Source: an uncultured Fluviicola sp.
GTDB lineage: Bacteria; Bacteroidota; Bacteroidia; Flavobacteriales_D; Crocinitomicaceae
Direction: 5' to 3'
DNA length: 64,000 bases
NCBI RefSeq assembly: GCF_902168135.1
Contig: NZ_CABHOL010000054.1
Coordinates: 124,001-188,000, forward strand
The first letter of the stretch is position 1, and each line of letters opens with the position of its first letter. The notes under the pieces were generated by a model. That model had not been told where the DNA came from. It searched no databases and saw nothing but the letters and a program-made list of their open reading frames with translations. This document shows positions 1 through 64,000 of the stretch, in pieces. Made by a program: the position numbers and the translations under genes.

Positions 1-98
1 AGGGTAAAAAACAAGAGAAAAGGTTTTTGTTTTGTTGAGTTTGGATAAATTCTGGCTGCTCTAACGTTTGCCAGGTATCAAAAGCTAAAGCTTTTTCT

Positions 99-106
99 TA
101 TTTTTG
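99..106 (+). promoter_or_regulatory. possible -7 box of the permease promoter
   Basis: TATTTTTG fits the Bacteroidota -7 consensus TAnnTTTG and ends 18 bases before the chosen ATG. A TTTG at 67-70 could be the -33 element, but the 28-base spacer is longer than the usual 17-23. The call is therefore weak. Confidence 0.3.
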
Positions 107-124
107 TTTCCCTTGCGAAATACT

Positions 125-2224
125 ATGAAACAAAATTCCCTCTTCCGTAAAAAAACTGTCCAGGACATTCTGGCATCGACACAACAAGGTCAGTCTGACG
201 GTCATGAGTCACTTGGAAAACATTTGAAAGTACGAGATCTGGCGGCTTTTGGAATTGCGGCGATTATTGGGGCCGGTATTTTTTCTACCATTGGTGAAGC
301 GAGTTCAAACGGCGGTCCGGCAGTGATTTTTTTATTCATTTTCACTGCGGTTGCCTGTGGATTTGCAGCTTTTGCCTATGCGGAATTTGCATCCATGGTA
401 CCGGTTGCCGGATCTGCATATACTTATTCTTATGTCGCCTTCGGAGAAATCATTGCCTGGGTGATCGGCTGGGCGCTGATCATGGAATATGCCATCGGGA
501 ATATCACCGTTGCTATCAGTTGGAGTGATTATTTTACGGGGATGCTCGAAGGGCTGAACATCCACCTTCCGCAATGGATACAAACAGATTACCTGACGGC
601 TCATAACGGCTATGAAGAAGCATATGCCCTGATGCAGGGAGGGAAGAGTATTGAGAACCTGGATAGCGGTTTGCAGGCAGCTTATACCGCCTGGAAAACT
701 TCCCCCACGATTTTCAACTTTCACATTATTTTTGACCTGCCGGCTTTGTTTATCATTGTATTGATTACCTGGCTGGTATATCGGGGAATGAAGGAAAGTC
801 GGAATGCCAGCAACGTAATGGTAGTCATTAAGCTGGCAATAATTCTGTTGGTAATTGCTGTGGGAATCTTTTATGTAGATACTGAAAACTGGAGCCCATT
901 TGCACCGAACGGAGTTTCCGGTATCTTAAAAGGAGTTTCTGCCGTTTTCTTTGCCTATATCGGTTTTGATGCGATTTCTACTACTGCCGAAGAGTGTGAG
1001 AACCCGCAACGCGATCTTCCGCGTGGAATGATGTGGGCAATCATTATTTGTACCATTTTGTATGTTATCATTTCATTGATCCTGACCGGATTGGTGAATT
1101 ATAAACTGTTGGGTGTCGGTGACCCGCTTGCATTCGTTTTTCGTGAAATCGATCTGAAATGGATGTCGGGAATTATTGCTGTTTCTGCTGTCATTGCGAT
1201 GGCCTCCGTGCTGTTGGTTTTCCAAATGGGACAGCCGCGTATCTGGATGTCAATGAGCAGGGATGGTTTGCTGCCTAAGAAATTCTCCAAAGTTCACCCG
1301 AAATACAAAACGCCTTCATTCGCAACAGTTGTTGTTGGGTTTGTAGTTGCAGTTCCGGCCTTGTTCATGAACTTAACAATGGTTACGGACCTTTGCAGTA
1401 TCGGTACTTTATTTGCTTTTGTATTGGTTTGCGGCGGAGTATTGATCCTGCAGAACAAAACGGATATTCCGCGAGGGAAGTTCCGTACACCTTATGTCAA
1501 CGGAAAATATGTATTGCCATTCCTGGTAGTCGGAGGAATTGTTTTCGGGTTTGTTCAATATAAAAGTGAGCTCATGGCTTTCCTGAAAAACGAATCGGAA
1601 CTCAAAGAGACGAAAGACCTGATAGTGGATTTATCGGAAGCTGAGTCAGCACAGCTGAACAAAACAGTTGCAGCTGTTGACAAAGAAGGATTGGAGCGTT
1701 TAGGCTCCGATTTATTGGCTTATTTTGAGCAAGCCCCGAAAATCGACCTGAAAACATGCCTGAAGGGAATCAAAAGCACCTCAGGAGCGGAGACCGTTGC
1801 CGAACTAGATACGGAAACCAAAGAACAATTGGTCCATTTCCTGGAAGGGTACGATGAAAAAGGATTTAAATTAATGGATTCTGATTTGGAGGACTACTAT
1901 GCCCAGGGGCCTAAGATTGACATTGAAAATGCATTAAGACCAATAGGTGTTACCGGTAAACGATTATACAATAGTGGTTTTTCTCATTTTGCACATAAGA
2001 TTCCAACCTGGATTTTCATTTTGTTTACTTTATTTATTACCATCGTAACCATCCGTAAAAACTTGTCGTTGATTCCTCTTCTCGGATTGCTTTCCTGTTT
2101 GTACATGATGAGCCAGATCGAGCTCCGCAACTGGATCGCATTTGTGATTTGGCTGGCTGTGGGCTTGGTAATCTATTTCCTGTATAGCCGGAAAAATTCG
2201 AAGCTGGGGTTAAAGAATCAATAA
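125..2224 (+). CDS. APC-family amino-acid permease with an inserted soluble domain
   Basis: Predicted inner-membrane amino-acid transporter of the APC superfamily (cationic amino-acid transporter-like), 699 aa. The family signature is in the first membrane segment (GIAAIIGAGIFSTIGEAS), followed by alternating hydrophobic segments and the conserved FFAYIGFDAISTTAEE stretch. ATG at 125 is preferred over an in-frame TTG at 104, because family members begin with a short basic segment such as MKQNSLFRKK. A hydrophilic insert lies between late membrane segments, about residues 495-620, and holds two related units (SDLLAYFEQAPKIDL and SDLEDYYAQGPKIDI). Two further hydrophobic segments follow to the C terminus. 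Typical bacterial members are roughly 450-500 aa, so this one is long. The substrate cannot be read from sequence. The gene stands alone and ends just before a perfect palindrome. Confidence 0.88.
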   Translation: MKQNSLFRKKTVQDILASTQQGQSDGHESLGKHLKVRDLAAFGIAAIIGAGIFSTIGEASSNGGPAVIFLFIFTAVACGFAAFAYAEFASMVPVAGSAYTYSYVAFGEIIAWVIGWALIMEYAIGNITVAISWSDYFTGMLEGLNIHLPQWIQTDYLTAHNGYEEAYALMQGGKSIENLDSGLQAAYTAWKTSPTIFNFHIIFDLPALFIIVLITWLVYRGMKESRNASNVMVVIKLAIILLVIAVGIFYVDTENWSPFAPNGVSGILKGVSAVFFAYIGFDAISTTAEECENPQRDLPRGMMWAIIICTILYVIISLILTGLVNYKLLGVGDPLAFVFREIDLKWMSGIIAVSAVIAMASVLLVFQMGQPRIWMSMSRDGLLPKKFSKVHPKYKTPSFATVVVGFVVAVPALFMNLTMVTDLCSIGTLFAFVLVCGGVLILQNKTDIPRGKFRTPYVNGKYVLPFLVVGGIVFGFVQYKSELMAFLKNESELKETKDLIVDLSEAESAQLNKTVAAVDKEGLERLGSDLLAYFEQAPKIDLKTCLKGIKSTSGAETVAELDTETKEQLVHFLEGYDEKGFKLMDSDLEDYYAQGPKIDIENALRPIGVTGKRLYNSGFSHFAHKIPTWIFILFTLFITIVTIRKNLSLIPLLGLLSCLYMMSQIELRNWIAFVIWLAVGLVIYFLYSRKNSKLGLKNQ

Positions 2225-2230
2225 TAGTTA

Positions 2231-2264
2231 AAGTAAGGCGTGCGATTAATCGCACGCCTTACTT
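2231..2264. repeat. perfect 34-bp palindrome, probable terminator or REP-like element
   Basis: Two 17-base arms are exact reverse complements around a TTAA centre. The core GCGATTAATCGC with flanking AGGCG/CGCCT recurs in a second palindrome at 23281-23316. The element lies between two co-directional genes, 7 bases after the permease stop. No clear T run follows on the + strand, so termination is likely but not certain; a dispersed palindromic repeat is the alternative. Confidence 0.75.
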
Positions 2265-2296
2265 GTAAAATATTCGTTTCATTCTAAGCCTGTTCT

Positions 2297-3394
2297 ATGA
2301 AAACTACTGCAATTCTTTACACCTTATTAATTACAGGTTTTGTTCTCAATTCCTGTAAAAAGAAACCCGTTGACCCGGAAAACAACGGTACAACATACGC
2401 CTCAATGGAAGTGTATAAGGAAAATGCCATGGGAGTAATTTATAACCAGGCTACAAACAGTGTGGCTTATAATAAACCGGATGGTGACGGAACATACAAG
2501 ATTTATATTTCCAATTACGATGGGAGCGGGGAGGTACAGCTGACATATCCGGGCTGGGATCCTGACAGGCATCAATGGGCTGAAGAATGGGATCCGACCG
2601 GACAATATTTGTACTGTTATATTGAAAAAACGGATTATGTTGCCGAAAGTGGTCATACACGAACTCCCGAAGATGCTATACCCGGCTACGGAGCTTATAC
2701 CGATCTCTGGATCATTAAACGGGATGGAAGCCAGGCCTGGCAGATGACTAATTTTCCGAATGATTATAATCACGGGATCATTCACGGGGCAATTTCAAAC
2801 GACGGGACCATGTTTACCTGGACAGAACGTATTCAGGCGCCGGTTTTCCCGGATCTGAACTTAGCCGCCGGTGCTTATGTCTTCAAAGTTGCAGATGTGA
2901 GTTGGAATCCAAACCCGGTTTTCTCCAATATTCGAACATACCAGCCTGGAAATGAACCGGCCGGAGGAGAAGTGGAGAGTATCAGTCCTTCGAAAACGGA
3001 CATATTGGTTTACAGTACTTTCGAATCACATAACCTGATAGCAACTCCGATTTACCGCATAGATCTGGCTAGCGGGAATACTACGAAACTGACAACAGAA
3101 AGCTTTTCTCAGTCACCGACCTACACGCCAAACGGGCAAAAAATTGTGTACATGACCGGGGCGAACTGCGATATTTTCCCCGGGCAATTACAGGGAGCCG
3201 ACTGGTGGGTGATGGATGCAAATGGAAGCAACAAAAAGCGATTGACCTATATGAATATGAAAAACCACCCGCAAAGCGTAAACAGCTATCGTTTGGCAGG
3301 ATCATTGTCATTTATCAATGATTCTACGTTTATTGGCGGAGTGATGACCCAGTCACTTGGATTGCTTGGATACAGTGCTTTGGTACGGTTTTGA
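2297..3394 (+). CDS. TolB/PD40-like beta-propeller lipoprotein
   Basis: Exported lipoprotein of 365 aa. The N terminus is a type II signal peptide with lipobox LNSC followed by a KKK stretch. The body carries repeated PD40/TolB-like blades, seen as 'IYISNYDGSGEVQLTYPGW', 'LWIIKRDGSQAWQMTNF', 'IDLASGNTTKLTTESF' and 'WVMDANGSNKKRLTYM', each of the form D-G-S/N followed by a Q/R-L-T strand. Such propellers usually bind proteins or sugars in the periplasm or at the outer membrane. The specific partner is unknown. No strong promoter was seen between the upstream palindrome and the ATG, so low-level readthrough from the permease is possible. Confidence 0.75.
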   Translation: MKTTAILYTLLITGFVLNSCKKKPVDPENNGTTYASMEVYKENAMGVIYNQATNSVAYNKPDGDGTYKIYISNYDGSGEVQLTYPGWDPDRHQWAEEWDPTGQYLYCYIEKTDYVAESGHTRTPEDAIPGYGAYTDLWIIKRDGSQAWQMTNFPNDYNHGIIHGAISNDGTMFTWTERIQAPVFPDLNLAAGAYVFKVADVSWNPNPVFSNIRTYQPGNEPAGGEVESISPSKTDILVYSTFESHNLIATPIYRIDLASGNTTKLTTESFSQSPTYTPNGQKIVYMTGANCDIFPGQLQGADWWVMDANGSNKKRLTYMNMKNHPQSVNSYRLAGSLSFINDSTFIGGVMTQSLGLLGYSALVRF

Positions 3395-3415
3395 ATGGAA
3401 AATTGATAATAGGAC

Positions 3416-3474
3416 AATTGAAAAGGTTTCATTTGAAGGAATCTTTTCATAAATTATGTAATTCCTTTTCAATT
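3416..3474. repeat. imperfect inverted repeat upstream of ffh
   Basis: AATTGAAAAGG at 3416-3426 pairs with CCTTTTCAATT at 3464-3474, leaving an A/T-rich 37-base interior. It sits in the 139-bp gap between the lipoprotein gene and ffh and may act as a weak terminator. It belongs to a style of AT-rich intergenic hairpin also seen at 4883-4956. Confidence 0.45.
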
Positions 3475-3500
3475 TTCAATTTTACATTTTCAATTAGTCT

Positions 3501-3508
3501 TATCTTTG
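3501..3508 (+). promoter_or_regulatory. -7 box of the ffh promoter
   Basis: TATCTTTG matches TAnnTTTG and ends 25 bases before the ffh start codon. The region 17-23 bases upstream is T-rich but has no clean TTG, so only the -7 half is supported. Confidence 0.45.
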
Positions 3509-3533
3509 TATTCCAAAAAAATCGCTCAATAGC

Positions 3534-4883
3534 ATGTTTGATAATCTTACCGATAAGTTTGAACGCGCCTTTAAAGTCCTGAAAGGACAAGGACAAATTA
3601 CTGAAATTAACGTAGCAGAAACATTGAAAGAGGTTCGCAGAGCCTTATTGGATGCCGATGTGAACTTTAAGACTGCCAAAGATTTCACCGTTCGTGTGAA
3701 AGACAAGGCAATGGGTGCAAACGTACTAACTGCTATTTCCCCGAGCCAGTTAATGGTGAAGATCTGCCACGAAGAGTTGGTAGAATTAATGGGGGGTAAC
3801 GAAAGTGAGATTCAAATCCAGGGAAATCCGGGAATTGTTTTGATGTCAGGTCTTCAGGGGTCGGGTAAAACCACTTTCTCCGGAAAATTGGCCAGCTATC
3901 TAAAGACAAAAAAGAATAAAAAACCGTTGTTGGTTGCCTGTGATGTTTACCGTCCTGCTGCTATCGATCAGCTGCATGTTCTGGGTGAACAACTTGGAAT
4001 CGAGGTTTACTCCAATAAAGAAGAAAAAGATCCGGTTAAAATCGCTACCGAAGCAATCAATCATGCCAGAAGTAAAGGTTTTAACGTTGTGATTGTCGAT
4101 ACTGCCGGGCGTTTGGCAATTGACGAAGCAATGATGGACGAGATTGCTCGTGTAAAAGATGCGATCAAGCCAACGGAAACTTTGTTCGTAGTGGATTCCA
4201 TGACTGGGCAGGATGCAGTCAATACAGCGAAAGCATTTAACGACCGCATCAATTTTGACGGGGTAGTTTTGACCAAGTTGGATGGTGATACCCGTGGGGG
4301 AGCAGCATTGTCAATCAAAACCGTTGTAGATAAACCGATCAAATTTGTAGGAACAGGCGAGAAGATGGACGCATTGGATGTGTTCTATCCAAAGCGTATG
4401 GCCGATCGGATTTTAGGAATGGGTGACGTTGTTTCATTGGTAGAACGTGCTCAGGAACAATTCAACGAAGAAGAGGCTCGCAAACTTCAGAAACGCATTC
4501 AGAAAGATCAGTTTGATTTCAATGACTTCTTGGGTCAAATCCAGCAGATCAAGAAAATGGGTAATGTAAAAGACTTGATGGGAATGATCCCCGGAATGGG
4601 AAAAGCTGTCAAAGATGTGGATATCCAGGACGATGCATTCAAACATATCGAAGCTATTATTTATTCCATGACGCCGAAAGAGCGTGCAAATCCTTCTATT
4701 ATGAATGGTCAGCGCAAAAACCGTATTGCTGCGGGGTCCGGGACAAATATCCAGGAAGTGAATAAACTGCTGAAACAGTTCGAGGATACTAAGAAGATGA
4801 TGAAAATGATGAGTAATCCGAAGAACATGATGGGAATGATGAAGCAAATGAAAGGAATGCGCGGCGGAATGCCGGGGATGTAA
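3534..4883 (+). CDS. ffh: signal recognition particle protein Ffh (SRP54)
   Basis: GTPase subunit of the signal recognition particle, which binds signal sequences of membrane and exported proteins and delivers them to FtsY at the inner membrane. It is 449 aa, the usual size. The N domain runs from MFDNLTDKFERAFKVLKGQG to about residue 90. The G domain has the P-loop GLQGSGKTT near residue 106, DVYRPAAIDQL, DTAGRL from D189 and TKLDGDTRGGAALS near 247. The methionine-rich M domain includes ERANPSIMNGQRKNRIAAGSG and a tail with many MM and GM pairs ending GMPGM. All key motifs are intact. No 4.5S RNA gene was recognised nearby. Confidence 0.98.
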   Translation: MFDNLTDKFERAFKVLKGQGQITEINVAETLKEVRRALLDADVNFKTAKDFTVRVKDKAMGANVLTAISPSQLMVKICHEELVELMGGNESEIQIQGNPGIVLMSGLQGSGKTTFSGKLASYLKTKKNKKPLLVACDVYRPAAIDQLHVLGEQLGIEVYSNKEEKDPVKIATEAINHARSKGFNVVIVDTAGRLAIDEAMMDEIARVKDAIKPTETLFVVDSMTGQDAVNTAKAFNDRINFDGVVLTKLDGDTRGGAALSIKTVVDKPIKFVGTGEKMDALDVFYPKRMADRILGMGDVVSLVERAQEQFNEEEARKLQKRIQKDQFDFNDFLGQIQQIKKMGNVKDLMGMIPGMGKAVKDVDIQDDAFKHIEAIIYSMTPKERANPSIMNGQRKNRIAAGSGTNIQEVNKLLKQFEDTKKMMKMMSNPKNMMGMMKQMKGMRGGMPGM

Positions 4884-4956
4884 AATTATGAATGATCAAT
4901 GACGTAATTATCAAGAGAACCTGCTTGATAATTGATAATTACCCAATTCATAATTT
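4883..4956. repeat. nested inverted repeats between ffh and the next gene
   Basis: An outer pair (AAATTATGAAT at 4883-4893 with ATTCATAATTT at 4946-4956) encloses an inner pair (AATTATCAAG at 4906-4915 with CTTGATAATT at 4924-4933). The whole can fold into one long AT-rich hairpin. It occupies almost all of the gap between the ffh stop and the ATG at 4958, so it may serve as terminator or mRNA leader structure. Confidence 0.6.
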
Positions 4957-4957
4957 A

Positions 4958-5521
4958 ATGTTAGACTTTGAACTTTCATCCGATCAGATTTATTCTTCAC
5001 GTTTTCGTGAACTGAAAATGACATCCTTCAAAGAAGCCTGCGGTTTTATTGCTAAGCTTCCTTATGGCAGAAATACGAATCGCGAAGATTTTGGGTTGGT
5101 ACTTTCAGAAATGAAAGGCACATGCTCTTCCAAACACGCTTTACTGGCTTCCCTGGCATTAGAAAACGGACATCCCGAAGTGGAATTGATAGCCGGAATT
5201 TTCCTGATGAATGAAGAAACACATTCCCGATTAAATGGTTTTTTTACGGATAAAAGTTATCCGAATATCCCGGAATGTCATTGTTACCTGCGTTTTCAGG
5301 GAGAACGATTCGATTATACAGATGCTTCTAATCGGATGGAAGTAATTGCTCCGAAAATTGTTCGGGAGCAGCGTATTGATCCGAACCAGGTGGTTGATTG
5401 GAAAATAATGATCCACAAGCATTATTTACAGGGGTGGTTGACCAGGAATCCTGCTTTTCAAATGACTTTAGAAGATATTTGGAGAGATAGGGAAGAAGCT
5501 ATCGGATTGCTTGGTAAATAA
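4958..5521 (+). CDS. transglutaminase-like superfamily protein, function unknown
   Basis: Cytoplasmic protein of 187 aa without signal peptide or membrane segment. ATG at 4958 is chosen over an in-frame ATG at 4892, because the extra 22 codons would fall inside an AT-rich inverted repeat. A possible transglutaminase-like catalytic triad is visible: Cys in KGTCSSKHALLASLALENG (the usual GxC..xA.L context), His in PECHCYLRFQGERFDY, and Asp in that segment or just after (FDYTDAS). Family members may be peptidases, amidases or acyltransferases, and the reaction here is not predictable. The name rests on this motif reading alone. It is co-directional with ffh but separated by hairpin structure. 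Confidence 0.55.
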   Translation: MLDFELSSDQIYSSRFRELKMTSFKEACGFIAKLPYGRNTNREDFGLVLSEMKGTCSSKHALLASLALENGHPEVELIAGIFLMNEETHSRLNGFFTDKSYPNIPECHCYLRFQGERFDYTDASNRMEVIAPKIVREQRIDPNQVVDWKIMIHKHYLQGWLTRNPAFQMTLEDIWRDREEAIGLLGK

Positions 5522-5546
5522 CAAAACGAGAATTCACAAATTCCCT

Positions 5547-6239
5547 TTACTCCAGTAAACTCTTCAGGTCCTCCTTCGAACAAACTCCCGTAATACGTCC
5601 TGCTTCCATTCCGTTTTTATAGACGATAAATGTTGGAAATGCGTCTGCACGAAGGTCTTTGGCTAATTGCGTTTGAGTTCCTCCATCGACATAAATTACC
5701 GGATATTCTTTTGATATTTCTGTAATTATTGGACTCATCTTTTTGCAGGGCGGACACCATTCTGCTCCAACATCCACGAGTACCGTTTTGTCTTTAGGAA
5801 GAGAAGTCATAAACTCGGATAGAGGAATCGCTTTAACTTCCTTTTTGCCGGAAACAGGAAGATCTTCCAGGTTCCAGGCATTTATTCCGCCACGAAGATT
5901 AATCACCCTTTCAAAGCCCTCTTTGATCAGCCACTTTTGGGCTGCAGCACTTCTGGAACCGGCTAAACAATAGATATACAATGGTTTGTGCTTGTCCAGT
6001 GAAGCTGTCCGCTCTTTGAATTGCTCGAAATTGTTCCAATCAGCTTGAAAGGCACCCTCAATATGCCCCAGATTATACTCTTCCGGAGTACGAACGTCCA
6101 ATAACTGGTTCTGTTTGTTCTGAATCGAGTCTAAAAACGATTTAGCATCCAATTCTCCACGCTGTGAAAACAGGTGAAATGAAATTGTTAATAAAATCAA
6201 TAATGGAATTTGCTTTGTGAAATATTTTTGATATATCAT
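5547..6239 (-). CDS. exported rhodanese-thioredoxin fusion protein
   Basis: Protein of 230 aa with an N-terminal signal peptide or anchor (KQIPLLILLTISFHLFSQ). A rhodanese domain (about residues 28-130) has the active-site loop C91-LAGSRS and the upstream LLDVRTPEEYNLGHI motif. A thioredoxin domain (about 135-230) has W161-CPPC-K and the cis-proline segment DAFPTFIVYKNG. The rhodanese half can move sulfane sulfur and the thioredoxin half can do disulfide exchange, so a periplasmic redox or persulfide role is likely. It converges on the transglutaminase-like gene with a 25-bp gap and diverges from the adhesin gene at 6432. Confidence 0.9.
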   Translation of the reverse strand: MIYQKYFTKQIPLLILLTISFHLFSQRGELDAKSFLDSIQNKQNQLLDVRTPEEYNLGHIEGAFQADWNNFEQFKERTASLDKHKPLYIYCLAGSRSAAAQKWLIKEGFERVINLRGGINAWNLEDLPVSGKKEVKAIPLSEFMTSLPKDKTVLVDVGAEWCPPCKKMSPIITEISKEYPVIYVDGGTQTQLAKDLRADAFPTFIVYKNGMEAGRITGVCSKEDLKSLLE

Positions 6240-6344
6240 TGACCATCAGTTATAATATGTACACTGAAACAAGGGGTTTGTTGGATTATATCCGGCTTTT
6301 GGAAACCAAATACCCTTTTTCGACGTAAATGTACATATTACGCA

Positions 6345-6376
6345 TTTGGATTACATTTAAAAAACTGTTAATTTCG
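6345..6376 (+). promoter_or_regulatory. promoter of the 6432 adhesin / PorP-SprF operon
   Basis: TTTG at 6345-6348, a 20-base spacer and TAATTTCG at 6369-6376 fit the Bacteroidota TTTG-N(17-23)-TAnnTTTG promoter with one -7 mismatch. It lies in the 192-bp divergent gap, 55 bases before the ATG at 6432. Confidence 0.5.
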
Positions 6377-6431
6377 ATCTGGATAATGTTAGAAAATTCA
6401 ATATAATACTGCTTATCAACACGTATACCCT

Positions 6432-8657
6432 ATGTTTCGTCGATACTTATTTTTGTTGACCATACTTGCCGGATTTTCTTCTATAACAAGAGCTCAGGAC
6501 GTTTGGTTACAAAATCACTTTTCTCCAAATTCCGGTTGTTCATTGTCGAATATAGAGACGGTAACTGTTTTGGTTAACAATAATTCCGCCACCACCATGA
6601 CCTCCAATACCATTCAGGTATATTACAGTGTGGATGGAGGAACGGTTGTGAATCAGCCTTTATCTTCCAATTTGACAGCGGGTGCTTCCTGGAATTTTAG
6701 TTTTTCCCAAAAAGCAGATTTGTCAGCTTGTGGTGCGCATATATTGAAAGTCTGGGTTTCCAGGCCCGGTGATGTAAACCACCTCAATGATACTTTATTG
6801 TGGACTGTTCAGAATGACTGTCCGATTGTTCCCGGAACCGTAACTTCGGATATTACTGTTTGCGAAGGGGCAAATGCAGGAACACTATCACTTTCAGGTT
6901 GGTCTTACGGAACAATTACCGGTTGGGAATCTTCCACGAATGGTGGAACAACCTGGACACCGATAGCGCCGGCAGTAACAACACCTTCCTACGCGTATAC
7001 GAACGTGACGCAGAATACGCAGTACCACGTATTGATTGATGGCGGATATTGTCCGGATGCAATCTCAGCTTATGCTACGGTGTCAGTTCAAACGCCTCCG
7101 GTTGGAGGAACCATTTCCGGATCAGATTCTTTGTGTGAAAACGTGGCTAACGGTGTACTTACACTTTCCGGAAATAACCAAACTCCGATTCAATGGGAAT
7201 ACTCTACGAACGGAGGTGGAACCTGGACAAATGTTACAAGTACACTTACAACCTATAATTACACCGGACTTACCAGTACAACCATTTACCGTGTGCTCGT
7301 AGATGGAGCAATTTGTTCGGATGCTTACTCCGATACCGCAATGATCTATGTGGATCCGGTTTATGCACCTACCGTACTTGTGGGAAGTGATTCTTTGTGT
7401 ATTACCAATGCTACAGGCTTTATCACTGCAACAGGTGCTTTCGGTCCGATATTGAATTGGGAATATTCGATAGACAATGGGGTAACCTGGACAGGTACCG
7501 GAAGTAATCCGACCAGTTTGGGATATACCAACATTACCCAGACAACTTATTACCGAATGATCACTGAAGGCGGCCAATGTCCGGATGTTGTTTCGGATAC
7601 AGCAATTATTTATGTTCAGCCATTACCTGTTCGACCAACCATAGGACCTTCCGATACCGTGTGTGCTTCGGCTGTTGCCGGAATTCTAAACATGACGGGT
7701 ATGACTACACCTGTTCTGAATTGGGATTTATCAACGAATGGGGGAACAACCTGGACTCCAATTCCAAGTAGTGCAAGCACTTCATACGATTATACAGGGC
7801 AAAATGTAACAACTATGTACCGTGCTCTGTTAGAAGGAGGTTTCTGCCCGGATTATTATTCGGATACAGCCATTATTAAATTAGATTCGGCACCGGTTGT
7901 TGGAGTTTTGAACCAAAGCGGAAGTGTTTGTGAGTACCAGGTTGAAGACCTGCATCTGGTTGGATCGGCTGCAGATTCTTTGTTTTGGGAGTACTCGACA
8001 GACAATGGTGTAACGTGGCAAACGATAGCAAATTCCGATACGATAGATTATACCACTTTTTCAATAGTAGAAGATGTTTTGTTCCAGGTAACAGCATTGA
8101 ATGGCGTTTGTCCGCCAGCCGTTTCCAATCAGGTTACCATAACCATGCTGCCTTTACCTGTTGCCGATGCGGGTAACGATACATCCATCTATTTGGGAGA
8201 ATCAATTACGTTAAATGGTTCTGGCGGCGTTACAGGTATCTGGATGCCGGGAGCAACACTTTCAGACTCTGCAAGTGCAAATCCTGTTGCAACACCGTCT
8301 ATAACAACGACCTACTCATACTATGTAATTGATGCAAATGGGTGTTTCGGAGGAGACTCCGTTCTAATCACTGTTATGGACCCGATCCAGTTTAATATTC
8401 GCAATGTCATTACCATGAATAATGATAATGTGAATGATACCTGGAATATTACGGGGGTTGAATTTTTCCCGATGACGACTGTTAAAGTGTTTAACCAATA
8501 TGGTAAAATTCTTTATGAGAGCGAAGATTACAAGAACGACTGGAATGGTAGTTTTAACGGTTCTAAATTGCCAAATGGAACCTATTACTATGTTGTTATG
8601 AAGGGTGGAACAGAAGAAGAATATAAAGGAACAATTACATTATTAGGAAATGAATAA
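6432..8657 (+). CDS. Ig-like repeat protein with type B gliding-motility C-terminal domain
   Basis: Predicted T9SS-exported surface protein of 741 aa. It has a Sec signal peptide ending near ITRAQ, then a CARDB-like region, then four to five tandem Ig-like repeats of about 85-95 aa. The repeats are marked by 'SDSLCEN...GVLTLSG', 'WEYSTNGG.TWT' and 'YCPDAISAYATVSV'-type segments. The C terminus (about residues 655-741) has the features of the gliding motility-associated type B sorting domain: NDNVNDTWNITGVEFF, VKVFNQYGKILYES, DWNGSFNGSKLPNGTYYYVV. Its stop overlaps the start of the PorP/SprF gene by 8 bases, which supports co-translation and a secretion link. The ligand is unknown. Confidence 0.85.
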   Translation: MFRRYLFLLTILAGFSSITRAQDVWLQNHFSPNSGCSLSNIETVTVLVNNNSATTMTSNTIQVYYSVDGGTVVNQPLSSNLTAGASWNFSFSQKADLSACGAHILKVWVSRPGDVNHLNDTLLWTVQNDCPIVPGTVTSDITVCEGANAGTLSLSGWSYGTITGWESSTNGGTTWTPIAPAVTTPSYAYTNVTQNTQYHVLIDGGYCPDAISAYATVSVQTPPVGGTISGSDSLCENVANGVLTLSGNNQTPIQWEYSTNGGGTWTNVTSTLTTYNYTGLTSTTIYRVLVDGAICSDAYSDTAMIYVDPVYAPTVLVGSDSLCITNATGFITATGAFGPILNWEYSIDNGVTWTGTGSNPTSLGYTNITQTTYYRMITEGGQCPDVVSDTAIIYVQPLPVRPTIGPSDTVCASAVAGILNMTGMTTPVLNWDLSTNGGTTWTPIPSSASTSYDYTGQNVTTMYRALLEGGFCPDYYSDTAIIKLDSAPVVGVLNQSGSVCEYQVEDLHLVGSAADSLFWEYSTDNGVTWQTIANSDTIDYTTFSIVEDVLFQVTALNGVCPPAVSNQVTITMLPLPVADAGNDTSIYLGESITLNGSGGVTGIWMPGATLSDSASANPVATPSITTTYSYYVIDANGCFGGDSVLITVMDPIQFNIRNVITMNNDNVNDTWNITGVEFFPMTTVKVFNQYGKILYESEDYKNDWNGSFNGSKLPNGTYYYVVMKGGTEEEYKGTITLLGNE

Positions 8658-10074
8658 ACTACTACTACTACTTTGTCTTTGTTTTTGCTGGGGAAGTATA
8701 TATGGACAACAAGTTCCGTTCTACAATCATTACCTGATAAATCCATTTGTCTATAATCCGGCTTCCACAGGGGCAAGTGATTATGTCAATGCGAGTTTCG
8801 TTCGCAATCAGCGTTATTCATCTTTTGGTTCTACAGCAGTAAATAATTACCTTACAGTTGAAGGCCCCATAGCGAAAGGAAATATGGGATTGGGACTAAT
8901 CGTTGCGCATCAGAACCAGGGAATTCAGCAGCAGTTAATGTCTAGCCTGAATTACAGCTATAAATTGAAAATCAATGAAAATAACAATATCCGTTTCGGA
9001 GTTTCCGCCGGTGTATTGGATAATCGCATTGATTATAACCAAATAAATGCCGAGGATATTGATGATCCTTATTTAACGGGATTGAGACCGACAGCACCTA
9101 CTTTCGATATGAATGTTGGGTTGATGTATAACTGGAAAGATTTGAGAATTGGTATTTCTGTTCCTCAGATTATCGGTGGAAAAGTCAAATATGCCCGCGA
9201 AAAAAGCCGTGGATATTACCAGTTGGAAAGACACTATATGATGTCGTTGGAATATGATTTCCACGTAACTGAAAAATTCATTATTCGTCCGAATGCTGTT
9301 GCGAGATACATGCCGAACGTTCCTTTTCAATACGACGGAACGGTAATGGCAATGTATAATGATGTGATCTGGGCTTCTGCGACCTATAAATCGGATTACG
9401 CAGTTCAATTTAATGCAGGGGTCCGTGTTTTTGATTTCCTGAGAGTGGGTTACAGCTATGAATTATTGATCGGTTCTATCAAGACATACAATACGGGAAT
9501 GAACCACGAATTATTCTTAGGGTTTTCCTTTAAAGGAAAGCGAGAGAAAGAAATTCAGGTAGTAGAAAAAGAAGTTCGTGTAACCGATGATTTGGCAGCA
9601 AAACAGCGTGATTCGGTTCAAAGATTAAAGGATGACCTGGAAAATCAGTTGAAACGTTTATTGGAAGAACGAGCTGAGAAGGACCGTTTGCAAAGAGAGA
9701 AGGATTCTTTGGCAAATTTGGCTAAGGTCGAAAAGCCTGTTCCTGTTGATACCGTAAAACCGAAGGTTGTTACCACTCCTGAAGTCATTCCGGTTGCAAA
9801 AGGGTATAGCTTCGTGAATCTGGATAAGAGCCAGTCTCCGGATGGATTCTATGTTATTACGGGAGTGTTTTCGAACAGGCAGAATGCGGATCAGATGCTT
9901 TCCAAAAACCTGAGTGAATATCCTGGGTCATACCTGGTTATTAATGAGTCAAATAATTACTACTATGTGGTTATCTTGTATTCATTGGATCAGGAATTGG
10001 CTTCGAAGACCTTTAATGACTACAAAGCAAAGAAGAAACAGAAAGTTTGGATTTTAAATTATTTGAAAAATTAA
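8650..10074 (+). CDS. PorP/SprF-family T9SS outer-membrane protein with C-terminal SPOR-like extension
   Basis: Outer-membrane protein of 474 aa. After a signal peptide (ending SIYGQ) comes the family signature QVPFYNHYLINPFVYNPA and a beta-rich barrel region to about residue 297 (GMNHELFLGFSFKG). A charged, probably coiled-coil linker follows (about 298-350, RLKDDLENQLKRLLEERAEK), then a Pro/Val stretch. The final part (about 380-474, SFVNLDKSQSPDGFYVITGV to WILNYLKN) resembles a SPOR domain. Classic PorP/SprF proteins are near 300-340 aa, so the extension is unusual. In known systems such proteins support export and surface attachment of type B cargo. Three type B cargo genes flank this one, so it is the likely partner. 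Confidence 0.85.
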   Translation: MNKLLLLLCLCFCWGSIYGQQVPFYNHYLINPFVYNPASTGASDYVNASFVRNQRYSSFGSTAVNNYLTVEGPIAKGNMGLGLIVAHQNQGIQQQLMSSLNYSYKLKINENNNIRFGVSAGVLDNRIDYNQINAEDIDDPYLTGLRPTAPTFDMNVGLMYNWKDLRIGISVPQIIGGKVKYAREKSRGYYQLERHYMMSLEYDFHVTEKFIIRPNAVARYMPNVPFQYDGTVMAMYNDVIWASATYKSDYAVQFNAGVRVFDFLRVGYSYELLIGSIKTYNTGMNHELFLGFSFKGKREKEIQVVEKEVRVTDDLAAKQRDSVQRLKDDLENQLKRLLEERAEKDRLQREKDSLANLAKVEKPVPVDTVKPKVVTTPEVIPVAKGYSFVNLDKSQSPDGFYVITGVFSNRQNADQMLSKNLSEYPGSYLVINESNNYYYVVILYSLDQELASKTFNDYKAKKKQKVWILNYLKN

Positions 10075-10101
10075 TTAGTAAATAAGGATTAGATTACGGC
10101 A

Positions 10102-10116
10102 AGAACAGCATGTTCT
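10102..10116. promoter_or_regulatory. small inverted repeat upstream of the first giant adhesin
   Basis: AGAACA and TGTTCT flank a 3-base centre, 22 bases before the ATG at 10138. It could be an operator or a short hairpin in the 63-bp gap. No other copy was noticed, so this is tentative. Confidence 0.3.
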
Positions 10117-10137
10117 AATTTATACCAAAAAACACCC

Positions 10138-13100
10138 ATGACTATGAAGATATCTACTGCTTTTAAATCAGTTAGCATTGTTTTTGCATGCTTACTCGCG
10201 GTTTTATTTGGACATTTTACCACGTATGGACAAATAACATTAACCCAATCTACTGCAAATGCTTATGTAGCAGCAATTTGTGGTCCGGGAATTACATTTT
10301 CAAATGTGACTCTTACCGGTGACGTCGGAGCTATTGCTCAGTTTGGAGGCGGTACATCTGCTGGTATCGGTGCATCGATGAATTCCGGTATCGTAATGAG
10401 TACCGGGTATGTGAATACTGCAAATGCACTTCAGGGAGGTCCCGGAACTTTTGTGTCTTCTGATAATAATGGAATAACTATTGCTGAATTAAATACCATT
10501 GCAGGTGCCACTGCCAGAGATGGTATTATTTTGGAGTTCGACTTTATTCCTATAACGAATAATATCAGTGTAAACTATGTGTTTGGATCGGAAGAATACA
10601 ACGAATTCGTTAATTCGGGGTATAACGATGCTTTCGCATTTTTCATCAGCGGTCCGGGAATTGGTACACCGACAAACATTGCAGTACTTCCTCCAACAAC
10701 CCCCGTTACAATTGATAATATCAATAGTTTTACAAATACAGGTTCTTATCGGAATAATGAAACATTGAACAACAATAACGTTATGGATGGTTATACTGTT
10801 CAATTAACAGCTTCGCGTGCTGTGCAAGCTTGTCAAACCTACCATATTCGTTTGATGATTGCAGACGGGGGCGACCAAGTTTATGATTCCTGGGTATTTA
10901 TTCAGGAAAACGGATTATTTGCTGTAGGTAATCCGCCTGTTTCATCTGTTACATCAAGTGGAGCAGGACCAGGTATTTTTCCGGAAGGTTGTAATAACAA
11001 TACAATGACTTTCTCAATACCTGCAGCACAGGCAGCAAACTTTTCTTTCAATGTGACATGGACAGGTACCGCAACTTCGGGGGTTGACTACGCAGCATTA
11101 CCGACTACGATAACTATTCCTGCCGGCCAGACTTCTGTTACAATCCCTGTGAATGTTACCCTGGATGGTATTGCTGAAGGAACAGAAACATTGATCTGTA
11201 ATTATCCGGAAACGGTATGTATTCCCGGTGCAGCAATTGTAAATATTATTGATGGCAATCCATTGACAACCGTTGCCAGTGCAGATGCATTGATATGTAC
11301 AGCCGGTGGAAGTGTACCGATTTCGGCAACATCCTCAGGTGGAACAGGTACTGTAACCCTTACCTGGAATAATGGAGCAGGAACAGGGACCCCTGTAACA
11401 GTTGCCCCAGCTACTACTACAACGTATACGGTTACAGCAACCGATCAATGTGGAAATACGGCAACAGATCAGGTAATTGTTACAAACGGAACACTAGCAG
11501 CTCCAACAGTGACACCAACTGCCGAATCATGCGCAAATTATAATAATGGTTCTGTAATTATCAACAACCCCGCAGGTAATGGGCCGTATACGGTAAGTAT
11601 TTCAGGACCGGCAACCGGATCTGTCGTCGAAGCAAATACTGCCGGCGCTACGGCCAATTTTACAAATCTTCCTGATGGTAATTACAATTATATCGTCACC
11701 GGTGCAAACGGATGTACAAGAACAGGTACCTTTACTATTGGAGTTGGACCTGTGTGTTGTGGAGTAACTGTTGCTGCGTCAAATGTAATTTGTGGAGGTA
11801 CAACCACCGGTTCAGCCACCGCTACACCAACAGGTTTAGCACCGTTTAGTTATTCCTGGACAGGCGGACAAACTTCCCAAACGGCATCCAGCCTTGGGGC
11901 CGGTTCTTATACAGTTACAATGACCGACAACTCGGGCTGTGTTGCCACAGCAAACGTTGTGATTACCCAGCCTGCTGCTTTAAGCGGTACACTGACACCA
12001 GTCAATGTTACTTGTAACGGTGCCTGCAACGGAACAATCACGGTAGCGGCATCGGGCGGTACACCGCCTTATCAGTACAGCATTAATGGCGGTCCTTTCC
12101 AGGCTTCCAATACCTTTACGGGATTATGTAACGGAACGTATGCAGTGACTATCAGAGATGCGAACAACTGTACGATTCTCCTGAACCAGAATATTACCCA
12201 GCCTGCAGTATTGAACCTAACACAGAGTGCTATTACTCCGGCAACCTGTGGAGCAAATAACGGATCTGTAACGGTTGCACCAACCGGAGGTACAGCACCA
12301 TATACTTATACTATTGATGGAGGAGCCAGCCAGGCAGGTGCTACTTTCAACGGATTGACAGCGGGAACGCATAACGTTGTAGTTACGGACAACAACGGTT
12401 GTACCAAGAACTTATCCATTACGATCACTTCTTCGAACTCACCTGTTGCCTCGATCCAGAGCCAGAACAATGTAAGTTGTTTCGGTGGTGTGAACGGATC
12501 TGTGATTATCGGTGTTGCAGGAGGTTCATCACCGTTTACTTATTCCTTAAACGGCGGACCAGCCCAGGCCTCAAATACATTTACGAACCTTACAGCAGGT
12601 ACTTATACCGGAACAGTTACGGATGCTAACGGCTGTTCGGGAACGGTTACCATTACCATTACAAGCCCTCCTCAGCTGACTTTTACAACAACAGCTACAG
12701 CCGCTTCGTGTAACGGAGTATGTGACGGGCAAATCCAGATCACAGCATCAGGAGGAACAGCACCTTACCAGTATTCATCCAATAACGGGATTACTTATGC
12801 GCTTGCCAACCCAATAACAGGTTTGTGTGCAGGAGTTATTAACGTGGTGGTGAAAGATGCCAACGGGTGTTTGACCAACTCGGATGTTACAATCACACAG
12901 CCGGCACCGGTATCAGCAACTTTTGTTAAAACCGATCCGATCTGTAACGGAGCCTGCGATGGTACGATTACCGTCACAGCATCAGGCGGAACACCTTTAT
13001 ACCAATACTCATTGAACGGCGGTGCTTTGCAGCCTGGAAATACAATTACAGGAGCGTGCGGAGGAAATAACACGATCCTTATCCAGGATGCCCAAGGATG

Positions 13101-16100
13101 CCAGTTTACTTCGGTACAAAACCTGGTGGATCCTCCGGGATTCGGAATTGATACAACAGTTGTGGTAGAATCCAACTGTGGATTTAACAACGGGGAAATT
13201 ACAGTAGTAGCTAACGGAACCAACGGTCCTTTCACTTACTCAATGGACGGCGGTCCTTTCCAGTCGAATGGTACTTGGACCAACCTTTACGGAGGTGCTT
13301 ATGAGATCACAGCAGTCGATGCCCTTGGGTGTTCCGAGTCAGTATTCTTCGGGATCAATGATATTGAGATGCAGGGTATTGTCTTAATCCAGACTGATGC
13401 GAACTGTTTTGGTGTACCGGATGGAACTATCGAGGTAACAAACGTAAGCGGAGCGCTTCCGATTACCTATGAATTAGACAACTCAGGAGCAACACAGTTC
13501 AGCGGATTCTTCCCGAGCCTTGCATTTGGTTCCCACGTAGTAACAATTTCAGATGCAGGTAACTGTGTTTTTACAATCCCATTCATAACCGATGAACCGG
13601 CCGAGATCCAGTTTGATACCGATCTTACCAATATCAGCTGTAACGGCGGGAACAGCGGAGAAATAGAGTTTATCAATGTAACCGGGGGAACGGGTGCGTA
13701 CCAATACAGTATTGATAACGGGGCCACTTTCCAAACAGGAACAACCTTTACAGGACTTGCAGCGGGTACTTATGAATTGGCTGTAACGGATGTGAACGGA
13801 TGTATGGTAAATGCAACAGTTACACTTACCCAGGCTCCTGCATTGGCAATGGCAACAACGATCTTTGATCTGGCTTGTTTTAATGACGCATCGGGAGGTA
13901 TCCAGATCGGAGCTACCGGAGGAACAGGAGCTTACCAGTACAGTATTGACAATGGGGCGACCTTCTCTCCAATTGAATCATTCTTTAACCTGGATGCAGG
14001 AACTTACGACTTAATTACCCAGGATGCAGCCGGATGCCAGATTACAGGCACAGCAACGGTAAACGAGCCATCACAGCTGACAGCAACCTATACACCGGCC
14101 AATGCGCAGTGTTTTGATGCTTGTGACGGAGAAATCGTTGTTGCAGCATCAGGCGGGACTGCACCCTATGTCTACAGTCCTGACAACGGGTTGAACTATT
14201 ATGTATCACCGACCCTTCAGGGCTTGTGTGCCGGTAATATAGACCTTCAGGTTAAGGATGACAATGGTTGTTTCATCACCGCAGTTCAGGTTATCGGCCA
14301 GCCAAGCCAGGTTACATTGAATGCAGTACCAACGGATGAGACCTGTGCAGCTTCTAACGGTCAGATCGTGATCACGGGATCAGGCGGAACCGGAGCATAT
14401 ACTTACAGTATCGACAACGGAGCCACTTACAGCGGAATAGCTACTTATACGGGTTTACCTGCAGGAGCTTACGATGTATTTATCCAGGATGCTAACAACT
14501 GTCTGGCAAGTACATCCGTTTCGATTTCGAACCAGGCATCACCGATTATCATCGGAGCTGCAGTTCAGAATGTGACATGTAACGCGGCATGTGACGGTCA
14601 GCTTCAGGTGACGGTATCCGGCGGAACGGGAGCGATCAGTTATTCAATCGGAACGCCTCAGGCAGGATCGCTGATTACGAATATTTGTGCAGGCACTTAC
14701 ACCTTAACGATTACGGATGCAAACGGTTGTACGGATACAGATCCAGTTACGGTAACAGAACCGGCACCACTTACAGCTATCGTTACTCCAACGGCACTGA
14801 CATGTTTCAACAACAACACCGGAGAGATTACTTTCAATGCATCCGGCGGAACAGCACCTTACAGTTATAGTACAGATAATGGGGCGTCGTTCAATAACCA
14901 AACTAACGTTCAGCTGTTGAATGCAGGTAATTACAATACAGTTGTGCAAGATGCTCATGGATGTATAATAAATACAATAATTACAGTAACCGAACCGGCT
15001 CAATTAGTTGTTCAGAATATTGCAACGAATGATGCGAGCTGTTTTGGATTGTGTGATGGAGATGCAACTGCAACTGCGGGAGGAGGTACAATTCCTTATG
15101 ATTATACCTGGTCGAATGGAACTGCTGGGCAAAATACAACGAATGGATTATGTGTAGGTTCCTACGATGTTACGGTTGAAGATGCGAACGGATGTACAGC
15201 TATTCAAAATTTTAGTATCACAGAACCGCCATTATTGGTGATTACAAGTACTGATGTTACTGATGCTTTGTGTAACACGAGTTGCGATGGTATTGCCACA
15301 ATTAATTCTCCGTTTGCGGTTAGTTACAGTATCGATAATGGGGTGACTTTCCAGCCATCAAATACATTCAATGGCCTTTGTGCCGGTACATACAATGTCC
15401 AGGTACAAGATGCGGCCGGTTGTTCCCAGTCAGGGACAGTAACAATAGGTGAGCCGCAACCATTGGTTCAGGGAGCTATTCCGGAAGACGGATTACTGAT
15501 TTGTTATAACGGTAACGGGACTATTTCAGCTAATGCAACGGGAGGAACAGCACCTTACTACTTTGTATGGAATACAGGTGATACAACTCAATACCTGAAT
15601 GTGAACTTAACTGCTCCGGCAACATTTACATGTACCGTTTATGATCAGAATGGATGTGTAGCTGCAAACGTAATGAGCGCTGATGTGGGAATTATACCAT
15701 TGTTTTCCGCCTCAGTAACAACGCCTCTGACTGTTTGTCCGGGTGACACAATTACTTTTACAGCTTCAGGTTCGGATGGTTTACCGGGAGCAGGAGGATT
15801 CCCTTACGTTTATCAATGGTTCTCGTCTCCGGATTTTACACCTATCGATTTGGGGGAAACATATACGTTCGCACCTTCAGGAACTGATACACTTATTTTG
15901 GTGGCTCATGACGAATGTTTTACTTATGATACATTAACCGCAGTTGTAAATGTGCTGCCGTTACCGAATGCAGTGTTTACATTAGATCCTGCATCAGGAT
16001 GTTCTCCTTTACCTGTTGAATTCAGCTTTCAGCAAGGTTCCGCCGGTTTGATAGCGGGGGCAAATTGGGACTTCGGTGATGGTTCAACCGAAAGTGGAAC

Positions 16101-16758
16101 ATCAGCTTCGATTTTTCATACATATGATTCTGTTGGGTGCTATGATGTGTCAGTTGAAATCACAACTATTGATGGATGTACAGTTGATACAACAATGCTT
16201 AATGTAGCTTGCGTGTTCCCGGATCCTATTGCGGACTTTACCTGGTCGCCGGTACCGCCTACAACAGTTAGTTCTACGGTACACTTTTATGATAATTCGG
16301 AGAATGCGTCCGAATATGAGTGGGATTTCGGAGCTTACGGGTCTTCAACGCTTGAAAATCCAATAGTGAGCTACGGTGATGTTGAAGCAGGCAGCTACCA
16401 GGTTTGTTTGATGGTTACTTCACCGGAAGGATGTGTAAATGAGATTTGTAAACCAATCGTATTTATTGAAGAATTCCTGATATTCGTACCGAATACATTT
16501 ACTCCGGACGGAGATGAGTTCAACAATATCTTCAAACCGGTTATTCCCACTGGAATGGTTCTGGATGACTATACTTTTATAATCTATAACAGATGGGGTG
16601 AAGTATTATTCGAATCACACGATATACAATTCGGATGGGATGGTACATACCATGATGCTTTGGTAAAAGAAGGGGTTTATACCTGGACAATTGTTGCTAA
16701 AGGCGGAGATGATAAAAAGATGCGCAAGTTCGAAGGCCATGTAAATATGCTGAGATAG
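10138..16758 (+). CDS. giant SprB-repeat adhesin with choice-of-anchor L domain and type B sorting domain
   Basis: Predicted T9SS-exported cell-surface protein of 2206 aa; a second possible start is the ATG at 10144. After the signal peptide (ending TTYGQ) comes a choice-of-anchor L domain (about 30-260, with YVFGSEEYNEFVNSGYNDAF). A Calx-beta-like segment follows (about 275-380). Some 17-18 SprB-type units then run to about residue 1840, each with C...G.I.V..SGGT.PY.YS and a DANGC end. PKD-like domains (WDFGDGSTESG, YEWDFGAYG) lead to a type B domain (FVPNTFTPDGDEFNNIFKPV, YNRWGEVLFES, GWDGTYHDALVKEGVYTW). SprB in Flavobacterium is a mobile gliding adhesin. A similar adhesion or motility role is inferred here. 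Residues about 555-1583 are encoded by a tract shared with the 17033 gene. Confidence 0.87.
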   Translation: MTMKISTAFKSVSIVFACLLAVLFGHFTTYGQITLTQSTANAYVAAICGPGITFSNVTLTGDVGAIAQFGGGTSAGIGASMNSGIVMSTGYVNTANALQGGPGTFVSSDNNGITIAELNTIAGATARDGIILEFDFIPITNNISVNYVFGSEEYNEFVNSGYNDAFAFFISGPGIGTPTNIAVLPPTTPVTIDNINSFTNTGSYRNNETLNNNNVMDGYTVQLTASRAVQACQTYHIRLMIADGGDQVYDSWVFIQENGLFAVGNPPVSSVTSSGAGPGIFPEGCNNNTMTFSIPAAQAANFSFNVTWTGTATSGVDYAALPTTITIPAGQTSVTIPVNVTLDGIAEGTETLICNYPETVCIPGAAIVNIIDGNPLTTVASADALICTAGGSVPISATSSGGTGTVTLTWNNGAGTGTPVTVAPATTTTYTVTATDQCGNTATDQVIVTNGTLAAPTVTPTAESCANYNNGSVIINNPAGNGPYTVSISGPATGSVVEANTAGATANFTNLPDGNYNYIVTGANGCTRTGTFTIGVGPVCCGVTVAASNVICGGTTTGSATATPTGLAPFSYSWTGGQTSQTASSLGAGSYTVTMTDNSGCVATANVVITQPAALSGTLTPVNVTCNGACNGTITVAASGGTPPYQYSINGGPFQASNTFTGLCNGTYAVTIRDANNCTILLNQNITQPAVLNLTQSAITPATCGANNGSVTVAPTGGTAPYTYTIDGGASQAGATFNGLTAGTHNVVVTDNNGCTKNLSITITSSNSPVASIQSQNNVSCFGGVNGSVIIGVAGGSSPFTYSLNGGPAQASNTFTNLTAGTYTGTVTDANGCSGTVTITITSPPQLTFTTTATAASCNGVCDGQIQITASGGTAPYQYSSNNGITYALANPITGLCAGVINVVVKDANGCLTNSDVTITQPAPVSATFVKTDPICNGACDGTITVTASGGTPLYQYSLNGGALQPGNTITGACGGNNTILIQDAQGCQFTSVQNLVDPPGFGIDTTVVVESNCGFNNGEITVVANGTNGPFTYSMDGGPFQSNGTWTNLYGGAYEITAVDALGCSESVFFGINDIEMQGIVLIQTDANCFGVPDGTIEVTNVSGALPITYELDNSGATQFSGFFPSLAFGSHVVTISDAGNCVFTIPFITDEPAEIQFDTDLTNISCNGGNSGEIEFINVTGGTGAYQYSIDNGATFQTGTTFTGLAAGTYELAVTDVNGCMVNATVTLTQAPALAMATTIFDLACFNDASGGIQIGATGGTGAYQYSIDNGATFSPIESFFNLDAGTYDLITQDAAGCQITGTATVNEPSQLTATYTPANAQCFDACDGEIVVAASGGTAPYVYSPDNGLNYYVSPTLQGLCAGNIDLQVKDDNGCFITAVQVIGQPSQVTLNAVPTDETCAASNGQIVITGSGGTGAYTYSIDNGATYSGIATYTGLPAGAYDVFIQDANNCLASTSVSISNQASPIIIGAAVQNVTCNAACDGQLQVTVSGGTGAISYSIGTPQAGSLITNICAGTYTLTITDANGCTDTDPVTVTEPAPLTAIVTPTALTCFNNNTGEITFNASGGTAPYSYSTDNGASFNNQTNVQLLNAGNYNTVVQDAHGCIINTIITVTEPAQLVVQNIATNDASCFGLCDGDATATAGGGTIPYDYTWSNGTAGQNTTNGLCVGSYDVTVEDANGCTAIQNFSITEPPLLVITSTDVTDALCNTSCDGIATINSPFAVSYSIDNGVTFQPSNTFNGLCAGTYNVQVQDAAGCSQSGTVTIGEPQPLVQGAIPEDGLLICYNGNGTISANATGGTAPYYFVWNTGDTTQYLNVNLTAPATFTCTVYDQNGCVAANVMSADVGIIPLFSASVTTPLTVCPGDTITFTASGSDGLPGAGGFPYVYQWFSSPDFTPIDLGETYTFAPSGTDTLILVAHDECFTYDTLTAVVNVLPLPNAVFTLDPASGCSPLPVEFSFQQGSAGLIAGANWDFGDGSTESGTSASIFHTYDSVGCYDVSVEITTIDGCTVDTTMLNVACVFPDPIADFTWSPVPPTTVSSTVHFYDNSENASEYEWDFGAYGSSTLENPIVSYGDVEAGSYQVCLMVTSPEGCVNEICKPIVFIEEFLIFVPNTFTPDGDEFNNIFKPVIPTGMVLDDYTFIIYNRWGEVLFESHDIQFGWDGTYHDALVKEGVYTWTIVAKGGDDKKMRKFEGHVNMLR
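11801..14888 (+). repeat. 3088-bp near-identical tract, copy 1
   Basis: This stretch matches 18324-21411 at a constant offset of 6523 bases with no gaps. Only two differences were noticed by eye, at 11868 and 11919, both at third codon positions and silent. It encodes SprB units 1 to 14 in part. Flanking sequence is collinear at the same offset but clearly divergent, so the edges are sharp. Confidence 0.9.
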
Positions 16759-16833
16759 AAGTTCCAAAAGGTATTTTGCTTGCGATACTCATTTTGGTAA
16801 AAGGATTTAGTAAAATATAATTAACTAATTAAG

Positions 16834-16861
16834 AGGCGTTTTAGAAAGTTCTAAAACGCCT
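16834..16861 (+). terminator. rho-independent terminator after the first giant adhesin
   Basis: A 13-bp perfect stem (AGGCGTTTTAGAA with TTCTAAAACGCCT), with only AG between the arms, runs into a T tract at 16861-16867. It lies about 75 bases after the stop at 16758 and separates the two giant adhesin transcripts. Confidence 0.85.
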
Positions 16862-16920
16862 TTTTTTATGCGTTTAAATCCTAATGAATATTCGTGTCGT
16901 ATTTAGTTATGAAATCCAAC

Positions 16921-16969
16921 AATTATTTATATAATTGTAGAGCCTCAGCTTGAAATTATATAAATAATT
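16921..16969 (+). promoter_or_regulatory. 16-bp perfect inverted repeat in the leader of the second giant adhesin
   Basis: AATTATTTATATAATT at 16921-16936 is the exact reverse complement of 16954-16969, with a 17-base loop. It is 63 bases before the ATG at 17033 and after the upstream terminator. There is no T tract, so an RNA leader hairpin or protein-binding site is more likely than termination. The first adhesin gene lacks an equivalent. Confidence 0.55.
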
Positions 16970-17032
16970 AACAACTTAAGGCAACCCTTTATGAAAACTA
17001 CAGTCAATACATTGAACTAGAACTCTATAACT

Positions 17033-20000
17033 ATGAAAAGAACTACTACTTTCAGATCAATCTGCAGTTTACTGCTGTTATTGTTCACTTTGGGGTTTTC
17101 AACAGTATCCATTGCTCAATTTCCGGGATGTCCGGCAATCAATGCTGGTCCTGATCAAACACTTCCTTGTTCTACACCATGTACGAACTTAACTGCAACT
17201 CCATTTGCTACGGGTGCAACAACAACCTATTCGGTAAGTTCCATTCCTCATACACCGCCAATTGCTTATAATCAAGCGGGGGGAACAGCTGTTTCGGTTG
17301 GAACGGATGACGTTTGGTCAAACCCGATTTCTTTACCGTTTAACTTTTGTTACTATGGAACGAACTATACGACAATTAATGTTGGTTCGAATGGTACCAT
17401 TCAATTCGGTGGAGGTACGGCAGGAGGATCCTTTAACCCTTGGTCATTTACTGCAAGCTGCCCAAGTACAGCTTTAAGTGCCGCCGGTGATGTTTTTGGA
17501 GTTTACCATGATATCGATCCATCATATGGAGGAACTGTGAAATGGTACTTATTAGGAACAGCTCCATGTCGAATTTTTGCGGTAGCTTTTAATAATCTTC
17601 CTCATTTCTCAGGCAGTTGTAATACCAGCCAGTTTTCAACAACGATGATGGTATTGTATGAAACTACGAATGTGATCGATATTTATGTTCAGGAGAAAGA
17701 TATTTGTACTGGCTGGAATGGTGGTCGGGCAATTATTGGTATTCAAAACCCTGCAGGTACTGCGGGAATTGCTGCGCCAGGTAGAAATGCAGGTGCAAAC
17801 TGGACCGTGTCAACTCCTGAAGGATGGAGATTTACCCCTACAGGGACACCTAATTACTCGGTGGCCTGGTTCCAGGGGGCAACTCAAATCGGTACAGGAA
17901 ATACCATCAACGTTTGTCCGACAGGAACAACAACTTATACTTCAGTAGTTACTTATAATCGATGTGACGGAACTACTGTTACGGCAAATGATGCTGTAAC
18001 GGTTAACTTCTCGAATTTAACTCCACCGACTGTTACACCAACTGCCGAATCATGTGCAAACTATAATAATGGTTCTGTAATTATTAATAACCCGGCCGGT
18101 GCCGGGCCTTATACCGTCAATATATCCGGACCCGCAACCGGGTCTGTCGTCGAAGCAAATACTGCGGGCGCTACCGCCAATTTTACGAATTTGCCCGATG
18201 GAAATTATAGTTATACAGTCACCGGTGCAAATGGCTGTACAGCCAGTGGAACGTTTACGATTGCACCTGGACCCGTTTGTTGTAGTGTTACAGCTGCAGG
18301 ATCCAACGTTGCCTGTAACGGAGCAACCACCGGTTCAGCCACCGCTACACCAACAGGTTTAGCACCGTTTAGTTATTCCTGGACAGGCGGGCAAACTTCC
18401 CAAACGGCATCCAGCCTTGGGGCCGGTTCTTATACAGTTACGATGACCGACAACTCGGGCTGTGTTGCCACAGCAAACGTTGTGATTACCCAGCCTGCTG
18501 CTTTAAGCGGTACACTGACACCAGTCAATGTTACTTGTAACGGTGCCTGCAACGGAACAATCACGGTAGCGGCATCGGGCGGTACACCGCCTTATCAGTA
18601 CAGCATTAATGGCGGTCCTTTCCAGGCTTCCAATACCTTTACGGGATTATGTAACGGAACGTATGCAGTGACTATCAGAGATGCGAACAACTGTACGATT
18701 CTCCTGAACCAGAATATTACCCAGCCTGCAGTATTGAACCTAACACAGAGTGCTATTACTCCGGCAACCTGTGGAGCAAATAACGGATCTGTAACGGTTG
18801 CACCAACCGGAGGTACAGCACCATATACTTATACTATTGATGGAGGAGCCAGCCAGGCAGGTGCTACTTTCAACGGATTGACAGCGGGAACGCATAACGT
18901 TGTAGTTACGGACAACAACGGTTGTACCAAGAACTTATCCATTACGATCACTTCTTCGAACTCACCTGTTGCCTCGATCCAGAGCCAGAACAATGTAAGT
19001 TGTTTCGGTGGTGTGAACGGATCTGTGATTATCGGTGTTGCAGGAGGTTCATCACCGTTTACTTATTCCTTAAACGGCGGACCAGCCCAGGCCTCAAATA
19101 CATTTACGAACCTTACAGCAGGTACTTATACCGGAACAGTTACGGATGCTAACGGCTGTTCGGGAACGGTTACCATTACCATTACAAGCCCTCCTCAGCT
19201 GACTTTTACAACAACAGCTACAGCCGCTTCGTGTAACGGAGTATGTGACGGGCAAATCCAGATCACAGCATCAGGAGGAACAGCACCTTACCAGTATTCA
19301 TCCAATAACGGGATTACTTATGCGCTTGCCAACCCAATAACAGGTTTGTGTGCAGGAGTTATTAACGTGGTGGTGAAAGATGCCAACGGGTGTTTGACCA
19401 ACTCGGATGTTACAATCACACAGCCGGCACCGGTATCAGCAACTTTTGTTAAAACCGATCCGATCTGTAACGGAGCCTGCGATGGTACGATTACCGTCAC
19501 AGCATCAGGCGGAACACCTTTATACCAATACTCATTGAACGGCGGTGCTTTGCAGCCTGGAAATACAATTACAGGAGCGTGCGGAGGAAATAACACGATC
19601 CTTATCCAGGATGCCCAAGGATGCCAGTTTACTTCGGTACAAAACCTGGTGGATCCTCCGGGATTCGGAATTGATACAACAGTTGTGGTAGAATCCAACT
19701 GTGGATTTAACAACGGGGAAATTACAGTAGTAGCTAACGGAACCAACGGTCCTTTCACTTACTCAATGGACGGCGGTCCTTTCCAGTCGAATGGTACTTG
19801 GACCAACCTTTACGGAGGTGCTTATGAGATCACAGCAGTCGATGCCCTTGGGTGTTCCGAGTCAGTATTCTTCGGGATCAATGATATTGAGATGCAGGGT
19901 ATTGTCTTAATCCAGACTGATGCGAACTGTTTTGGTGTACCGGATGGAACTATCGAGGTAACAAACGTAAGCGGAGCGCTTCCGATTACCTATGAATTAG

Positions 20001-23000
20001 ACAACTCAGGAGCAACACAGTTCAGCGGATTCTTCCCGAGCCTTGCATTTGGTTCCCACGTAGTAACAATTTCAGATGCAGGTAACTGTGTTTTTACAAT
20101 CCCATTCATAACCGATGAACCGGCCGAGATCCAGTTTGATACCGATCTTACCAATATCAGCTGTAACGGCGGGAACAGCGGAGAAATAGAGTTTATCAAT
20201 GTAACCGGGGGAACGGGTGCGTACCAATACAGTATTGATAACGGGGCCACTTTCCAAACAGGAACAACCTTTACAGGACTTGCAGCGGGTACTTATGAAT
20301 TGGCTGTAACGGATGTGAACGGATGTATGGTAAATGCAACAGTTACACTTACCCAGGCTCCTGCATTGGCAATGGCAACAACGATCTTTGATCTGGCTTG
20401 TTTTAATGACGCATCGGGAGGTATCCAGATCGGAGCTACCGGAGGAACAGGAGCTTACCAGTACAGTATTGACAATGGGGCGACCTTCTCTCCAATTGAA
20501 TCATTCTTTAACCTGGATGCAGGAACTTACGACTTAATTACCCAGGATGCAGCCGGATGCCAGATTACAGGCACAGCAACGGTAAACGAGCCATCACAGC
20601 TGACAGCAACCTATACACCGGCCAATGCGCAGTGTTTTGATGCTTGTGACGGAGAAATCGTTGTTGCAGCATCAGGCGGGACTGCACCCTATGTCTACAG
20701 TCCTGACAACGGGTTGAACTATTATGTATCACCGACCCTTCAGGGCTTGTGTGCCGGTAATATAGACCTTCAGGTTAAGGATGACAATGGTTGTTTCATC
20801 ACCGCAGTTCAGGTTATCGGCCAGCCAAGCCAGGTTACATTGAATGCAGTACCAACGGATGAGACCTGTGCAGCTTCTAACGGTCAGATCGTGATCACGG
20901 GATCAGGCGGAACCGGAGCATATACTTACAGTATCGACAACGGAGCCACTTACAGCGGAATAGCTACTTATACGGGTTTACCTGCAGGAGCTTACGATGT
21001 ATTTATCCAGGATGCTAACAACTGTCTGGCAAGTACATCCGTTTCGATTTCGAACCAGGCATCACCGATTATCATCGGAGCTGCAGTTCAGAATGTGACA
21101 TGTAACGCGGCATGTGACGGTCAGCTTCAGGTGACGGTATCCGGCGGAACGGGAGCGATCAGTTATTCAATCGGAACGCCTCAGGCAGGATCGCTGATTA
21201 CGAATATTTGTGCAGGCACTTACACCTTAACGATTACGGATGCAAACGGTTGTACGGATACAGATCCAGTTACGGTAACAGAACCGGCACCACTTACAGC
21301 TATCGTTACTCCAACGGCACTGACATGTTTCAACAACAACACCGGAGAGATTACTTTCAATGCATCCGGCGGAACAGCACCTTACAGTTATAGTACAGAT
21401 AATGGGGCGTCATTTTCTACCCAGACAAATGTCCAGTTCCTGAGCGCGGGTACTTACAACACGGTGGTTCAGGATGCAAATGGCTGTTTGGTGAATACGA
21501 ACATCATAGTAACCGAACCGGCTCAATTAGTTGTTCAGAATATTGCAACGAATGATGCGAGCTGTTTTGGGGTATGTGATGGGGATGCAACCGCTACAAT
21601 TGCAGGTGGTACAGCACCATACAACTATTCCTGGTCGAATGGGGCAACCGGTTCGAACACGACGAATGGGTTATGTGCAGCTTCTTACAGTTTAACAGTT
21701 ACAGATGATAACTTGTGTACGGCTGTTCAGAGTTTTAATATCTCGGAGCCACCGTTATTAGTGATTACCAGTACAAGTGCAACTGATGCATTGTGTGATG
21801 GAGACTGCAATGGTACAATTACGATTAATTCAAATCTTGCAACGGGATATAGTGTTGACAACGGAGCGACTTTCCAACCGTCAAATACATTCAATGGCCT
21901 TTGTGCAAACACTTATACTATCCAGATCCAGGATGCGGCAGGATGTACACAATCAGGTACAATTACAGTTGGACAGCCTCAGCCATTGGTTCAGGGAGCT
22001 ATTCCGGAAGACGGATTACTGATCTGTTACGATGGTTACGGTACGTTATCAGGAAGTGCAACAGGTGGAACAGCTCCTTACTACTTTGTATGGAATACAG
22101 GTGATACAACTCAATACCTGAATGTGAACTTAACTGCTCCGGCAACGTTTACATGTACGGTTTATGATCAGAACGGGTGCGTATCGAATGCTCAAAGTGC
22201 TGATGTGACTGTAAGACCACCGTTTGTTGCTTCTGTAACAACTCCAGTATCAGCTTGTCCGGGACAACCGGTTACAATGACTGGTTCCGGAGTAGATGGT
22301 TTGCCTGGTTATACCTACGAATGGTTGACAGAAATAACACATGATACTTTGTCAACCGGGACATCTTATACCTATATTCCGAATGGATCAGAAACGGTAT
22401 TGATGGTTGCCCATGACGAGTGTTACAGATACGATACATTGCCGGTAACAGTTCAGGTTTACGCATTGCCTAGTCCTGAATTCGTGGTAGACCCTGCATC
22501 CGGATGTTCTCCGCTTACGACTGGATTTAGCTTCCCTAACGCAACAGCTGGTTTGGTAACAAGCGCTCAGTGGACTTTCGGTGATGGAGCTACGGGAACA
22601 GGTACAACTGTATCACATGAATATATTCCTGTCGGATGTTACGATGTGAGTGTGCAGATCACTACTGCTGAAGGCTGTGTAACGGATACAACTATGCAGA
22701 ATGTCGTATGTGTCGTACCTGATCCTATTGCGGATTTCACCTGGTCACCGGTTCAGCCGACAACCATCAATTCAACGGTTCATTTTTATGATAACTCAGA
22801 GAATGCAGCCGCTTATGAATGGGATTTCGGAGCTTATGGAACTTCAACACTGGAGGACCCAACCGTTAATTACGGAGATATTGAAGCCGGAAGTCAGCAA
22901 GTTTGTTTGATGGTTACTTCACCGGAAGGATGTAGAAATGAGATTTGTAAACCAATCGTATTTATTGAAGAATTCCTGATATTCGTACCGAATACATTTA

Positions 23001-23257
23001 CTCCGGACGGAGATGAGTTCAACAATATCTTCAAACCGGTTATTCCTCCGGGAATGGTTCTGGATGATTATACTTTCAAAGTTTATAACAGATGGGGAGA
23101 AGTTATGTTCGAATCACATGACGTAGAATTCGGATGGGATGGAACCTACCATGAAGTACCGGTAAAAGAAGGGGTTTATACCTGGACAATTGTTGCTAAA
23201 GGCGGTGGTGACAAAAAATCCCGCGAGGCCGAAGGTCATGTCAATATGTTGAGGTAA
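17033..23257 (+). CDS. giant SprB-repeat adhesin, paralogue, with type B sorting domain
   Basis: Predicted T9SS-exported surface protein of 2074 aa. The signal peptide ends near VSIAQ. The N-terminal region (about 25-290) differs from its neighbour: it has a beta-rich, nidogen-like look (LPFNFCYYGTNYTTINVGSN, FQG-type segments) followed by an Ig-like unit. About 17 SprB-type units follow, then PKD-like domains (WTFGDGATGTG, YEWDFGAYG) and a type B domain (FVPNTFTPDGDEFNNIFKPV, YNRWGEVMFES, GWDGTYHEVPVKEGVYTW). Residues about 431-1459 come from the tract shared with the 10138 gene. A new head on a shared repeat stalk suggests different binding with common surface display, though this is inference. 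Confidence 0.87.
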   Translation: MKRTTTFRSICSLLLLLFTLGFSTVSIAQFPGCPAINAGPDQTLPCSTPCTNLTATPFATGATTTYSVSSIPHTPPIAYNQAGGTAVSVGTDDVWSNPISLPFNFCYYGTNYTTINVGSNGTIQFGGGTAGGSFNPWSFTASCPSTALSAAGDVFGVYHDIDPSYGGTVKWYLLGTAPCRIFAVAFNNLPHFSGSCNTSQFSTTMMVLYETTNVIDIYVQEKDICTGWNGGRAIIGIQNPAGTAGIAAPGRNAGANWTVSTPEGWRFTPTGTPNYSVAWFQGATQIGTGNTINVCPTGTTTYTSVVTYNRCDGTTVTANDAVTVNFSNLTPPTVTPTAESCANYNNGSVIINNPAGAGPYTVNISGPATGSVVEANTAGATANFTNLPDGNYSYTVTGANGCTASGTFTIAPGPVCCSVTAAGSNVACNGATTGSATATPTGLAPFSYSWTGGQTSQTASSLGAGSYTVTMTDNSGCVATANVVITQPAALSGTLTPVNVTCNGACNGTITVAASGGTPPYQYSINGGPFQASNTFTGLCNGTYAVTIRDANNCTILLNQNITQPAVLNLTQSAITPATCGANNGSVTVAPTGGTAPYTYTIDGGASQAGATFNGLTAGTHNVVVTDNNGCTKNLSITITSSNSPVASIQSQNNVSCFGGVNGSVIIGVAGGSSPFTYSLNGGPAQASNTFTNLTAGTYTGTVTDANGCSGTVTITITSPPQLTFTTTATAASCNGVCDGQIQITASGGTAPYQYSSNNGITYALANPITGLCAGVINVVVKDANGCLTNSDVTITQPAPVSATFVKTDPICNGACDGTITVTASGGTPLYQYSLNGGALQPGNTITGACGGNNTILIQDAQGCQFTSVQNLVDPPGFGIDTTVVVESNCGFNNGEITVVANGTNGPFTYSMDGGPFQSNGTWTNLYGGAYEITAVDALGCSESVFFGINDIEMQGIVLIQTDANCFGVPDGTIEVTNVSGALPITYELDNSGATQFSGFFPSLAFGSHVVTISDAGNCVFTIPFITDEPAEIQFDTDLTNISCNGGNSGEIEFINVTGGTGAYQYSIDNGATFQTGTTFTGLAAGTYELAVTDVNGCMVNATVTLTQAPALAMATTIFDLACFNDASGGIQIGATGGTGAYQYSIDNGATFSPIESFFNLDAGTYDLITQDAAGCQITGTATVNEPSQLTATYTPANAQCFDACDGEIVVAASGGTAPYVYSPDNGLNYYVSPTLQGLCAGNIDLQVKDDNGCFITAVQVIGQPSQVTLNAVPTDETCAASNGQIVITGSGGTGAYTYSIDNGATYSGIATYTGLPAGAYDVFIQDANNCLASTSVSISNQASPIIIGAAVQNVTCNAACDGQLQVTVSGGTGAISYSIGTPQAGSLITNICAGTYTLTITDANGCTDTDPVTVTEPAPLTAIVTPTALTCFNNNTGEITFNASGGTAPYSYSTDNGASFSTQTNVQFLSAGTYNTVVQDANGCLVNTNIIVTEPAQLVVQNIATNDASCFGVCDGDATATIAGGTAPYNYSWSNGATGSNTTNGLCAASYSLTVTDDNLCTAVQSFNISEPPLLVITSTSATDALCDGDCNGTITINSNLATGYSVDNGATFQPSNTFNGLCANTYTIQIQDAAGCTQSGTITVGQPQPLVQGAIPEDGLLICYDGYGTLSGSATGGTAPYYFVWNTGDTTQYLNVNLTAPATFTCTVYDQNGCVSNAQSADVTVRPPFVASVTTPVSACPGQPVTMTGSGVDGLPGYTYEWLTEITHDTLSTGTSYTYIPNGSETVLMVAHDECYRYDTLPVTVQVYALPSPEFVVDPASGCSPLTTGFSFPNATAGLVTSAQWTFGDGATGTGTTVSHEYIPVGCYDVSVQITTAEGCVTDTTMQNVVCVVPDPIADFTWSPVQPTTINSTVHFYDNSENAAAYEWDFGAYGTSTLEDPTVNYGDIEAGSQQVCLMVTSPEGCRNEICKPIVFIEEFLIFVPNTFTPDGDEFNNIFKPVIPPGMVLDDYTFKVYNRWGEVMFESHDVEFGWDGTYHEVPVKEGVYTWTIVAKGGGDKKSREAEGHVNMLR
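18324..21411 (+). repeat. 3088-bp near-identical tract, copy 2
   Basis: Partner of 11801-14888. Differences noticed are G at 18391 and G at 18442 against A in copy 1. Similarity continues at lower level on both sides at the same 6523-base offset, at least from about 18031 to 22011. Confidence 0.9.
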
Positions 23258-23280
23258 GTTCTGGCTAAGAAATAATAAAA

Positions 23281-23316
23281 ACCAATAGAGGCGCGATTAA
23301 TCGCGCCTCTATTGGT
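23281..23316 (-). terminator. perfect 36-bp palindrome, terminator between convergent genes
   Basis: Two 18-base arms are exact reverse complements centred on TTAA. Read on the minus strand the stem runs into a TTTTTATTATTTC tract, so it should terminate the DinB gene; it may also stop readthrough from the adhesin gene. The core GCGATTAATCGC matches the palindrome at 2231-2264. Confidence 0.75.
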
Positions 23317-23349
23317 TCAATAGCATTGGTTAATCCAACATCTTGAGAG

Positions 23350-23853
23350 TTATGACTGGAATTCAGGGTAGTCAGCTGTCGGTCCGTAACTCTGAGGTAC
23401 AGGAATGTTCAGCATCCTGTAATTGACACCCAATTGCGCCCGGTGATGTATAGTTTGATTATGAGCCACTCGCACGATTTCTTCTTTTGTACTATCCGAA
23501 TAAATCTGATCTCCATTTCGAAGAACCCATCTTTCATCAAATACAGAATCATTGGCATTCTCCAGAGCATTCATCCCTTTTGACACGCACTCATTGAAGT
23601 AAGTCATTGCTTCTTCAACCGAATTCAATTGCTTGGGATTGTAAGGAGTTTTTTCAAAATCCAATTCATCGGTTGTTACCGCCATTTCTGCCCAAAGAGG
23701 CAGATCGATAACATGTAAGAGGATATCACCGATTTTCATGCTCTTTTCATGTACCTGGTAATCTTTTTTGTCAAAAGGGAATGCCTCAATGAATTTTCGG
23801 GTAGTTGCTGCTTCAGCAGCTAATTGCGCTTGTAATTGCTTTTTTCTTGTCAT
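23350..23853 (-). CDS. DinB-family protein
   Basis: Cytoplasmic four-helix-bundle protein of 167 aa from the DinB / YfiT-like putative metal-dependent hydrolase superfamily. The typical metal-ligand histidines are visible: one in KIGDILLHVIDLPLWAEMA and two in VAHNQTIHHRAQLGVNYRML. Members include thiol-dependent S-transferases and many uncharacterised stress proteins; the substrate here is unknown. It reads toward the giant adhesin gene and shares the palindromic terminator. The 142-bp gap to the next minus-strand gene suggests its own transcript. Confidence 0.8.
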   Translation of the reverse strand: MTRKKQLQAQLAAEAATTRKFIEAFPFDKKDYQVHEKSMKIGDILLHVIDLPLWAEMAVTTDELDFEKTPYNPKQLNSVEEAMTYFNECVSKGMNALENANDSVFDERWVLRNGDQIYSDSTKEEIVRVAHNQTIHHRAQLGVNYRMLNIPVPQSYGPTADYPEFQS

Positions 23854-23995
23854 GATTTCTAATTTTTATACAAAGAAAAGGCAGGCCACTGACAACCCTA
23901 TGGCAGTCTGTTTTTCAATTCAAAATAAAAATGCAAAAGATTAAATAATGTTCAAATTGAACGTTTAAACTCTTTGAACTTTTTCAACCCTTGAA

Positions 23996-24679
23996 CTAAT
24001 AGTTCACCGGAAGTTTATAAGCGCTGAGAGGAATATGATCACTTACTTCAAAAGGAGATGTGGTTTTGCGGAGTGCTTTTATGCGTTCAACTTTGAAATC
24101 CCGGTAATCCTTACGCAATTGACAATAGCCTATCAAATGCCATGAAAAAGCATAGAAAACCAAGCCGATCGGTTCAATAGTCCTTTCCAGCCGTTCATCT
24201 TTTAAACTCTGATAAGTGATTTTAATTTGGGTTTGTTCGGTTATTGCATGCTGGATTTGTGCCAGGTATTCAAATTCGAAAGTAAGCCTCTCCGGAAGCT
24301 GTAATTTAATACTTTCATCCAGTATAGCTATTTTTTCTTTATCAACTTGCTTTAGAACTGACCGGATCTTTGTAATTGCATTGTCGAATGTTGCCTGTAT
24401 CGATCGGTCTCCGAAGCCTCCAATCAAAGATTGGGACAATAATAATGCATTAGCTTCTTCCAGTGTAAATGAAACCGGTGGAGTAAAGTAACCCGGTATG
24501 ATGAAATAACCTTTGTTCGGCTCGAAGCTAACCGGAATTCCAGCTTCACCAATCGCTTTGATATCTCTGTAAACGGTACGCACACTAATCTCGAATTTCT
24601 CAGAAATGCGTTCGGCGCTGACAAACTTACGGGATTGAAGCAGGGTAACGATGCCAAATAAACGGTCTACGCGATTCAT
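23996..24679 (-). CDS. YafY-type HTH/WYL transcriptional regulator
   Basis: DNA-binding regulator of 227 aa. The N terminus is a winged helix (NRVDRLFGIVTLLQSRKFVSAERISEKFEISVRTVYRDI). A WYL domain (about 130-220) follows, with IEPIGLVFYAFSWHLIGYCQ and a DFKVERI segment. WYL domains are thought to sense nucleic-acid or small-molecule ligands. Its ATG overlaps the stop of the upstream FAD-linked oxidase gene as ATGA, so the two are translationally coupled. The regulator may control the oxidase operon, but the ligand and targets are not visible. Confidence 0.88.
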   Translation of the reverse strand: MNRVDRLFGIVTLLQSRKFVSAERISEKFEISVRTVYRDIKAIGEAGIPVSFEPNKGYFIIPGYFTPPVSFTLEEANALLLSQSLIGGFGDRSIQATFDNAITKIRSVLKQVDKEKIAILDESIKLQLPERLTFEFEYLAQIQHAITEQTQIKITYQSLKDERLERTIEPIGLVFYAFSWHLIGYCQLRKDYRDFKVERIKALRKTTSPFEVSDHIPLSAYKLPVNY

Positions 24680-26082
24680 CTCTTTGCTGGTATTACTTTT
24701 CCGGGGTTCAATAAATTCTTCGGATCAAAGACTTGTTTGATCGAGCGCATCAGGTCAAGCCCGATTTCACTGAAAGCCAAATCCATATATGGAGTCTGCA
24801 CCAAACCGATCCCGTGTTCCCCGGAAATGGTACCGCCCAAACGGACTACTTCTGCGAATAGTTCGCGTATAGCATGAGGAAGCTGATTGTTCCAGGTGTC
24901 ATCATCCAGGTTATCTTTGATAATGTTTACATGCAGATTTCCGTCTCCGGCATGCCCATAACAAACCGATTTGAAACCGTATTTCTGCTCCAGTTCTTTG
25001 ACTTTCTTAAGCAGCTTCGGTAATTCATTTCTTGGGACCACTGTATCTTCCTCTTTATAAATGGAATGCGTTTTTACAGATTCTCCGATCTTTCTTCTCA
25101 AGCGCCAGAGACTTTCTTTTTGAGCCTCCGTTTCCGCAAAAAGTATTTCATCAATGTCGAACTGCTCTACAAGCTCCATGATCTTTTCACATTCCTGCAT
25201 TAAAACTTCTAAATTGAATCCGTCTAATTCGATCAGTAAATGTGCATCCTGGTCATCCTTGAGTAAATTTGGGGCATCATCTACATACGGACTTGTAAAT
25301 AAGATGGCATCCCGGTCCATGTATTCCAATCCGCTTGGAATGATTCCGGCCATGAAAATCTTACCGACTGCTTCACATGCCTCAATACCACTTCTGAAAG
25401 GAATCAGTAACAGCAAATCATGCGTAGGATGAGGGATTAAGCGGAGAACGATCTTCGTCACAACTGCCAGCGTTCCTTCACTTCCGATGATCAGCTGGGT
25501 CAGGTTATAACCGGTTGCATTCTTAATGACATTTGCCCCGGTCCAAAGAATATCACCGTTCGGGAGAACAACTTCCAGGTTCAGTACCCAATCTTTGGTG
25601 ACCCCGTATTTGACCGCTTTGGGTCCGCCGGAATTCTCAGCAATATTACCACCAATAAAACAAGAACCTTTGGAAGCGGGGTCGGGAGGATAGAACAAAC
25701 CAACGGCCTTTACTGCATTTTGAAGCTCCTCGGTTACAACTCCCGGTTCGGTGGTCACCTGGTGGTTTTTCTGATCGATTTGAACGATCTTGTTCATGCG
25801 TTCCAGGCTCAAAAGAACTCCGCCGAGGTTTGCCAGCGCACCGCCGCTTAGACCGGTTCGCGCCCCTGAAGGTGTTACAATCAGCTCATTATCATAACAG
25901 TACTTCATGATGGCAGAAACTTCTTCCGTGGTTTCGGGTTTTACAACAACAGCAGGGTAGAACACAAAATCCTCCGTGTGGTCCGAGGCATATTTTGGAT
26001 CAATGCCTGTTCCCGTTTGAACACGGTCTTTCAGCAAGTTTTTAAAAAAATGGATGTGTTTTTCTTCTAAACCTTCTGTCAT
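24676..26082 (-). CDS. FAD-linked oxidase, GlcD / D-lactate dehydrogenase type
   Basis: Flavoenzyme of 468 aa of the GlcD / D-2-hydroxyacid dehydrogenase family. It likely oxidises a 2-hydroxy acid such as glycolate or D-lactate to the 2-oxo acid. The FAD-binding PCMH domain (about residues 40-220) carries VVKPETTEEVSAIMKYC, TPSGARTGLSGG and GGNIAENSGGPKAVKYGVTK. The C-terminal domain has YGHAGDGNLHVNI, GGTISGEHGIGL and a FDPKNLLNPGK end. ATG at 26082 (MTEGLEEKHIHFF) is preferred; the longer frame to 26148 would run into the upstream gene's terminator. Exact substrate and electron acceptor are unresolved. Confidence 0.9.
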   Translation of the reverse strand: MTEGLEEKHIHFFKNLLKDRVQTGTGIDPKYASDHTEDFVFYPAVVVKPETTEEVSAIMKYCYDNELIVTPSGARTGLSGGALANLGGVLLSLERMNKIVQIDQKNHQVTTEPGVVTEELQNAVKAVGLFYPPDPASKGSCFIGGNIAENSGGPKAVKYGVTKDWVLNLEVVLPNGDILWTGANVIKNATGYNLTQLIIGSEGTLAVVTKIVLRLIPHPTHDLLLLIPFRSGIEACEAVGKIFMAGIIPSGLEYMDRDAILFTSPYVDDAPNLLKDDQDAHLLIELDGFNLEVLMQECEKIMELVEQFDIDEILFAETEAQKESLWRLRRKIGESVKTHSIYKEEDTVVPRNELPKLLKKVKELEQKYGFKSVCYGHAGDGNLHVNIIKDNLDDDTWNNQLPHAIRELFAEVVRLGGTISGEHGIGLVQTPYMDLAFSEIGLDLMRSIKQVFDPKNLLNPGKVIPAKR

Positions 26083-26136
26083 TGTGCGGATTTTCAGTAA
26101 AAGTAGCGAATGTTTATGAAACTTATAAAAACAGAA

Positions 26137-26163
26137 CCGCCCCGACATTTATCGTCGGGGCGG
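26137..26163 (-). terminator. rho-independent terminator of the 26187-28322 gene
   Basis: CCGCCCCGAC at 26137-26146 pairs with GTCGGGGCGG at 26154-26163 around a 7-base loop. Read on the minus strand it is followed by TTCTGTTTTTATAAG. It lies 24 bases after the stop of the type A cargo gene. Confidence 0.85.
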
Positions 26164-26186
26164 ACTGAAAAACAAAAGATTAATTT

Positions 26187-28322
26187 TTAGTGTTTTACAA
26201 TTTTTTGAACGCTGCTTCCACCTTCAGAATGAATATTCAGGTAATAAAGACCTGGTGATAGCTCTGCAGTTGAAACCATCAATTCTTTTGAATTTGCTGC
26301 GTGTTTCAAAATAACTTTTCCGGCTGCATCAATGAATTCATAACCTGTAATTGGTGTCGTTCCCTGAATACGAATCTGATCGTTGAAAGGATTCGGGTAA
26401 ACCGAAAACGCTGCTTGTTGTTCGTTCAAAGAGTTCGTTTGGTTAATATTGATGGTTGTATTGGTTATGATCGCAGGATTCCAATCAAAGTAGATATAAG
26501 CCGTGTTTTCAATACTTGAACCAATCGGGTTATTTTCTTGTTCCTTGATTTTGTAAACCACGTAGCCATGACTTGCTGCTTCATTGGAATTACTATCAGG
26601 AAGCCAGATCTGAGGATAGTCAAACTTAATGACACCATTGCCCATATCAACTACATTCAGATTATGAGATGTTTCCAGGATCTCAAGTGTATTCAGGTCT
26701 AAATTAGAACTGATGGAGTCGATGATATAAACATCCTGGGCAGGCGCTGTTCCGGTGTTCTGGAAACGGATCACATAAGTCAATACATCTGCTTCCATCG
26801 GGTCAATGTATTTTTGGTTGTGAACAGTTTTATCATTCGGATCATAACTTTGACCTACAATCATGTTCAATGTAGAAGAGTTGTTGGATGAATCACACTC
26901 TGTTACAGAGCCCATAGGAGTAATTGAAATGGTATACGCATGGTTTGTTCCGTTGATAATTCCCGAAGGAACAGAGAAGTACACATAATCATTAAAACTG
27001 TATCCGGCATAAGCTCCTGTAAGGTTCCAGGTCATTGTGTTTCCTGTGATCGTGTAGGTTTGATTCGCAAAGCTGGATGCAACTGGTGTAACTCCCGCAG
27101 GGAAGGTCAATGAAACCTGGTATGCTCCCGGATTAGCAGGTCCATAGTTACCGTAAGAGATTTTAATGGTATTGGAGTAATTCTGATAGTATCCGATCCA
27201 TGGAGTCACGTTGGCATACAAGTTGGCACAGGAAACAGGAGCTGTACAATTGATTGGAAAAGCAGCAGTTGCCCCGTTTAATGGAATCGATATATATCCT
27301 GCCTGATTAGTATAACCGTGAGCATTTAACCAAGAACTCGAAATGGTTGCAGAGGTGTAAGCAGTGGTCATCGAATCAATCCCAAACCATCCGCAGTAAG
27401 AAATCATTCCTAAGCTATCAGAATAGAGTGTTGTAAAGCCATTTCCAACCCATAAACTAATCGGAGCATTTGAAATGAGTGTTTCTCCCGGCTCATGAAT
27501 AGTGTTGCCATTTGCATCGCAAAAGATTTTAGCGCTCACACAATGGTAAGAAATCGTGTCGGTACTGCAATTGACAGGTAAATTGAGAATAGGTTGATTA
27601 CCACAGGTGTCTGCCCAGGTAGTGAATGGAGTTGAAAAGAATGAGTAACCGTTTTGATTCAACCAGTTTTGATCGATTTGTGCTGTTGTTGCAAATCCAA
27701 GGCCCGTACCCATGTATGTAATGGAATATTGACCGTTTTGATTTGCCGAAGCCGTCCAGGATATGCCGTTATATGTGAAATTGATTAAGGCATTGGAAAT
27801 TGGGGAATCTCCGGCAGAAAAAGTGCCGTTTGAGTCTTGATCGCAATAAACAGTTCCTGACAGACAAAGATCGTACAGGGTATTGGGTAAACTGTCGCAG
27901 TTTGCGTAAGTATAATACAAGGAGTCCCAGACTGAGGTATTATTATCAGGATTTGAAACCTGGTAAAGAATGGCGTAATTGTCAAATGTAGGATAGGTAT
28001 GTGCTAGCGGCGGAGTGAAGAGAATCCCCGTTCCCAATCCTGTCTGGGCTCCGATGTGAGTACTGCTGGTACCGTCTCCCCAGGCCACAAACAGTGAAAG
28101 ACTGCTTGCTTGCGGATTTGTTCCCTGAGTAATGATTTGAAAGGTTTCTCCCCCGGAAGAATCTGCGGTTTCCATAGAAACATTCAGATGAATAGAAGAA
28201 TCACAGTCCGTAACATACATGTTACTCTGACTGCCGGTTAATTGGTATCCCTGGCCATAAGAGTTAAAGGATACAATCGAGGCCAAAAAAAGCATCGAGG
28301 TTAGATAGTTTAAAATCTTCAT
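26187..28322 (-). CDS. T9SS type A cargo protein with conserved-repeat (DUF11/DUF7619-like) region
   Basis: Predicted secreted or surface protein of 711 aa. The signal peptide ends near FNSYGQ. The middle contains SdrD B-like segments (SGTVYCDQDSNGTFSAGDSP, AKIFCDANGNTIHEPGE), matching 'simple, branching' Gram-positive B-repeat style domains. A conserved-repeat region follows (SYDPNDKTVHNQKYIDP, TYVIRFQNTGTAPAQDVYI, NTAYIYFDWNPAI). The C terminus is a type A sorting domain (FSVYPNPFNDQIRIQG to LYYLNIHSEGG...VQKIVKH), the signal that PorU removes. No enzyme motif was seen. It is monocistronic, with its own terminator. Confidence 0.82.
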   Translation of the reverse strand: MKILNYLTSMLFLASIVSFNSYGQGYQLTGSQSNMYVTDCDSSIHLNVSMETADSSGGETFQIITQGTNPQASSLSLFVAWGDGTSSTHIGAQTGLGTGILFTPPLAHTYPTFDNYAILYQVSNPDNNTSVWDSLYYTYANCDSLPNTLYDLCLSGTVYCDQDSNGTFSAGDSPISNALINFTYNGISWTASANQNGQYSITYMGTGLGFATTAQIDQNWLNQNGYSFFSTPFTTWADTCGNQPILNLPVNCSTDTISYHCVSAKIFCDANGNTIHEPGETLISNAPISLWVGNGFTTLYSDSLGMISYCGWFGIDSMTTAYTSATISSSWLNAHGYTNQAGYISIPLNGATAAFPINCTAPVSCANLYANVTPWIGYYQNYSNTIKISYGNYGPANPGAYQVSLTFPAGVTPVASSFANQTYTITGNTMTWNLTGAYAGYSFNDYVYFSVPSGIINGTNHAYTISITPMGSVTECDSSNNSSTLNMIVGQSYDPNDKTVHNQKYIDPMEADVLTYVIRFQNTGTAPAQDVYIIDSISSNLDLNTLEILETSHNLNVVDMGNGVIKFDYPQIWLPDSNSNEAASHGYVVYKIKEQENNPIGSSIENTAYIYFDWNPAIITNTTININQTNSLNEQQAAFSVYPNPFNDQIRIQGTTPITGYEFIDAAGKVILKHAANSKELMVSTAELSPGLYYLNIHSEGGSSVQKIVKH

Positions 28323-28405
28323 AGTATTGTTTTTCTTTAAGTACTTTGCCCGATTTTAAATAGTTGCCTGAACTTTTCAATTTTTACATGGATAATCTCG
28401 GGTTA

Positions 28406-28435
28406 TTTGTCAAAATGGTAGTAATTTTAAGTTTG
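28406..28435 (+). promoter_or_regulatory. promoter of the DUF2130 gene
   Basis: TTTG at 28406-28409, an 18-base spacer and TAAGTTTG at 28428-28435 match the Bacteroidota consensus in full. The -7 box ends 17 bases before the ATG at 28453. This is the cleanest promoter in the window. Confidence 0.65.
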
Positions 28436-28452
28436 TTCAATTTTTAGCGGTT

Positions 28453-29709
28453 ATGAATCAAATTTCTTGTCCCAATTGCGGAACTTCCATCGATGTAAAT
28501 GATATTTTGGCGCACCAGCTGGAAGAACAAATTCAGCGCAAGTATCAAAATGAGCTGAATGAGACGCGGAATGAGTTCACGAAAAAACAAGATGCCCTGC
28601 TTCGTGAAAAAGAGGAGTTCGAAGAAAAAAAACGACGGGAAAATGAACTTTTCCAGGAGCGTTTTGAGCAAAAACTGAAAGAAGAACGGAAAAACCTGGA
28701 GGAAAAGCTGAAAACAAAACTGCTGCAGGAGCAGGGTGAGCAATTTGCAGATCTTCAAAAGGAACTCAACGAAAAATCCGAACAGATCAAGGAATTGAAC
28801 CGGACCAAGGCAGAGATTGAAAAATTGAAGCGGGAAAAAGATGAGATGAAAGAAGTGGTGGAAGCTGAAGCTCAACGTAAATTAAATGCTCAGATCCAGG
28901 AAGAGAAGGAAAAAATCCGGAAGACAGAAGAAGAACGTAATGAATTACGTGTTAGAGAGTTGCTGAAGCAGCTGGAAGACCAAAAAAAGCTGACAGAAGA
29001 AATGAAACGCAAGCAGGAGCAAGGCTCTATGCAGCTGCAGGGGGAAGTCATGGAACTGGCAATTGAGGAGTGGTTAATGGCGAACTTTCCCATGGACACC
29101 ATTGAAGAGATCCGGAAAGGAGCTAGAGGAGGAGATTGTCTTCAAACCGTTCATACGCGTGCGCAGCAAAATTGTGGTACAATTTACTATGAATCCAAAA
29201 GAGCGAAGGATTTTTCTCCGTCATGGATCGAGAAATTCAAAGCAGATATCCGGGATAAAGGAGCTGATATCGGAGTGTTGGTTACGGAAGTAATGCCTGC
29301 TGATATGCAGCGAATGGGATTGAAAGACGGAATTTGGATTTGTACTTATGAAGAGTTCAAAGGACTTTGTTCGGTGCTTCGGGAAACAATTATCCAAATT
29401 AGCAGTACATTGGTAGCCCAGGAAAATAAAGGTGATAAAATGCATTTGCTTTATGATTTCCTGACCAGTTCCACTTTTAGAATGCAGGTGGAGGCTATTG
29501 TGGAAGGATTCACGCAAATGAAAGCTGACCTCGAAAGTGAAAAAAGATCTATGCAGCGGATTTGGAAACAGCGTGAAAAACAAATTGAAAAAGTGATTGT
29601 CAATACCATCGATATGTATGGTTCCGTAAAAGGGATTGCCGGAAATGCCGTGCAGGAAGTAAGGGCTTTGGAATTGCCGGAAGCTCCGGATGCGGATGAT
29701 GAAGACTAA
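28453..29709 (+). CDS. DUF2130 protein: zinc-ribbon-like N terminus, coiled coil, nuclease-like C terminus
   Basis: Soluble protein of 418 aa. It opens with a two-cysteine knuckle (CPNCGTSIDVNDIL). A long charged coiled coil follows (about residues 20-200, rich in E, K and R heptads). The conserved DUF2130 region (about 205-345) includes RKGARGGDCLQTVHTR, GTIYYESKRAKDF and DIGVLVTEVMPADMQRMGL. The order G-G-D ... Y-E-S-K resembles the D...ExK core of PD-(D/E)XK nucleases; this is my inference. An acidic tail ends the protein (PEAPDADDED). The function of the family is not established. The gene stands alone, with its own promoter. Confidence 0.85.
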   Translation: MNQISCPNCGTSIDVNDILAHQLEEQIQRKYQNELNETRNEFTKKQDALLREKEEFEEKKRRENELFQERFEQKLKEERKNLEEKLKTKLLQEQGEQFADLQKELNEKSEQIKELNRTKAEIEKLKREKDEMKEVVEAEAQRKLNAQIQEEKEKIRKTEEERNELRVRELLKQLEDQKKLTEEMKRKQEQGSMQLQGEVMELAIEEWLMANFPMDTIEEIRKGARGGDCLQTVHTRAQQNCGTIYYESKRAKDFSPSWIEKFKADIRDKGADIGVLVTEVMPADMQRMGLKDGIWICTYEEFKGLCSVLRETIIQISSTLVAQENKGDKMHLLYDFLTSSTFRMQVEAIVEGFTQMKADLESEKRSMQRIWKQREKQIEKVIVNTIDMYGSVKGIAGNAVQEVRALELPEAPDADDED

Positions 29710-29809
29710 TCAAATTGATAATTAAATTCCGGTAGCTGCCGGGAGAAAAAGGAAAATACGGGAAAGTCTTTTCCGATTAAACTAATGAACTATAAACCCT
29801 ATTAGTAAC

Positions 29810-30202
29810 ATGATCAAATTTGCTTACACTATTTTGTACGTTTCAGATGTAAAACGTACAGCTGAATTCTATTCCAGAACTTTTGACTTTGAAGTGCGTT
29901 TCATTGCTCCTGGTGATGAGTACGCGGAATTAAATTCCGGAACAACAACCTTGTCTTTTGCAGCACTTCCTTTGGCGAAATCCAATTTGAAAGACGGTTT
30001 CCAGGAAAGCAGTTTAACGGCCAGACCTTTCGGATTGGAAATCGGGTTTACAACCGTGGACGTTCCGGCTTTGGTTGAAAAGGCCCTTGCGAACGGAGCT
30101 ACACTACTCGAAGAACCGAAAGAAAAGCCCTGGGGGCAAATGGTTGCTTATGTCCGCGATTTGGAAGGATTCCTGATCGAGATCTGCACACCAATGGATT
30201 AG
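29810..30202 (+). CDS. VOC-family (glyoxalase/bleomycin resistance-like) protein
   Basis: Small cytoplasmic protein of 130 aa with the paired beta-alpha-beta-beta-beta pattern of the vicinal oxygen chelate superfamily: 'FAYTILYVSDVKRTAEFYS' in the first half and 'EIGFTTVDVPALVEKALANG', 'WGQMVAYVRDLEGFLIEIC' in the second. The closing glutamate of the second motif (IEIC) is a typical metal ligand. Members include lyases, dioxygenases and antibiotic-binding proteins; the reaction here is not predictable. It is probably monocistronic, since an inverted repeat follows. Confidence 0.85.
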   Translation: MIKFAYTILYVSDVKRTAEFYSRTFDFEVRFIAPGDEYAELNSGTTTLSFAALPLAKSNLKDGFQESSLTARPFGLEIGFTTVDVPALVEKALANGATLLEEPKEKPWGQMVAYVRDLEGFLIEICTPMD

Positions 30203-30216
30203 AAAATACAAAAAAA

Positions 30217-30283
30217 ACTATGTGCTCTATGCATCTATGTGGTTTTTTAATTGAACCACAATAGTACACATAGAACACATAGT
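30217..30283. terminator. long inverted repeat between convergent genes, bidirectional terminator
   Basis: A left arm of about 28 bases (30217-30244) pairs with a right arm of about 30 bases (30254-30283) across a short T/A loop. The arms are built from repeats of the type CTATGTG and TCTATG with their complements. A-rich sequence before and T-rich loop sequence fit a two-way terminator between the VOC gene and the PorE-like gene. Pairing is imperfect, with small bulges. Confidence 0.7.
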
Positions 30284-30322
30284 CAATAATTTGAATGGTA
30301 TTAAATGGATTTAGTTTTCCAA

Positions 30323-32386
30323 TTAATTCCCTTTAATCTCAAATTCCGTTCTACGGTTTTGCTGTTTTCCGTCCTCGCTGTTATTTGATGCGATAGGCTG
30401 GGAAGAACCGTATCCCTTAGCAGTCATTCTGCTTGCAGAAATACCTTTTTGGGACAAATAAGCAACAACTGCTTCTGCACGCTGCTGGGAAAGTGTTTCG
30501 TTCAAAGTCGCAGAACCGGTATTGTCCGTGTGTCCTGAAATTTCGATCTTCAATCCCGGAACATCCTTCATTAATTGCACCAATCGTTCCAACTCGGCAT
30601 TTGATTCCGAACGAAGTGTTGCCTTATTCACATCAAAGAAAATGTTGCGAAGTGCAATTTTTGAACCGATTGCGATATTTTTCAATTCGATCACTTTATT
30701 CACCAGGTTGTCAGCTGATCCCTCCGGAATGTCAAAGTTCTCCGAGTGAAACAGGTATCCGGGTGCTTTCACGGCAATCCCGTAGTTTTTACCCGAGTTC
30801 AGGGTAATAATGAACTTTCCTGTCGCGGAGTTGGTGGTAAATGTTTCAATCACTTTTCCGGTTGCATTGTCTGTGATTTCGATCTGCGCTTCAACCGGTT
30901 TTCTGGAGATTGCATCAATGGTAATCCCTTTAAATACGGTCAAACTCTTTTTCTTTACTTCTACAGATTTTTCAATCGTGTGATCCTTTACCGGCATTAC
31001 AATACTCGCAAGCAAGTAGTCTTCGGTTTCTGAGATCGGTTTTTTCTCCGGTCCCCAGAAAGTCACTTTGTAGATGTCATAACCGCCTTTTCCACCGGAT
31101 CTGTTGGATGAGATATAAGCAAATTTCCCGTTCGCCGTAGAAGCAAAGAAGAAGTCATCGTATGGACTATTGATCGGGTATCCCATATTCACAGGGGTTG
31201 TCCATTGACCCTGTACTTTTTTGGAAAGAAAAATATCATAACCACCCATTCCATCATGTCCTTCAGACGCGATGTACATACTTTCTCCGTCAATGTGGAT
31301 ATAGATCGGTCCGTCGTTAAACTTCGAGTTTACACCCGTAAGCATGGTTGCGATCATGTAATCCTGTTTCATTTTATTCTGCATTCCGGAGAACATGACT
31401 TCGGAACCGGTTTCGCGTACATCATTGTCCCGGCAGAAATAGATCTTCCATCCGTCTTCGTTGTAACAGGCATAACGCTCGTTGTTTTTGTCGGTACTGA
31501 TAAAAATACTCAGGATTTTAGGGTCTGACCACTCATTTCCTTTCAATTTGGACTCGAAAATATCCGTCTGCCCGCCTGCGTCTCTGTGTAATAGCATTTT
31601 AGTTCCATCATAAGAAAGACAGTTGGAGATATCGTCGTTGTTTGAGTTGATCGGCCCCTGAAGTTTTGTCGGGGTAGACCAGTTTTCCAAAAGTGTGGAA
31701 GAATAAATCTCATAGTCATAAATACCCAGTGCGTTAGCGTCGTGGCTGTTTGGCCTGTTCGAACTTAAGATCATTTCGGACCCGTCTGTTGAAATAGAAG
31801 GGGCGATTTCATCGCAGTCGGAATTTAAGGACGGAACATTATCTACCCAGCAGCGAACCGGAGAAGCTTCAAATTTCTTCGCTGTAACACATTGCTTTTT
31901 ACGCTGGTTTACAAATTTCATGAAATTATCCGCCTTCTTGTATTCCGTTTCAAATGTGGTGTAGTACTTGGAAGCCTCGTCATATTTCCCTTCCAGTTGC
32001 GAAGTATATCCCAGGTAGAAGTTCAGGAAAGGATCACATTTCGGATCCAGTTTTTGTGCTGTTTTGATGTAACTAATAGACTTTACAGGATCGGTTGAGT
32101 TTGCATGACAAACACCGATTTTGTAATTGAGCAAAGCATTATTCGGATTGTATTTCTGAGCTTTTTCGTATTCTTTCAAAGCACTTTTGAAGTTCGTACC
32201 GAAATCCTGGACTGCGAAAACCGCTTCCATACCCACTTTGTAAAATTCATCTCCTTTTTCAATGGCAGTGGTTGCTGCTTTTAAACCTTCTTTATCGTCC
32301 TTAAAGTTTGCAGATTTAAAATCTACGTTTTGTCCGAATAGATTTGTCGCTAAACCAATAACGACTAGTGTTAATATTTTTTTCAT
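30323..32386 (-). CDS. PorE-like OmpA-family protein (TPR, PD40 propeller, CRD, OmpA)
   Basis: Envelope protein of 687 aa. After a signal peptide (ending TNLFGQ) come TPR-like helices (about 25-165), a PD40/WD40-like propeller (about 185-450, with PSISTDGSEMILSSNRP and GYDIFLSKKVQGQWTTPVNM), a carboxypeptidase-regulatory-like fold (about 475-565, FKGITIDAISRKPVEAQI) and an OmpA C-terminal domain (about 575-687, IFFDVNKATL, EISGHTDNTGS, SQQRAEAVVAYL, NRRTEFEI). This order is that of PorE, a T9SS component that binds peptidoglycan. Several paralogues are usual in this phylum, so it may be an accessory copy. It follows the TPR gene by 10 bases in one operon. Confidence 0.82.
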   Translation of the reverse strand: MKKILTLVVIGLATNLFGQNVDFKSANFKDDKEGLKAATTAIEKGDEFYKVGMEAVFAVQDFGTNFKSALKEYEKAQKYNPNNALLNYKIGVCHANSTDPVKSISYIKTAQKLDPKCDPFLNFYLGYTSQLEGKYDEASKYYTTFETEYKKADNFMKFVNQRKKQCVTAKKFEASPVRCWVDNVPSLNSDCDEIAPSISTDGSEMILSSNRPNSHDANALGIYDYEIYSSTLLENWSTPTKLQGPINSNNDDISNCLSYDGTKMLLHRDAGGQTDIFESKLKGNEWSDPKILSIFISTDKNNERYACYNEDGWKIYFCRDNDVRETGSEVMFSGMQNKMKQDYMIATMLTGVNSKFNDGPIYIHIDGESMYIASEGHDGMGGYDIFLSKKVQGQWTTPVNMGYPINSPYDDFFFASTANGKFAYISSNRSGGKGGYDIYKVTFWGPEKKPISETEDYLLASIVMPVKDHTIEKSVEVKKKSLTVFKGITIDAISRKPVEAQIEITDNATGKVIETFTTNSATGKFIITLNSGKNYGIAVKAPGYLFHSENFDIPEGSADNLVNKVIELKNIAIGSKIALRNIFFDVNKATLRSESNAELERLVQLMKDVPGLKIEISGHTDNTGSATLNETLSQQRAEAVVAYLSQKGISASRMTAKGYGSSQPIASNNSEDGKQQNRRTEFEIKGN

Positions 32387-32396
32387 CGTTTTGATT

Positions 32397-33494
32397 TTAA
32401 TTGCTGCAGTTTCCTGAATGACATGTTTTTCCTTCTGTTGATCCTAAGTCGCTTGCTTTTTTCCAATCACTGCAAGCTTCTTCCATTTTGCGGAGCATTT
32501 CCCGGGCCATTCCTCTGTTTACGTAGGCAGATGCATAGTTCGGATCGATGTTGATCGCTTTGGTTGCCAAGTCTTCTGCTTTTTTAAAATCCTTCTTTTT
32601 GAAATAGATCCCGGACAAATTGGAAGCTGCAGGAGCATATTTCGGATTGATCTGCAAGGCTTTTTCAAAGTCTTTGATTGCGTCCTCCAAACTTCCTTTC
32701 TCAATCAAAGTTACCCCGCGGTTGTTATAAGCCAGGAAAAAGTTTACGTCTACAGAAATTGCACGGTTAAATGCGATCAATGCTCCGGCATAGTCCTTCA
32801 TTTTCTTTTTGGTAGTACCGATATTGTTCAATACAAATGCCAAATTCGGATTTTTGCGAAGTGCAGCTTCGTAGTCCTCGATTGCTTTGGGGTAATTTTC
32901 CTGCATGCGGTAACAGCTCCCACGGTCATTGTAAGCCATAGCGCTGTTTGGGTCCAGTTCGATACTTTTTGAAAAGTATTTGATGGCAGCATTGTAATCT
33001 TGTTGCAAGAATTTTAAAGTTCCGTAGTTGTAGTACGCCTTTGGATTATTTGCATCTAATTTAATGGATTCTTCATAGTCCTTTTCGGCTTTCAAATAAT
33101 CCGATAATCCCTGGTATCCGCGACCACGTTGGAAGTAAGCCTTGGAGTACCCTTTTTGTTTCCCGATCAATGTCGTGAATGTCGTAACGGCATCCTGGTA
33201 CATTTCAGCTTCGTTTTCAGCAACTCCTTTATTGTAATAAGCAGCTGTGAAGTTCGGGTCCGAAGCAATGGACTTGCTAAACGAAGCAATGGCTTCTTTG
33301 AAGTTTTTTTGGTTGAAAAGCTCAATTCCTTTGTTATAAGCTTCCTGACTTGCAGCAATAGCTGCGTTGCTTTGGTTCAATTTGGTAATTGAATCACGAT
33401 ACCTAATTTCTGCCGGAGTCATGCTTTCTATCTGTGAGAAAGAGATAAAACTGCACAATAGCATTCCGGCCATCATGGAGACGGGTTTTTTCAT
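32397..33494 (-). CDS. exported TPR-repeat protein
   Basis: Protein of 365 aa with a signal peptide (ending FISFSQ) and about eight tandem TPR units of 34 aa (examples: AYYNYGTLKFLQQDYNAAIK, AYNDRGSCYRMQENYPKAIE, AYNNRGVTLIEKGSLEDAIK). The C terminus has a conserved CSDWKKASDLGSTEG segment and closes with two cysteines. TPRs are protein-protein scaffolds. The 10-base gap to the downstream PorE-like gene indicates one operon, so a role in the same envelope complex is inferred. It diverges from the thiolase gene across a 162-bp gap. Confidence 0.85.
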   Translation of the reverse strand: MKKPVSMMAGMLLCSFISFSQIESMTPAEIRYRDSITKLNQSNAAIAASQEAYNKGIELFNQKNFKEAIASFSKSIASDPNFTAAYYNKGVAENEAEMYQDAVTTFTTLIGKQKGYSKAYFQRGRGYQGLSDYLKAEKDYEESIKLDANNPKAYYNYGTLKFLQQDYNAAIKYFSKSIELDPNSAMAYNDRGSCYRMQENYPKAIEDYEAALRKNPNLAFVLNNIGTTKKKMKDYAGALIAFNRAISVDVNFFLAYNNRGVTLIEKGSLEDAIKDFEKALQINPKYAPAASNLSGIYFKKKDFKKAEDLATKAINIDPNYASAYVNRGMAREMLRKMEEACSDWKKASDLGSTEGKTCHSGNCSN

Positions 33495-33656
33495 AGATTG
33501 TAATTTGGTTTAGGGTATCGAATTTAATAAAATATCTCCCCTCCGAAATCAATACTTATCAACAGTGCACAGAACCTTTTAACAGAAACCGAATGACAAA
33601 GAATATTCCGTAATTTCGTAAAGGAATAAATGAATTGAAGTTAAACTAAGAACTTA

Positions 33657-34868
33657 ATGACGACAAACAACGCATATATCGTGGCTGGTGTAAGAACAGC
33701 CATTGGAAATTTTGGAGGAACTTTAGCTCCTGTCAGAGCAGATGATTTGGCTGCACACGTTTTAGCAGAATTGTTGAAAAAAGTACCGGAGCTGGATCCA
33801 AGTGCTATCGAAGATGTAATTTTGGGATGTGCAAACCAGGCAGGAGAAGATAACCGTAACGTTGCCCGCATGGCATTGCTTTTGGCCGGGTACCCGATTT
33901 CAGTCGGGGGAGAGACCGTAAACAGGTTGTGTGCATCAGGTATGTCGGCGGCTGTAAATGCAGCAAGAGCGATCCAGGTTGGTGCCGGAGATATTTATGT
34001 GGCTGGCGGAGTAGAACATATGACCCGGGGGCCTTGGGTCTTGTCCAAATCTGCAACTCCTTTCGGGAGGGATCAGCAATTGTACGATTCTTCCTTCGGA
34101 TGGCGTTTTATCAACCCGAAATTGGATGCCCTTTATGGAACCGATCCAATGGGAATGACTGCTGAGAACCTGGCAGAATTGCACAACATTTCACGGGAAG
34201 ATCAGGATAAATTTGCAGCCTGGTCTCAGGAAAAGGCTTTGATAGCTCAAAATGCAGGTATTTTGGCACAGGAAATCACAGGATTATCTATCCCGAGAAA
34301 AAAACAAGATCCGTTGGTTTTCGATAAAGATGAGTTCATGAGACCCGGAACAACTACCGAAACGCTTGGAGCTTTGAAACCGGCTTTTAAAAAAGATGGC
34401 TCGGTAACAGCAGGTAATGCTTCCGGATTGAATGACGGTGCTGCAGCTTTATTGCTGGCTTCTGATCAGGGATTGAAAAATCACGGATTGAAACCAATTG
34501 CACGTATCGTTTCTGCCGCTATTTCTGGCGTTGAACCTCGTATCATGGGAATAGGACCTGTGGAAGCTTCACGCAAAGCACTGGAAAGAGCAGGTTTAAC
34601 CCTTGACCAAATGGACGTATTGGAATTGAATGAAGCTTTCGCCGCTCAGGTACTTGCATGTACACGAACGATGGGCTTAGACGACCGTGATTCGAGAATT
34701 AACCCGAATGGAGGAGCAATTGCACTCGGTCACCCGCTTGGAATGTCCGGATCGCGTATTTTACTCGCTGCAGCCAATCAATTACAGCGAACAGGAGGAA
34801 AGTATGCATTGGTTACCATGTGTATCGGAGTCGGACAAGGCTACGCCGCTGTTATCGAAAGGGTTTAA
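33657..34868 (+). CDS. thiolase-family acetyl-CoA acyltransferase
   Basis: Cytoplasmic enzyme of 403 aa that cleaves 3-oxoacyl-CoA with CoA, or runs the reverse condensation. The nucleophile is C92 in VNRLCASGMSA. The histidine H359 is in NGGAIALGHPLGMSGSR and the second cysteine C389 is in TMCIGVGQGYA, so all catalytic residues are intact. The sequence style (RLCASGMSAAVNAARAIQ, GVEHMTRGPWV) is close to the 3-oxoadipyl-CoA/PaaJ branch, but no aromatic-degradation genes lie nearby, so a beta-oxidation role is equally possible. The next gene starts 38 bases after its stop. Confidence 0.92.
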   Translation: MTTNNAYIVAGVRTAIGNFGGTLAPVRADDLAAHVLAELLKKVPELDPSAIEDVILGCANQAGEDNRNVARMALLLAGYPISVGGETVNRLCASGMSAAVNAARAIQVGAGDIYVAGGVEHMTRGPWVLSKSATPFGRDQQLYDSSFGWRFINPKLDALYGTDPMGMTAENLAELHNISREDQDKFAAWSQEKALIAQNAGILAQEITGLSIPRKKQDPLVFDKDEFMRPGTTTETLGALKPAFKKDGSVTAGNASGLNDGAAALLLASDQGLKNHGLKPIARIVSAAISGVEPRIMGIGPVEASRKALERAGLTLDQMDVLELNEAFAAQVLACTRTMGLDDRDSRINPNGGAIALGHPLGMSGSRILLAAANQLQRTGGKYALVTMCIGVGQGYAAVIERV

Positions 34869-34883
34869 TTCCAACCTATCTTT

Positions 34884-34891
34884 TATTTTTG
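34884..34891 (+). promoter_or_regulatory. possible -7 box before the 34907 lipoprotein gene
   Basis: TATTTTTG matches TAnnTTTG and ends 15 bases before the ATG at 34907, just after the thiolase stop. A GTTTAA about 18 bases upstream is a poor -33 element. It may give the three-gene operon its own transcript. Confidence 0.35.
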
Positions 34892-34906
34892 CATCTCTAC
34901 TGTACC

Positions 34907-36487
34907 ATGAAAAAACTCTTGTTTGTACTTTGTATCGGGCTTGTTTTCGCTTCTTGTAAGAAACGCGAGAAAGCAATTTGGGATACGGATTGGCAGGTTC
35001 CGCTTGTTCACGACAGCCTAACCTTATCCGATTTGGTAGCTGATTCGCTTTTAACCGTTGTTGGAGGAAATTATGTCCTGGATATCAATTCCTCTTTGTT
35101 CGAATTCAAGTTGAGCGATTTTGTGGAACTTCCGGATACAACTATTGAGAATGATTTTCCGATTGCGTTGAATTTTGCGGCAGCACCCGGAACAAGTTTT
35201 ACGAATGGTACTATAGAAGAGCACCCGATGAATATCGGTGATGTGCAGCTAAAAAGAATCCGTGTTAAAGGCGGCGGAATTGAACTCAAAGTATTTAATC
35301 CGATAGCTACCAAAACTTTTTTTACGATCAAATTACCGGGTGTAACCAAAAACGGGGTTGTATTAACTCAACATTTTGAGGCTCCTGCCGGAACACAAAG
35401 TAACCCGGGGGTGGTTACCGGATTGGTTGACTTGAGCGGTTATGAACTGGACCTGACGGGTCAGGACGGGCTTTCATATAACAGGCTTCAGTCTTTGCTG
35501 ACCGTTACTTCTGATCCAAACGGACCTACGGTAAATGTGACTACTTCGGATATCATCAGGTTTAAATTCTCCATGAAAGATGTCCAATTGGCATATGCCC
35601 GGGGTTATTTCGGAAGTGAATTGGTTTCTGATACGGTATATGCGAATATCGATGCAATGAACAACATTTCGGACGGGATCCTGGATGTGGACGCCATGAC
35701 TTTTGACCTGGCAATTGAAAACGGATTAAAAGTAACCGGAAAATTCAAGATCAACTCCCTTAAAAACATCAATGCTTCAGGTAATGCGGTTTCTTTAAAC
35801 CACCCGAATATCGGTACATGGAATACAATCAATGCGGCAACAGGTTCCAGTGAGAACTCAATTGCTCCCAGCTACACAACGTTGAATTTTACCCCCGGCA
35901 ACAGCAATTTTGAACAGTTTATAGAAAATCATGGTTCAAAAAACGAATTGAGCTTTCAATTGCAGATGAATCCCTGGGGAAATGTCTCCGGGGGGTGGGA
36001 TGAAATTTATGATTCGCATCCGCTTCGTGTGAAACTGAACGGAATGTTCCCGTTGAATGTAGGTCTTTCAGACCTGATCTTCCAGGATACATTTGATCTT
36101 AGTTTGATGAATGATCCCGCTAAAACAAATGTGAAATCGGGCCAGATTTGGGTTAACGCGATGAATGCTTTCCCGTTTGAAGGAAGTTTACAGCTTTACC
36201 TGCTGGATGCAAATTACCAGACAATCGCAGTTGTTTCGGGAACAAGCAACATTCAATCCAGTGTTTTTGGTTCGGTGATCAACGGAATCATGCAAAAGAA
36301 AAGTGAAGTCTTTTTCCCGGTTTCGGAATCCGTTTGTGACAACATCGGAGCTGTTAAACACTGCATGATCAAATTGAAACTGAATACCTACGATGCTAAC
36401 GGAGCAAATGTACAAGTGCCGATTCCGGCAAATGCATTCTTCAAGTTTAAATTGGGAGCGAATCTAACCGTTGAAAACCACCTGTAA
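34907..36487 (+). CDS. hypothetical outer-membrane-associated lipoprotein
   Basis: Lipoprotein of 526 aa. The start is set at ATG 34907 because it gives a clean type II signal peptide (MKKLLFVLCIGLVFASC, lipobox FASC); the longer frame would begin inside the thiolase gene. The mature part is beta-rich with no motif I recognise (for instance IWDTDWQVPLVHDSLTLSDL near the N terminus). Its stop overlaps the next start as TAATG, so it is coupled to a predicted beta-barrel protein. A lipoprotein plus barrel pair suggests a joint outer-membrane job. The function is unknown. Confidence 0.8.
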   Translation: MKKLLFVLCIGLVFASCKKREKAIWDTDWQVPLVHDSLTLSDLVADSLLTVVGGNYVLDINSSLFEFKLSDFVELPDTTIENDFPIALNFAAAPGTSFTNGTIEEHPMNIGDVQLKRIRVKGGGIELKVFNPIATKTFFTIKLPGVTKNGVVLTQHFEAPAGTQSNPGVVTGLVDLSGYELDLTGQDGLSYNRLQSLLTVTSDPNGPTVNVTTSDIIRFKFSMKDVQLAYARGYFGSELVSDTVYANIDAMNNISDGILDVDAMTFDLAIENGLKVTGKFKINSLKNINASGNAVSLNHPNIGTWNTINAATGSSENSIAPSYTTLNFTPGNSNFEQFIENHGSKNELSFQLQMNPWGNVSGGWDEIYDSHPLRVKLNGMFPLNVGLSDLIFQDTFDLSLMNDPAKTNVKSGQIWVNAMNAFPFEGSLQLYLLDANYQTIAVVSGTSNIQSSVFGSVINGIMQKKSEVFFPVSESVCDNIGAVKHCMIKLKLNTYDANGANVQVPIPANAFFKFKLGANLTVENHL

Positions 36488-37716
36488 TGAAGAAACTACT
36501 TTTTGGACTGACGACTTTTCTTTTAACAGGTAATTCCTTGTTCGGTCAATCAACTTTCCCGGTTTTCAGAGATAGCCTTTTAACAAAAAACCGACTCTTG
36601 ATCAACGGAAATTTAGACCTTACAGGAACTTCCATGCGGAAAGAATTCGTAAATACACTTGCTTTCGGTGGTTATATCGATTCGGAAATGAAAGACCGGA
36701 CTATGAAGTCGACCAGGGGGAATAACCGTTTTGGGGTTTTCGGATCGGGAGAAATCACTTATGTTTCCGGAGCTTCGGACTTATTTAAATCCGGAAAATA
36801 TTCCTGGCTGGTAAAAGCAGGTTATTACGCTATTGGAAATATCAATTATACCAAAGATGCTTTCAAAATGACCTTCTATGGGAATAGTTACCTGGGGGCA
36901 GACACCGCAACCCTAACCGGAACGCGTATTTCGGGGATGCAGTTCCAGAAAGCAGGTTTTGGGTTCTATCACAAGAAAACAGGAAGCTCTTTGACTTTGA
37001 ACGCGATCAATGTTCAAAATCAATTCGGCGGATATATCCGGAAAGGAGAATTCTCTCAGGACCCGAACATGGATTCGATTAGTCTTCATTTGAACGGGGA
37101 TGTGAGGTATTCATCCGGGAAACAATTTAGCAAAGGGATTGGGTTTGCAGTTGATTTTGATTTCTACCTGAAAGTTCCCTGGTTGAAAGATTCGGCCACT
37201 TTCCAGTTTACAGTACAGAACCTGGGAGCGGCATATATGTTCGAACCGCAAACCAGTTATTTACCGGACTCAACTTACCGGTACAGCGGGTTCACCTTCG
37301 ACCAGATCAAGAACAACGGAAATTTGTTCGGAGATGATTTCTCCCTGCTGGATTCCCTGAATGTAGAAAAGAAATCAGTGAAACGCTGGGTGATGGTGCC
37401 TGCTTACATCCAGGTCATGAAATTGGTAGATGTATCATCAGCTAAAAAATTGCAAAGCTTCTTTGGGATCCGTTTTTACCCTACAATTGGTATTGTACCG
37501 ACAGGGTTTGCAGGATTATTCTATCGCTTTGTACCGCGTGTTTCAGCATCCGCAAATATTGCCTTCGGAGGTTCTTCAACAGTTCGCGGAGGTCTGATGC
37601 TGGGGTATCACGGGGATAAAGTAGGTATTCAGTTAGGTACGGACGACATCTATGGTTTGGTGTCTAAAAAAGGATTTGGTCAATCAGCAGTAATTCGTTT
37701 GTCATGGTTATTCTAA
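36487..37716 (+). CDS. DUF5723-like outer-membrane beta-barrel protein
   Basis: Protein of 409 aa with a signal peptide (ending NSLFGQ) and many alternating amphipathic strands that end in an aromatic residue (AVIRLSWLF at the C terminus, as outer-membrane barrels often do). The early LLINGNLDLTGTSMRKEFVN and GVFGSGEITYVSG segments recall the DUF5723 family; this match is from memory and only moderately sure. It overlaps the preceding lipoprotein gene by 1 base and the following T9SS cargo gene by 13 bases, so the three are co-expressed. Its role, transport or anchoring, is unknown. Confidence 0.7.
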   Translation: MKKLLFGLTTFLLTGNSLFGQSTFPVFRDSLLTKNRLLINGNLDLTGTSMRKEFVNTLAFGGYIDSEMKDRTMKSTRGNNRFGVFGSGEITYVSGASDLFKSGKYSWLVKAGYYAIGNINYTKDAFKMTFYGNSYLGADTATLTGTRISGMQFQKAGFGFYHKKTGSSLTLNAINVQNQFGGYIRKGEFSQDPNMDSISLHLNGDVRYSSGKQFSKGIGFAVDFDFYLKVPWLKDSATFQFTVQNLGAAYMFEPQTSYLPDSTYRYSGFTFDQIKNNGNLFGDDFSLLDSLNVEKKSVKRWVMVPAYIQVMKLVDVSSAKKLQSFFGIRFYPTIGIVPTGFAGLFYRFVPRVSASANIAFGGSSTVRGGLMLGYHGDKVGIQLGTDDIYGLVSKKGFGQSAVIRLSWLF

Positions 37717-39170
37717 GATATATTATCGCCTCATGTTTGCTTGTTTTCACTTTCGGATCGAGAGCACAGATAGCATTTTACCATGTTTTTAGCGGAAGCG
37801 GGTACGATAAAGCTGAAGGTATTGCCGAGCTGCCCGACAGCAGTTACATTGTTACAGGTTCTTCTTCCAGTTTTGAGGATGCACCTTCGCAGGCTTTTTT
37901 AATGAAACTGGATAAGTACGGTTTTCATGTTTGGTCGAAGCAATATGGAGGAACGGAGTTTGAAGAGGGAAGAAGAGTCCTTTTCGTTCCGAATTACGGG
38001 TATTACATCGTTGGAACATCTTCCAGTAACGGTACGAATGGTTTTGACGGTTATGTGGTGTTTACAGACCTTGCAGGCAATCAGCAATGGGAAAAATGGT
38101 ACGATAACGGAGGCTGGGAACGTTTCCGAGATGCCATCTTATTGCCGGATACGAGTATCGTAATGCTGGGGGAAACAGATGCCAATCCGGAGCAAACCCC
38201 GGATCAATACTTCGTTCGAATTGACAAGAACGGGGATGAAATTTGGAATCACCAGCAGGGCGGGGTCGGAGTGGATTATTTCAATAAAGCCGTGATGATA
38301 ACAGATACCACTTTTGCCGCTGTAGGAACGGGATACCTGGCGGATTCACTTAAATCGAAAGCTTATACCGGGTATTATCACATCAATGGTACATTGATAT
38401 GGGATACTTTGACGGGAAGTAACGGGGAATATATTCTGAACGACGTTCAATGGGTCTCCAACGAGGTTAAATGCGTAGGTGAAGCTACAAAGGTGGGCAA
38501 AACAGATTCCGACAATTACCACATATTCTTTACACAGGATGGGAATTTTGTTTCACAGGATGATTTCTACATGCAGCATCCGAGCCGTTACACCGGATTC
38601 GTAAATTATACAGCACCTCCCGGCGACAGGTATTTTGTTGTCACACAGGGCAATGATCCGCAGTATTCCTATGCAGGCGGAGAAGATTTTGTGATCAATT
38701 GCTATTACGCGGCATTTTTCTGGGCCGGCTACGGATCAGGCTACAATGCCCTGGGACAAGACCAAATGAATGAAATTATTCAAACCGATGACGGTTATGC
38801 AGTATTGGTCGGATATCATTCCGATCCTGGTTTCAGTACCGGAGGAAGTTCCATGTTTATCGTGAAATTAGGGAACGACAATGATTTCCCCGCAAACACA
38901 GCCCCAACTATCTACAGCATTTTAAGTGTAGAAGATTTGGAAAATAATCCGGATATTGCTGTGTACCCGAATCCTTTTACAGAATCCATTCAAATCGAAA
39001 GTTCGGTGCCGTTTGAGTCTCTGGAGGTTTTTGATTTGACCGGTAAAAGTGTGTTTACTTCATCTTCCCAGATTTCTTCTATCGAAACAGCTTCCTGGGA
39101 GAAGGGAACGTATATTATCCGCTGTCAATCAAACGGAGTTTGGCACTCGAAGAGGCTGGTAAAGTTATAA
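37704..39170 (+). CDS. T9SS type A cargo protein with beta-propeller-like repeats
   Basis: Predicted secreted protein of 488 aa with a signal peptide (ending FGSRAQ). The body has recurring segments of the kind 'AFLMKLDKYGFHVWSKQYGG', 'GYVVFTDLAGNQQWEKWYDN' and 'YFVRIDKNGDEIWNHQQGG', each preceded by a 'SYIVTGSS'-like strand; this looks like a propeller of about six blades. The C terminus is a type A sorting domain (IAVYPNPFTESIQIESS to GTYIIRCQSNGVW...KRLVKL). The start overlaps the barrel gene by 13 bases. The ligand is unknown. Confidence 0.82.
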   Translation: MVILRYIIASCLLVFTFGSRAQIAFYHVFSGSGYDKAEGIAELPDSSYIVTGSSSSFEDAPSQAFLMKLDKYGFHVWSKQYGGTEFEEGRRVLFVPNYGYYIVGTSSSNGTNGFDGYVVFTDLAGNQQWEKWYDNGGWERFRDAILLPDTSIVMLGETDANPEQTPDQYFVRIDKNGDEIWNHQQGGVGVDYFNKAVMITDTTFAAVGTGYLADSLKSKAYTGYYHINGTLIWDTLTGSNGEYILNDVQWVSNEVKCVGEATKVGKTDSDNYHIFFTQDGNFVSQDDFYMQHPSRYTGFVNYTAPPGDRYFVVTQGNDPQYSYAGGEDFVINCYYAAFFWAGYGSGYNALGQDQMNEIIQTDDGYAVLVGYHSDPGFSTGGSSMFIVKLGNDNDFPANTAPTIYSILSVEDLENNPDIAVYPNPFTESIQIESSVPFESLEVFDLTGKSVFTSSSQISSIETASWEKGTYIIRCQSNGVWHSKRLVKL

Positions 39171-39193
39171 TAAGAAACTATTTTGAAACAAAA

Positions 39194-39218
39194 CCTTTCA
39201 ATTCAGTGAATTCAAAGG
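39194..39218. terminator. hairpin after the 37704 gene
   Basis: CCTTTCAATTCA and TGAATTCAAAGG flank a single base, with one mismatch in 12. It lies 24 bases after the stop of the type A cargo gene. The following A-rich stretch lacks a T tract on the + strand, so termination is likely but unproven. Apart from this hairpin and the promoter at 39273-39308, the 314-bp gap 39171-39484 shows only AT-rich sequence. Confidence 0.45.
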
Positions 39219-39272
39219 GATATAAAAAACTGAAAATTTAGTTGTTAAAATAGTTTAAAAAAACTATCCACA

Positions 39273-39308
39273 TTTGAATGTGTATTTCTTTTTTTTGATT
39301 TATATTTG
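39273..39308 (+). promoter_or_regulatory. candidate promoter of the Rhs operon
   Basis: TTTG at 39273-39276, a 24-base spacer and a perfect TATATTTG at 39301-39308 resemble the Bacteroidota promoter; the spacer is one base over the usual range. It would give a leader of about 170 bases before the TTG start at 39485. No other good box was seen before the 21-kb Rhs gene block. Confidence 0.45.
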
Positions 39309-39484
39309 ACTCGTAGTTACTGAGCCGACTTTTGCAAATTTCATTGAATTTCCACCCAAATCTTCAATCAAATTTAAAAGTGCGTTTTACAGAATTTCAA
39401 TTGAATATCCATATTTGGATTAATTGTTATGTGAACTATTATGCACTGAAAGCACGGTTTTTAATGAAGTATTGAACTGCTAAA

Positions 39485-40237
39485 TTGAAAAAAGTGAAGT
39501 TAACCAGCTATTTGATGTTATTGATGCTTTTTGCTTTTAATAACATAAGCGCTCAAAGCGCTTTTCCGGTCATCTTGTCCAATCCGATGGATTATGATAC
39601 CATCATTGAAACAGAGCCCAATTTTATCTGGCAGACCAATATAACTGCGCTTCAAACAGATCCGCGTTATTCGCAGCGTTATGTGCTTTGTGAATTGGAA
39701 GAAAACCAGTTGAAAGGAGAAGCAATCAGTGCCAATATCCCGATTTTAGTACTGGAAGACTATCAAAACACCATGTATTCGTATTCTTCCACAACTACAC
39801 TGCTTGAACAGGGGCATACCTACGTTTGGCAGGTATCCATTCTTTTCAATAACCTGGTAGTGGACCAATCGGAGCCCTACCAGTTCACGATTTTGAAACC
39901 GAAAGAACCATCTCCTGTCTTTTACCCGGTTGCCTTTAAGAACGAAGGTCAGATGCTTTCAATTATCGACAACAAGATTGGTTTGGTAACGGACGAAACA
40001 GGATCACTGAACTTAAAAGTGAATATAACCAAAGCAGGAGCAATTGTTAGAACTGTTCACCTCAATGAATTATTAAACGGAGAGATGAAAACGGATGAGA
40101 TGAGTGAATACAAAGGGACAAAACGCTTTTTCGTAATAAATCTAAAAGAGTTGGATTTGGAAAAGGGAACCTACAAAGTAAATTGGGCCCTGAAACCTAA
40201 AAGACAGTATACCTTTAATTTTACTATAGAAAAATGA
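39485..40237 (+). CDS. exported FN3-like protein of the Rhs operon, TTG start
   Basis: Protein of 250 aa. The start codon must be TTG at 39485: an in-frame stop lies at 39473-39475, and only this start gives a full signal peptide (KKVKLTSYLMLLMLFAFNNISAQ, reading the TTG as Met). The mature part begins with a fibronectin-III-like fold (FPVILSNPMDYDTIIETEPN, FIWQT, HTYVWQVSILFNN, EPYQFTILK). A beta-rich tail of about 100 aa follows. It is the first gene of the Rhs block, 81 bases before the 1911-aa gene. The function is unknown; an accessory or chaperone-like role at the envelope is a guess. Confidence 0.75.
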   Translation: MKKVKLTSYLMLLMLFAFNNISAQSAFPVILSNPMDYDTIIETEPNFIWQTNITALQTDPRYSQRYVLCELEENQLKGEAISANIPILVLEDYQNTMYSYSSTTTLLEQGHTYVWQVSILFNNLVVDQSEPYQFTILKPKEPSPVFYPVAFKNEGQMLSIIDNKIGLVTDETGSLNLKVNITKAGAIVRTVHLNELLNGEMKTDEMSEYKGTKRFFVINLKELDLEKGTYKVNWALKPKRQYTFNFTIEK

Positions 40238-40318
40238 ATCGTTTGACTAAAAGTCCCTTCCTTTTCATAGAATCTGAATTCTTAATTAAAAACGTACCAA
40301 CCCTGAATCTTAAAAATT

Positions 40319-43300
40319 ATGAATAGAACTACTCAATCTCAGGGAATCAGAAATAGAGCCTGGTTTTTACTGGCTATATTTACCTGGTCTACTTTACAAC
40401 CGACTTTCAGTTATGCAGGCGGGCCTACACAGCCGGAAGCAGCAGCTTTTACCCCGGTTGGAGTTTCGGATATGGTTGATCCCTTTACCGGAGACTTCAC
40501 TTACAATATTCCCTTGATGGATATCGAAGGATATCCGATCAATATTGCCTACAATTCGGGGGTAACTATGGATCAGGATGCTTCCTGGGTTGGTTTGGGG
40601 TGGAACCTGAATGCCGGAGCAATTACCCGTGCCCTTCGCGGATTACCGGATGATTTCAATGGAGACCAGGTAACAAAAAAACTCAATACGAAACCCAATT
40701 TCAATATCAATATCGATGCTGGATTGGGGTTAGAGATTGTTGGATTCAGTATTCCGGAAGGCGGCGGAGGCGGCCTGAACCTGAGTGTGGGGATGGGATT
40801 CAATAATTACTCAGGATACAGCTCTAATGTAAGTATCGGCCCTTCTTTCGATTTTGGAAAATTCCTGGGAGGAAACCTAACTGCCGGATTTTCGTTATCC
40901 GGAAGTAGTGAAAACGGAGCTTCATTTTCACCGAATGTGAGTTTGAGCTACAAGGAAAAAGTAAGTGAAGCACAGGATACGAAACGCACAGGAACAATTG
41001 GAACGGCTTTTAACTCTCGTGCAGGTTTGCAGCAAATAAGCTTTGGATTTAGTGTGTCAAAACTTTACTATAAAACCAAAACTTGGACTGCTGGAGGAGC
41101 GACTAGCACTTGGCGAGAAAGAAATCAGTTTGGAAAGGAAATTGGTGATGGGGGTTCAACAGCAAGTACGGGTGGTGCTTTCGACTTTGGGGTTGCTCAA
41201 TACCTGCCGACTCCCCAGCACAGCAAATTTGGTGCCTCGGCTTCTTTTAGAATGAATGTTTCGGGATCAGTATTTGGTGTTGACGGACAAGGGAATATTG
41301 GTGTTTCATTGTCACGCTCCTGGATTCCTGCGGCTAATCAAACGATTAATCAGCCTTCTTACGGGTATTTATTCTCTCAAAATGGTTTAAGTTCTTCGGG
41401 TAATCAATTGGATTTTAACCGCGATAATGATCAGTCATTTTCAAAATACAGCGTAAACCTTCCTTCTGCTTTTCAAACCTACGATCTATTCAATGTGATG
41501 GCTCAGGGTACAGGAGGTAGCTTCCGTCCGATCCGTAACGACGTTGGTTATGTATACGATCCGTTTAGTTCTGCTTATGATATAGGTGCCAATGTGGGAG
41601 TGGAATTAGGGTTTGGGAACCTGACGGATATCGGTGTGGATATAGACATTCCGATTACCAATACCACCAATGGTCCATGGTCTGATAATAATTCGGCATA
41701 CAGTAGTTTGAGATTCAGAAGTGGCGGAGCAGGAAATATCGTTCCTAGTTTTTCTTTTATCGAAGCAAGTGAGAGCTCGGTAACACAGGATGATATGATG
41801 AATACCCAGTTTTATGGTCCGAACCCGGAACGTTTGGTCCTTGCAGGAAGTGCCATGTCTCCGCGTATCAATAACAGTTTGAACCAGGGTGGATCCATAA
41901 AAACCATTTCGAAAAACAAGAAATCATTGCGGGATTATGCAAACAATCAACTGTATTTCCTAAGCAGAGGCGAAGTTCAGGCTAATCTGGGGGTCATCCC
42001 GTTTGTTTCCGGGAACTTATTTTCAGGGGCGCCGGCACATCACATCGGTGAAATTACCCAGCTTGGGCAGGATGGAAGAAGGTATGTTTTTGCAATGCCG
42101 GTATACAACCACTTCCAGGAAGATGTAACATTTGCCTGTGGTGCGGGGCTGTACGGATCCGGGGGAATTAACTATGCAGAAAATCAGAGCGGTGTCATTA
42201 CAGGAATATCAACAGCATCCGAGTCTTCCGGAGATGCTTCTCCCGGAAATGATAGGGGAATTGATCATTATTACAGCAGTACAAAAATGCCGGCCTATGC
42301 ACATTCTTATATGCTTTCTGCGGTCTTGAGTGATGATTATGTGGATTCCGATGGAACTCCCGGACCCAGTAAAGACGACTTGGGATCCTATGTTGCATTC
42401 GATTATGAAACGGTTACCAGTCACGAATGGCGTACCCCGATACAAGCTGGAACGGCTTATCACAACGAAGGAATGCGTTCTGACAAATCAGATGATAAGG
42501 CAAGTTTTGTGCATGGGAAGAAAGATTTGAAGTATTTAAACATTGTAAGAACCAAAAACTATGTCGCTGTTTTTCAGACAGCACCACGTAAGGATGGTCG
42601 AAGTGCTGCCGGCAGAAACGGTGGATTAAATACTGCTGATGGTCAAAGTACCAGGTTTCTTAAAAGTATTACTTTGTATACTAAATCTGAGTACGATGCG
42701 CACTTTAGTGATTTAACACAGGCCACTCCAGTTCAAAAGGTTGAATTTGAGTATGATTACAGCTTGTGTAAGAATTATCCTGGTAATGATTTATCGTCGA
42801 GTACTGATCCATCTGCTCCAACTAACGAGGGTGGAAAATTGACGCTGAAGAAAATCAAATTCTCTTATCAGAACTCCCAAAAAATGAAATACAGGGATTA
42901 TGAATTTGATTACGGATCCGGTTCAACAGAGAATCCGGACTACCATTTGAAAGGCTCTGATCGCTGGGGAACATACAAAAAACCGGTTACGGGAACAGAA
43001 ACGGACATTACAACACCACTTAATAATTCGGATTATCCCTATACGGATCAGAATAAAACAACGGCAGACGCAAATGCAGGTGCGTGGTCTTTAAGAAAGA
43101 TACATTTACCTTCCGGTGGGCAGATCGAGGTTACCTACGAGGCGGATGATTATGCTTACGTCCAGCACAAGAAAGCTGCCCAGATGTTTAAAATTGCCGG
43201 AATTTACCTGGGACCTGGGAATACTCCCGGATTGTCGGTTACTAATGCTCCTAGTTTCCAATCATTGGATAACAATCCTGAGATATTGGTAGAATTGGAT

Positions 43301-46054
43301 AGTCCCACTGACCGGATTACAAATCACTGCAAAGCTGGCCAGCAATTGTATTTTCGGGTTTTATCCGAATTGAACCCTACAGGTGATGATTTTAAGAAGA
43401 AGACCGAATTTGTTTCGGGTTATGGAATTATACAAAATCTTCCCGATCCAACAAATCCTGTTATTGGTGCTGACGGCAGAGCATATGGGCGTATCAAACT
43501 GAGAGGTGAGAAGTTGAAAGATTCTGATAATGATCCACCAAATTCACCTTACAGCCCTATGATTGCACAAGCCATTTTATTTGGACGTACGCAGCTTTCC
43601 AGAACAATCAATAACAATTTTGAGCCTAGTAGTGAATCCGGTGAAAGCGAACAAGCCGTTATCAGTTTTGTGAATGCTACGATCAATATGCTTACAAGTT
43701 TCAAAGAATTAGTTACAGGACCTAATAAAGCAATTTACGACCAGGGCAAGGGGCGACGAATTGTTATCAATAAATCCTGGGTTCGTCTGGACTGTGCGAG
43801 CGGTCACAAATATGGTGGAGGAAGCCGGGTTGCTAAAATCGAGATCAAAGATAATTGGTCGGATATGGAGGGAGGAACTTCAAGCACTTACGGACAGGTT
43901 TATGAGTACGTTTTAGAAGATGGAACATCTTCCGGAGTAGCATCCTATGAGCCACAGCTTGGAGGTGATGAAAACCCGTGGCATACTGCTTACATGGTGA
44001 ATAATAAGAGACGTTTGGCGATGGACGATAAAATGTACATTGATGATCCGATCATGGAGTCTCAATTCCCTTCACCTTCTGTAGGTTATTCAAGAGTCGT
44101 GATTAAAGACTTACCACATGAAGGAGTAAAACGCACGGCAACCGGTAAAGTGGTGAAAGAGTTTTACACTGCAAAGGATTTCCCGACCATCGTAAAGCGA
44201 ACAGATGTCGACATGTTGACAGATCATAGTTTACTTCCTATCGGACCAAAATATCAGTATTTAACTGCAAACCAGGGATTCTCCATTGAGTTGAACAACA
44301 TGCACGGAAAAACAAAAAAGGAAAGTGTTTATGGAGAAGATCAGACCAGCCCTTTATCTACGGTAGAATACTATTACAAGTGTCAGGACCTGAATCTGGA
44401 CGGAGTTCCCAACAAGCGATTGAAAAATGAAATTTCAGTGATCGATGAAAAAGGAGTGAATTCCACAGCAACTATTGGTGTTCGTTATGACCTGGTGGGT
44501 GATTTCCGGGAAAGTGAGACCAAATCACGTGTTCCGAAAATCCACATCAATACAAACAGTTTTATTATTGGGATCATACCGATTTTGGTGCCACCCGTTT
44601 ATCCGGGATATGACCAGACAACAAACCGCTTCCGAAGTGCCACCATGAATAAAACGATCAATCGTTTTGCGGTATTGGAAAAAGTAGTTGCCAACCAGGA
44701 TGGAAGCATCGTAGAAACAAACAACCTGGCATTTGATAAAAATACCGGAGAAGTACTGGTTACTCAAACGACCACCAATTTCAACGACAAGGTATATTCC
44801 CTGAATTACCCGGCATATTGGAAGTACCCGGCGTTTGGTCAGGCGTCCAAAAATATCATGTACTCATACAAGGCTCCGACTGTTACCAACAATGGTTTTG
44901 CTGCAATTCCTTCCCAGTACAATTATTTTACTGAGGGTGATGAAGTGTCAGTCGCAATAGGTTCAGCTACGCCTGTAAAAGGATGGGTAGTAGATGTCAA
45001 CGCAAGCGGAATTAAAATAATGAAAAAAGACGGATCTGTCTTTAGTGGAAACAATGTGACCATTAAGGTTATTCGTTCAGGTTATAAAAACAAACAAACC
45101 ACTTCAATGGCTAGCATGACGGCACTTTCTAATCCGATAGCGGGTATTGCTACCAATCAATTTACGAATGTGTTGAATGCCGGAGCAGTTGAATTCGGAC
45201 AAGATTGGAGAACGTATTGTGATTGTTTCAAAGGACCTATTAACCCGAACGCGGTTGGAACGAAAGGAAATTGGAGACCTATCCGTTCGTATACATACCT
45301 GACTGGTCGTACGCAGGCAAATTATGATGGTAATACCAACATTCGCAAGGATGGAGTCTTTACAGCGTATGCTCCATTCTACAAACTTGGCAATGGTGTG
45401 TGGGAAAAGAATAACCAAAATTGGACCTTCGTTTCTGAAGTTACGGAATTTTCTCCAAACGGAATGGCTTTGGAAACAAGAGATGCTTTGGGAAGGTATT
45501 CAGCTACCTTGTATAGTTATAACAATACCCTTACTTCCGCAGTTGCTGCTAATGCGAAGGGGATACAAATTGCAAGCGGTGGTTTTGAAGATTTAAGTTA
45601 TACAAACTGCATGGATCAGGGATTCTTTTCAAAGGCAAAAATCGGGAATTCTGCTTTGGGATCTATTCCTTCCGGATCACTTTCTACAACTCAGTCACAT
45701 ACAGGTAAAACAAGTATCAAAGTATTACAGGGAAATCCTGTGAGGTTTGAGAATGTCCTTTCTACTTGTACGACAACACAGACGTGTAATTTGTCACTTA
45801 ACTGCTCCGGGGAGTCAAATTGTTCTACCGTTAATATTAGTGGAGGAACAGCTCCATATACTTTGGATTATGAAGTAGTCGGAACCGCAAGTGCAGATAT
45901 GACATCCGGTACTCAAATTACTACTTCGATAAATACAGGTTCATCTGTCAATAGCCTGATCATTATAGTAACAGATTCCAAAGGTTGTAAAGCAGCTAAA
46001 AAGTACAAAGTTTCAGATGGTGGAGTTACCACAGAAAACATTACCCAATTGTAA
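40319..46054 (+). CDS. SpvB/YD-type giant exported protein, Rhs partner
   Basis: Exported protein of 1911 aa. The signal peptide ends near FSYAG. The N-terminal motif VDPFTGDFTYNIPLMDIEGY followed by WVGLGWNLNAGAITR is the hallmark of large Bacteroidota proteins that sit next to Rhs toxins and resemble SpvB/TcB cocoon components. The middle is beta-rich with YD-like strands (RKIHLPSGGQIEVTYEADDY, VSEVTEFSPNGMALETRDAL, GRYSATLYSYNN). The last 80 or so residues form a SprB-like unit (CNLSLNCSGESNCSTVNIS, GGTAPYTLDYE, VTDSKGCKAAKKY), which is unusual. It lies 14 bases before the 328-aa gene in the same operon. It probably helps build or carry the Rhs shell. Confidence 0.78.
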   Translation: MNRTTQSQGIRNRAWFLLAIFTWSTLQPTFSYAGGPTQPEAAAFTPVGVSDMVDPFTGDFTYNIPLMDIEGYPINIAYNSGVTMDQDASWVGLGWNLNAGAITRALRGLPDDFNGDQVTKKLNTKPNFNINIDAGLGLEIVGFSIPEGGGGGLNLSVGMGFNNYSGYSSNVSIGPSFDFGKFLGGNLTAGFSLSGSSENGASFSPNVSLSYKEKVSEAQDTKRTGTIGTAFNSRAGLQQISFGFSVSKLYYKTKTWTAGGATSTWRERNQFGKEIGDGGSTASTGGAFDFGVAQYLPTPQHSKFGASASFRMNVSGSVFGVDGQGNIGVSLSRSWIPAANQTINQPSYGYLFSQNGLSSSGNQLDFNRDNDQSFSKYSVNLPSAFQTYDLFNVMAQGTGGSFRPIRNDVGYVYDPFSSAYDIGANVGVELGFGNLTDIGVDIDIPITNTTNGPWSDNNSAYSSLRFRSGGAGNIVPSFSFIEASESSVTQDDMMNTQFYGPNPERLVLAGSAMSPRINNSLNQGGSIKTISKNKKSLRDYANNQLYFLSRGEVQANLGVIPFVSGNLFSGAPAHHIGEITQLGQDGRRYVFAMPVYNHFQEDVTFACGAGLYGSGGINYAENQSGVITGISTASESSGDASPGNDRGIDHYYSSTKMPAYAHSYMLSAVLSDDYVDSDGTPGPSKDDLGSYVAFDYETVTSHEWRTPIQAGTAYHNEGMRSDKSDDKASFVHGKKDLKYLNIVRTKNYVAVFQTAPRKDGRSAAGRNGGLNTADGQSTRFLKSITLYTKSEYDAHFSDLTQATPVQKVEFEYDYSLCKNYPGNDLSSSTDPSAPTNEGGKLTLKKIKFSYQNSQKMKYRDYEFDYGSGSTENPDYHLKGSDRWGTYKKPVTGTETDITTPLNNSDYPYTDQNKTTADANAGAWSLRKIHLPSGGQIEVTYEADDYAYVQHKKAAQMFKIAGIYLGPGNTPGLSVTNAPSFQSLDNNPEILVELDSPTDRITNHCKAGQQLYFRVLSELNPTGDDFKKKTEFVSGYGIIQNLPDPTNPVIGADGRAYGRIKLRGEKLKDSDNDPPNSPYSPMIAQAILFGRTQLSRTINNNFEPSSESGESEQAVISFVNATINMLTSFKELVTGPNKAIYDQGKGRRIVINKSWVRLDCASGHKYGGGSRVAKIEIKDNWSDMEGGTSSTYGQVYEYVLEDGTSSGVASYEPQLGGDENPWHTAYMVNNKRRLAMDDKMYIDDPIMESQFPSPSVGYSRVVIKDLPHEGVKRTATGKVVKEFYTAKDFPTIVKRTDVDMLTDHSLLPIGPKYQYLTANQGFSIELNNMHGKTKKESVYGEDQTSPLSTVEYYYKCQDLNLDGVPNKRLKNEISVIDEKGVNSTATIGVRYDLVGDFRESETKSRVPKIHINTNSFIIGIIPILVPPVYPGYDQTTNRFRSATMNKTINRFAVLEKVVANQDGSIVETNNLAFDKNTGEVLVTQTTTNFNDKVYSLNYPAYWKYPAFGQASKNIMYSYKAPTVTNNGFAAIPSQYNYFTEGDEVSVAIGSATPVKGWVVDVNASGIKIMKKDGSVFSGNNVTIKVIRSGYKNKQTTSMASMTALSNPIAGIATNQFTNVLNAGAVEFGQDWRTYCDCFKGPINPNAVGTKGNWRPIRSYTYLTGRTQANYDGNTNIRKDGVFTAYAPFYKLGNGVWEKNNQNWTFVSEVTEFSPNGMALETRDALGRYSATLYSYNNTLTSAVAANAKGIQIASGGFEDLSYTNCMDQGFFSKAKIGNSALGSIPSGSLSTTQSHTGKTSIKVLQGNPVRFENVLSTCTTTQTCNLSLNCSGESNCSTVNISGGTAPYTLDYEVVGTASADMTSGTQITTSINTGSSVNSLIIIVTDSKGCKAAKKYKVSDGGVTTENITQL

Positions 46055-46068
46055 AAACAGTTTCACTT

Positions 46069-47055
46069 ATGAAATATCTTGTTCTCATTTTCATTATCTC
46101 TAGTGTCTTTGCCTCTTTCGGGCAGGATACTTTGCAGAATTTTTCACCCAATCGTGCATGGGTAATGTGTTCTGATCCTTCAACTAAATTGTATAGTTCG
46201 TCTAACGGTTTCATTTGTAATAACGGTTATACCAAACAGTACTTCCTGTTTAAACCCGAAAACAATTATGCAGCCTCAACGATTAGTTTTCGGGGCTATG
46301 CAAATGCAGGTACAGGAACTCCTGTGACAATTTCCTATAAGTTGTACGGACCTTTTAATGCGAATGACGACTACGCTTCATTAGTGGAAAACAATGTGGT
46401 CGCGCCGGTTTCTGTTGGAGGACCTTCTGCAGCATTGATTGCTATGACAGCAGCATTAACAGCGAATAAACATTATTTGCTGGAAATTACTTCCCAATCC
46501 TGTACAGGTAGAGTCGCTTTTGATCTGAGAGGTTATTCTCTCGGATGCAGCGTAGGAAAATTGAACGTTGAATGTGAAAATTGTATTCCAAAATTTCAAC
46601 CTATGAACGGGAAGTATGTAGTAACCGGATGGGTAAAAGAACAAGGTGGGGAAGCAAAAACTTCTTACGATAAATGTGTTATGAAAGTAATTATCGGTGC
46701 AGCTCCGCCGGTAACAATCCCGGTTTCAGGACAGATCATTGACGGTTGGCAGCGTATGGAAGAAACGGTTACAGCTAACAGCACAGGTGAGTTTGCTATT
46801 GAATTATCTTCTTTGACCAGTAACGAATGCTACTTTGACGATATTCGGGTAATTCCATACGAATCTTCCATGGTTAGTTATGTTTATGATCCTGTTACCA
46901 TGCGTTTGATCGCTGAATTGGACGAACGAAATTATGCCAAAATCTACGAATACGATGATGAAGGGAGACTGGTCCGCGTGAAGAAGGAAACTGAACGAGG
47001 AGTCATGACCATCCAGGAAAATAAAGAGAATACATCTGTTAAAGACGGGTACTAA
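46069..47055 (+). CDS. exported YD-repeat-containing protein, detached C-terminal part of an Rhs partner
   Basis: Protein of 328 aa with its own signal peptide (ending FASFGQ). A carbohydrate-binding-like beta fold (about 150-270, YVVTGWVKEQGGEAKTSYDK, DGWQRMEETVTANSTGEFAI, CYFDDIRVIPYESSM) is followed by a YD-type end (SYVYDPVTMRLIAELDERNY, YEYDDEGRLVRVKKETERGV). In other Bacteroidota, to my knowledge, this ending often closes the giant SpvB-like partner itself. Here it is a separate small protein directly after it, so gene fission or exchange is inferred. One base separates its stop from the next start. Confidence 0.75.
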   Translation: MKYLVLIFIISSVFASFGQDTLQNFSPNRAWVMCSDPSTKLYSSSNGFICNNGYTKQYFLFKPENNYAASTISFRGYANAGTGTPVTISYKLYGPFNANDDYASLVENNVVAPVSVGGPSAALIAMTAALTANKHYLLEITSQSCTGRVAFDLRGYSLGCSVGKLNVECENCIPKFQPMNGKYVVTGWVKEQGGEAKTSYDKCVMKVIIGAAPPVTIPVSGQIIDGWQRMEETVTANSTGEFAIELSSLTSNECYFDDIRVIPYESSMVSYVYDPVTMRLIAELDERNYAKIYEYDDEGRLVRVKKETERGVMTIQENKENTSVKDGY

Positions 47056-47056
47056 T

Positions 47057-47791
47057 ATGAAGAGGATCACATTGCTTATTTGTTTATGCACCTCACTTTT
47101 TTCAGCTGGCCAGGAGAAAAAGGAATTGGATGCGAAATCGTTCAATAACGAAATGGTGCTCTTAGGTAAAAAGATGAATGCCGAAATGATGTCCATTAAG
47201 TTCAAGAAGGAAGTTTTTAAGGACATTAACTCACCGGTGGTTGTAGAATCTGCTAACGGACAGATTATACGCGGAAAAGGATTGGACTATAAAATGGTCA
47301 ATCCTGGTATGATCAATTTCCAGACGGGGAAATTGAACGTATTGGTAGATTCAACGGAGCGTATGGTGATTATCTCTAATGTGGATTCATCTTTGCAGCA
47401 CATTTCACAGTTGAACCAAATTCCGTTGGATGTACTAAAGGATTACAAGTTGTCCAAAACCATTTTTCCAACATACTATATACTTCGTGCGGAGCCGGAA
47501 AATAAAACCATTGGAATTTTGGAATTCTATATCCATAAAGAATCAACGGAATTGTTCAAGTTTAATATGTTCTATCCCCCTGGTAATTATTTCTCTGAAT
47601 CGATGGAAGATGAAAGCCTGGAGTCACCTTATTTGACAATCATTTTTGAACCTATGAAGAAATTGAAGGAAACAGCTAGCCTGATTTCCCTGGAAAATAT
47701 ACTGGAAAAAAAGGCTGACGGAGAATATTTATTATCTCCTAAAATGGCCGGTTTTCAATTAAAAGACACCCGTTACAAATCACCTAAATAA
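47057..47791 (+). CDS. secreted hypothetical protein of the Rhs operon
   Basis: Protein of 244 aa with a signal peptide (ending LFSAGQ). The rest is beta-rich with a few acidic stretches (NGQIIRGKGLDYKMVNPGMI, NVLVDSTERMVIISNVDSSL). The strand order loosely recalls LolA/LolB-like folds, but I do not recognise the family. It starts 1 base after the 328-aa gene and ends 11 bases before the giant Rhs gene, so it is co-expressed with the toxin. A periplasmic chaperone or export helper is possible; no motif proves it. Confidence 0.72.
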   Translation: MKRITLLICLCTSLFSAGQEKKELDAKSFNNEMVLLGKKMNAEMMSIKFKKEVFKDINSPVVVESANGQIIRGKGLDYKMVNPGMINFQTGKLNVLVDSTERMVIISNVDSSLQHISQLNQIPLDVLKDYKLSKTIFPTYYILRAEPENKTIGILEFYIHKESTELFKFNMFYPPGNYFSESMEDESLESPYLTIIFEPMKKLKETASLISLENILEKKADGEYLLSPKMAGFQLKDTRYKSPK

Positions 47792-47802
47792 ATAATCGAA
47801 CC

Positions 47803-50800
47803 ATGTTTGTTGTAAGATTCATATCACTTTTAGTTCTGCTGCTTGTTAGCTTAAATGCAAGTGCAGTTTTTATACCTCATAATACAATGGTATTAACCGG
47901 AAGTATGACTTCAGGTTTCACGACAATTACACCACCTTCCTGGTCACTTTCACCAACTGTTGACTTGACACGGAAAGGTGTCATTACTTTAGGGGTGGAC
48001 CACCATTATTTGAATCACGTGAACCAATCGGTGACCGAAGTTACGATCAGTATTGTGAAATATACCGCTGCTGGAGGATCGGGAGCATCCCCGGAGACAA
48101 AGACATTGAAGGTGTCTTATTATCCGATTGATTCCTTGACCTATGTGGATGAGAATACCATTACAATTGACAATGTGGAGCGAATGGATATTACCATTAC
48201 ACAGGTTAAGGTGAATGGTGTTGTTCAAAGTCCAATGGCTATGCCGGCAAACTTGTATTTGCAGGCAGATGTATTTGTTGACCGCATTTATGATTTCACT
48301 TCACAGGTTGGATTCAATACTTATAATCTTGCAGCGGGAGATCCATTAGATATGGATTGTGATCTGGTGAGAGATGAAATGACAGTTTCCTGGGATGTGG
48401 TTCCCGGTGCTGAAGAATACCAGTTGGAATGGACATTCGTCAATACTGTTGATCTCACGACGACTGAAATTAATAACCTGAATATTGATTTTCGGAACAA
48501 CGCCACAAGGGTTTCTACCAAAGAAACAAGTTACAAAATATCCCTGCTTTTTGATCAGGGGTATATCGTTTTCCGGGTTAGGGCAGTGGGGAGATCAAGT
48601 GTGCCTCCTTATAACTTCTTATTCTCCAAATGGTCTATTCTTGACGGCCCTCAAATACTTGGACTTGTTCCTGCAACTAGTAAACAAGCTACGGAACCAT
48701 TCGATCTCAAAAAGAACTGGCAGTATAGCGCAACGTATGCAGAGGAAGGGAAAAAGAAAGAGGTAGTCTCCTTTTATGACGGTTCCCTTAGAAACCGGCA
48801 AATGGTTACAAAAATCAGTACAGATCATAACGCCATTGTGGGGGAAACAATCTACGATCACCAGGGAAGACCTGTTATTCAGGTATTGCCAGTACCGGTT
48901 ACAGACCCTTCACATTGTGATGTAGAGGATACGGAGAATTCATTGAAATTCTATCCGGATTTTAATTTGAATAGTTCAGATCAGCCTTATTCGAAGACTG
49001 ATTTTGATATTTCAAATGAAGAGAATCCTTGTAACCCGATGCAAATCGACTCGATGAGTGCGAGTAATGGAGCTTCTAAGTATTATTCAACAAGTAACAC
49101 CGACAATGCCGGAAGCCAGGCATATGTTCCGAATGCGCTCGGATTTCCGTTCAGCCAGGTGGAGTATATGCCGGATAATACTGGGCGCATCCGCAGACAA
49201 GGAGGTGTAGGGAAAGAATTTCAGTTATCAACGGATATCCCAACTCATCCGAGCTTGTATTATTATGCGCATCCTTTCCAGGAACAACTGGACCGTTTAT
49301 TTGGTTCGGAAGTCGGTGATGCGTCCCATTACCAGAAAAACATGGTGGTTGATCCCAATGGACAAGTAAGTGTTTCTTATTTGGATCAGGAAGGAAGAGT
49401 TGTGGCAACTTCCCTTGCAGGAGAAGCTCCGGGAAATCTTCAACAACTCCCTTCTGCAGCTGCTATTGCTCCTTTAACCGTAGATCTTTTCGCAAAGGAT
49501 GCAAACGGGAATTCAACGTCCAATAAGTTGTCATTTGATGGAATGTCGAAAGAATTCAACCAAACCATTTCCTTAAGCGGGCGAACAAGTTTGTCCATCA
49601 GCTATGACATCGAAATCAGAAGATTTAATACTGCCTGCCTGGGAGAGTTTTGTCTGAATTGTGTATATGATTTGTCTATCGAGGTACGGAATTTATGCGG
49701 CGATCTGGTGAGTCCTGTAGCAGTGTCTTCAAAAATGATAGGACGTTTTAAAGAATTACCAAGCGGAGACATTCAATTCCTTACAGATTGCAAAGATACT
49801 TCATTTACAACGACATTTAATACTGATACACTGGAAGTCGGAACTTACCAGATTACCAAAATCCTGACTGTTAATGAGGAAGCTCTGGAAACCTATCTGC
49901 AGATGTATACTGATACCTCTTCACATGGGATTAACAGATGTATCAATCAATACGATGATATTTTGGACCAGATTGGTGCAAGTTCGAACATCAATGATTG
50001 TTCGGATGATTTCAGCTGTGCGGAATGTGTTACCAATTTGGGCAGTTTATTGGAATACATTCAGGCAGGAGGAACAGAAGAGCAGTACAACTTTGAACTG
50101 GAATCATGTAATGCACCGTGTAAAGGAGCTTCCTATTATGAAAACATGCGTGAGATATTGATGGTAGACGTTTTTCCTGACGGACAATATGCACAATACC
50201 TGAATAATCAAAATGCGGTAGATCCGGATATGTACCCACTTTCGGTGTTGAATGACAATACGGGCGGAAGTACAAACCGTCTTCCAAAGACGGGGGCACA
50301 TTGGAGAAATCCACGCTACGATGTGGAGGCAACTATTCAGAATTTTTATTTTGAAGAAGATGGAGTAACAAAATCGCGGATTTACCTGGAAAATGTGAGC
50401 ATTACATCGAACCAGATGCTTATTTCAACACCATTGCTTCATCCTACTACAAGAACGGTAGGAACTCATGTGTTCCTGGATAATACTACAGGAACGTATT
50501 ATACCTACCCTCAATACTTAAAATCCGTAAGTGATTTCGTTACTTACTACAATGCAAACCGTCAGTGGGGAAATTCGTTGGTCTATTACCACCCGGAATA
50601 TGCTTATTTGAAAAAATACAAGGAGTATTACGTAAAAGTAAATTCTTCCGATCCATATACTTCAGAGTCGTTTGACCAGAAAATGATGAGTGTTAATACA
50701 TGGGCTGATGCAATTACTGCCGGATTCATTAATCCAAATTATGCCTCAGTTAGTGTAAATGGCCGTATCAATAACATCCTTACTATTAATGGAACATATC

Positions 50801-53800
50801 CATGGGATCCATACTCCAATTATGTGAATCCTTCCGGAATGAACTCAAAATTATTTAACTACACAACAATTAACGGAGTCAATTATTCCATGATGGAAAC
50901 AGCTGCCATGATGAACCGGGGTGGAAATAGCCTGATTGGAACTGTTCCGTCCGCTACCGATTTGGCTTTCGGATTAGATGTTGCAGGGAATACATCTACA
51001 CAGAATACCCAGTTACGGGATGCAGAATGGATTACGTTCCGTGGAATGTACATCGCTGCAAAGCAGGAGCTTCAATATGAAGCCGCAAGAGCCTCTGCAT
51101 TGAGTGTTTCAAATCCGGGATATAACGGATGTATAGGTGACGATTCTTTCAATCCTTTCCAGTTTGGATTCCTGACAGTTTTTCCAGGAGCTATTCCTTA
51201 TTTTGGAGGACAATTTTTCATGAATAACAACCAGCCGTGTTTTATTGCTACAGCGGCATATTACAAATACAAACAACCGCGTTTCGGGAACCAATTGGCA
51301 AATGTCAATACGGATCCCGCACAAGTTGCGTACCAGGCTTATCTGCAAACCGGACAATGTCCTATTGCAACAGCATTCCAGCGTTTGTTATCAGAAGTTG
51401 CTTCAGATCACAATTTGGCAACTACCAATTTTTCAGCATCCAGTACTTTGGCAAACCTGTCAAGCCTGGTTATGACAATTAACAACTTTGAAACGCCAAT
51501 CTCCATTCCGAATTTAACCTGGGTACAAAACACAGGAACCACTACCAGTACTACGCTGGAAGTAGACCTAATGGAGGGAACTTTTAATTATGGTACTTTC
51601 CAACTGGTTAAAGCTTCAGGAAGTGCCAGCTACAACTGGTCCGATATTATTTCGTTCAATAACCTGCAGTTTACAGGTTTTTTAGCTCCATTCTACCATT
51701 TTACAATAGATGTAAAGGTGATGATTTCAGGAGAAATGGTCACTCAGCATTTAACCGGAAAAACGAAGTTTAAGATTGGCAACTGTAATTTCCCGGATGT
51801 GTGCAAATTGAATGATTTCGGGAAGACACTTCAGAATATGGTAAAAACACTGGCTCAAATGGGAACTTTGACCAGTACCAGTTATGTAGACCTGACAGCG
51901 ATCCCATACAGCAATTTCATGACGAATGCACTGAAGTATACTGTCAATCCTGCTTATTCACCTGGAACAACGATTAAATGGAAATACGATGCCGCTATTC
52001 CAGGGTTTGTATTAACGGATGCAACAAACACCATTACTATCAAAATTACCGGAACAGATCCGGGCTCATTTAATTTGTCATCTATTTCAACCATCGCATT
52101 TATCGACGAGTTAAAAGCCGGTGCTAATAATACGATGGAACTCGTTTGTCTGAACAGTTCGAGCAATTACCTGGCAACACTTTCTTGTGAATTATTGCGT
52201 TCAGACAACAAAGCTATTCCTGTTGGAAAGTGCGGATTGGACGATGCTATTTTGTGTACCGGATTGGAGTACGATACTTACGAAGACCTGATGGCTGTTT
52301 TGAAATTTTCCCTCGAAAATCAAAACAGTCCGTTTAGCTTGTACAATTCACCACTTTGGACCTCTACATTGAATGATCAATTGGTGCCAAGCCCAACTGC
52401 AGTTACCGGTACGGTTACCGGAACCGGTGTGGGGGCAAAGCTGACCTATGTGATGCCGGATACCTGTAACCTGGTATTGACTTATAACGGAACAAACCCG
52501 AATTTCCATTTCAATAACATTGTTTCCGTGAATAGCATTAACCTGTTAAACCAGACGGTTTACGGATCTTACAACGATTTTAAATTATATGTGACTTATT
52601 CTTACGGAGGATCTTACTTCCAGGACTCTATCTTCGGAACCTCCTGCTTTAAGCTGAAAAGATGTACCGGGTGTACCCAGGGCCATGCCGGTGAATCCGG
52701 ACCTGCGGGGTCTGACCAGGTAGACGGAGAAATTGACCTGGGTTCTTTGAATGATGAAGAGTTTACAGAGGCTGATAATAATTCCGAAACCTATTGTTTA
52801 GATTTGTATGAAGATTATGTGAGTGCATATAATTTATTTGTAGCTCATCAGACAACAAATCCAACCTGTTCTAATTATGCAAGCTTATACCCGATGCTAA
52901 CTTACCCTCAATTCGTAGATGGAAGATATTGCTGTGGTAATAATATGCTTTCAGCTTTTAGAACAATATTAGATCTAACAACTACAACTGCTTGTCCAAA
53001 TAATTATTCTGTTGCTGATTTATGCGGAGAATTCAATTTAAGCGGTGGAGGCTGTGTTGATCTGCATACGATTTATACTAGTGTCATAAATTACTTCAAT
53101 TCTTCTGATTGGGCCACAACAAATAATGCCTCTTTAACTGCAGTAGCTTCTGGTGTGGTTTCCTGTAAATGTGAAGCTAGCTATTTGAATTACTTATTGG
53201 AGTATTTAACTGCTGATCCGCATCAAAATTTAAGTCATCCTATTAGCATTATTTCTTATTGTGCATTAATGGATGCTGAACCCGAAAATACCTGCAGCTC
53301 AAAATACGACCAATATGTTTCATGTACGAATTACTTCAATGATAACAATGATTCGGAAGACCTTGCTATTGTTGATTACGACGTATTCATGGAACAAGAA
53401 TTGTGTTATTGTGTGGATGAATACTGCTCGAACCTGAGCCTGACATTGAGCCACCTGGCCAGTGAGTCAAGAGACCTTTTATACTTTTGTCAATCCGTAA
53501 GTGAAATTCCATGCGTGGTTGATACTCCGATGGTGAGTTACGAAAGCTTTGAGATCGATTTTGAGGATCCGTGTGTAGCTTTTTATGAAAGTAACAACGA
53601 AGTGAATGCTCAAAACCATTTCAATGAGCAAATCCAGGATTTCTATACCCAATTGGGACAGGAGTATATTGAACACTGTATGCGCTCTACTGAAAACATG
53701 TCTTTAAGTTACAGAGAGATTGAGCATCATTTTACCCTTTACTACTACGATCAGGCAGGGAACCTGGTTAAAACGATTCCACCGGAAGGAGTTGAATTTG

Positions 53801-56800
53801 TCAATATGAACGATGCGCAGATACGGGATGGGATTAAAAATGACCGATTGAACAATACGCACAAAGTGACAACCAGTCACCGTATGGCCACAACTTACCT
53901 GTATAACTCGTTGAACCAGCTGGTGGCACAAAATATGCCCGACCAGGATCCTATAAAAGTCTTCGAGCCGTCTTTGCCGAATGGCTTGCCGATTGCTTTG
54001 AATACTACCGGAATCCAAATGATTGATGCAAACCAGGGGTATCTTACGGGTTATATAAATGCAACCGGAATTGCGCCGCTGGTGAACCGGGGATATTTGT
54101 TTAAAACCAGTAACGGTGGTTTGAACTGGGTGCGCGTGACTAACACCTTGGGCACAGATTTAAGGGAAGTATACATGGTCTCTGCCACAGTAGGTTATGC
54201 ACTGGCATCAAACGGATTGAGTTTAATTACGAAAGACGGAGGAAATAACTGGGATTTGACCGACATGCCGCTAGCTGCAAACTATGCAGAGTATGTCGCT
54301 ATGGAAGTTATCGGAACAGATGCATACTTGTTAAATCGTAATGGTTTCATTTATAAAGTTAACTCATCAGGAGTATCCAGTACTTACCTTGGATTATTCG
54401 GAACTTTGCCGAATCCATATTCTTTGGTAGCTGTAAAAGATTTTACACTGCAGGGAAGCACAACCAATTTCCAGGGGATCATCTATCTCCTGACGGTAAG
54501 TGATGGTACGGAAACCTTTGATGTAACTGCTATAACAAGCAACACATCCGGAAATGCTTTGTTACTCGATAAAACGGTAGTTGGAAATCTCCAGGCACTT
54601 TCATTTTATACGACTACGGCGGCAATCGTTGGTGGTAATGATGGAAATACTTCCAGAATTGACGGTACGGCTGCTGCTTCCTTCAGACAACGCCTGCAGA
54701 AATCAGACGCGAAAGGAGTAATTGATCAAATTCATATGCTGAATGCCACAGTAGGAATTGCCCGTATCACTGAAAACGGTGTTAAAGTCATTCGAAAAAC
54801 AACAGATGGAGGAACAACTTGGACTGCGCTTTCCAGTGAATATACCGATGCCACTTTATCTTTTAACCGGCGCACGGCTACTACGCTCGAAGTACTCGTT
54901 CAGGGATATGAAGCCGGTACTGTTAATGCAGCTTATTCCAAAAATGTGGTAATGAACACCTCGGGTATTTGCTCCGAGTTGAGTCAAAACCCAACAATGG
55001 CACAGAATATCAATATGTCTCTTGTTTACACATACAATGATGGAACAAACCTGACCTATTATGGACTTGCATACGATAACACGCTTGCAAATTACAGGCT
55101 GTACAAATCCAATTCTTTTACAACGATCGGATCTAATGTGAGCTTTACACCAATTGTAGATTGGGTAGGCGGTTCAATTATTCCGAAAGAACTGGTAGTT
55201 GCCAAATCCGGCTCTGAAATTGCGGTGGAAGTAGTGGCTGATAATGGTAATCTATACCGTTCCCAGTCGTCGGGTGCAGTAACGAGTTTCTCTCTTTTCT
55301 CAGCGGTATCAGGAATGACATCTATTGTATCGATGGATAAAATTACTATTTCATCGATAGACCATATTGTTGCATATCGCTCTTCAGATACACGTTTGTA
55401 TGTCAGAGCTGCGACTGGAGCAAGTGCATACGTTTATTATGGAGGTACTCCGGCTTTGAGCGGTTCGGTGATTACTAAGATCGCAGCACACGGTTCAAAC
55501 GTTACACTCATCGGAACTAACGGGGGAATTTTCACCTCTACCGGGGTTAATTTTGTGCCGCCTTCAAATGGTGGAGGAACTGCTTTGGTATTTACAGACC
55601 GCAAATCCCACCAGCTTTACGGACTAACGGAAATGAAATACACTCCGTCTATGAACCTGATTGCAGGGGAGAACGGACAGGCATACACAAGACCGATCTT
55701 TTTAACCGGTACTTCTACTTCTCAATTGAGGCCGCTTGGAATAACATCTGACCTTTGTGCGATGAACCAGGTCACTTATGGTGGTAACACTCATTATGTT
55801 TACGGAGGTAAAAACGGAGACCTGGCTATGATCCAGTCAAACGGAACGCTTGCTCCAACATTGTATACGACAACCGGGTCTTCGGTTAAGGCTCATTTGT
55901 CAGGGCAAACAATCAATGATATTGCCGTTCTAACAACATCGGGAGTTAGTAAAGTATGTATCGTGGGAGATAACGGTGCTCTTTATTACACCACGAATAT
56001 CAGCACGGAATCATTTATGCCGGCAATCAGCCAGACAAATCGCAATTTCCTCGGTGCTTCGATTATTACAGGTACAGATAAAGTAATGGTGGTTGGTACC
56101 GGAACAGAAATATTCCGCTACAGCCAAAATATCGGTACACGTATCAACCGGGTATTCGGACCGAAGTATAACGATGTGCATTTTGAAAATGGTCAAATCG
56201 GGACCTTGATCGGGGATAATTACTTTGTACGTTCTACTTTAAACGGCGGATTGGATTGGAAAATAATCAAACCTACTACCGGTCCGGGTATAACAGGACT
56301 GAAGAAAGTGTGGACCAAGTCCAAACCGAACGGAGAACATTTTGCCCTGATAGGTGGTGTTAATTACTATTTGAAAGCTGATAACGGAACAGTTGCTGAG
56401 TATGCGATCAGCGGAACAGTAAACGATATCCAGTTCTCGAAAGTAAATCCGTTATTCGGTTACATGGCTTTCAACAGCACATTGGCGAAAGTAAACCTGA
56501 CGCTTTTATCAGGAACATATACCATTACTCCATCGAATGTGTATACAGCTGCGAACACCATCCGCGGGCTTCATGTATTTGAGAACACATCTGCGATCAT
56601 GGTCGGGGACGGCGGCGGCATTTATTACTACCGAAATGATCCTGCTGCACTTGGAGGTTATAGTCTTGCAACGGTCTCCGGGGTTACTTTCCGGGATGTT
56701 TATTTTATTGACAACAAAGTTGGTTTGGCTGTCGGTGATGCAGGTAAAATTTACAGTCTATCCTCTTCAAGCAATGCTCCGTATACACATGATATCCTGA

Positions 56801-59800
56801 GCGGAGGTTTTGGTTATCTGCCGGAATCGATTACCGATCCGGAATTTGGAACAACTTTGGTTTCCTACAATATTACAGCATTGGCTTTCAGTTCTTCTAC
56901 AAGCGCCATTTACGGAGGTTCATTTGTAAACGCTTCCGATGTGACTTCAAGAGGCGCTATGGTGCGCTACCTGAAATACGAAAAAGAATTGTTCACTTCG
57001 CGTTTCTATTACGATCGTTTGGGCAGGATTGTAGTGAGCCAGAACTCCAGACAGGCAGGGGCGAGCGGAATTACCGATGACAAGTACTCATATACTGTTT
57101 ATGACGGGTTGGGACGTGTAAAAGAAGCAGGAGAAAAATCCGAAAATACAAGTGGAATTAAATTCGCAGGAATTTTCGGGACGAACGTTGGTGGTACTAC
57201 CGTACCGAACGTGGTGGATGATGCGAACCTGGGAGTATGGTTATCCAATAATGCCGTTAACACCCGCAAGGAGGTCACAAAAAGTTATTACGATGAGACC
57301 AATGCAGCGATCAACTCGGATCTTGGTTTCACCAGTACCACACTCAATAAAGCCACACAACGTAAGCGCATTGTCCATGTGACTTATTCGGCAGTTTATT
57401 CTGCAAGTGATAATGTCTATGATCATGCTACACATTACGACTACGATATTCACGGGAATGTGAAGACTTTATACCAGGACAATCGTTTGGTGAAGGTAAT
57501 GACCAATCTTTCCGCGCAACGGATCAAGAAACTGGATTATATCTATGATTTGATCTCAGGCAATGTACACCGGGTAGATTACCAGACCGGGCAATCCGAT
57601 CAGTGGCACCATGCTTATGCCTACGATGCGGACAACCGCATTACGGATGTGTATACAACGGTTGAAACGCCATTGACAAGTGAGTATTCTTCGATTGCAT
57701 CCCTGCAAAACGAACCGGAAATCAGTACGATGTGGGACCGTGAGGTCAATTACCTATATTACGAGCACGGACCTTTGGCACGCACCATTATCGGGGACCA
57801 GGAAGTACAGGGTGTTGATTACGTTTACACGCTGCAGGGTTGGATCAAGGGAGTTAACTCCAATACACTGGATGTGAACCGCGATCCGGGACAGGATGGG
57901 GCCGCTGGTGATAATAAATTCATTGCTCACGACGTATTTGGTTACAGCCTGCATTACTTTGATGGCGATTACGGCGGCGCAATCGGAGGAAATAACAGCT
58001 TTGTAGCGACCCAAACTGCGGGCAGCGGAATGGTGGCGAATTCAAACCAGCTGTACAATGGGAATATCGGGCGCATGGTTACTACAATAACCGATCCGGA
58101 TACCCGCGAGGTACTTCCTTTGGGAAATGCGTACAAGTACGACCAGTTGAACCGTTTGTATGAAGCACGCAGCTTTAATAATATAAACCTGGCTACCAAT
58201 TCCTGGAATACCGGTGGTACAACCATGTATTACAATCAATTCACCTACGACGCCAACGGGAACATCATGACCCAGGTGCGCTACGATGAAACGGCCAGCG
58301 GAATTATTGACCAGTTGTCTTACCAATACAAAGATGCAGCCGGGGCCATTGGAACATCAAACCCTAAAAAGCACAACCGCTTGTACAATGTACAGGATGC
58401 TTATGACTACCCGGAAGGAAATGATATTAGGATAGGGCAGGCATCCAATAACTACAGCTACGATGCAGAAGGACGTTTGATTTATGACAAACAGGAAGGC
58501 AGAGTTTATAATTGGCGTGTTGATGGCAAATTGGAATCAACTTATTGGGATCCTAATTCTGGTACGCCAATGAAGCGTGATATTTATTTCGATTACGATG
58601 CCATGGGGCACCGTATTGCAAAACACATTTCCAATGAAGATGCGGAATATCGTGAAAAAAGTATATATTACGTATTGGATGCACAAGGAAATGTGATGAG
58701 TGTATATGAACGTATAATAAATAACTTAGAGCAAAGTGTGAGTTTTACTCAAACCGAGAAACATATCTACGGAAGCAGCAGACTTGGAGTACACAATGAA
58801 CGTATTGAATTACTGGGTACTCAAAATGAGACCTATTCCATGGCAAACATTCACCACCACATCGGGGATAAGACATACGAGTTGTCCAATCATTTGGGGA
58901 ATGTGTTGAGTGTGGTGAGTGATAAAGTTCTGCCTGTTTCTGATCAGACATCCATTTACAGCAATGACTTTAGCAGCGGTTTGGGAGGATTTATCAATGA
59001 TCCCGGAGTGGTGTTATCATTGGTTGGCGGTCAGTTGCAGGTATCCAATGTTCCAACCCATTATTGTACACGCCGCTCATTGAACAGTCTTACCACAGCC
59101 GGGCATTCCTACAAGGTCCGTTTCAAGATAGATTTGAACGGAAGCGGGCCTGTATCGGCTTATACAGCCATAAGTTCAACCATTTTCGGGATTGTGAACT
59201 GCTCCGGCAATGGTACTTATGAATTTACATATACTCCTACGGGAACTACGTTTACCAACTTGTATTTGCGTTTTGAGAGTATGGGCGGAGCTGTATCACC
59301 AAGAACCTTTTATATTGATGATGTCAGCATAGAAGATATTACTGTCACCGGTTACTTAGCCGACATCCGCCAGAGCACAGATTACTCTCCGTTTGGGGTA
59401 AAACTGCATAAACGGGATTTGGAACTTACCGGTTCGAATTCTGCTTATCGTTATGCATTCAACGGCTACGAAGGTGATAATGAAGTAAAAGGTGACGGCA
59501 ATAGCTACACGACAGAGTTTAGACAGTATGACCCACGTTTAGGACGTTGGTTGAGCATGGATCCTTTTAGTCAGTTTGTAGGTTCTCAATACACTAGCTT
59601 TAACAACAATCCTATTTTTTGTATTGATCCAGATGGTGGTTGGGTTCCAGTTATTGTTGAGCATAAGACTATAGAAGATCATCCAACTGACAAAGCTAAA
59701 TACATTCAAAAAACGACAACTATCTTAGCTGCAAAGTTTGAAGAGGGAGACGATGCAAAGTCTTTGGCAAAATTTCTTGACATACCAGAAAGGGAAGCTG

Positions 59801-60321
59801 AAAAGTTATTTCAAAATGCATGTAACTTAGCCGAATCTGAGGCAGGTAAGTACATACCTATTCCTGAAGATATTGCGGGGTCTATAAACACAGCTATTCA
59901 AAATACATTAAAGGGAAATTCTGAAGAATACAATTGTTGGGCAAGTGCTATTTATACTTCTCAAGGACGTTTTCCATTAGAGAATGGAGCTGAAAAAAAT
60001 TATAAATATGGAACAGCGAAGGATTTTGACGACCGTTTGGAAGAGCCAGATTATAAAAATGTATCTACCAAATATAATGAGTGGACATTTGGAAGAACAA
60101 TTTTTAAGTTTAGAAATTCCAGCTGGGATATGATGGACGGCACTCAAGAAAAAACTACCCATGGCTGTATCTTTCTCGGATATGATAAAAAAGGAACGAT
60201 GTACTTTTTCACCAAAAATGGTTGGGATGATTCTCCATGTATAATGACTTCTGAAGAAGTGTCTGATATGTACGGATTTAAGCGTAATGGGCAAAAGGCA
60301 TATAATTATATAGGACAATGA
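47803..60321 (+). CDS. giant Sec-exported Rhs protein with papain-like C-terminal tip
   Basis: Polymorphic-toxin-like protein of 4172 aa. It has a Sec signal peptide (ending LNASA), an FN3-like domain (about 185-290, VSWDVVPGAEEYQLEW) and Rhs N-terminal motifs (VVSFYDGSLRNRQMVTKIS, ETIYDHQGRPVIQVLP). A long Cys-rich region (about 600-2000) leads to YD strands (TYLYNSLNQLVAQNMPDQD near 2040) and a YCF48/BNR-like propeller of about 1000 aa (about 2061-3062). YD repeats resume (SRFYYDRLGRIVVSQNSRQ) up to the Rhs core (AYRYAFNGYEGDNEVK, EFRQYDPRLGRWLSMDPF, NNPIFCIDPDGG, about 3880-3946). A tip of about 227 aa follows. No T9SS C-terminal signal is visible. The tip lies just before a candidate immunity gene. 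Confidence 0.9.
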   Translation: MFVVRFISLLVLLLVSLNASAVFIPHNTMVLTGSMTSGFTTITPPSWSLSPTVDLTRKGVITLGVDHHYLNHVNQSVTEVTISIVKYTAAGGSGASPETKTLKVSYYPIDSLTYVDENTITIDNVERMDITITQVKVNGVVQSPMAMPANLYLQADVFVDRIYDFTSQVGFNTYNLAAGDPLDMDCDLVRDEMTVSWDVVPGAEEYQLEWTFVNTVDLTTTEINNLNIDFRNNATRVSTKETSYKISLLFDQGYIVFRVRAVGRSSVPPYNFLFSKWSILDGPQILGLVPATSKQATEPFDLKKNWQYSATYAEEGKKKEVVSFYDGSLRNRQMVTKISTDHNAIVGETIYDHQGRPVIQVLPVPVTDPSHCDVEDTENSLKFYPDFNLNSSDQPYSKTDFDISNEENPCNPMQIDSMSASNGASKYYSTSNTDNAGSQAYVPNALGFPFSQVEYMPDNTGRIRRQGGVGKEFQLSTDIPTHPSLYYYAHPFQEQLDRLFGSEVGDASHYQKNMVVDPNGQVSVSYLDQEGRVVATSLAGEAPGNLQQLPSAAAIAPLTVDLFAKDANGNSTSNKLSFDGMSKEFNQTISLSGRTSLSISYDIEIRRFNTACLGEFCLNCVYDLSIEVRNLCGDLVSPVAVSSKMIGRFKELPSGDIQFLTDCKDTSFTTTFNTDTLEVGTYQITKILTVNEEALETYLQMYTDTSSHGINRCINQYDDILDQIGASSNINDCSDDFSCAECVTNLGSLLEYIQAGGTEEQYNFELESCNAPCKGASYYENMREILMVDVFPDGQYAQYLNNQNAVDPDMYPLSVLNDNTGGSTNRLPKTGAHWRNPRYDVEATIQNFYFEEDGVTKSRIYLENVSITSNQMLISTPLLHPTTRTVGTHVFLDNTTGTYYTYPQYLKSVSDFVTYYNANRQWGNSLVYYHPEYAYLKKYKEYYVKVNSSDPYTSESFDQKMMSVNTWADAITAGFINPNYASVSVNGRINNILTINGTYPWDPYSNYVNPSGMNSKLFNYTTINGVNYSMMETAAMMNRGGNSLIGTVPSATDLAFGLDVAGNTSTQNTQLRDAEWITFRGMYIAAKQELQYEAARASALSVSNPGYNGCIGDDSFNPFQFGFLTVFPGAIPYFGGQFFMNNNQPCFIATAAYYKYKQPRFGNQLANVNTDPAQVAYQAYLQTGQCPIATAFQRLLSEVASDHNLATTNFSASSTLANLSSLVMTINNFETPISIPNLTWVQNTGTTTSTTLEVDLMEGTFNYGTFQLVKASGSASYNWSDIISFNNLQFTGFLAPFYHFTIDVKVMISGEMVTQHLTGKTKFKIGNCNFPDVCKLNDFGKTLQNMVKTLAQMGTLTSTSYVDLTAIPYSNFMTNALKYTVNPAYSPGTTIKWKYDAAIPGFVLTDATNTITIKITGTDPGSFNLSSISTIAFIDELKAGANNTMELVCLNSSSNYLATLSCELLRSDNKAIPVGKCGLDDAILCTGLEYDTYEDLMAVLKFSLENQNSPFSLYNSPLWTSTLNDQLVPSPTAVTGTVTGTGVGAKLTYVMPDTCNLVLTYNGTNPNFHFNNIVSVNSINLLNQTVYGSYNDFKLYVTYSYGGSYFQDSIFGTSCFKLKRCTGCTQGHAGESGPAGSDQVDGEIDLGSLNDEEFTEADNNSETYCLDLYEDYVSAYNLFVAHQTTNPTCSNYASLYPMLTYPQFVDGRYCCGNNMLSAFRTILDLTTTTACPNNYSVADLCGEFNLSGGGCVDLHTIYTSVINYFNSSDWATTNNASLTAVASGVVSCKCEASYLNYLLEYLTADPHQNLSHPISIISYCALMDAEPENTCSSKYDQYVSCTNYFNDNNDSEDLAIVDYDVFMEQELCYCVDEYCSNLSLTLSHLASESRDLLYFCQSVSEIPCVVDTPMVSYESFEIDFEDPCVAFYESNNEVNAQNHFNEQIQDFYTQLGQEYIEHCMRSTENMSLSYREIEHHFTLYYYDQAGNLVKTIPPEGVEFVNMNDAQIRDGIKNDRLNNTHKVTTSHRMATTYLYNSLNQLVAQNMPDQDPIKVFEPSLPNGLPIALNTTGIQMIDANQGYLTGYINATGIAPLVNRGYLFKTSNGGLNWVRVTNTLGTDLREVYMVSATVGYALASNGLSLITKDGGNNWDLTDMPLAANYAEYVAMEVIGTDAYLLNRNGFIYKVNSSGVSSTYLGLFGTLPNPYSLVAVKDFTLQGSTTNFQGIIYLLTVSDGTETFDVTAITSNTSGNALLLDKTVVGNLQALSFYTTTAAIVGGNDGNTSRIDGTAAASFRQRLQKSDAKGVIDQIHMLNATVGIARITENGVKVIRKTTDGGTTWTALSSEYTDATLSFNRRTATTLEVLVQGYEAGTVNAAYSKNVVMNTSGICSELSQNPTMAQNINMSLVYTYNDGTNLTYYGLAYDNTLANYRLYKSNSFTTIGSNVSFTPIVDWVGGSIIPKELVVAKSGSEIAVEVVADNGNLYRSQSSGAVTSFSLFSAVSGMTSIVSMDKITISSIDHIVAYRSSDTRLYVRAATGASAYVYYGGTPALSGSVITKIAAHGSNVTLIGTNGGIFTSTGVNFVPPSNGGGTALVFTDRKSHQLYGLTEMKYTPSMNLIAGENGQAYTRPIFLTGTSTSQLRPLGITSDLCAMNQVTYGGNTHYVYGGKNGDLAMIQSNGTLAPTLYTTTGSSVKAHLSGQTINDIAVLTTSGVSKVCIVGDNGALYYTTNISTESFMPAISQTNRNFLGASIITGTDKVMVVGTGTEIFRYSQNIGTRINRVFGPKYNDVHFENGQIGTLIGDNYFVRSTLNGGLDWKIIKPTTGPGITGLKKVWTKSKPNGEHFALIGGVNYYLKADNGTVAEYAISGTVNDIQFSKVNPLFGYMAFNSTLAKVNLTLLSGTYTITPSNVYTAANTIRGLHVFENTSAIMVGDGGGIYYYRNDPAALGGYSLATVSGVTFRDVYFIDNKVGLAVGDAGKIYSLSSSSNAPYTHDILSGGFGYLPESITDPEFGTTLVSYNITALAFSSSTSAIYGGSFVNASDVTSRGAMVRYLKYEKELFTSRFYYDRLGRIVVSQNSRQAGASGITDDKYSYTVYDGLGRVKEAGEKSENTSGIKFAGIFGTNVGGTTVPNVVDDANLGVWLSNNAVNTRKEVTKSYYDETNAAINSDLGFTSTTLNKATQRKRIVHVTYSAVYSASDNVYDHATHYDYDIHGNVKTLYQDNRLVKVMTNLSAQRIKKLDYIYDLISGNVHRVDYQTGQSDQWHHAYAYDADNRITDVYTTVETPLTSEYSSIASLQNEPEISTMWDREVNYLYYEHGPLARTIIGDQEVQGVDYVYTLQGWIKGVNSNTLDVNRDPGQDGAAGDNKFIAHDVFGYSLHYFDGDYGGAIGGNNSFVATQTAGSGMVANSNQLYNGNIGRMVTTITDPDTREVLPLGNAYKYDQLNRLYEARSFNNINLATNSWNTGGTTMYYNQFTYDANGNIMTQVRYDETASGIIDQLSYQYKDAAGAIGTSNPKKHNRLYNVQDAYDYPEGNDIRIGQASNNYSYDAEGRLIYDKQEGRVYNWRVDGKLESTYWDPNSGTPMKRDIYFDYDAMGHRIAKHISNEDAEYREKSIYYVLDAQGNVMSVYERIINNLEQSVSFTQTEKHIYGSSRLGVHNERIELLGTQNETYSMANIHHHIGDKTYELSNHLGNVLSVVSDKVLPVSDQTSIYSNDFSSGLGGFINDPGVVLSLVGGQLQVSNVPTHYCTRRSLNSLTTAGHSYKVRFKIDLNGSGPVSAYTAISSTIFGIVNCSGNGTYEFTYTPTGTTFTNLYLRFESMGGAVSPRTFYIDDVSIEDITVTGYLADIRQSTDYSPFGVKLHKRDLELTGSNSAYRYAFNGYEGDNEVKGDGNSYTTEFRQYDPRLGRWLSMDPFSQFVGSQYTSFNNNPIFCIDPDGGWVPVIVEHKTIEDHPTDKAKYIQKTTTILAAKFEEGDDAKSLAKFLDIPEREAEKLFQNACNLAESEAGKYIPIPEDIAGSINTAIQNTLKGNSEEYNCWASAIYTSQGRFPLENGAEKNYKYGTAKDFDDRLEEPDYKNVSTKYNEWTFGRTIFKFRNSSWDMMDGTQEKTTHGCIFLGYDKKGTMYFFTKNGWDDSPCIMTSEEVSDMYGFKRNGQKAYNYIGQ
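53985..56990 (+). other. YCF48/BNR-like propeller inserted in the Rhs protein
   Basis: About 1000 codons within the 4172-aa gene encode repeated blades such as GYLFKTSNGGLNWVRV, LSLITKDGGNNWDLT, KVIRKTTDGGTTWTALS, YFVRSTLNGGLDWKI and VGLAVGDAGKIYSL. These fit the YCF48 or sialidase-type (BNR, S/T-x-D/N-G-G-x-x-W) propeller. The insert starts just after a YD motif (LYNSLNQLVAQ) and ends just before another (FYYDRLGRIVVSQ). Confidence 0.75.
59640..60318 (+). other. variable C-terminal tip of the Rhs protein, papain-like
   Basis: Residues about 3946-4172 follow the Rhs core boundary (NNPIFCIDPDGGW). Papain-type motifs are visible: EEYNCWASAIY with C4045, THGCIFLGYD with H4120, and MYFFTKNGWDD with N4139, comparable to papain CWA, HAV..GY and YW..KNSW. 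Base composition drops here: hand counts give 22 and 21 G/C in the 60-base lines at 59641 and 59941, against 33 in the line at 57181. This supports tip exchange. Confidence 0.7.
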
Positions 60322-60743
60322 TTAAACTTAACAGATTTTCAAAATTGATATTAAAAGTAATGATGGTAGTTAATCTTATTACCATCTTAATTGCTTTTGT
60401 ACAAAAAAGAGAGGAATTTCATGATAAAAAAATTCTTTTCTTTTTTGTATTGTATTCTGCTTTTCTATTTGTTCTTAGCGGAAAGTCAAAGACAATTTTA
60501 ATTCTAAATCTTTTTTTACAATATTTTTATTTCACCATTCTCACGATAGAATTAATTATTTCAGGATTTATTTATTTACAGTCAATTAATTATCCTCTTT
60601 ATTTGTTTTTCTACTTTGATCGAAGTGAGGAATCTGGAGATTTTCTAATTGTAATTCCTGTTCTCTTTTTACTAGTAAATTTCGTGTTTAATCATTTCTT
60701 ATTATTCAAATGGAAAAATGGAATAACCAAAAGTAAAATTTGA
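60318..60743 (+). CDS. small polytopic membrane protein, candidate immunity protein
   Basis: Membrane protein of 141 aa with about four hydrophobic segments (LILKVMMVVNLITILIAFV, ILFFFVLYSAFLFVL, TILILNLFLQYFYFTILTI, FLIVIPVLFLLVNFVF). It has no recognised family. Its ATG overlaps the Rhs stop as ATGA, the position where polymorphic toxin systems place immunity genes. Composition is very AT-rich: about 26% G/C by hand count over 60361-60480, the most AT-rich coding DNA noticed here, a sign of transfer along with the tip. Membrane immunity proteins usually counter envelope- or periplasm-acting toxins. That would fit an exported toxin, but direct inhibition is inference only. Confidence 0.75.
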   Translation: MIKLNRFSKLILKVMMVVNLITILIAFVQKREEFHDKKILFFFVLYSAFLFVLSGKSKTILILNLFLQYFYFTILTIELIISGFIYLQSINYPLYLFFYFDRSEESGDFLIVIPVLFLLVNFVFNHFLLFKWKNGITKSKI

Positions 60744-60839
60744 TTAGGTTAAGCAATTAGGTAGTGTTCTCAATAATCACTTTTTAGAATTTGAAGAAGT
60801 TAATGGTCTAATTATCAGTGGTAAATAAGCTGTTAGGAC

Positions 60840-60879
60840 AAAAAGAACAAGTGAGGATTCCCCTTCACTTGTTCTTTTT
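60840..60879. terminator. bidirectional terminator upstream of the transposase gene
   Basis: Arms 60840-60854 and 60865-60879 are exact 15-base complements (core AGAACAAGTGA with TCACTTGTTCT) with A tract on the left and T tract on the right. It ends transcription coming from the Rhs/immunity operon and shields the transposase from readthrough. Confidence 0.8.
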
Positions 60880-60919
60880 TTCGTTCTTAGATACTTAAAA
60901 CTCCATAAGATCGTTCTAC

Positions 60920-61591
60920 ATGTTATCAAAAATCACCTGTATGAATTGCCACTATTGTCATGAAACGTGTATTCGAAAAGGAAAGCAAAAAACTGTTCAG
61001 ATCTATCAATGTAAAAGTTGCCTGAAATACCAACGCCAGGACTATAAATACCGATCAAAACTAATTGAAGATCAGCAGTTAATTCAACTGGTTAAAGAAG
61101 GGTGCGGAATTAGAAGTATTGCAAGAGTTTTGACTATTTCCAATTCAACGGTTCTGCGAAGAATATTGAAGATTGGAAGATCAATAAAACGGTCACCTAC
61201 TGTTTCATTCGGCCAAACCTATCAAGTAGATGAGTTGTTTACTTACATCGGAAATAAGAACAACCGGGTTTGCGTTGCCTACTCCTTGAATGCTAAAACA
61301 AAAGAGGTTATTGATTTAGTAGTAGGTAGAAGAAACAAGACCAATCTGAAAAGAATTATTTCAACCTTGCTCTTATCTGATGCAAAGCAAATCACAACAG
61401 ACAAGCTGAATATCTACAAAGAACTTATTCCGGTTCGGATCCATTCAACCAAAAATCGTGGAATAAATCACATTGAAAGGCAAAACCTCAATTTAAGAAC
61501 GCACATAAAACGCCTGAACCGACGAACGATTTGTTATTCGAAATCAGCAACAATGCTTTTGGCTGTAGTGAAGATTTATTTTTGGAGTTAA
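60920..61591 (+). CDS. IS1-family transposase, single-frame
   Basis: Transposase of 223 aa. It has an N-terminal zinc-binding region (CMNCHYC and YQCKSCLKYQ), a helix-turn-helix (QLVKEGCGIRSIARVLTISN) and a DDE catalytic core: D in YQVDELFTYIGNKNN, D in QITTDKLNIYKELI, E in INHIERQNLNLRTHIKRLNR. Classical IS1 makes InsAB' by frameshift, but here a single uninterrupted frame encodes the whole protein, as in some other IS1 members. Catalytic residues appear intact. It lies between the candidate immunity gene and the YkgJ-like gene, so it may have taken part in reshaping the toxin tip. Confidence 0.85.
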   Translation: MLSKITCMNCHYCHETCIRKGKQKTVQIYQCKSCLKYQRQDYKYRSKLIEDQQLIQLVKEGCGIRSIARVLTISNSTVLRRILKIGRSIKRSPTVSFGQTYQVDELFTYIGNKNNRVCVAYSLNAKTKEVIDLVVGRRNKTNLKRIISTLLLSDAKQITTDKLNIYKELIPVRIHSTKNRGINHIERQNLNLRTHIKRLNRRTICYSKSATMLLAVVKIYFWS

Positions 61592-61721
61592 TTTATCTGG
61601 AATTCCTGCTTCCAGGGATATTCTGATACTGTTGAATTTCTTATTCACTTCATTTTATCTTACAATAGGATCTTAATAGAGTGAAGCATCCTTTTTCCTA
61701 CCTTTACCCTTTATTTCTCCC

Positions 61722-62588
61722 GTGAAAAATACGCTATTAAATCGCTCGGATTCCCTCCCATTAACCTGTTCCCGCTCAGGAACCTGCTGCCACGGAAACC
61801 GGGTAAGGCTTAATCCGTGGGAGTTGATGCGTTTAGCACAGGCAAAGGGAATGACTTTGGAGGAATTCCGTAGGAAGCATACCCGGTCAGCCGGAACTGT
61901 TTTGCTTTTCAATGGAACCCCCAATCACACCGGGAAACCTTCATGCAGTTTGTATGAAGACGGCCTGGGATGCAGTGTACACCCGTCCCGGCCATTGGCT
62001 TGCCGCTTGTTTCCATTGGGCCGGCAGATCCAAAACGGCACCACTCAATACATGCACGAGGGTTCGGAATTTCCCTGTCTGAAAGAATGCCCGGAAGTAC
62101 TCGACCTGCCAAAACTGACGGTTGAAAAATACCTCATAGGACAGGAGACAAGCGCGTTTGAGCAAGCCCAGGACGCCTACCTGGAAATGATGCAGAATCT
62201 GGCAGATGTTGCCTTCGAATTACTGCTCGATACCGGCTTGGCAGAATCGGGTGATACCCAAACACTCGCTTCCTGGCGGAGATTGGGAACGATGGATGCT
62301 GTTACTTTGGGTAAACAAATCCCGGCTGAATGGCTGGATATTCTCGTAATCCCCGACCTGCAAGTACAATCGGAAGATGTTCTTAACTTCGTTCAGGGGC
62401 ACCAGGAACTACTGAATACCAAAATTCAGGAACTGTCCGAAACTCTTTCAACTTTGGATGCCGTCCGTGAAGCTGCTATTCTCATGATGGCGCTGGCCCT
62501 GTTTTTATCGCATTCCATCGGTGCCGACTCCAAAGGTCTCTCCGAACACTGGATCGAAATCGCCAAAAGCCACGGCGCACACGGGTAG
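61722..62588 (+). CDS. YkgJ-family cysteine-cluster protein, GTG start
   Basis: Protein of 288 aa, start GTG at 61722 (no better upstream codon was seen). The YkgJ cluster is visible in order: LTCSRSGTCCHGNRVRLNPW, PSCSLYEDGLGCSVHPSRPL and ACRLFPLG, with CLKECPEV later, so about eight cysteines are placed to bind zinc or an iron-sulfur cluster. The C-terminal half (about 150-288) is helical with no known motif. Such proteins are widespread and uncharacterised. It reads away from the transposase gene and is followed by about 0.8 kb of non-coding repeats. Confidence 0.85.
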   Translation: MKNTLLNRSDSLPLTCSRSGTCCHGNRVRLNPWELMRLAQAKGMTLEEFRRKHTRSAGTVLLFNGTPNHTGKPSCSLYEDGLGCSVHPSRPLACRLFPLGRQIQNGTTQYMHEGSEFPCLKECPEVLDLPKLTVEKYLIGQETSAFEQAQDAYLEMMQNLADVAFELLLDTGLAESGDTQTLASWRRLGTMDAVTLGKQIPAEWLDILVIPDLQVQSEDVLNFVQGHQELLNTKIQELSETLSTLDAVREAAILMMALALFLSHSIGADSKGLSEHWIEIAKSHGAHG

Positions 62589-62664
62589 ATTGTTTCAAGT
62601 CAGTTTCGATTACTTTTCGGGACTGTTATTTAATCGCAAAAAGAAGATCGAAACCGCGGACCAA

Positions 62665-62886
62665 TACCCAATTACACGACCGGTAGAAATGTTTTAGAAT
62701 ACCAAATCGTTAGCCGTTCTAAGAATGTTCTGATGAAACTGCCAGCCTGCCAATTCGCTTACCAATACCGGAAAGTGCTAAATCGCAGCGTTTGTAAAAC
62801 GTCTGTGATTTGCATTTTGGATCCTGATCCCGCCTTTACGTGTATTGGTTCGAATCGGCAGGTTGGCTGAACGCCGTAATTGGGTA
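62665..62886. repeat. imperfect palindromic element with nested hairpins
   Basis: TACCCAATTAC at 62665-62675 and GTAATTGGGTA at 62876-62886 are exact complements that bound the element. Inside, 62743-62768 pairs imperfectly with 62842-62869 (cores CCTGCC/GGCAGG, ATTCG/CGAAT and CCAATAC/GTATTGG). Between these lies a smaller hairpin (AATCGCAGCGTTT region with AAACGTCTGTGATT). No protein-coding frame of note is present. It looks like a MITE-like or structured-RNA element. Confidence 0.6.
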
Positions 62887-62904
62887 AAGGCTACCTCGTG
62901 TTAC

Positions 62905-62985
62905 GTTTCAATGAAACTACACTTCGTCTTCAATCCACTTAGTGGCTTTCTTTTGTCTACTTTTTTTGCCTCGGAAAAAAGTAGA
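62905..62985. repeat. cluster of three short hairpins
   Basis: GTTTCA-A-TGAAAC at 62905-62917, CCACT-T-AGTGG at 62935-62945 and CTACTTTTTT/AAAAAAGTAG at 62957-62966 and 62975-62984 lie in close succession. The last one has an 8-base loop and could terminate either strand. Similar sequences are, to my recollection, dispersed in flavobacterial genomes. Confidence 0.55.
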
Positions 62986-63060
62986 AGAAAAAGAGTGATT
63001 GTGGGGTAGGTGTATTTTATATGTTTAGGCCACTCCTAGTCTTATTTTTATCCGTCTGAC

Positions 63061-63236
63061 AATGAATGATGTCTTAAAAAGCCTTTTGCTTCCTTTTTGG
63101 CTTTGGAAGAAACTGCGCAGCAGTTGAAGACGCACAGCAACAAACGGCAGTGCGAAAGCTTTAGGTAAGGAAGGAGGAACTAAATAGTCGAGAGCAAAAA
63201 CCCTGCGCGTGCGGCACGCACCACCCATCATTCATT
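63061..63236. repeat. 176-bp element bounded by 11-bp inverted repeats
   Basis: AATGAATGATG at 63061-63071 and CATCATTCATT at 63226-63236 are exact complements at the two ends. The interior contains a GCGTG-CGG-CACGC hairpin near the right end. A 68-codon frame on the minus strand (63025-63231) coincides with it and is probably not a gene. A small non-autonomous mobile element or dispersed repeat is the likeliest nature. Confidence 0.5.
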
Positions 63237-63292
63237 TAATTCGTAATACGGTTAGCCGATGCAGATAATTCGTAATTAGAATTAATTAACTT

Positions 63293-63321
63293 TTTGTGTA
63301 AAAAAACAATTCCTATCTTTT
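63293..63321 (+). promoter_or_regulatory. candidate promoter of the AsmA-like gene
   Basis: TTTG at 63293-63296, a 17-base spacer and TATCTTTT at 63314-63321 fit the Bacteroidota promoter with one mismatch in the -7 box. It lies 74 bases before the ATG at 63396. Confidence 0.4.
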
Positions 63322-63395
63322 CTTTCAATAAATGAAACCACTCCATTACTAACCGGGTTTGTGCCGCTTGCCATCACAATTTTAAACAGATTGCC

Positions 63396-64000
63396 ATGGA
63401 ACAGAAACAAACGCCAAAGATGAGCCGGAGAGAGCGCAAAAAAGCTATGACTCCGGAAGAACGAAAGAAAAGAAAAAGAAAGCGCCGTATTATTTGGGGA
63501 TCGATCATTGTGGTATTGGTCATTTTCCGGCTTCTTCTGCCATATATCGTTTTGAAGTATGTCAACGGAAAGCTCGAGAACCTGGAAGAATACTACGGCC
63601 ATGTCGATGATATTGACATCCATCTGTACCGGGGCGCGTATGTGATCAAAGATATCAAGCTTCTGAAACGCGTGGAGAAAAAAGGCAAAACCGGGGAAAA
63701 AGATACGATTCCTTTTTTCAAATCGCCTGCTATCGATCTTTCCATTGAATGGCGTGCTATTTTCCATGGTTCTATTGTGGGTGAGATCAGTGTGGAAGAA
63801 CCGGTTCTTAATTTCGTGAAGGATCGTCACAAAGGGGAGGATGTGAAAGCAGATACAGCCGATTTCGCGCAGTTGGTAGATGATTTGATGCCGGTAACAA
63901 TCAACCGCTTCGACATTCACAACGGGCAGGTCCATTACATCGATCTCGAGGCCAAACCCAAACTGGATGTCGCTATGAAGAATATCAATATCACGGCAAC
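63396..64000 (+). CDS. AsmA / DUF748-like envelope protein, 5' part only
   Basis: Open frame from ATG 63396 to the window end, about 201 codons, with no stop yet. A very basic N-terminal stretch (MSRRERKKAMTPEERKKRKR) precedes one membrane segment (IIWGSIIVVLVIFRLLLPYI) and then an AsmA-like beta domain (LYRGAYVIKDIKLLKRVEKK, FKSPAIDLSIEWRAIFHGSI, VGEISVEEPVLNFVKD, RFDIHNGQVHYIDLEAKP). AsmA-type proteins span the envelope and are linked to phospholipid transport to the outer membrane. The minus-strand frame over 63282-63935 is a shadow of this gene. Confidence 0.8.
   Translation, partial: MEQKQTPKMSRRERKKAMTPEERKKRKRKRRIIWGSIIVVLVIFRLLLPYIVLKYVNGKLENLEEYYGHVDDIDIHLYRGAYVIKDIKLLKRVEKKGKTGEKDTIPFFKSPAIDLSIEWRAIFHGSIVGEISVEEPVLNFVKDRHKGEDVKADTADFAQLVDDLMPVTINRFDIHNGQVHYIDLEAKPKLDVAMKNINITA

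What the first reader, a model, noticed from the sequence alone, without database searches (positions are those of the whole stretch)
59640..60743. Papain-like Rhs tip with an overlapping membrane immunity candidate
After the Rhs core boundary the 4172-aa protein switches to an AT-richer tip with NCWASA (C4045), THGCIFLGYD (H4120) and YFFTKNGWDD (N4139), closely resembling the papain CWA, HAV..GY and YW..KNSW motifs but with only 75 residues between Cys and His. The next gene overlaps by 4 bases (ATGA), encodes about four membrane helices and is strongly AT-rich. Papain-like toxins (Tox-PL) are known in polymorphic systems and may act as peptidases or deamidases. A membrane-type immunity partner for such a toxin is, to my knowledge, uncommon. 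The pairing is inferred from position and composition.
Basis: partly seen in the sequence, partly recalled or inferred. Interest (0 to 1): 0.9.

Follow-up and report, generated by a model that had tools for sequence, protein, structure and literature searches.

The report
Papain-like Rhs tip with membrane partner
The tail of a giant bacterial protein looks like a small cysteine enzyme of the kind used against rival bacteria, and the gene right behind it encodes a membrane protein that probably protects its owner; similar pairs turn up in two related bacteria, so the pairing is probably real, but it is one pair among many and its fold and action are untested.

Summary
The 4172-aa Rhs protein leaves its conserved core at residue 3945 and ends in a 227-aa tip with C4045, H4120 and N4139 where stated. 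The next gene overlaps it by ATGA, is 23.5% GC, has four hydrophobic segments and is followed by a terminator-like hairpin.

The tip matched nothing in Pfam, NCBIfam, PHROGs, PADLOC or PDB sequences. I found three relatives. Two are in the same family (3 of 240 genomes, own included); both are followed by proteins with four hydrophobic segments but no sequence relation to the window's. A distant one ends another Rhs protein and is followed by an exported, non-multipass protein.

A papain-like fold rests on motifs only. Against a C1 profile, His and KNG fall opposite H..KNSW (best of 61 tips; 0 of 150 shuffles), but the relatives do not strengthen this and both AlphaFold models failed (pLDDT 39-40).

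Membrane partners are not odd here: 48 of 61 Rhs partners look envelope-targeted, against 76 of 189 similar-sized ORFs of the genome. Most likely an envelope-acting papain-like toxin with an inner-membrane immunity protein. A published parallel exists (Tox-Act1/Imm-Act1). New family pair, known kind.

The parts
47803..60321 (+). Rhs carrier, 4172 aa; N-terminal hydrophobic stretch that reads as a Sec signal peptide (by eye), DUF6443, Ycf48-like stretch, RHS core, variable tip
   Evidence: translation; DUF6443 E 8.4e-8; TIGR03696 at residues 3861-3945 and a sub-threshold Ycf48 match
59383..59637 (+). RHS-associated core, the boundary before the tip
   Evidence: TIGR03696
59638..59919 (+). 94-aa stretch between core and catalytic-type domain, no detectable relatives
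   Evidence: z -0.3 against the L047 tip and 0.8 against the corresponding stretch of L037
59920..60318 (+). 133-aa papain-like domain (candidate toxin)
59935..59937 (+). codon of C4045 (YNCWASA), candidate nucleophile
   Evidence: position checked; Cys kept in L037 and L047, region absent in fragment L005
60160..60162 (+). codon of H4120 (THGCIFLGYD), candidate catalytic His
   Evidence: kept in 4 of 4 sequences
60217..60219 (+). codon of N4139 (TKNGW), candidate third catalytic residue
   Evidence: kept in 3 of 4 sequences, L047 has GRAG
60318..60743 (+). 141-aa protein with four hydrophobic segments, candidate immunity protein; both termini basic and the last loop acidic, which fits a cytoplasmic N and C terminus
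   Evidence: no family match
60840..60879 (+). terminator-like hairpin, 17 pairs, after the Rhs plus partner unit
   Evidence: 1 found, 0.6 expected in shuffles
60920..61591 (+). IS1-type transposase next to the cassette, not part of it
   Evidence: DDE_Tnp_IS1 E 4.3e-21

Best explanation
A polymorphic-toxin cassette. The giant Rhs protein is exported, probably by Sec, and carries at its end a small cysteine hydrolase of papain-like type (Cys, His, Asn in papain order), delivered into the envelope of a neighbouring cell. There it would cut or modify an envelope target, most likely a peptide bond in a protein exposed at the inner membrane. The overlapping gene makes an inner-membrane protein with four helices that shields the producer at that site, by binding the toxin or masking its target. 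Shown here: module boundary, motifs, membrane character of the partner, recurrence of the pairing. Inferred: fold, catalysis, delivery, target, immunity.
For: Two relatives of the domain in other genera are followed at once by proteins with four hydrophobic segments (L037: 124 aa, gap 1 base, inside an array of displaced Rhs cassettes; L005/L039: 139 aa, gap 5 bases). With the window that is 3 of 3, against 10 of 58 other cassettes with three or more (Fisher p 0.008; 3 of 4 and p 0.026 if L047 counts). Other Rhs proteins of the genus that I read carry other tips with other neighbours. Window tip against a 20-sequence C1 profile: E 6e-4 (single comparison), His/KNG in register with H..KNSW, best of 61 tips, 0 of 150 shuffles at that score (best shuffle 26.4 against 28.1); the three-row alignment also beats 150 of 150 shuffles. 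The window's Cys motif lines up with the Cys motif of a C39_2 profile. Overlap plus terminator suggest one transcript. Partners of Rhs tips in this family are enriched for envelope signals, 48 of 61 against 76 of 189 ORFs (p 1e-7). Printed rule: effectors acting on membrane or periplasm have TM or signal-peptide immunity proteins (PMC6267618, passages).
Against: AlphaFold pLDDT 39.4 and 39.8; best Foldseek E 0.38; no relevant profile hit in the PDB. L037 alone scores low against C1 (13.8), and adding L047 lowers the profile score (18.9). The C39_2 match is reached by 2 of 150 shuffles and beaten by two other tips. The three membrane proteins show no sequence relation beyond composition (z -1.0 to 0.0), so shared ancestry is not shown. 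L047's partner is exported but not multi-pass. Only three close examples, one of them a 66-aa fragment. Export and delivery are not shown.
Confidence: 0.55

Rival explanations
1. The tip acts in the cytoplasm, like the T6SS/CDI-linked papain-like protease toxin Cpe1, and the membrane protein protects by blocking entry across the inner membrane.
For: Cpe1 is a papain-like toxin that cuts GyrB and ParE (PMC12136450, abstract and passages); two-TM immunity proteins have been proposed to prevent toxin uptake (PMC3482391, section 38 part 1).
Against: Cpi1, the Cpe1 immunity protein, is described as binding the toxin directly beside its active site; most partners catalogued in this clade look envelope-targeted; the distant relative L047 has an exported partner, which fits periplasmic action better.
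Confidence: 0.22
2. The papain-like domain is a lipid-acting enzyme (phospholipase or acyltransferase), as in Tox-Act1 with its two-TM Imm-Act1.
For: Papain-like fold and membrane immunity occur together in Tox-Act1, shown to be a phospholipase (PMC12994826, abstract and passages); papain-like fatty acyltransferase toxins are also mentioned in PMC12419801 (passages); in array L038 a tip that looks lipase-like by eye (THSMGAA) has a partner with four hydrophobic segments.
Against: Tox-Act1 and TseH are permuted NlpC/P60 enzymes (in Tox-Act1 His43 precedes Cys151), whereas this tip has Cys before His; no resemblance to an unpermuted NlpC/P60 profile; a permuted profile was not tested.
Confidence: 0.15
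3. The C/H/N motifs are a coincidence in an unrelated small fold; the tip is a toxin of another kind.
For: No family or structure search is significant; L047 lacks the KNG motif.
Against: Cys and His motifs and their order are kept between sequences about 30% identical or less; the C1 profile aligns in register; of the first 14 Foldseek rows 11 are papain-like proteases, several of them chains of one protein and none significant.
Confidence: 0.2
4. The downstream membrane gene is not an immunity gene but an unrelated or decayed neighbour.
For: The three neighbours are not related by sequence.
Against: Four-base overlap, terminator-like hairpin after it, the same kind of neighbour in 3 of 3 close cases, and a gene directly behind each of the five displaced tips of array L038.
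Confidence: 0.1

Closest known systems
Tox-Act1/Imm-Act1 (T6SS; PMC12994826, abstract and passages read)
   Same: Papain-like antibacterial toxin paired with a membrane immunity protein
   Different: Permuted NlpC/P60 core (His before Cys), phospholipase, T6SS; two TM helices in the partner instead of four hydrophobic segments; no profile match to unpermuted NlpC/P60 here
Cpe1/Cpi1 and related papain-like protease toxins (PMC12136450, abstract and passages; 9l5u)
   Same: Cys-His-Asp/Asn papain-like toxin domains, some on Rhs carriers, with divergent neighbouring immunity genes
   Different: C39/ComA-like; Cpi1 binds the toxin directly and the targets are GyrB and ParE; sequence searches of the PDB with this tip listed no papain-like chain
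Tox-PL1, Tox-PL-2, Tox-PL3, Tox-PLC39, Tox-NLPC/P60 (PMC3482391, table passages)
   Same: Papain-like domains in polymorphic toxins, several of them in Bacteroidetes and with RHS repeats
   Different: Signatures printed there are NC-H-DxQ and C-H-D types; partners seen in the passages are Imm35, SUKH, SuFu, Imm73 or none; no library model matches this tip
Peptidase family C1 (papain)
   Same: Order Cys, His, Asn; H and KN(S/G)W in register over 26-27 columns
   Different: 133 aa against 220 positions of the Pfam model; Cys-His 75 residues in the window, papain about 134 (recalled)

Membership tests
Rhs polymorphic toxin | RHS-associated core followed by a variable C-terminal tip | tested here: met
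   TIGR03696 E 4.1e-11 at residues 3861-3945; tips differ among the related Rhs proteins read
Rhs polymorphic toxin | Cognate gene directly downstream that neutralises the tip | tested here: inconclusive
   Gene present and of the same kind in 3 of 3 close cases; neutralisation cannot be tested here
Papain-like fold (clan CA) | Cys at the start of a helix, then His and Asn/Asp on the sheet, in one site | tested here: inconclusive
   AF2 starts a helix at the Cys and has a strand at, or two residues after, the His in the two runs, but with pLDDT about 40; motif register with C1 and C39_2 profiles
Peptidase C1 (PF00112) | Score over the curated cut-off of the family model | tested here: not met
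   No PF00112 row for the tip at E<=5 or <=10
Peptidase C39 / C39_2 | Family match | tested here: not met
   No Pfam match; profile score reached by 2 of 150 shuffles, although Cys and His motifs align in register
NlpC/P60 | Family or profile match | tested here: not met
   No Pfam match; 10 of 150 shuffles of the window domain and 99 of 150 of the three-row alignment score as high
Tox-PL families of PMC3482391 | Match to library models | tested here: not met
   No Pfam or NCBIfam match; which of these families are in the libraries was not checked
Tox-Act1-like | Permuted core with His before Cys | tested here: not met
   Cys precedes His by 75 residues
Membrane immunity protein | Several transmembrane helices and protection of the producer | tested here: inconclusive
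   Four hydrophobic segments by Kyte-Doolittle scan; protection not testable here

The most novel reading that the evidence does not exclude
A so far unnamed family of unpermuted papain-like toxins that works on a protein in or at the inner membrane and is held in check by non-homologous four-helix membrane proteins, within a clade where exported Rhs proteins have specialised in envelope targets and envelope immunity.
Probability: 0.25. Interest if true: 0.65.

Novelty: new variant of a known kind. Interest (0 to 1): 0.45.

Why it matters
If true, it adds an unpermuted papain-like family to the cysteine-hydrolase toxins that act at the envelope, with a multi-pass membrane immunity protein whose mode of inhibition could be studied. 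The side result may matter more: in this Flavobacteriales family 48 of 61 catalogued Rhs partner genes look envelope-targeted by crude rules, unlike the mostly cytoplasmic immunity proteins of the 2012 survey (PMC3482391, section 38 part 1), which suggests that these Rhs proteins deliver mainly to the periplasm. A simple compartment test can check that.

Tried and rejected
Family libraries gave nothing for the tip: Pfam at E<=5 and <=10, with only a sub-threshold SUKH_6 match (E 0.034-0.64) for the window tip and a sub-threshold PBP_dimer_2 match (E 0.12) for L037, both read as chance; NCBIfam gave only the Rhs core and one sub-threshold match (E 0.1); PHROGs and PADLOC gave none; PDB sequences gave none with one sequence and one profile, and an aminotransferase at E 0.24 with the other profile. 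Plasmid and viral collections: no relatives; phages: one hit at E 0.9. First genome-contig scan: none; second: L037. Order-wide protein search: 65 of 399 genomes at E<=1, own included; I kept L004 (the same contig as L037) and L005, and took the rest, from E 0.0096 up, as chance; one search listed frame lengths for five of them, and I read none. One of these, L007 in the genus of L005, has stops and could be a decayed copy. Class-wide profile search: only the own genome, 1 of 395. Phylum-wide: 6 of 395 at E<=0.01; apart from the own genome I read L043, L046 and L047 and kept L047; L044 and L045 were not read.

A LysM-like reading of the stretch before the domain was dropped (z -0.3). An NlpC/P60 reading was dropped. 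Homology of the membrane partners was tested and not found. Pfam named none of nine other tips with multi-pass partners (two sub-threshold matches; four further such tips were not tested), so I could not show which of them act on the envelope; the lipase- and lysozyme-like readings of L038 and L141 and the caspase-like reading of L113 are by eye only. The second fold search option (pdb_via) was not used because the models are too poor.

Biases of the 61-cassette count: the script left out loci L001-L032, L035-L037 and L040-L042 (L037 is the same contig as L038), tips under 80 aa, repeats with the same last 40 residues, and tips without a closed neighbouring ORF of 55 aa or more within 150 bases; the next gene was chosen by an ATG-first rule; some cassettes are related to each other; TM and signal calls are crude hydropathy rules; L047 comes from outside the family; L005 is not among the 61 and was added for the 3-of-3 test. 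The baseline is 400 kb of one contig of the own genome with simple ORF calling at 100 aa or more, so it lacks the shortest partners.

Full report
What is there. The window lies in a genome of 56 contigs, in the same family as the genome that holds the contig of the MAG Flavobacteriales bacterium ZLKRG09. The genus name was not given and I do not name it. The Rhs gene 47803-60321 encodes 4172 aa beginning with a hydrophobic stretch that reads as a signal peptide (by eye), has DUF6443 and a Ycf48-like stretch, and ends its RHS core at residue 3945. The tip is residues 3946-4172. C4045, H4120 and N4139 are at the places given. The next gene, 60318-60743, overlaps by ATGA and has four hydrophobic segments; a 17-pair terminator-like hairpin follows at 60840-60879 and an IS1-type transposase at 60920-61591. 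GC falls from 42.4% (Rhs before the tip) to 35.8% (tip) to 23.5% (partner).

Relatives. No family library knows the tip. An order-wide search gave two usable hits besides the own genome among 399 genomes, and a profile over the held genomes of the family found 3 of 240, own included. L037 (the same contig as L004 and L038) is a displaced Rhs cassette in an array of five tips, each followed by its own gene; the papain-like tip is followed after 1 base by a 124-aa protein with four hydrophobic segments. L005/L039 is a 66-aa remnant covering the His and KNG motifs, followed after 5 bases by a 139-aa protein with four hydrophobic segments. L047, from another class (the one of the other phylum hits that I judge real, 395 genomes searched), is the tip of an Rhs protein with a 2456-aa open frame; it has NCF and NHSAVY but GRAG in place of KNG, and its overlapping neighbour is a 128-aa protein with an N-terminal export-like signal. 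Pairwise z-scores over 500 shuffles: window-L037 14.4, window-L005 10.1, L037-L005 10.9, L005-L047 11.3, window-L047 5.8, L037-L047 3.9. The stretch before the domain is not detectably related. The three membrane partners are not related by sequence (z -1.0, 0.0 and -0.9).

Does the tip swap with its partner? In the genus, 12 of 14 genomes, own included, have related Rhs cores. Nineteen C-terminal stretches from other genomes of the genus were fetched, and one upstream stretch. The five other very long Rhs proteins that I read (open frames of 4202-4627 aa: own contig 15, G130, G106 and two in G142) have other tips and other neighbours. None of the 13 other held genomes of the genus has this tip. 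So core and tip-plus-neighbour are separable units, as in other polymorphic toxins.

Is it papain-like? For: the order Cys, His, Asn; the window tip against a profile of 20 C1 peptidase domains from the same class gives E 6e-4 for a single comparison, with His and KNGW opposite H and KNSW; it ranks first of 61 tips, and none of 150 shuffles reaches it (28.1; best shuffle 26.4). The three-row alignment gives 26.8 and also 0 of 150. Against a C39_2 profile of six domains the window aligns at the Cys motif (EYNCWASAI opposite NYNCGASAF) and L037 at the His motif, but 2 of 150 shuffles score as high as the window and two other tips score higher. NlpC/P60 shows nothing. Foldseek with the poor model lists papain-like proteases in 11 of the first 14 rows (several are chains of one protein, best E 0.38, TM about 0.2), which may reflect the letters of the motif as much as the shape. 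Against: both AlphaFold runs have pLDDT about 40, L037 alone does not match C1, adding L047 weakens the match although the register stays, and the PDB profile searches found nothing relevant. I put the fold at about 0.75.

How unusual is a membrane partner? From the fetched loci a script catalogued 61 tips with a neighbour: 12 partners have at least three hydrophobic segments. By crude rules 15 are multi-pass, 14 have a lipobox, 19 an N-terminal hydrophobic stretch and 13 none, so 48 of 61 look envelope-targeted. In 400 kb of the own genome the same rules give 76 of 189 ORFs of 100-370 aa (40%; Fisher p 1e-7), and 9 of 189 with three or more segments. Thus envelope partners are the rule for the Rhs cassettes seen in this family. 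Within that, the papain-like tips stand out for multi-pass partners: 3 of 3 close cases against 10 of 58 (p 0.008), or 3 of 4 with L047 (p 0.026); against tips without a hydrophobic segment of their own, 7 of 47 (p 0.006). The cassettes are not independent and the numbers are small.

How it probably works. An exported carrier and an envelope-located partner point to a target in the periplasm or at the inner membrane; a published survey of Vibrionaceae effectors found that those predicted to act there come with TM or signal-peptide immunity proteins (PMC6267618, passages). I therefore prefer a cysteine hydrolase acting at the inner-membrane surface, checked by a membrane protein whose last, acidic loop would face the periplasm if both basic termini are inside (inference). 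Entry block with a cytoplasmic target, and a lipid target, are the main rivals.

What is known. Papain-like toxin domains are catalogued in polymorphic toxins; the passages that I read list soluble or no partners for them, and the survey calls nearly all immunity proteins cytoplasmic (PMC3482391, table passages and section 38 part 1). Cpe1/Cpi1 is a studied pair in which the immunity protein binds the toxin directly (PMC12136450, abstract and passages). Tox-Act1/Imm-Act1 joins a papain-like core with a two-TM immunity protein (PMC12994826, abstract and passages). Papain-like fatty acyltransferase toxins are mentioned in PMC12419801 (passages). The TANFOR class of Bacteroidetes toxins (PMC7073777, abstract and passages) shows that Bacteroidetes carriers with variable tips and very diverse immunity genes are known. 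In the listings of my paper searches I saw no report of this tip family or of a four-helix partner for an unpermuted papain-like toxin; the library holds open-licence papers only, and the listings show at most 25 titles each.

Verdict. The enzyme class is likely but not shown, and the rarity claimed for a membrane partner does not hold in this clade. A new family pair of a known kind.

Noticed in passing
61 Rhs cassettes in loci L033-L157: Partner genes of Rhs tips look mostly envelope-targeted (48 of 61) against 76 of 189 ORFs of 100-370 aa of the own genome, suggesting that Rhs toxins of this family mainly act in the periplasm.
   Followed up: partly
window 40319-47791: A block of a 1911-aa protein, a 328-aa protein and a LolA3-like 244-aa protein (NF053579, E 1.7e-15 but below its cut-off) precedes the Rhs gene. 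All three have relatives before the long Rhs gene in L087 (G130); the 328- and 244-aa genes have them in L033 (own contig 15), whose stretch starts too late to show the first. A possible delivery or maturation unit.
   Followed up: partly
L038 1-9128: A contig made almost wholly of displaced Rhs tips with partners: five tip-partner pairs, including two tips that look lipase-like by eye (THSMGAA), one with a lipoprotein-like and one with a four-segment partner.
   Followed up: partly
L141 (tip ends 1065) and L113 (tip ends 2514): Tips that by eye look lysozyme-like and caspase-like, followed by partners with 3 and 2 hydrophobic segments; Pfam names neither.
   Followed up: no
window 10138-16758 and 17033-23257: Two adjacent very large ORFs (2206 and 2074 aa) that look like paralogues, judging from antisense ORFs of equal length in matching places.
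   Followed up: no
window 60920-61591: An IS1-type transposase gene begins 176 bases after the partner gene, a possible agent of cassette turnover.
   Followed up: no
L072 and L082: Rhs tips from two genomes of the genus that look alike by eye, including a HINT-like processing stretch and a similar 234-236-aa partner: tip and partner kept together.
   Followed up: no
L007 (G115, genus of L005): A weak match to the tip's C-terminal part (41% over 39 residues, E 0.014) in a frame with two stops, possibly a decayed copy.
   Followed up: no
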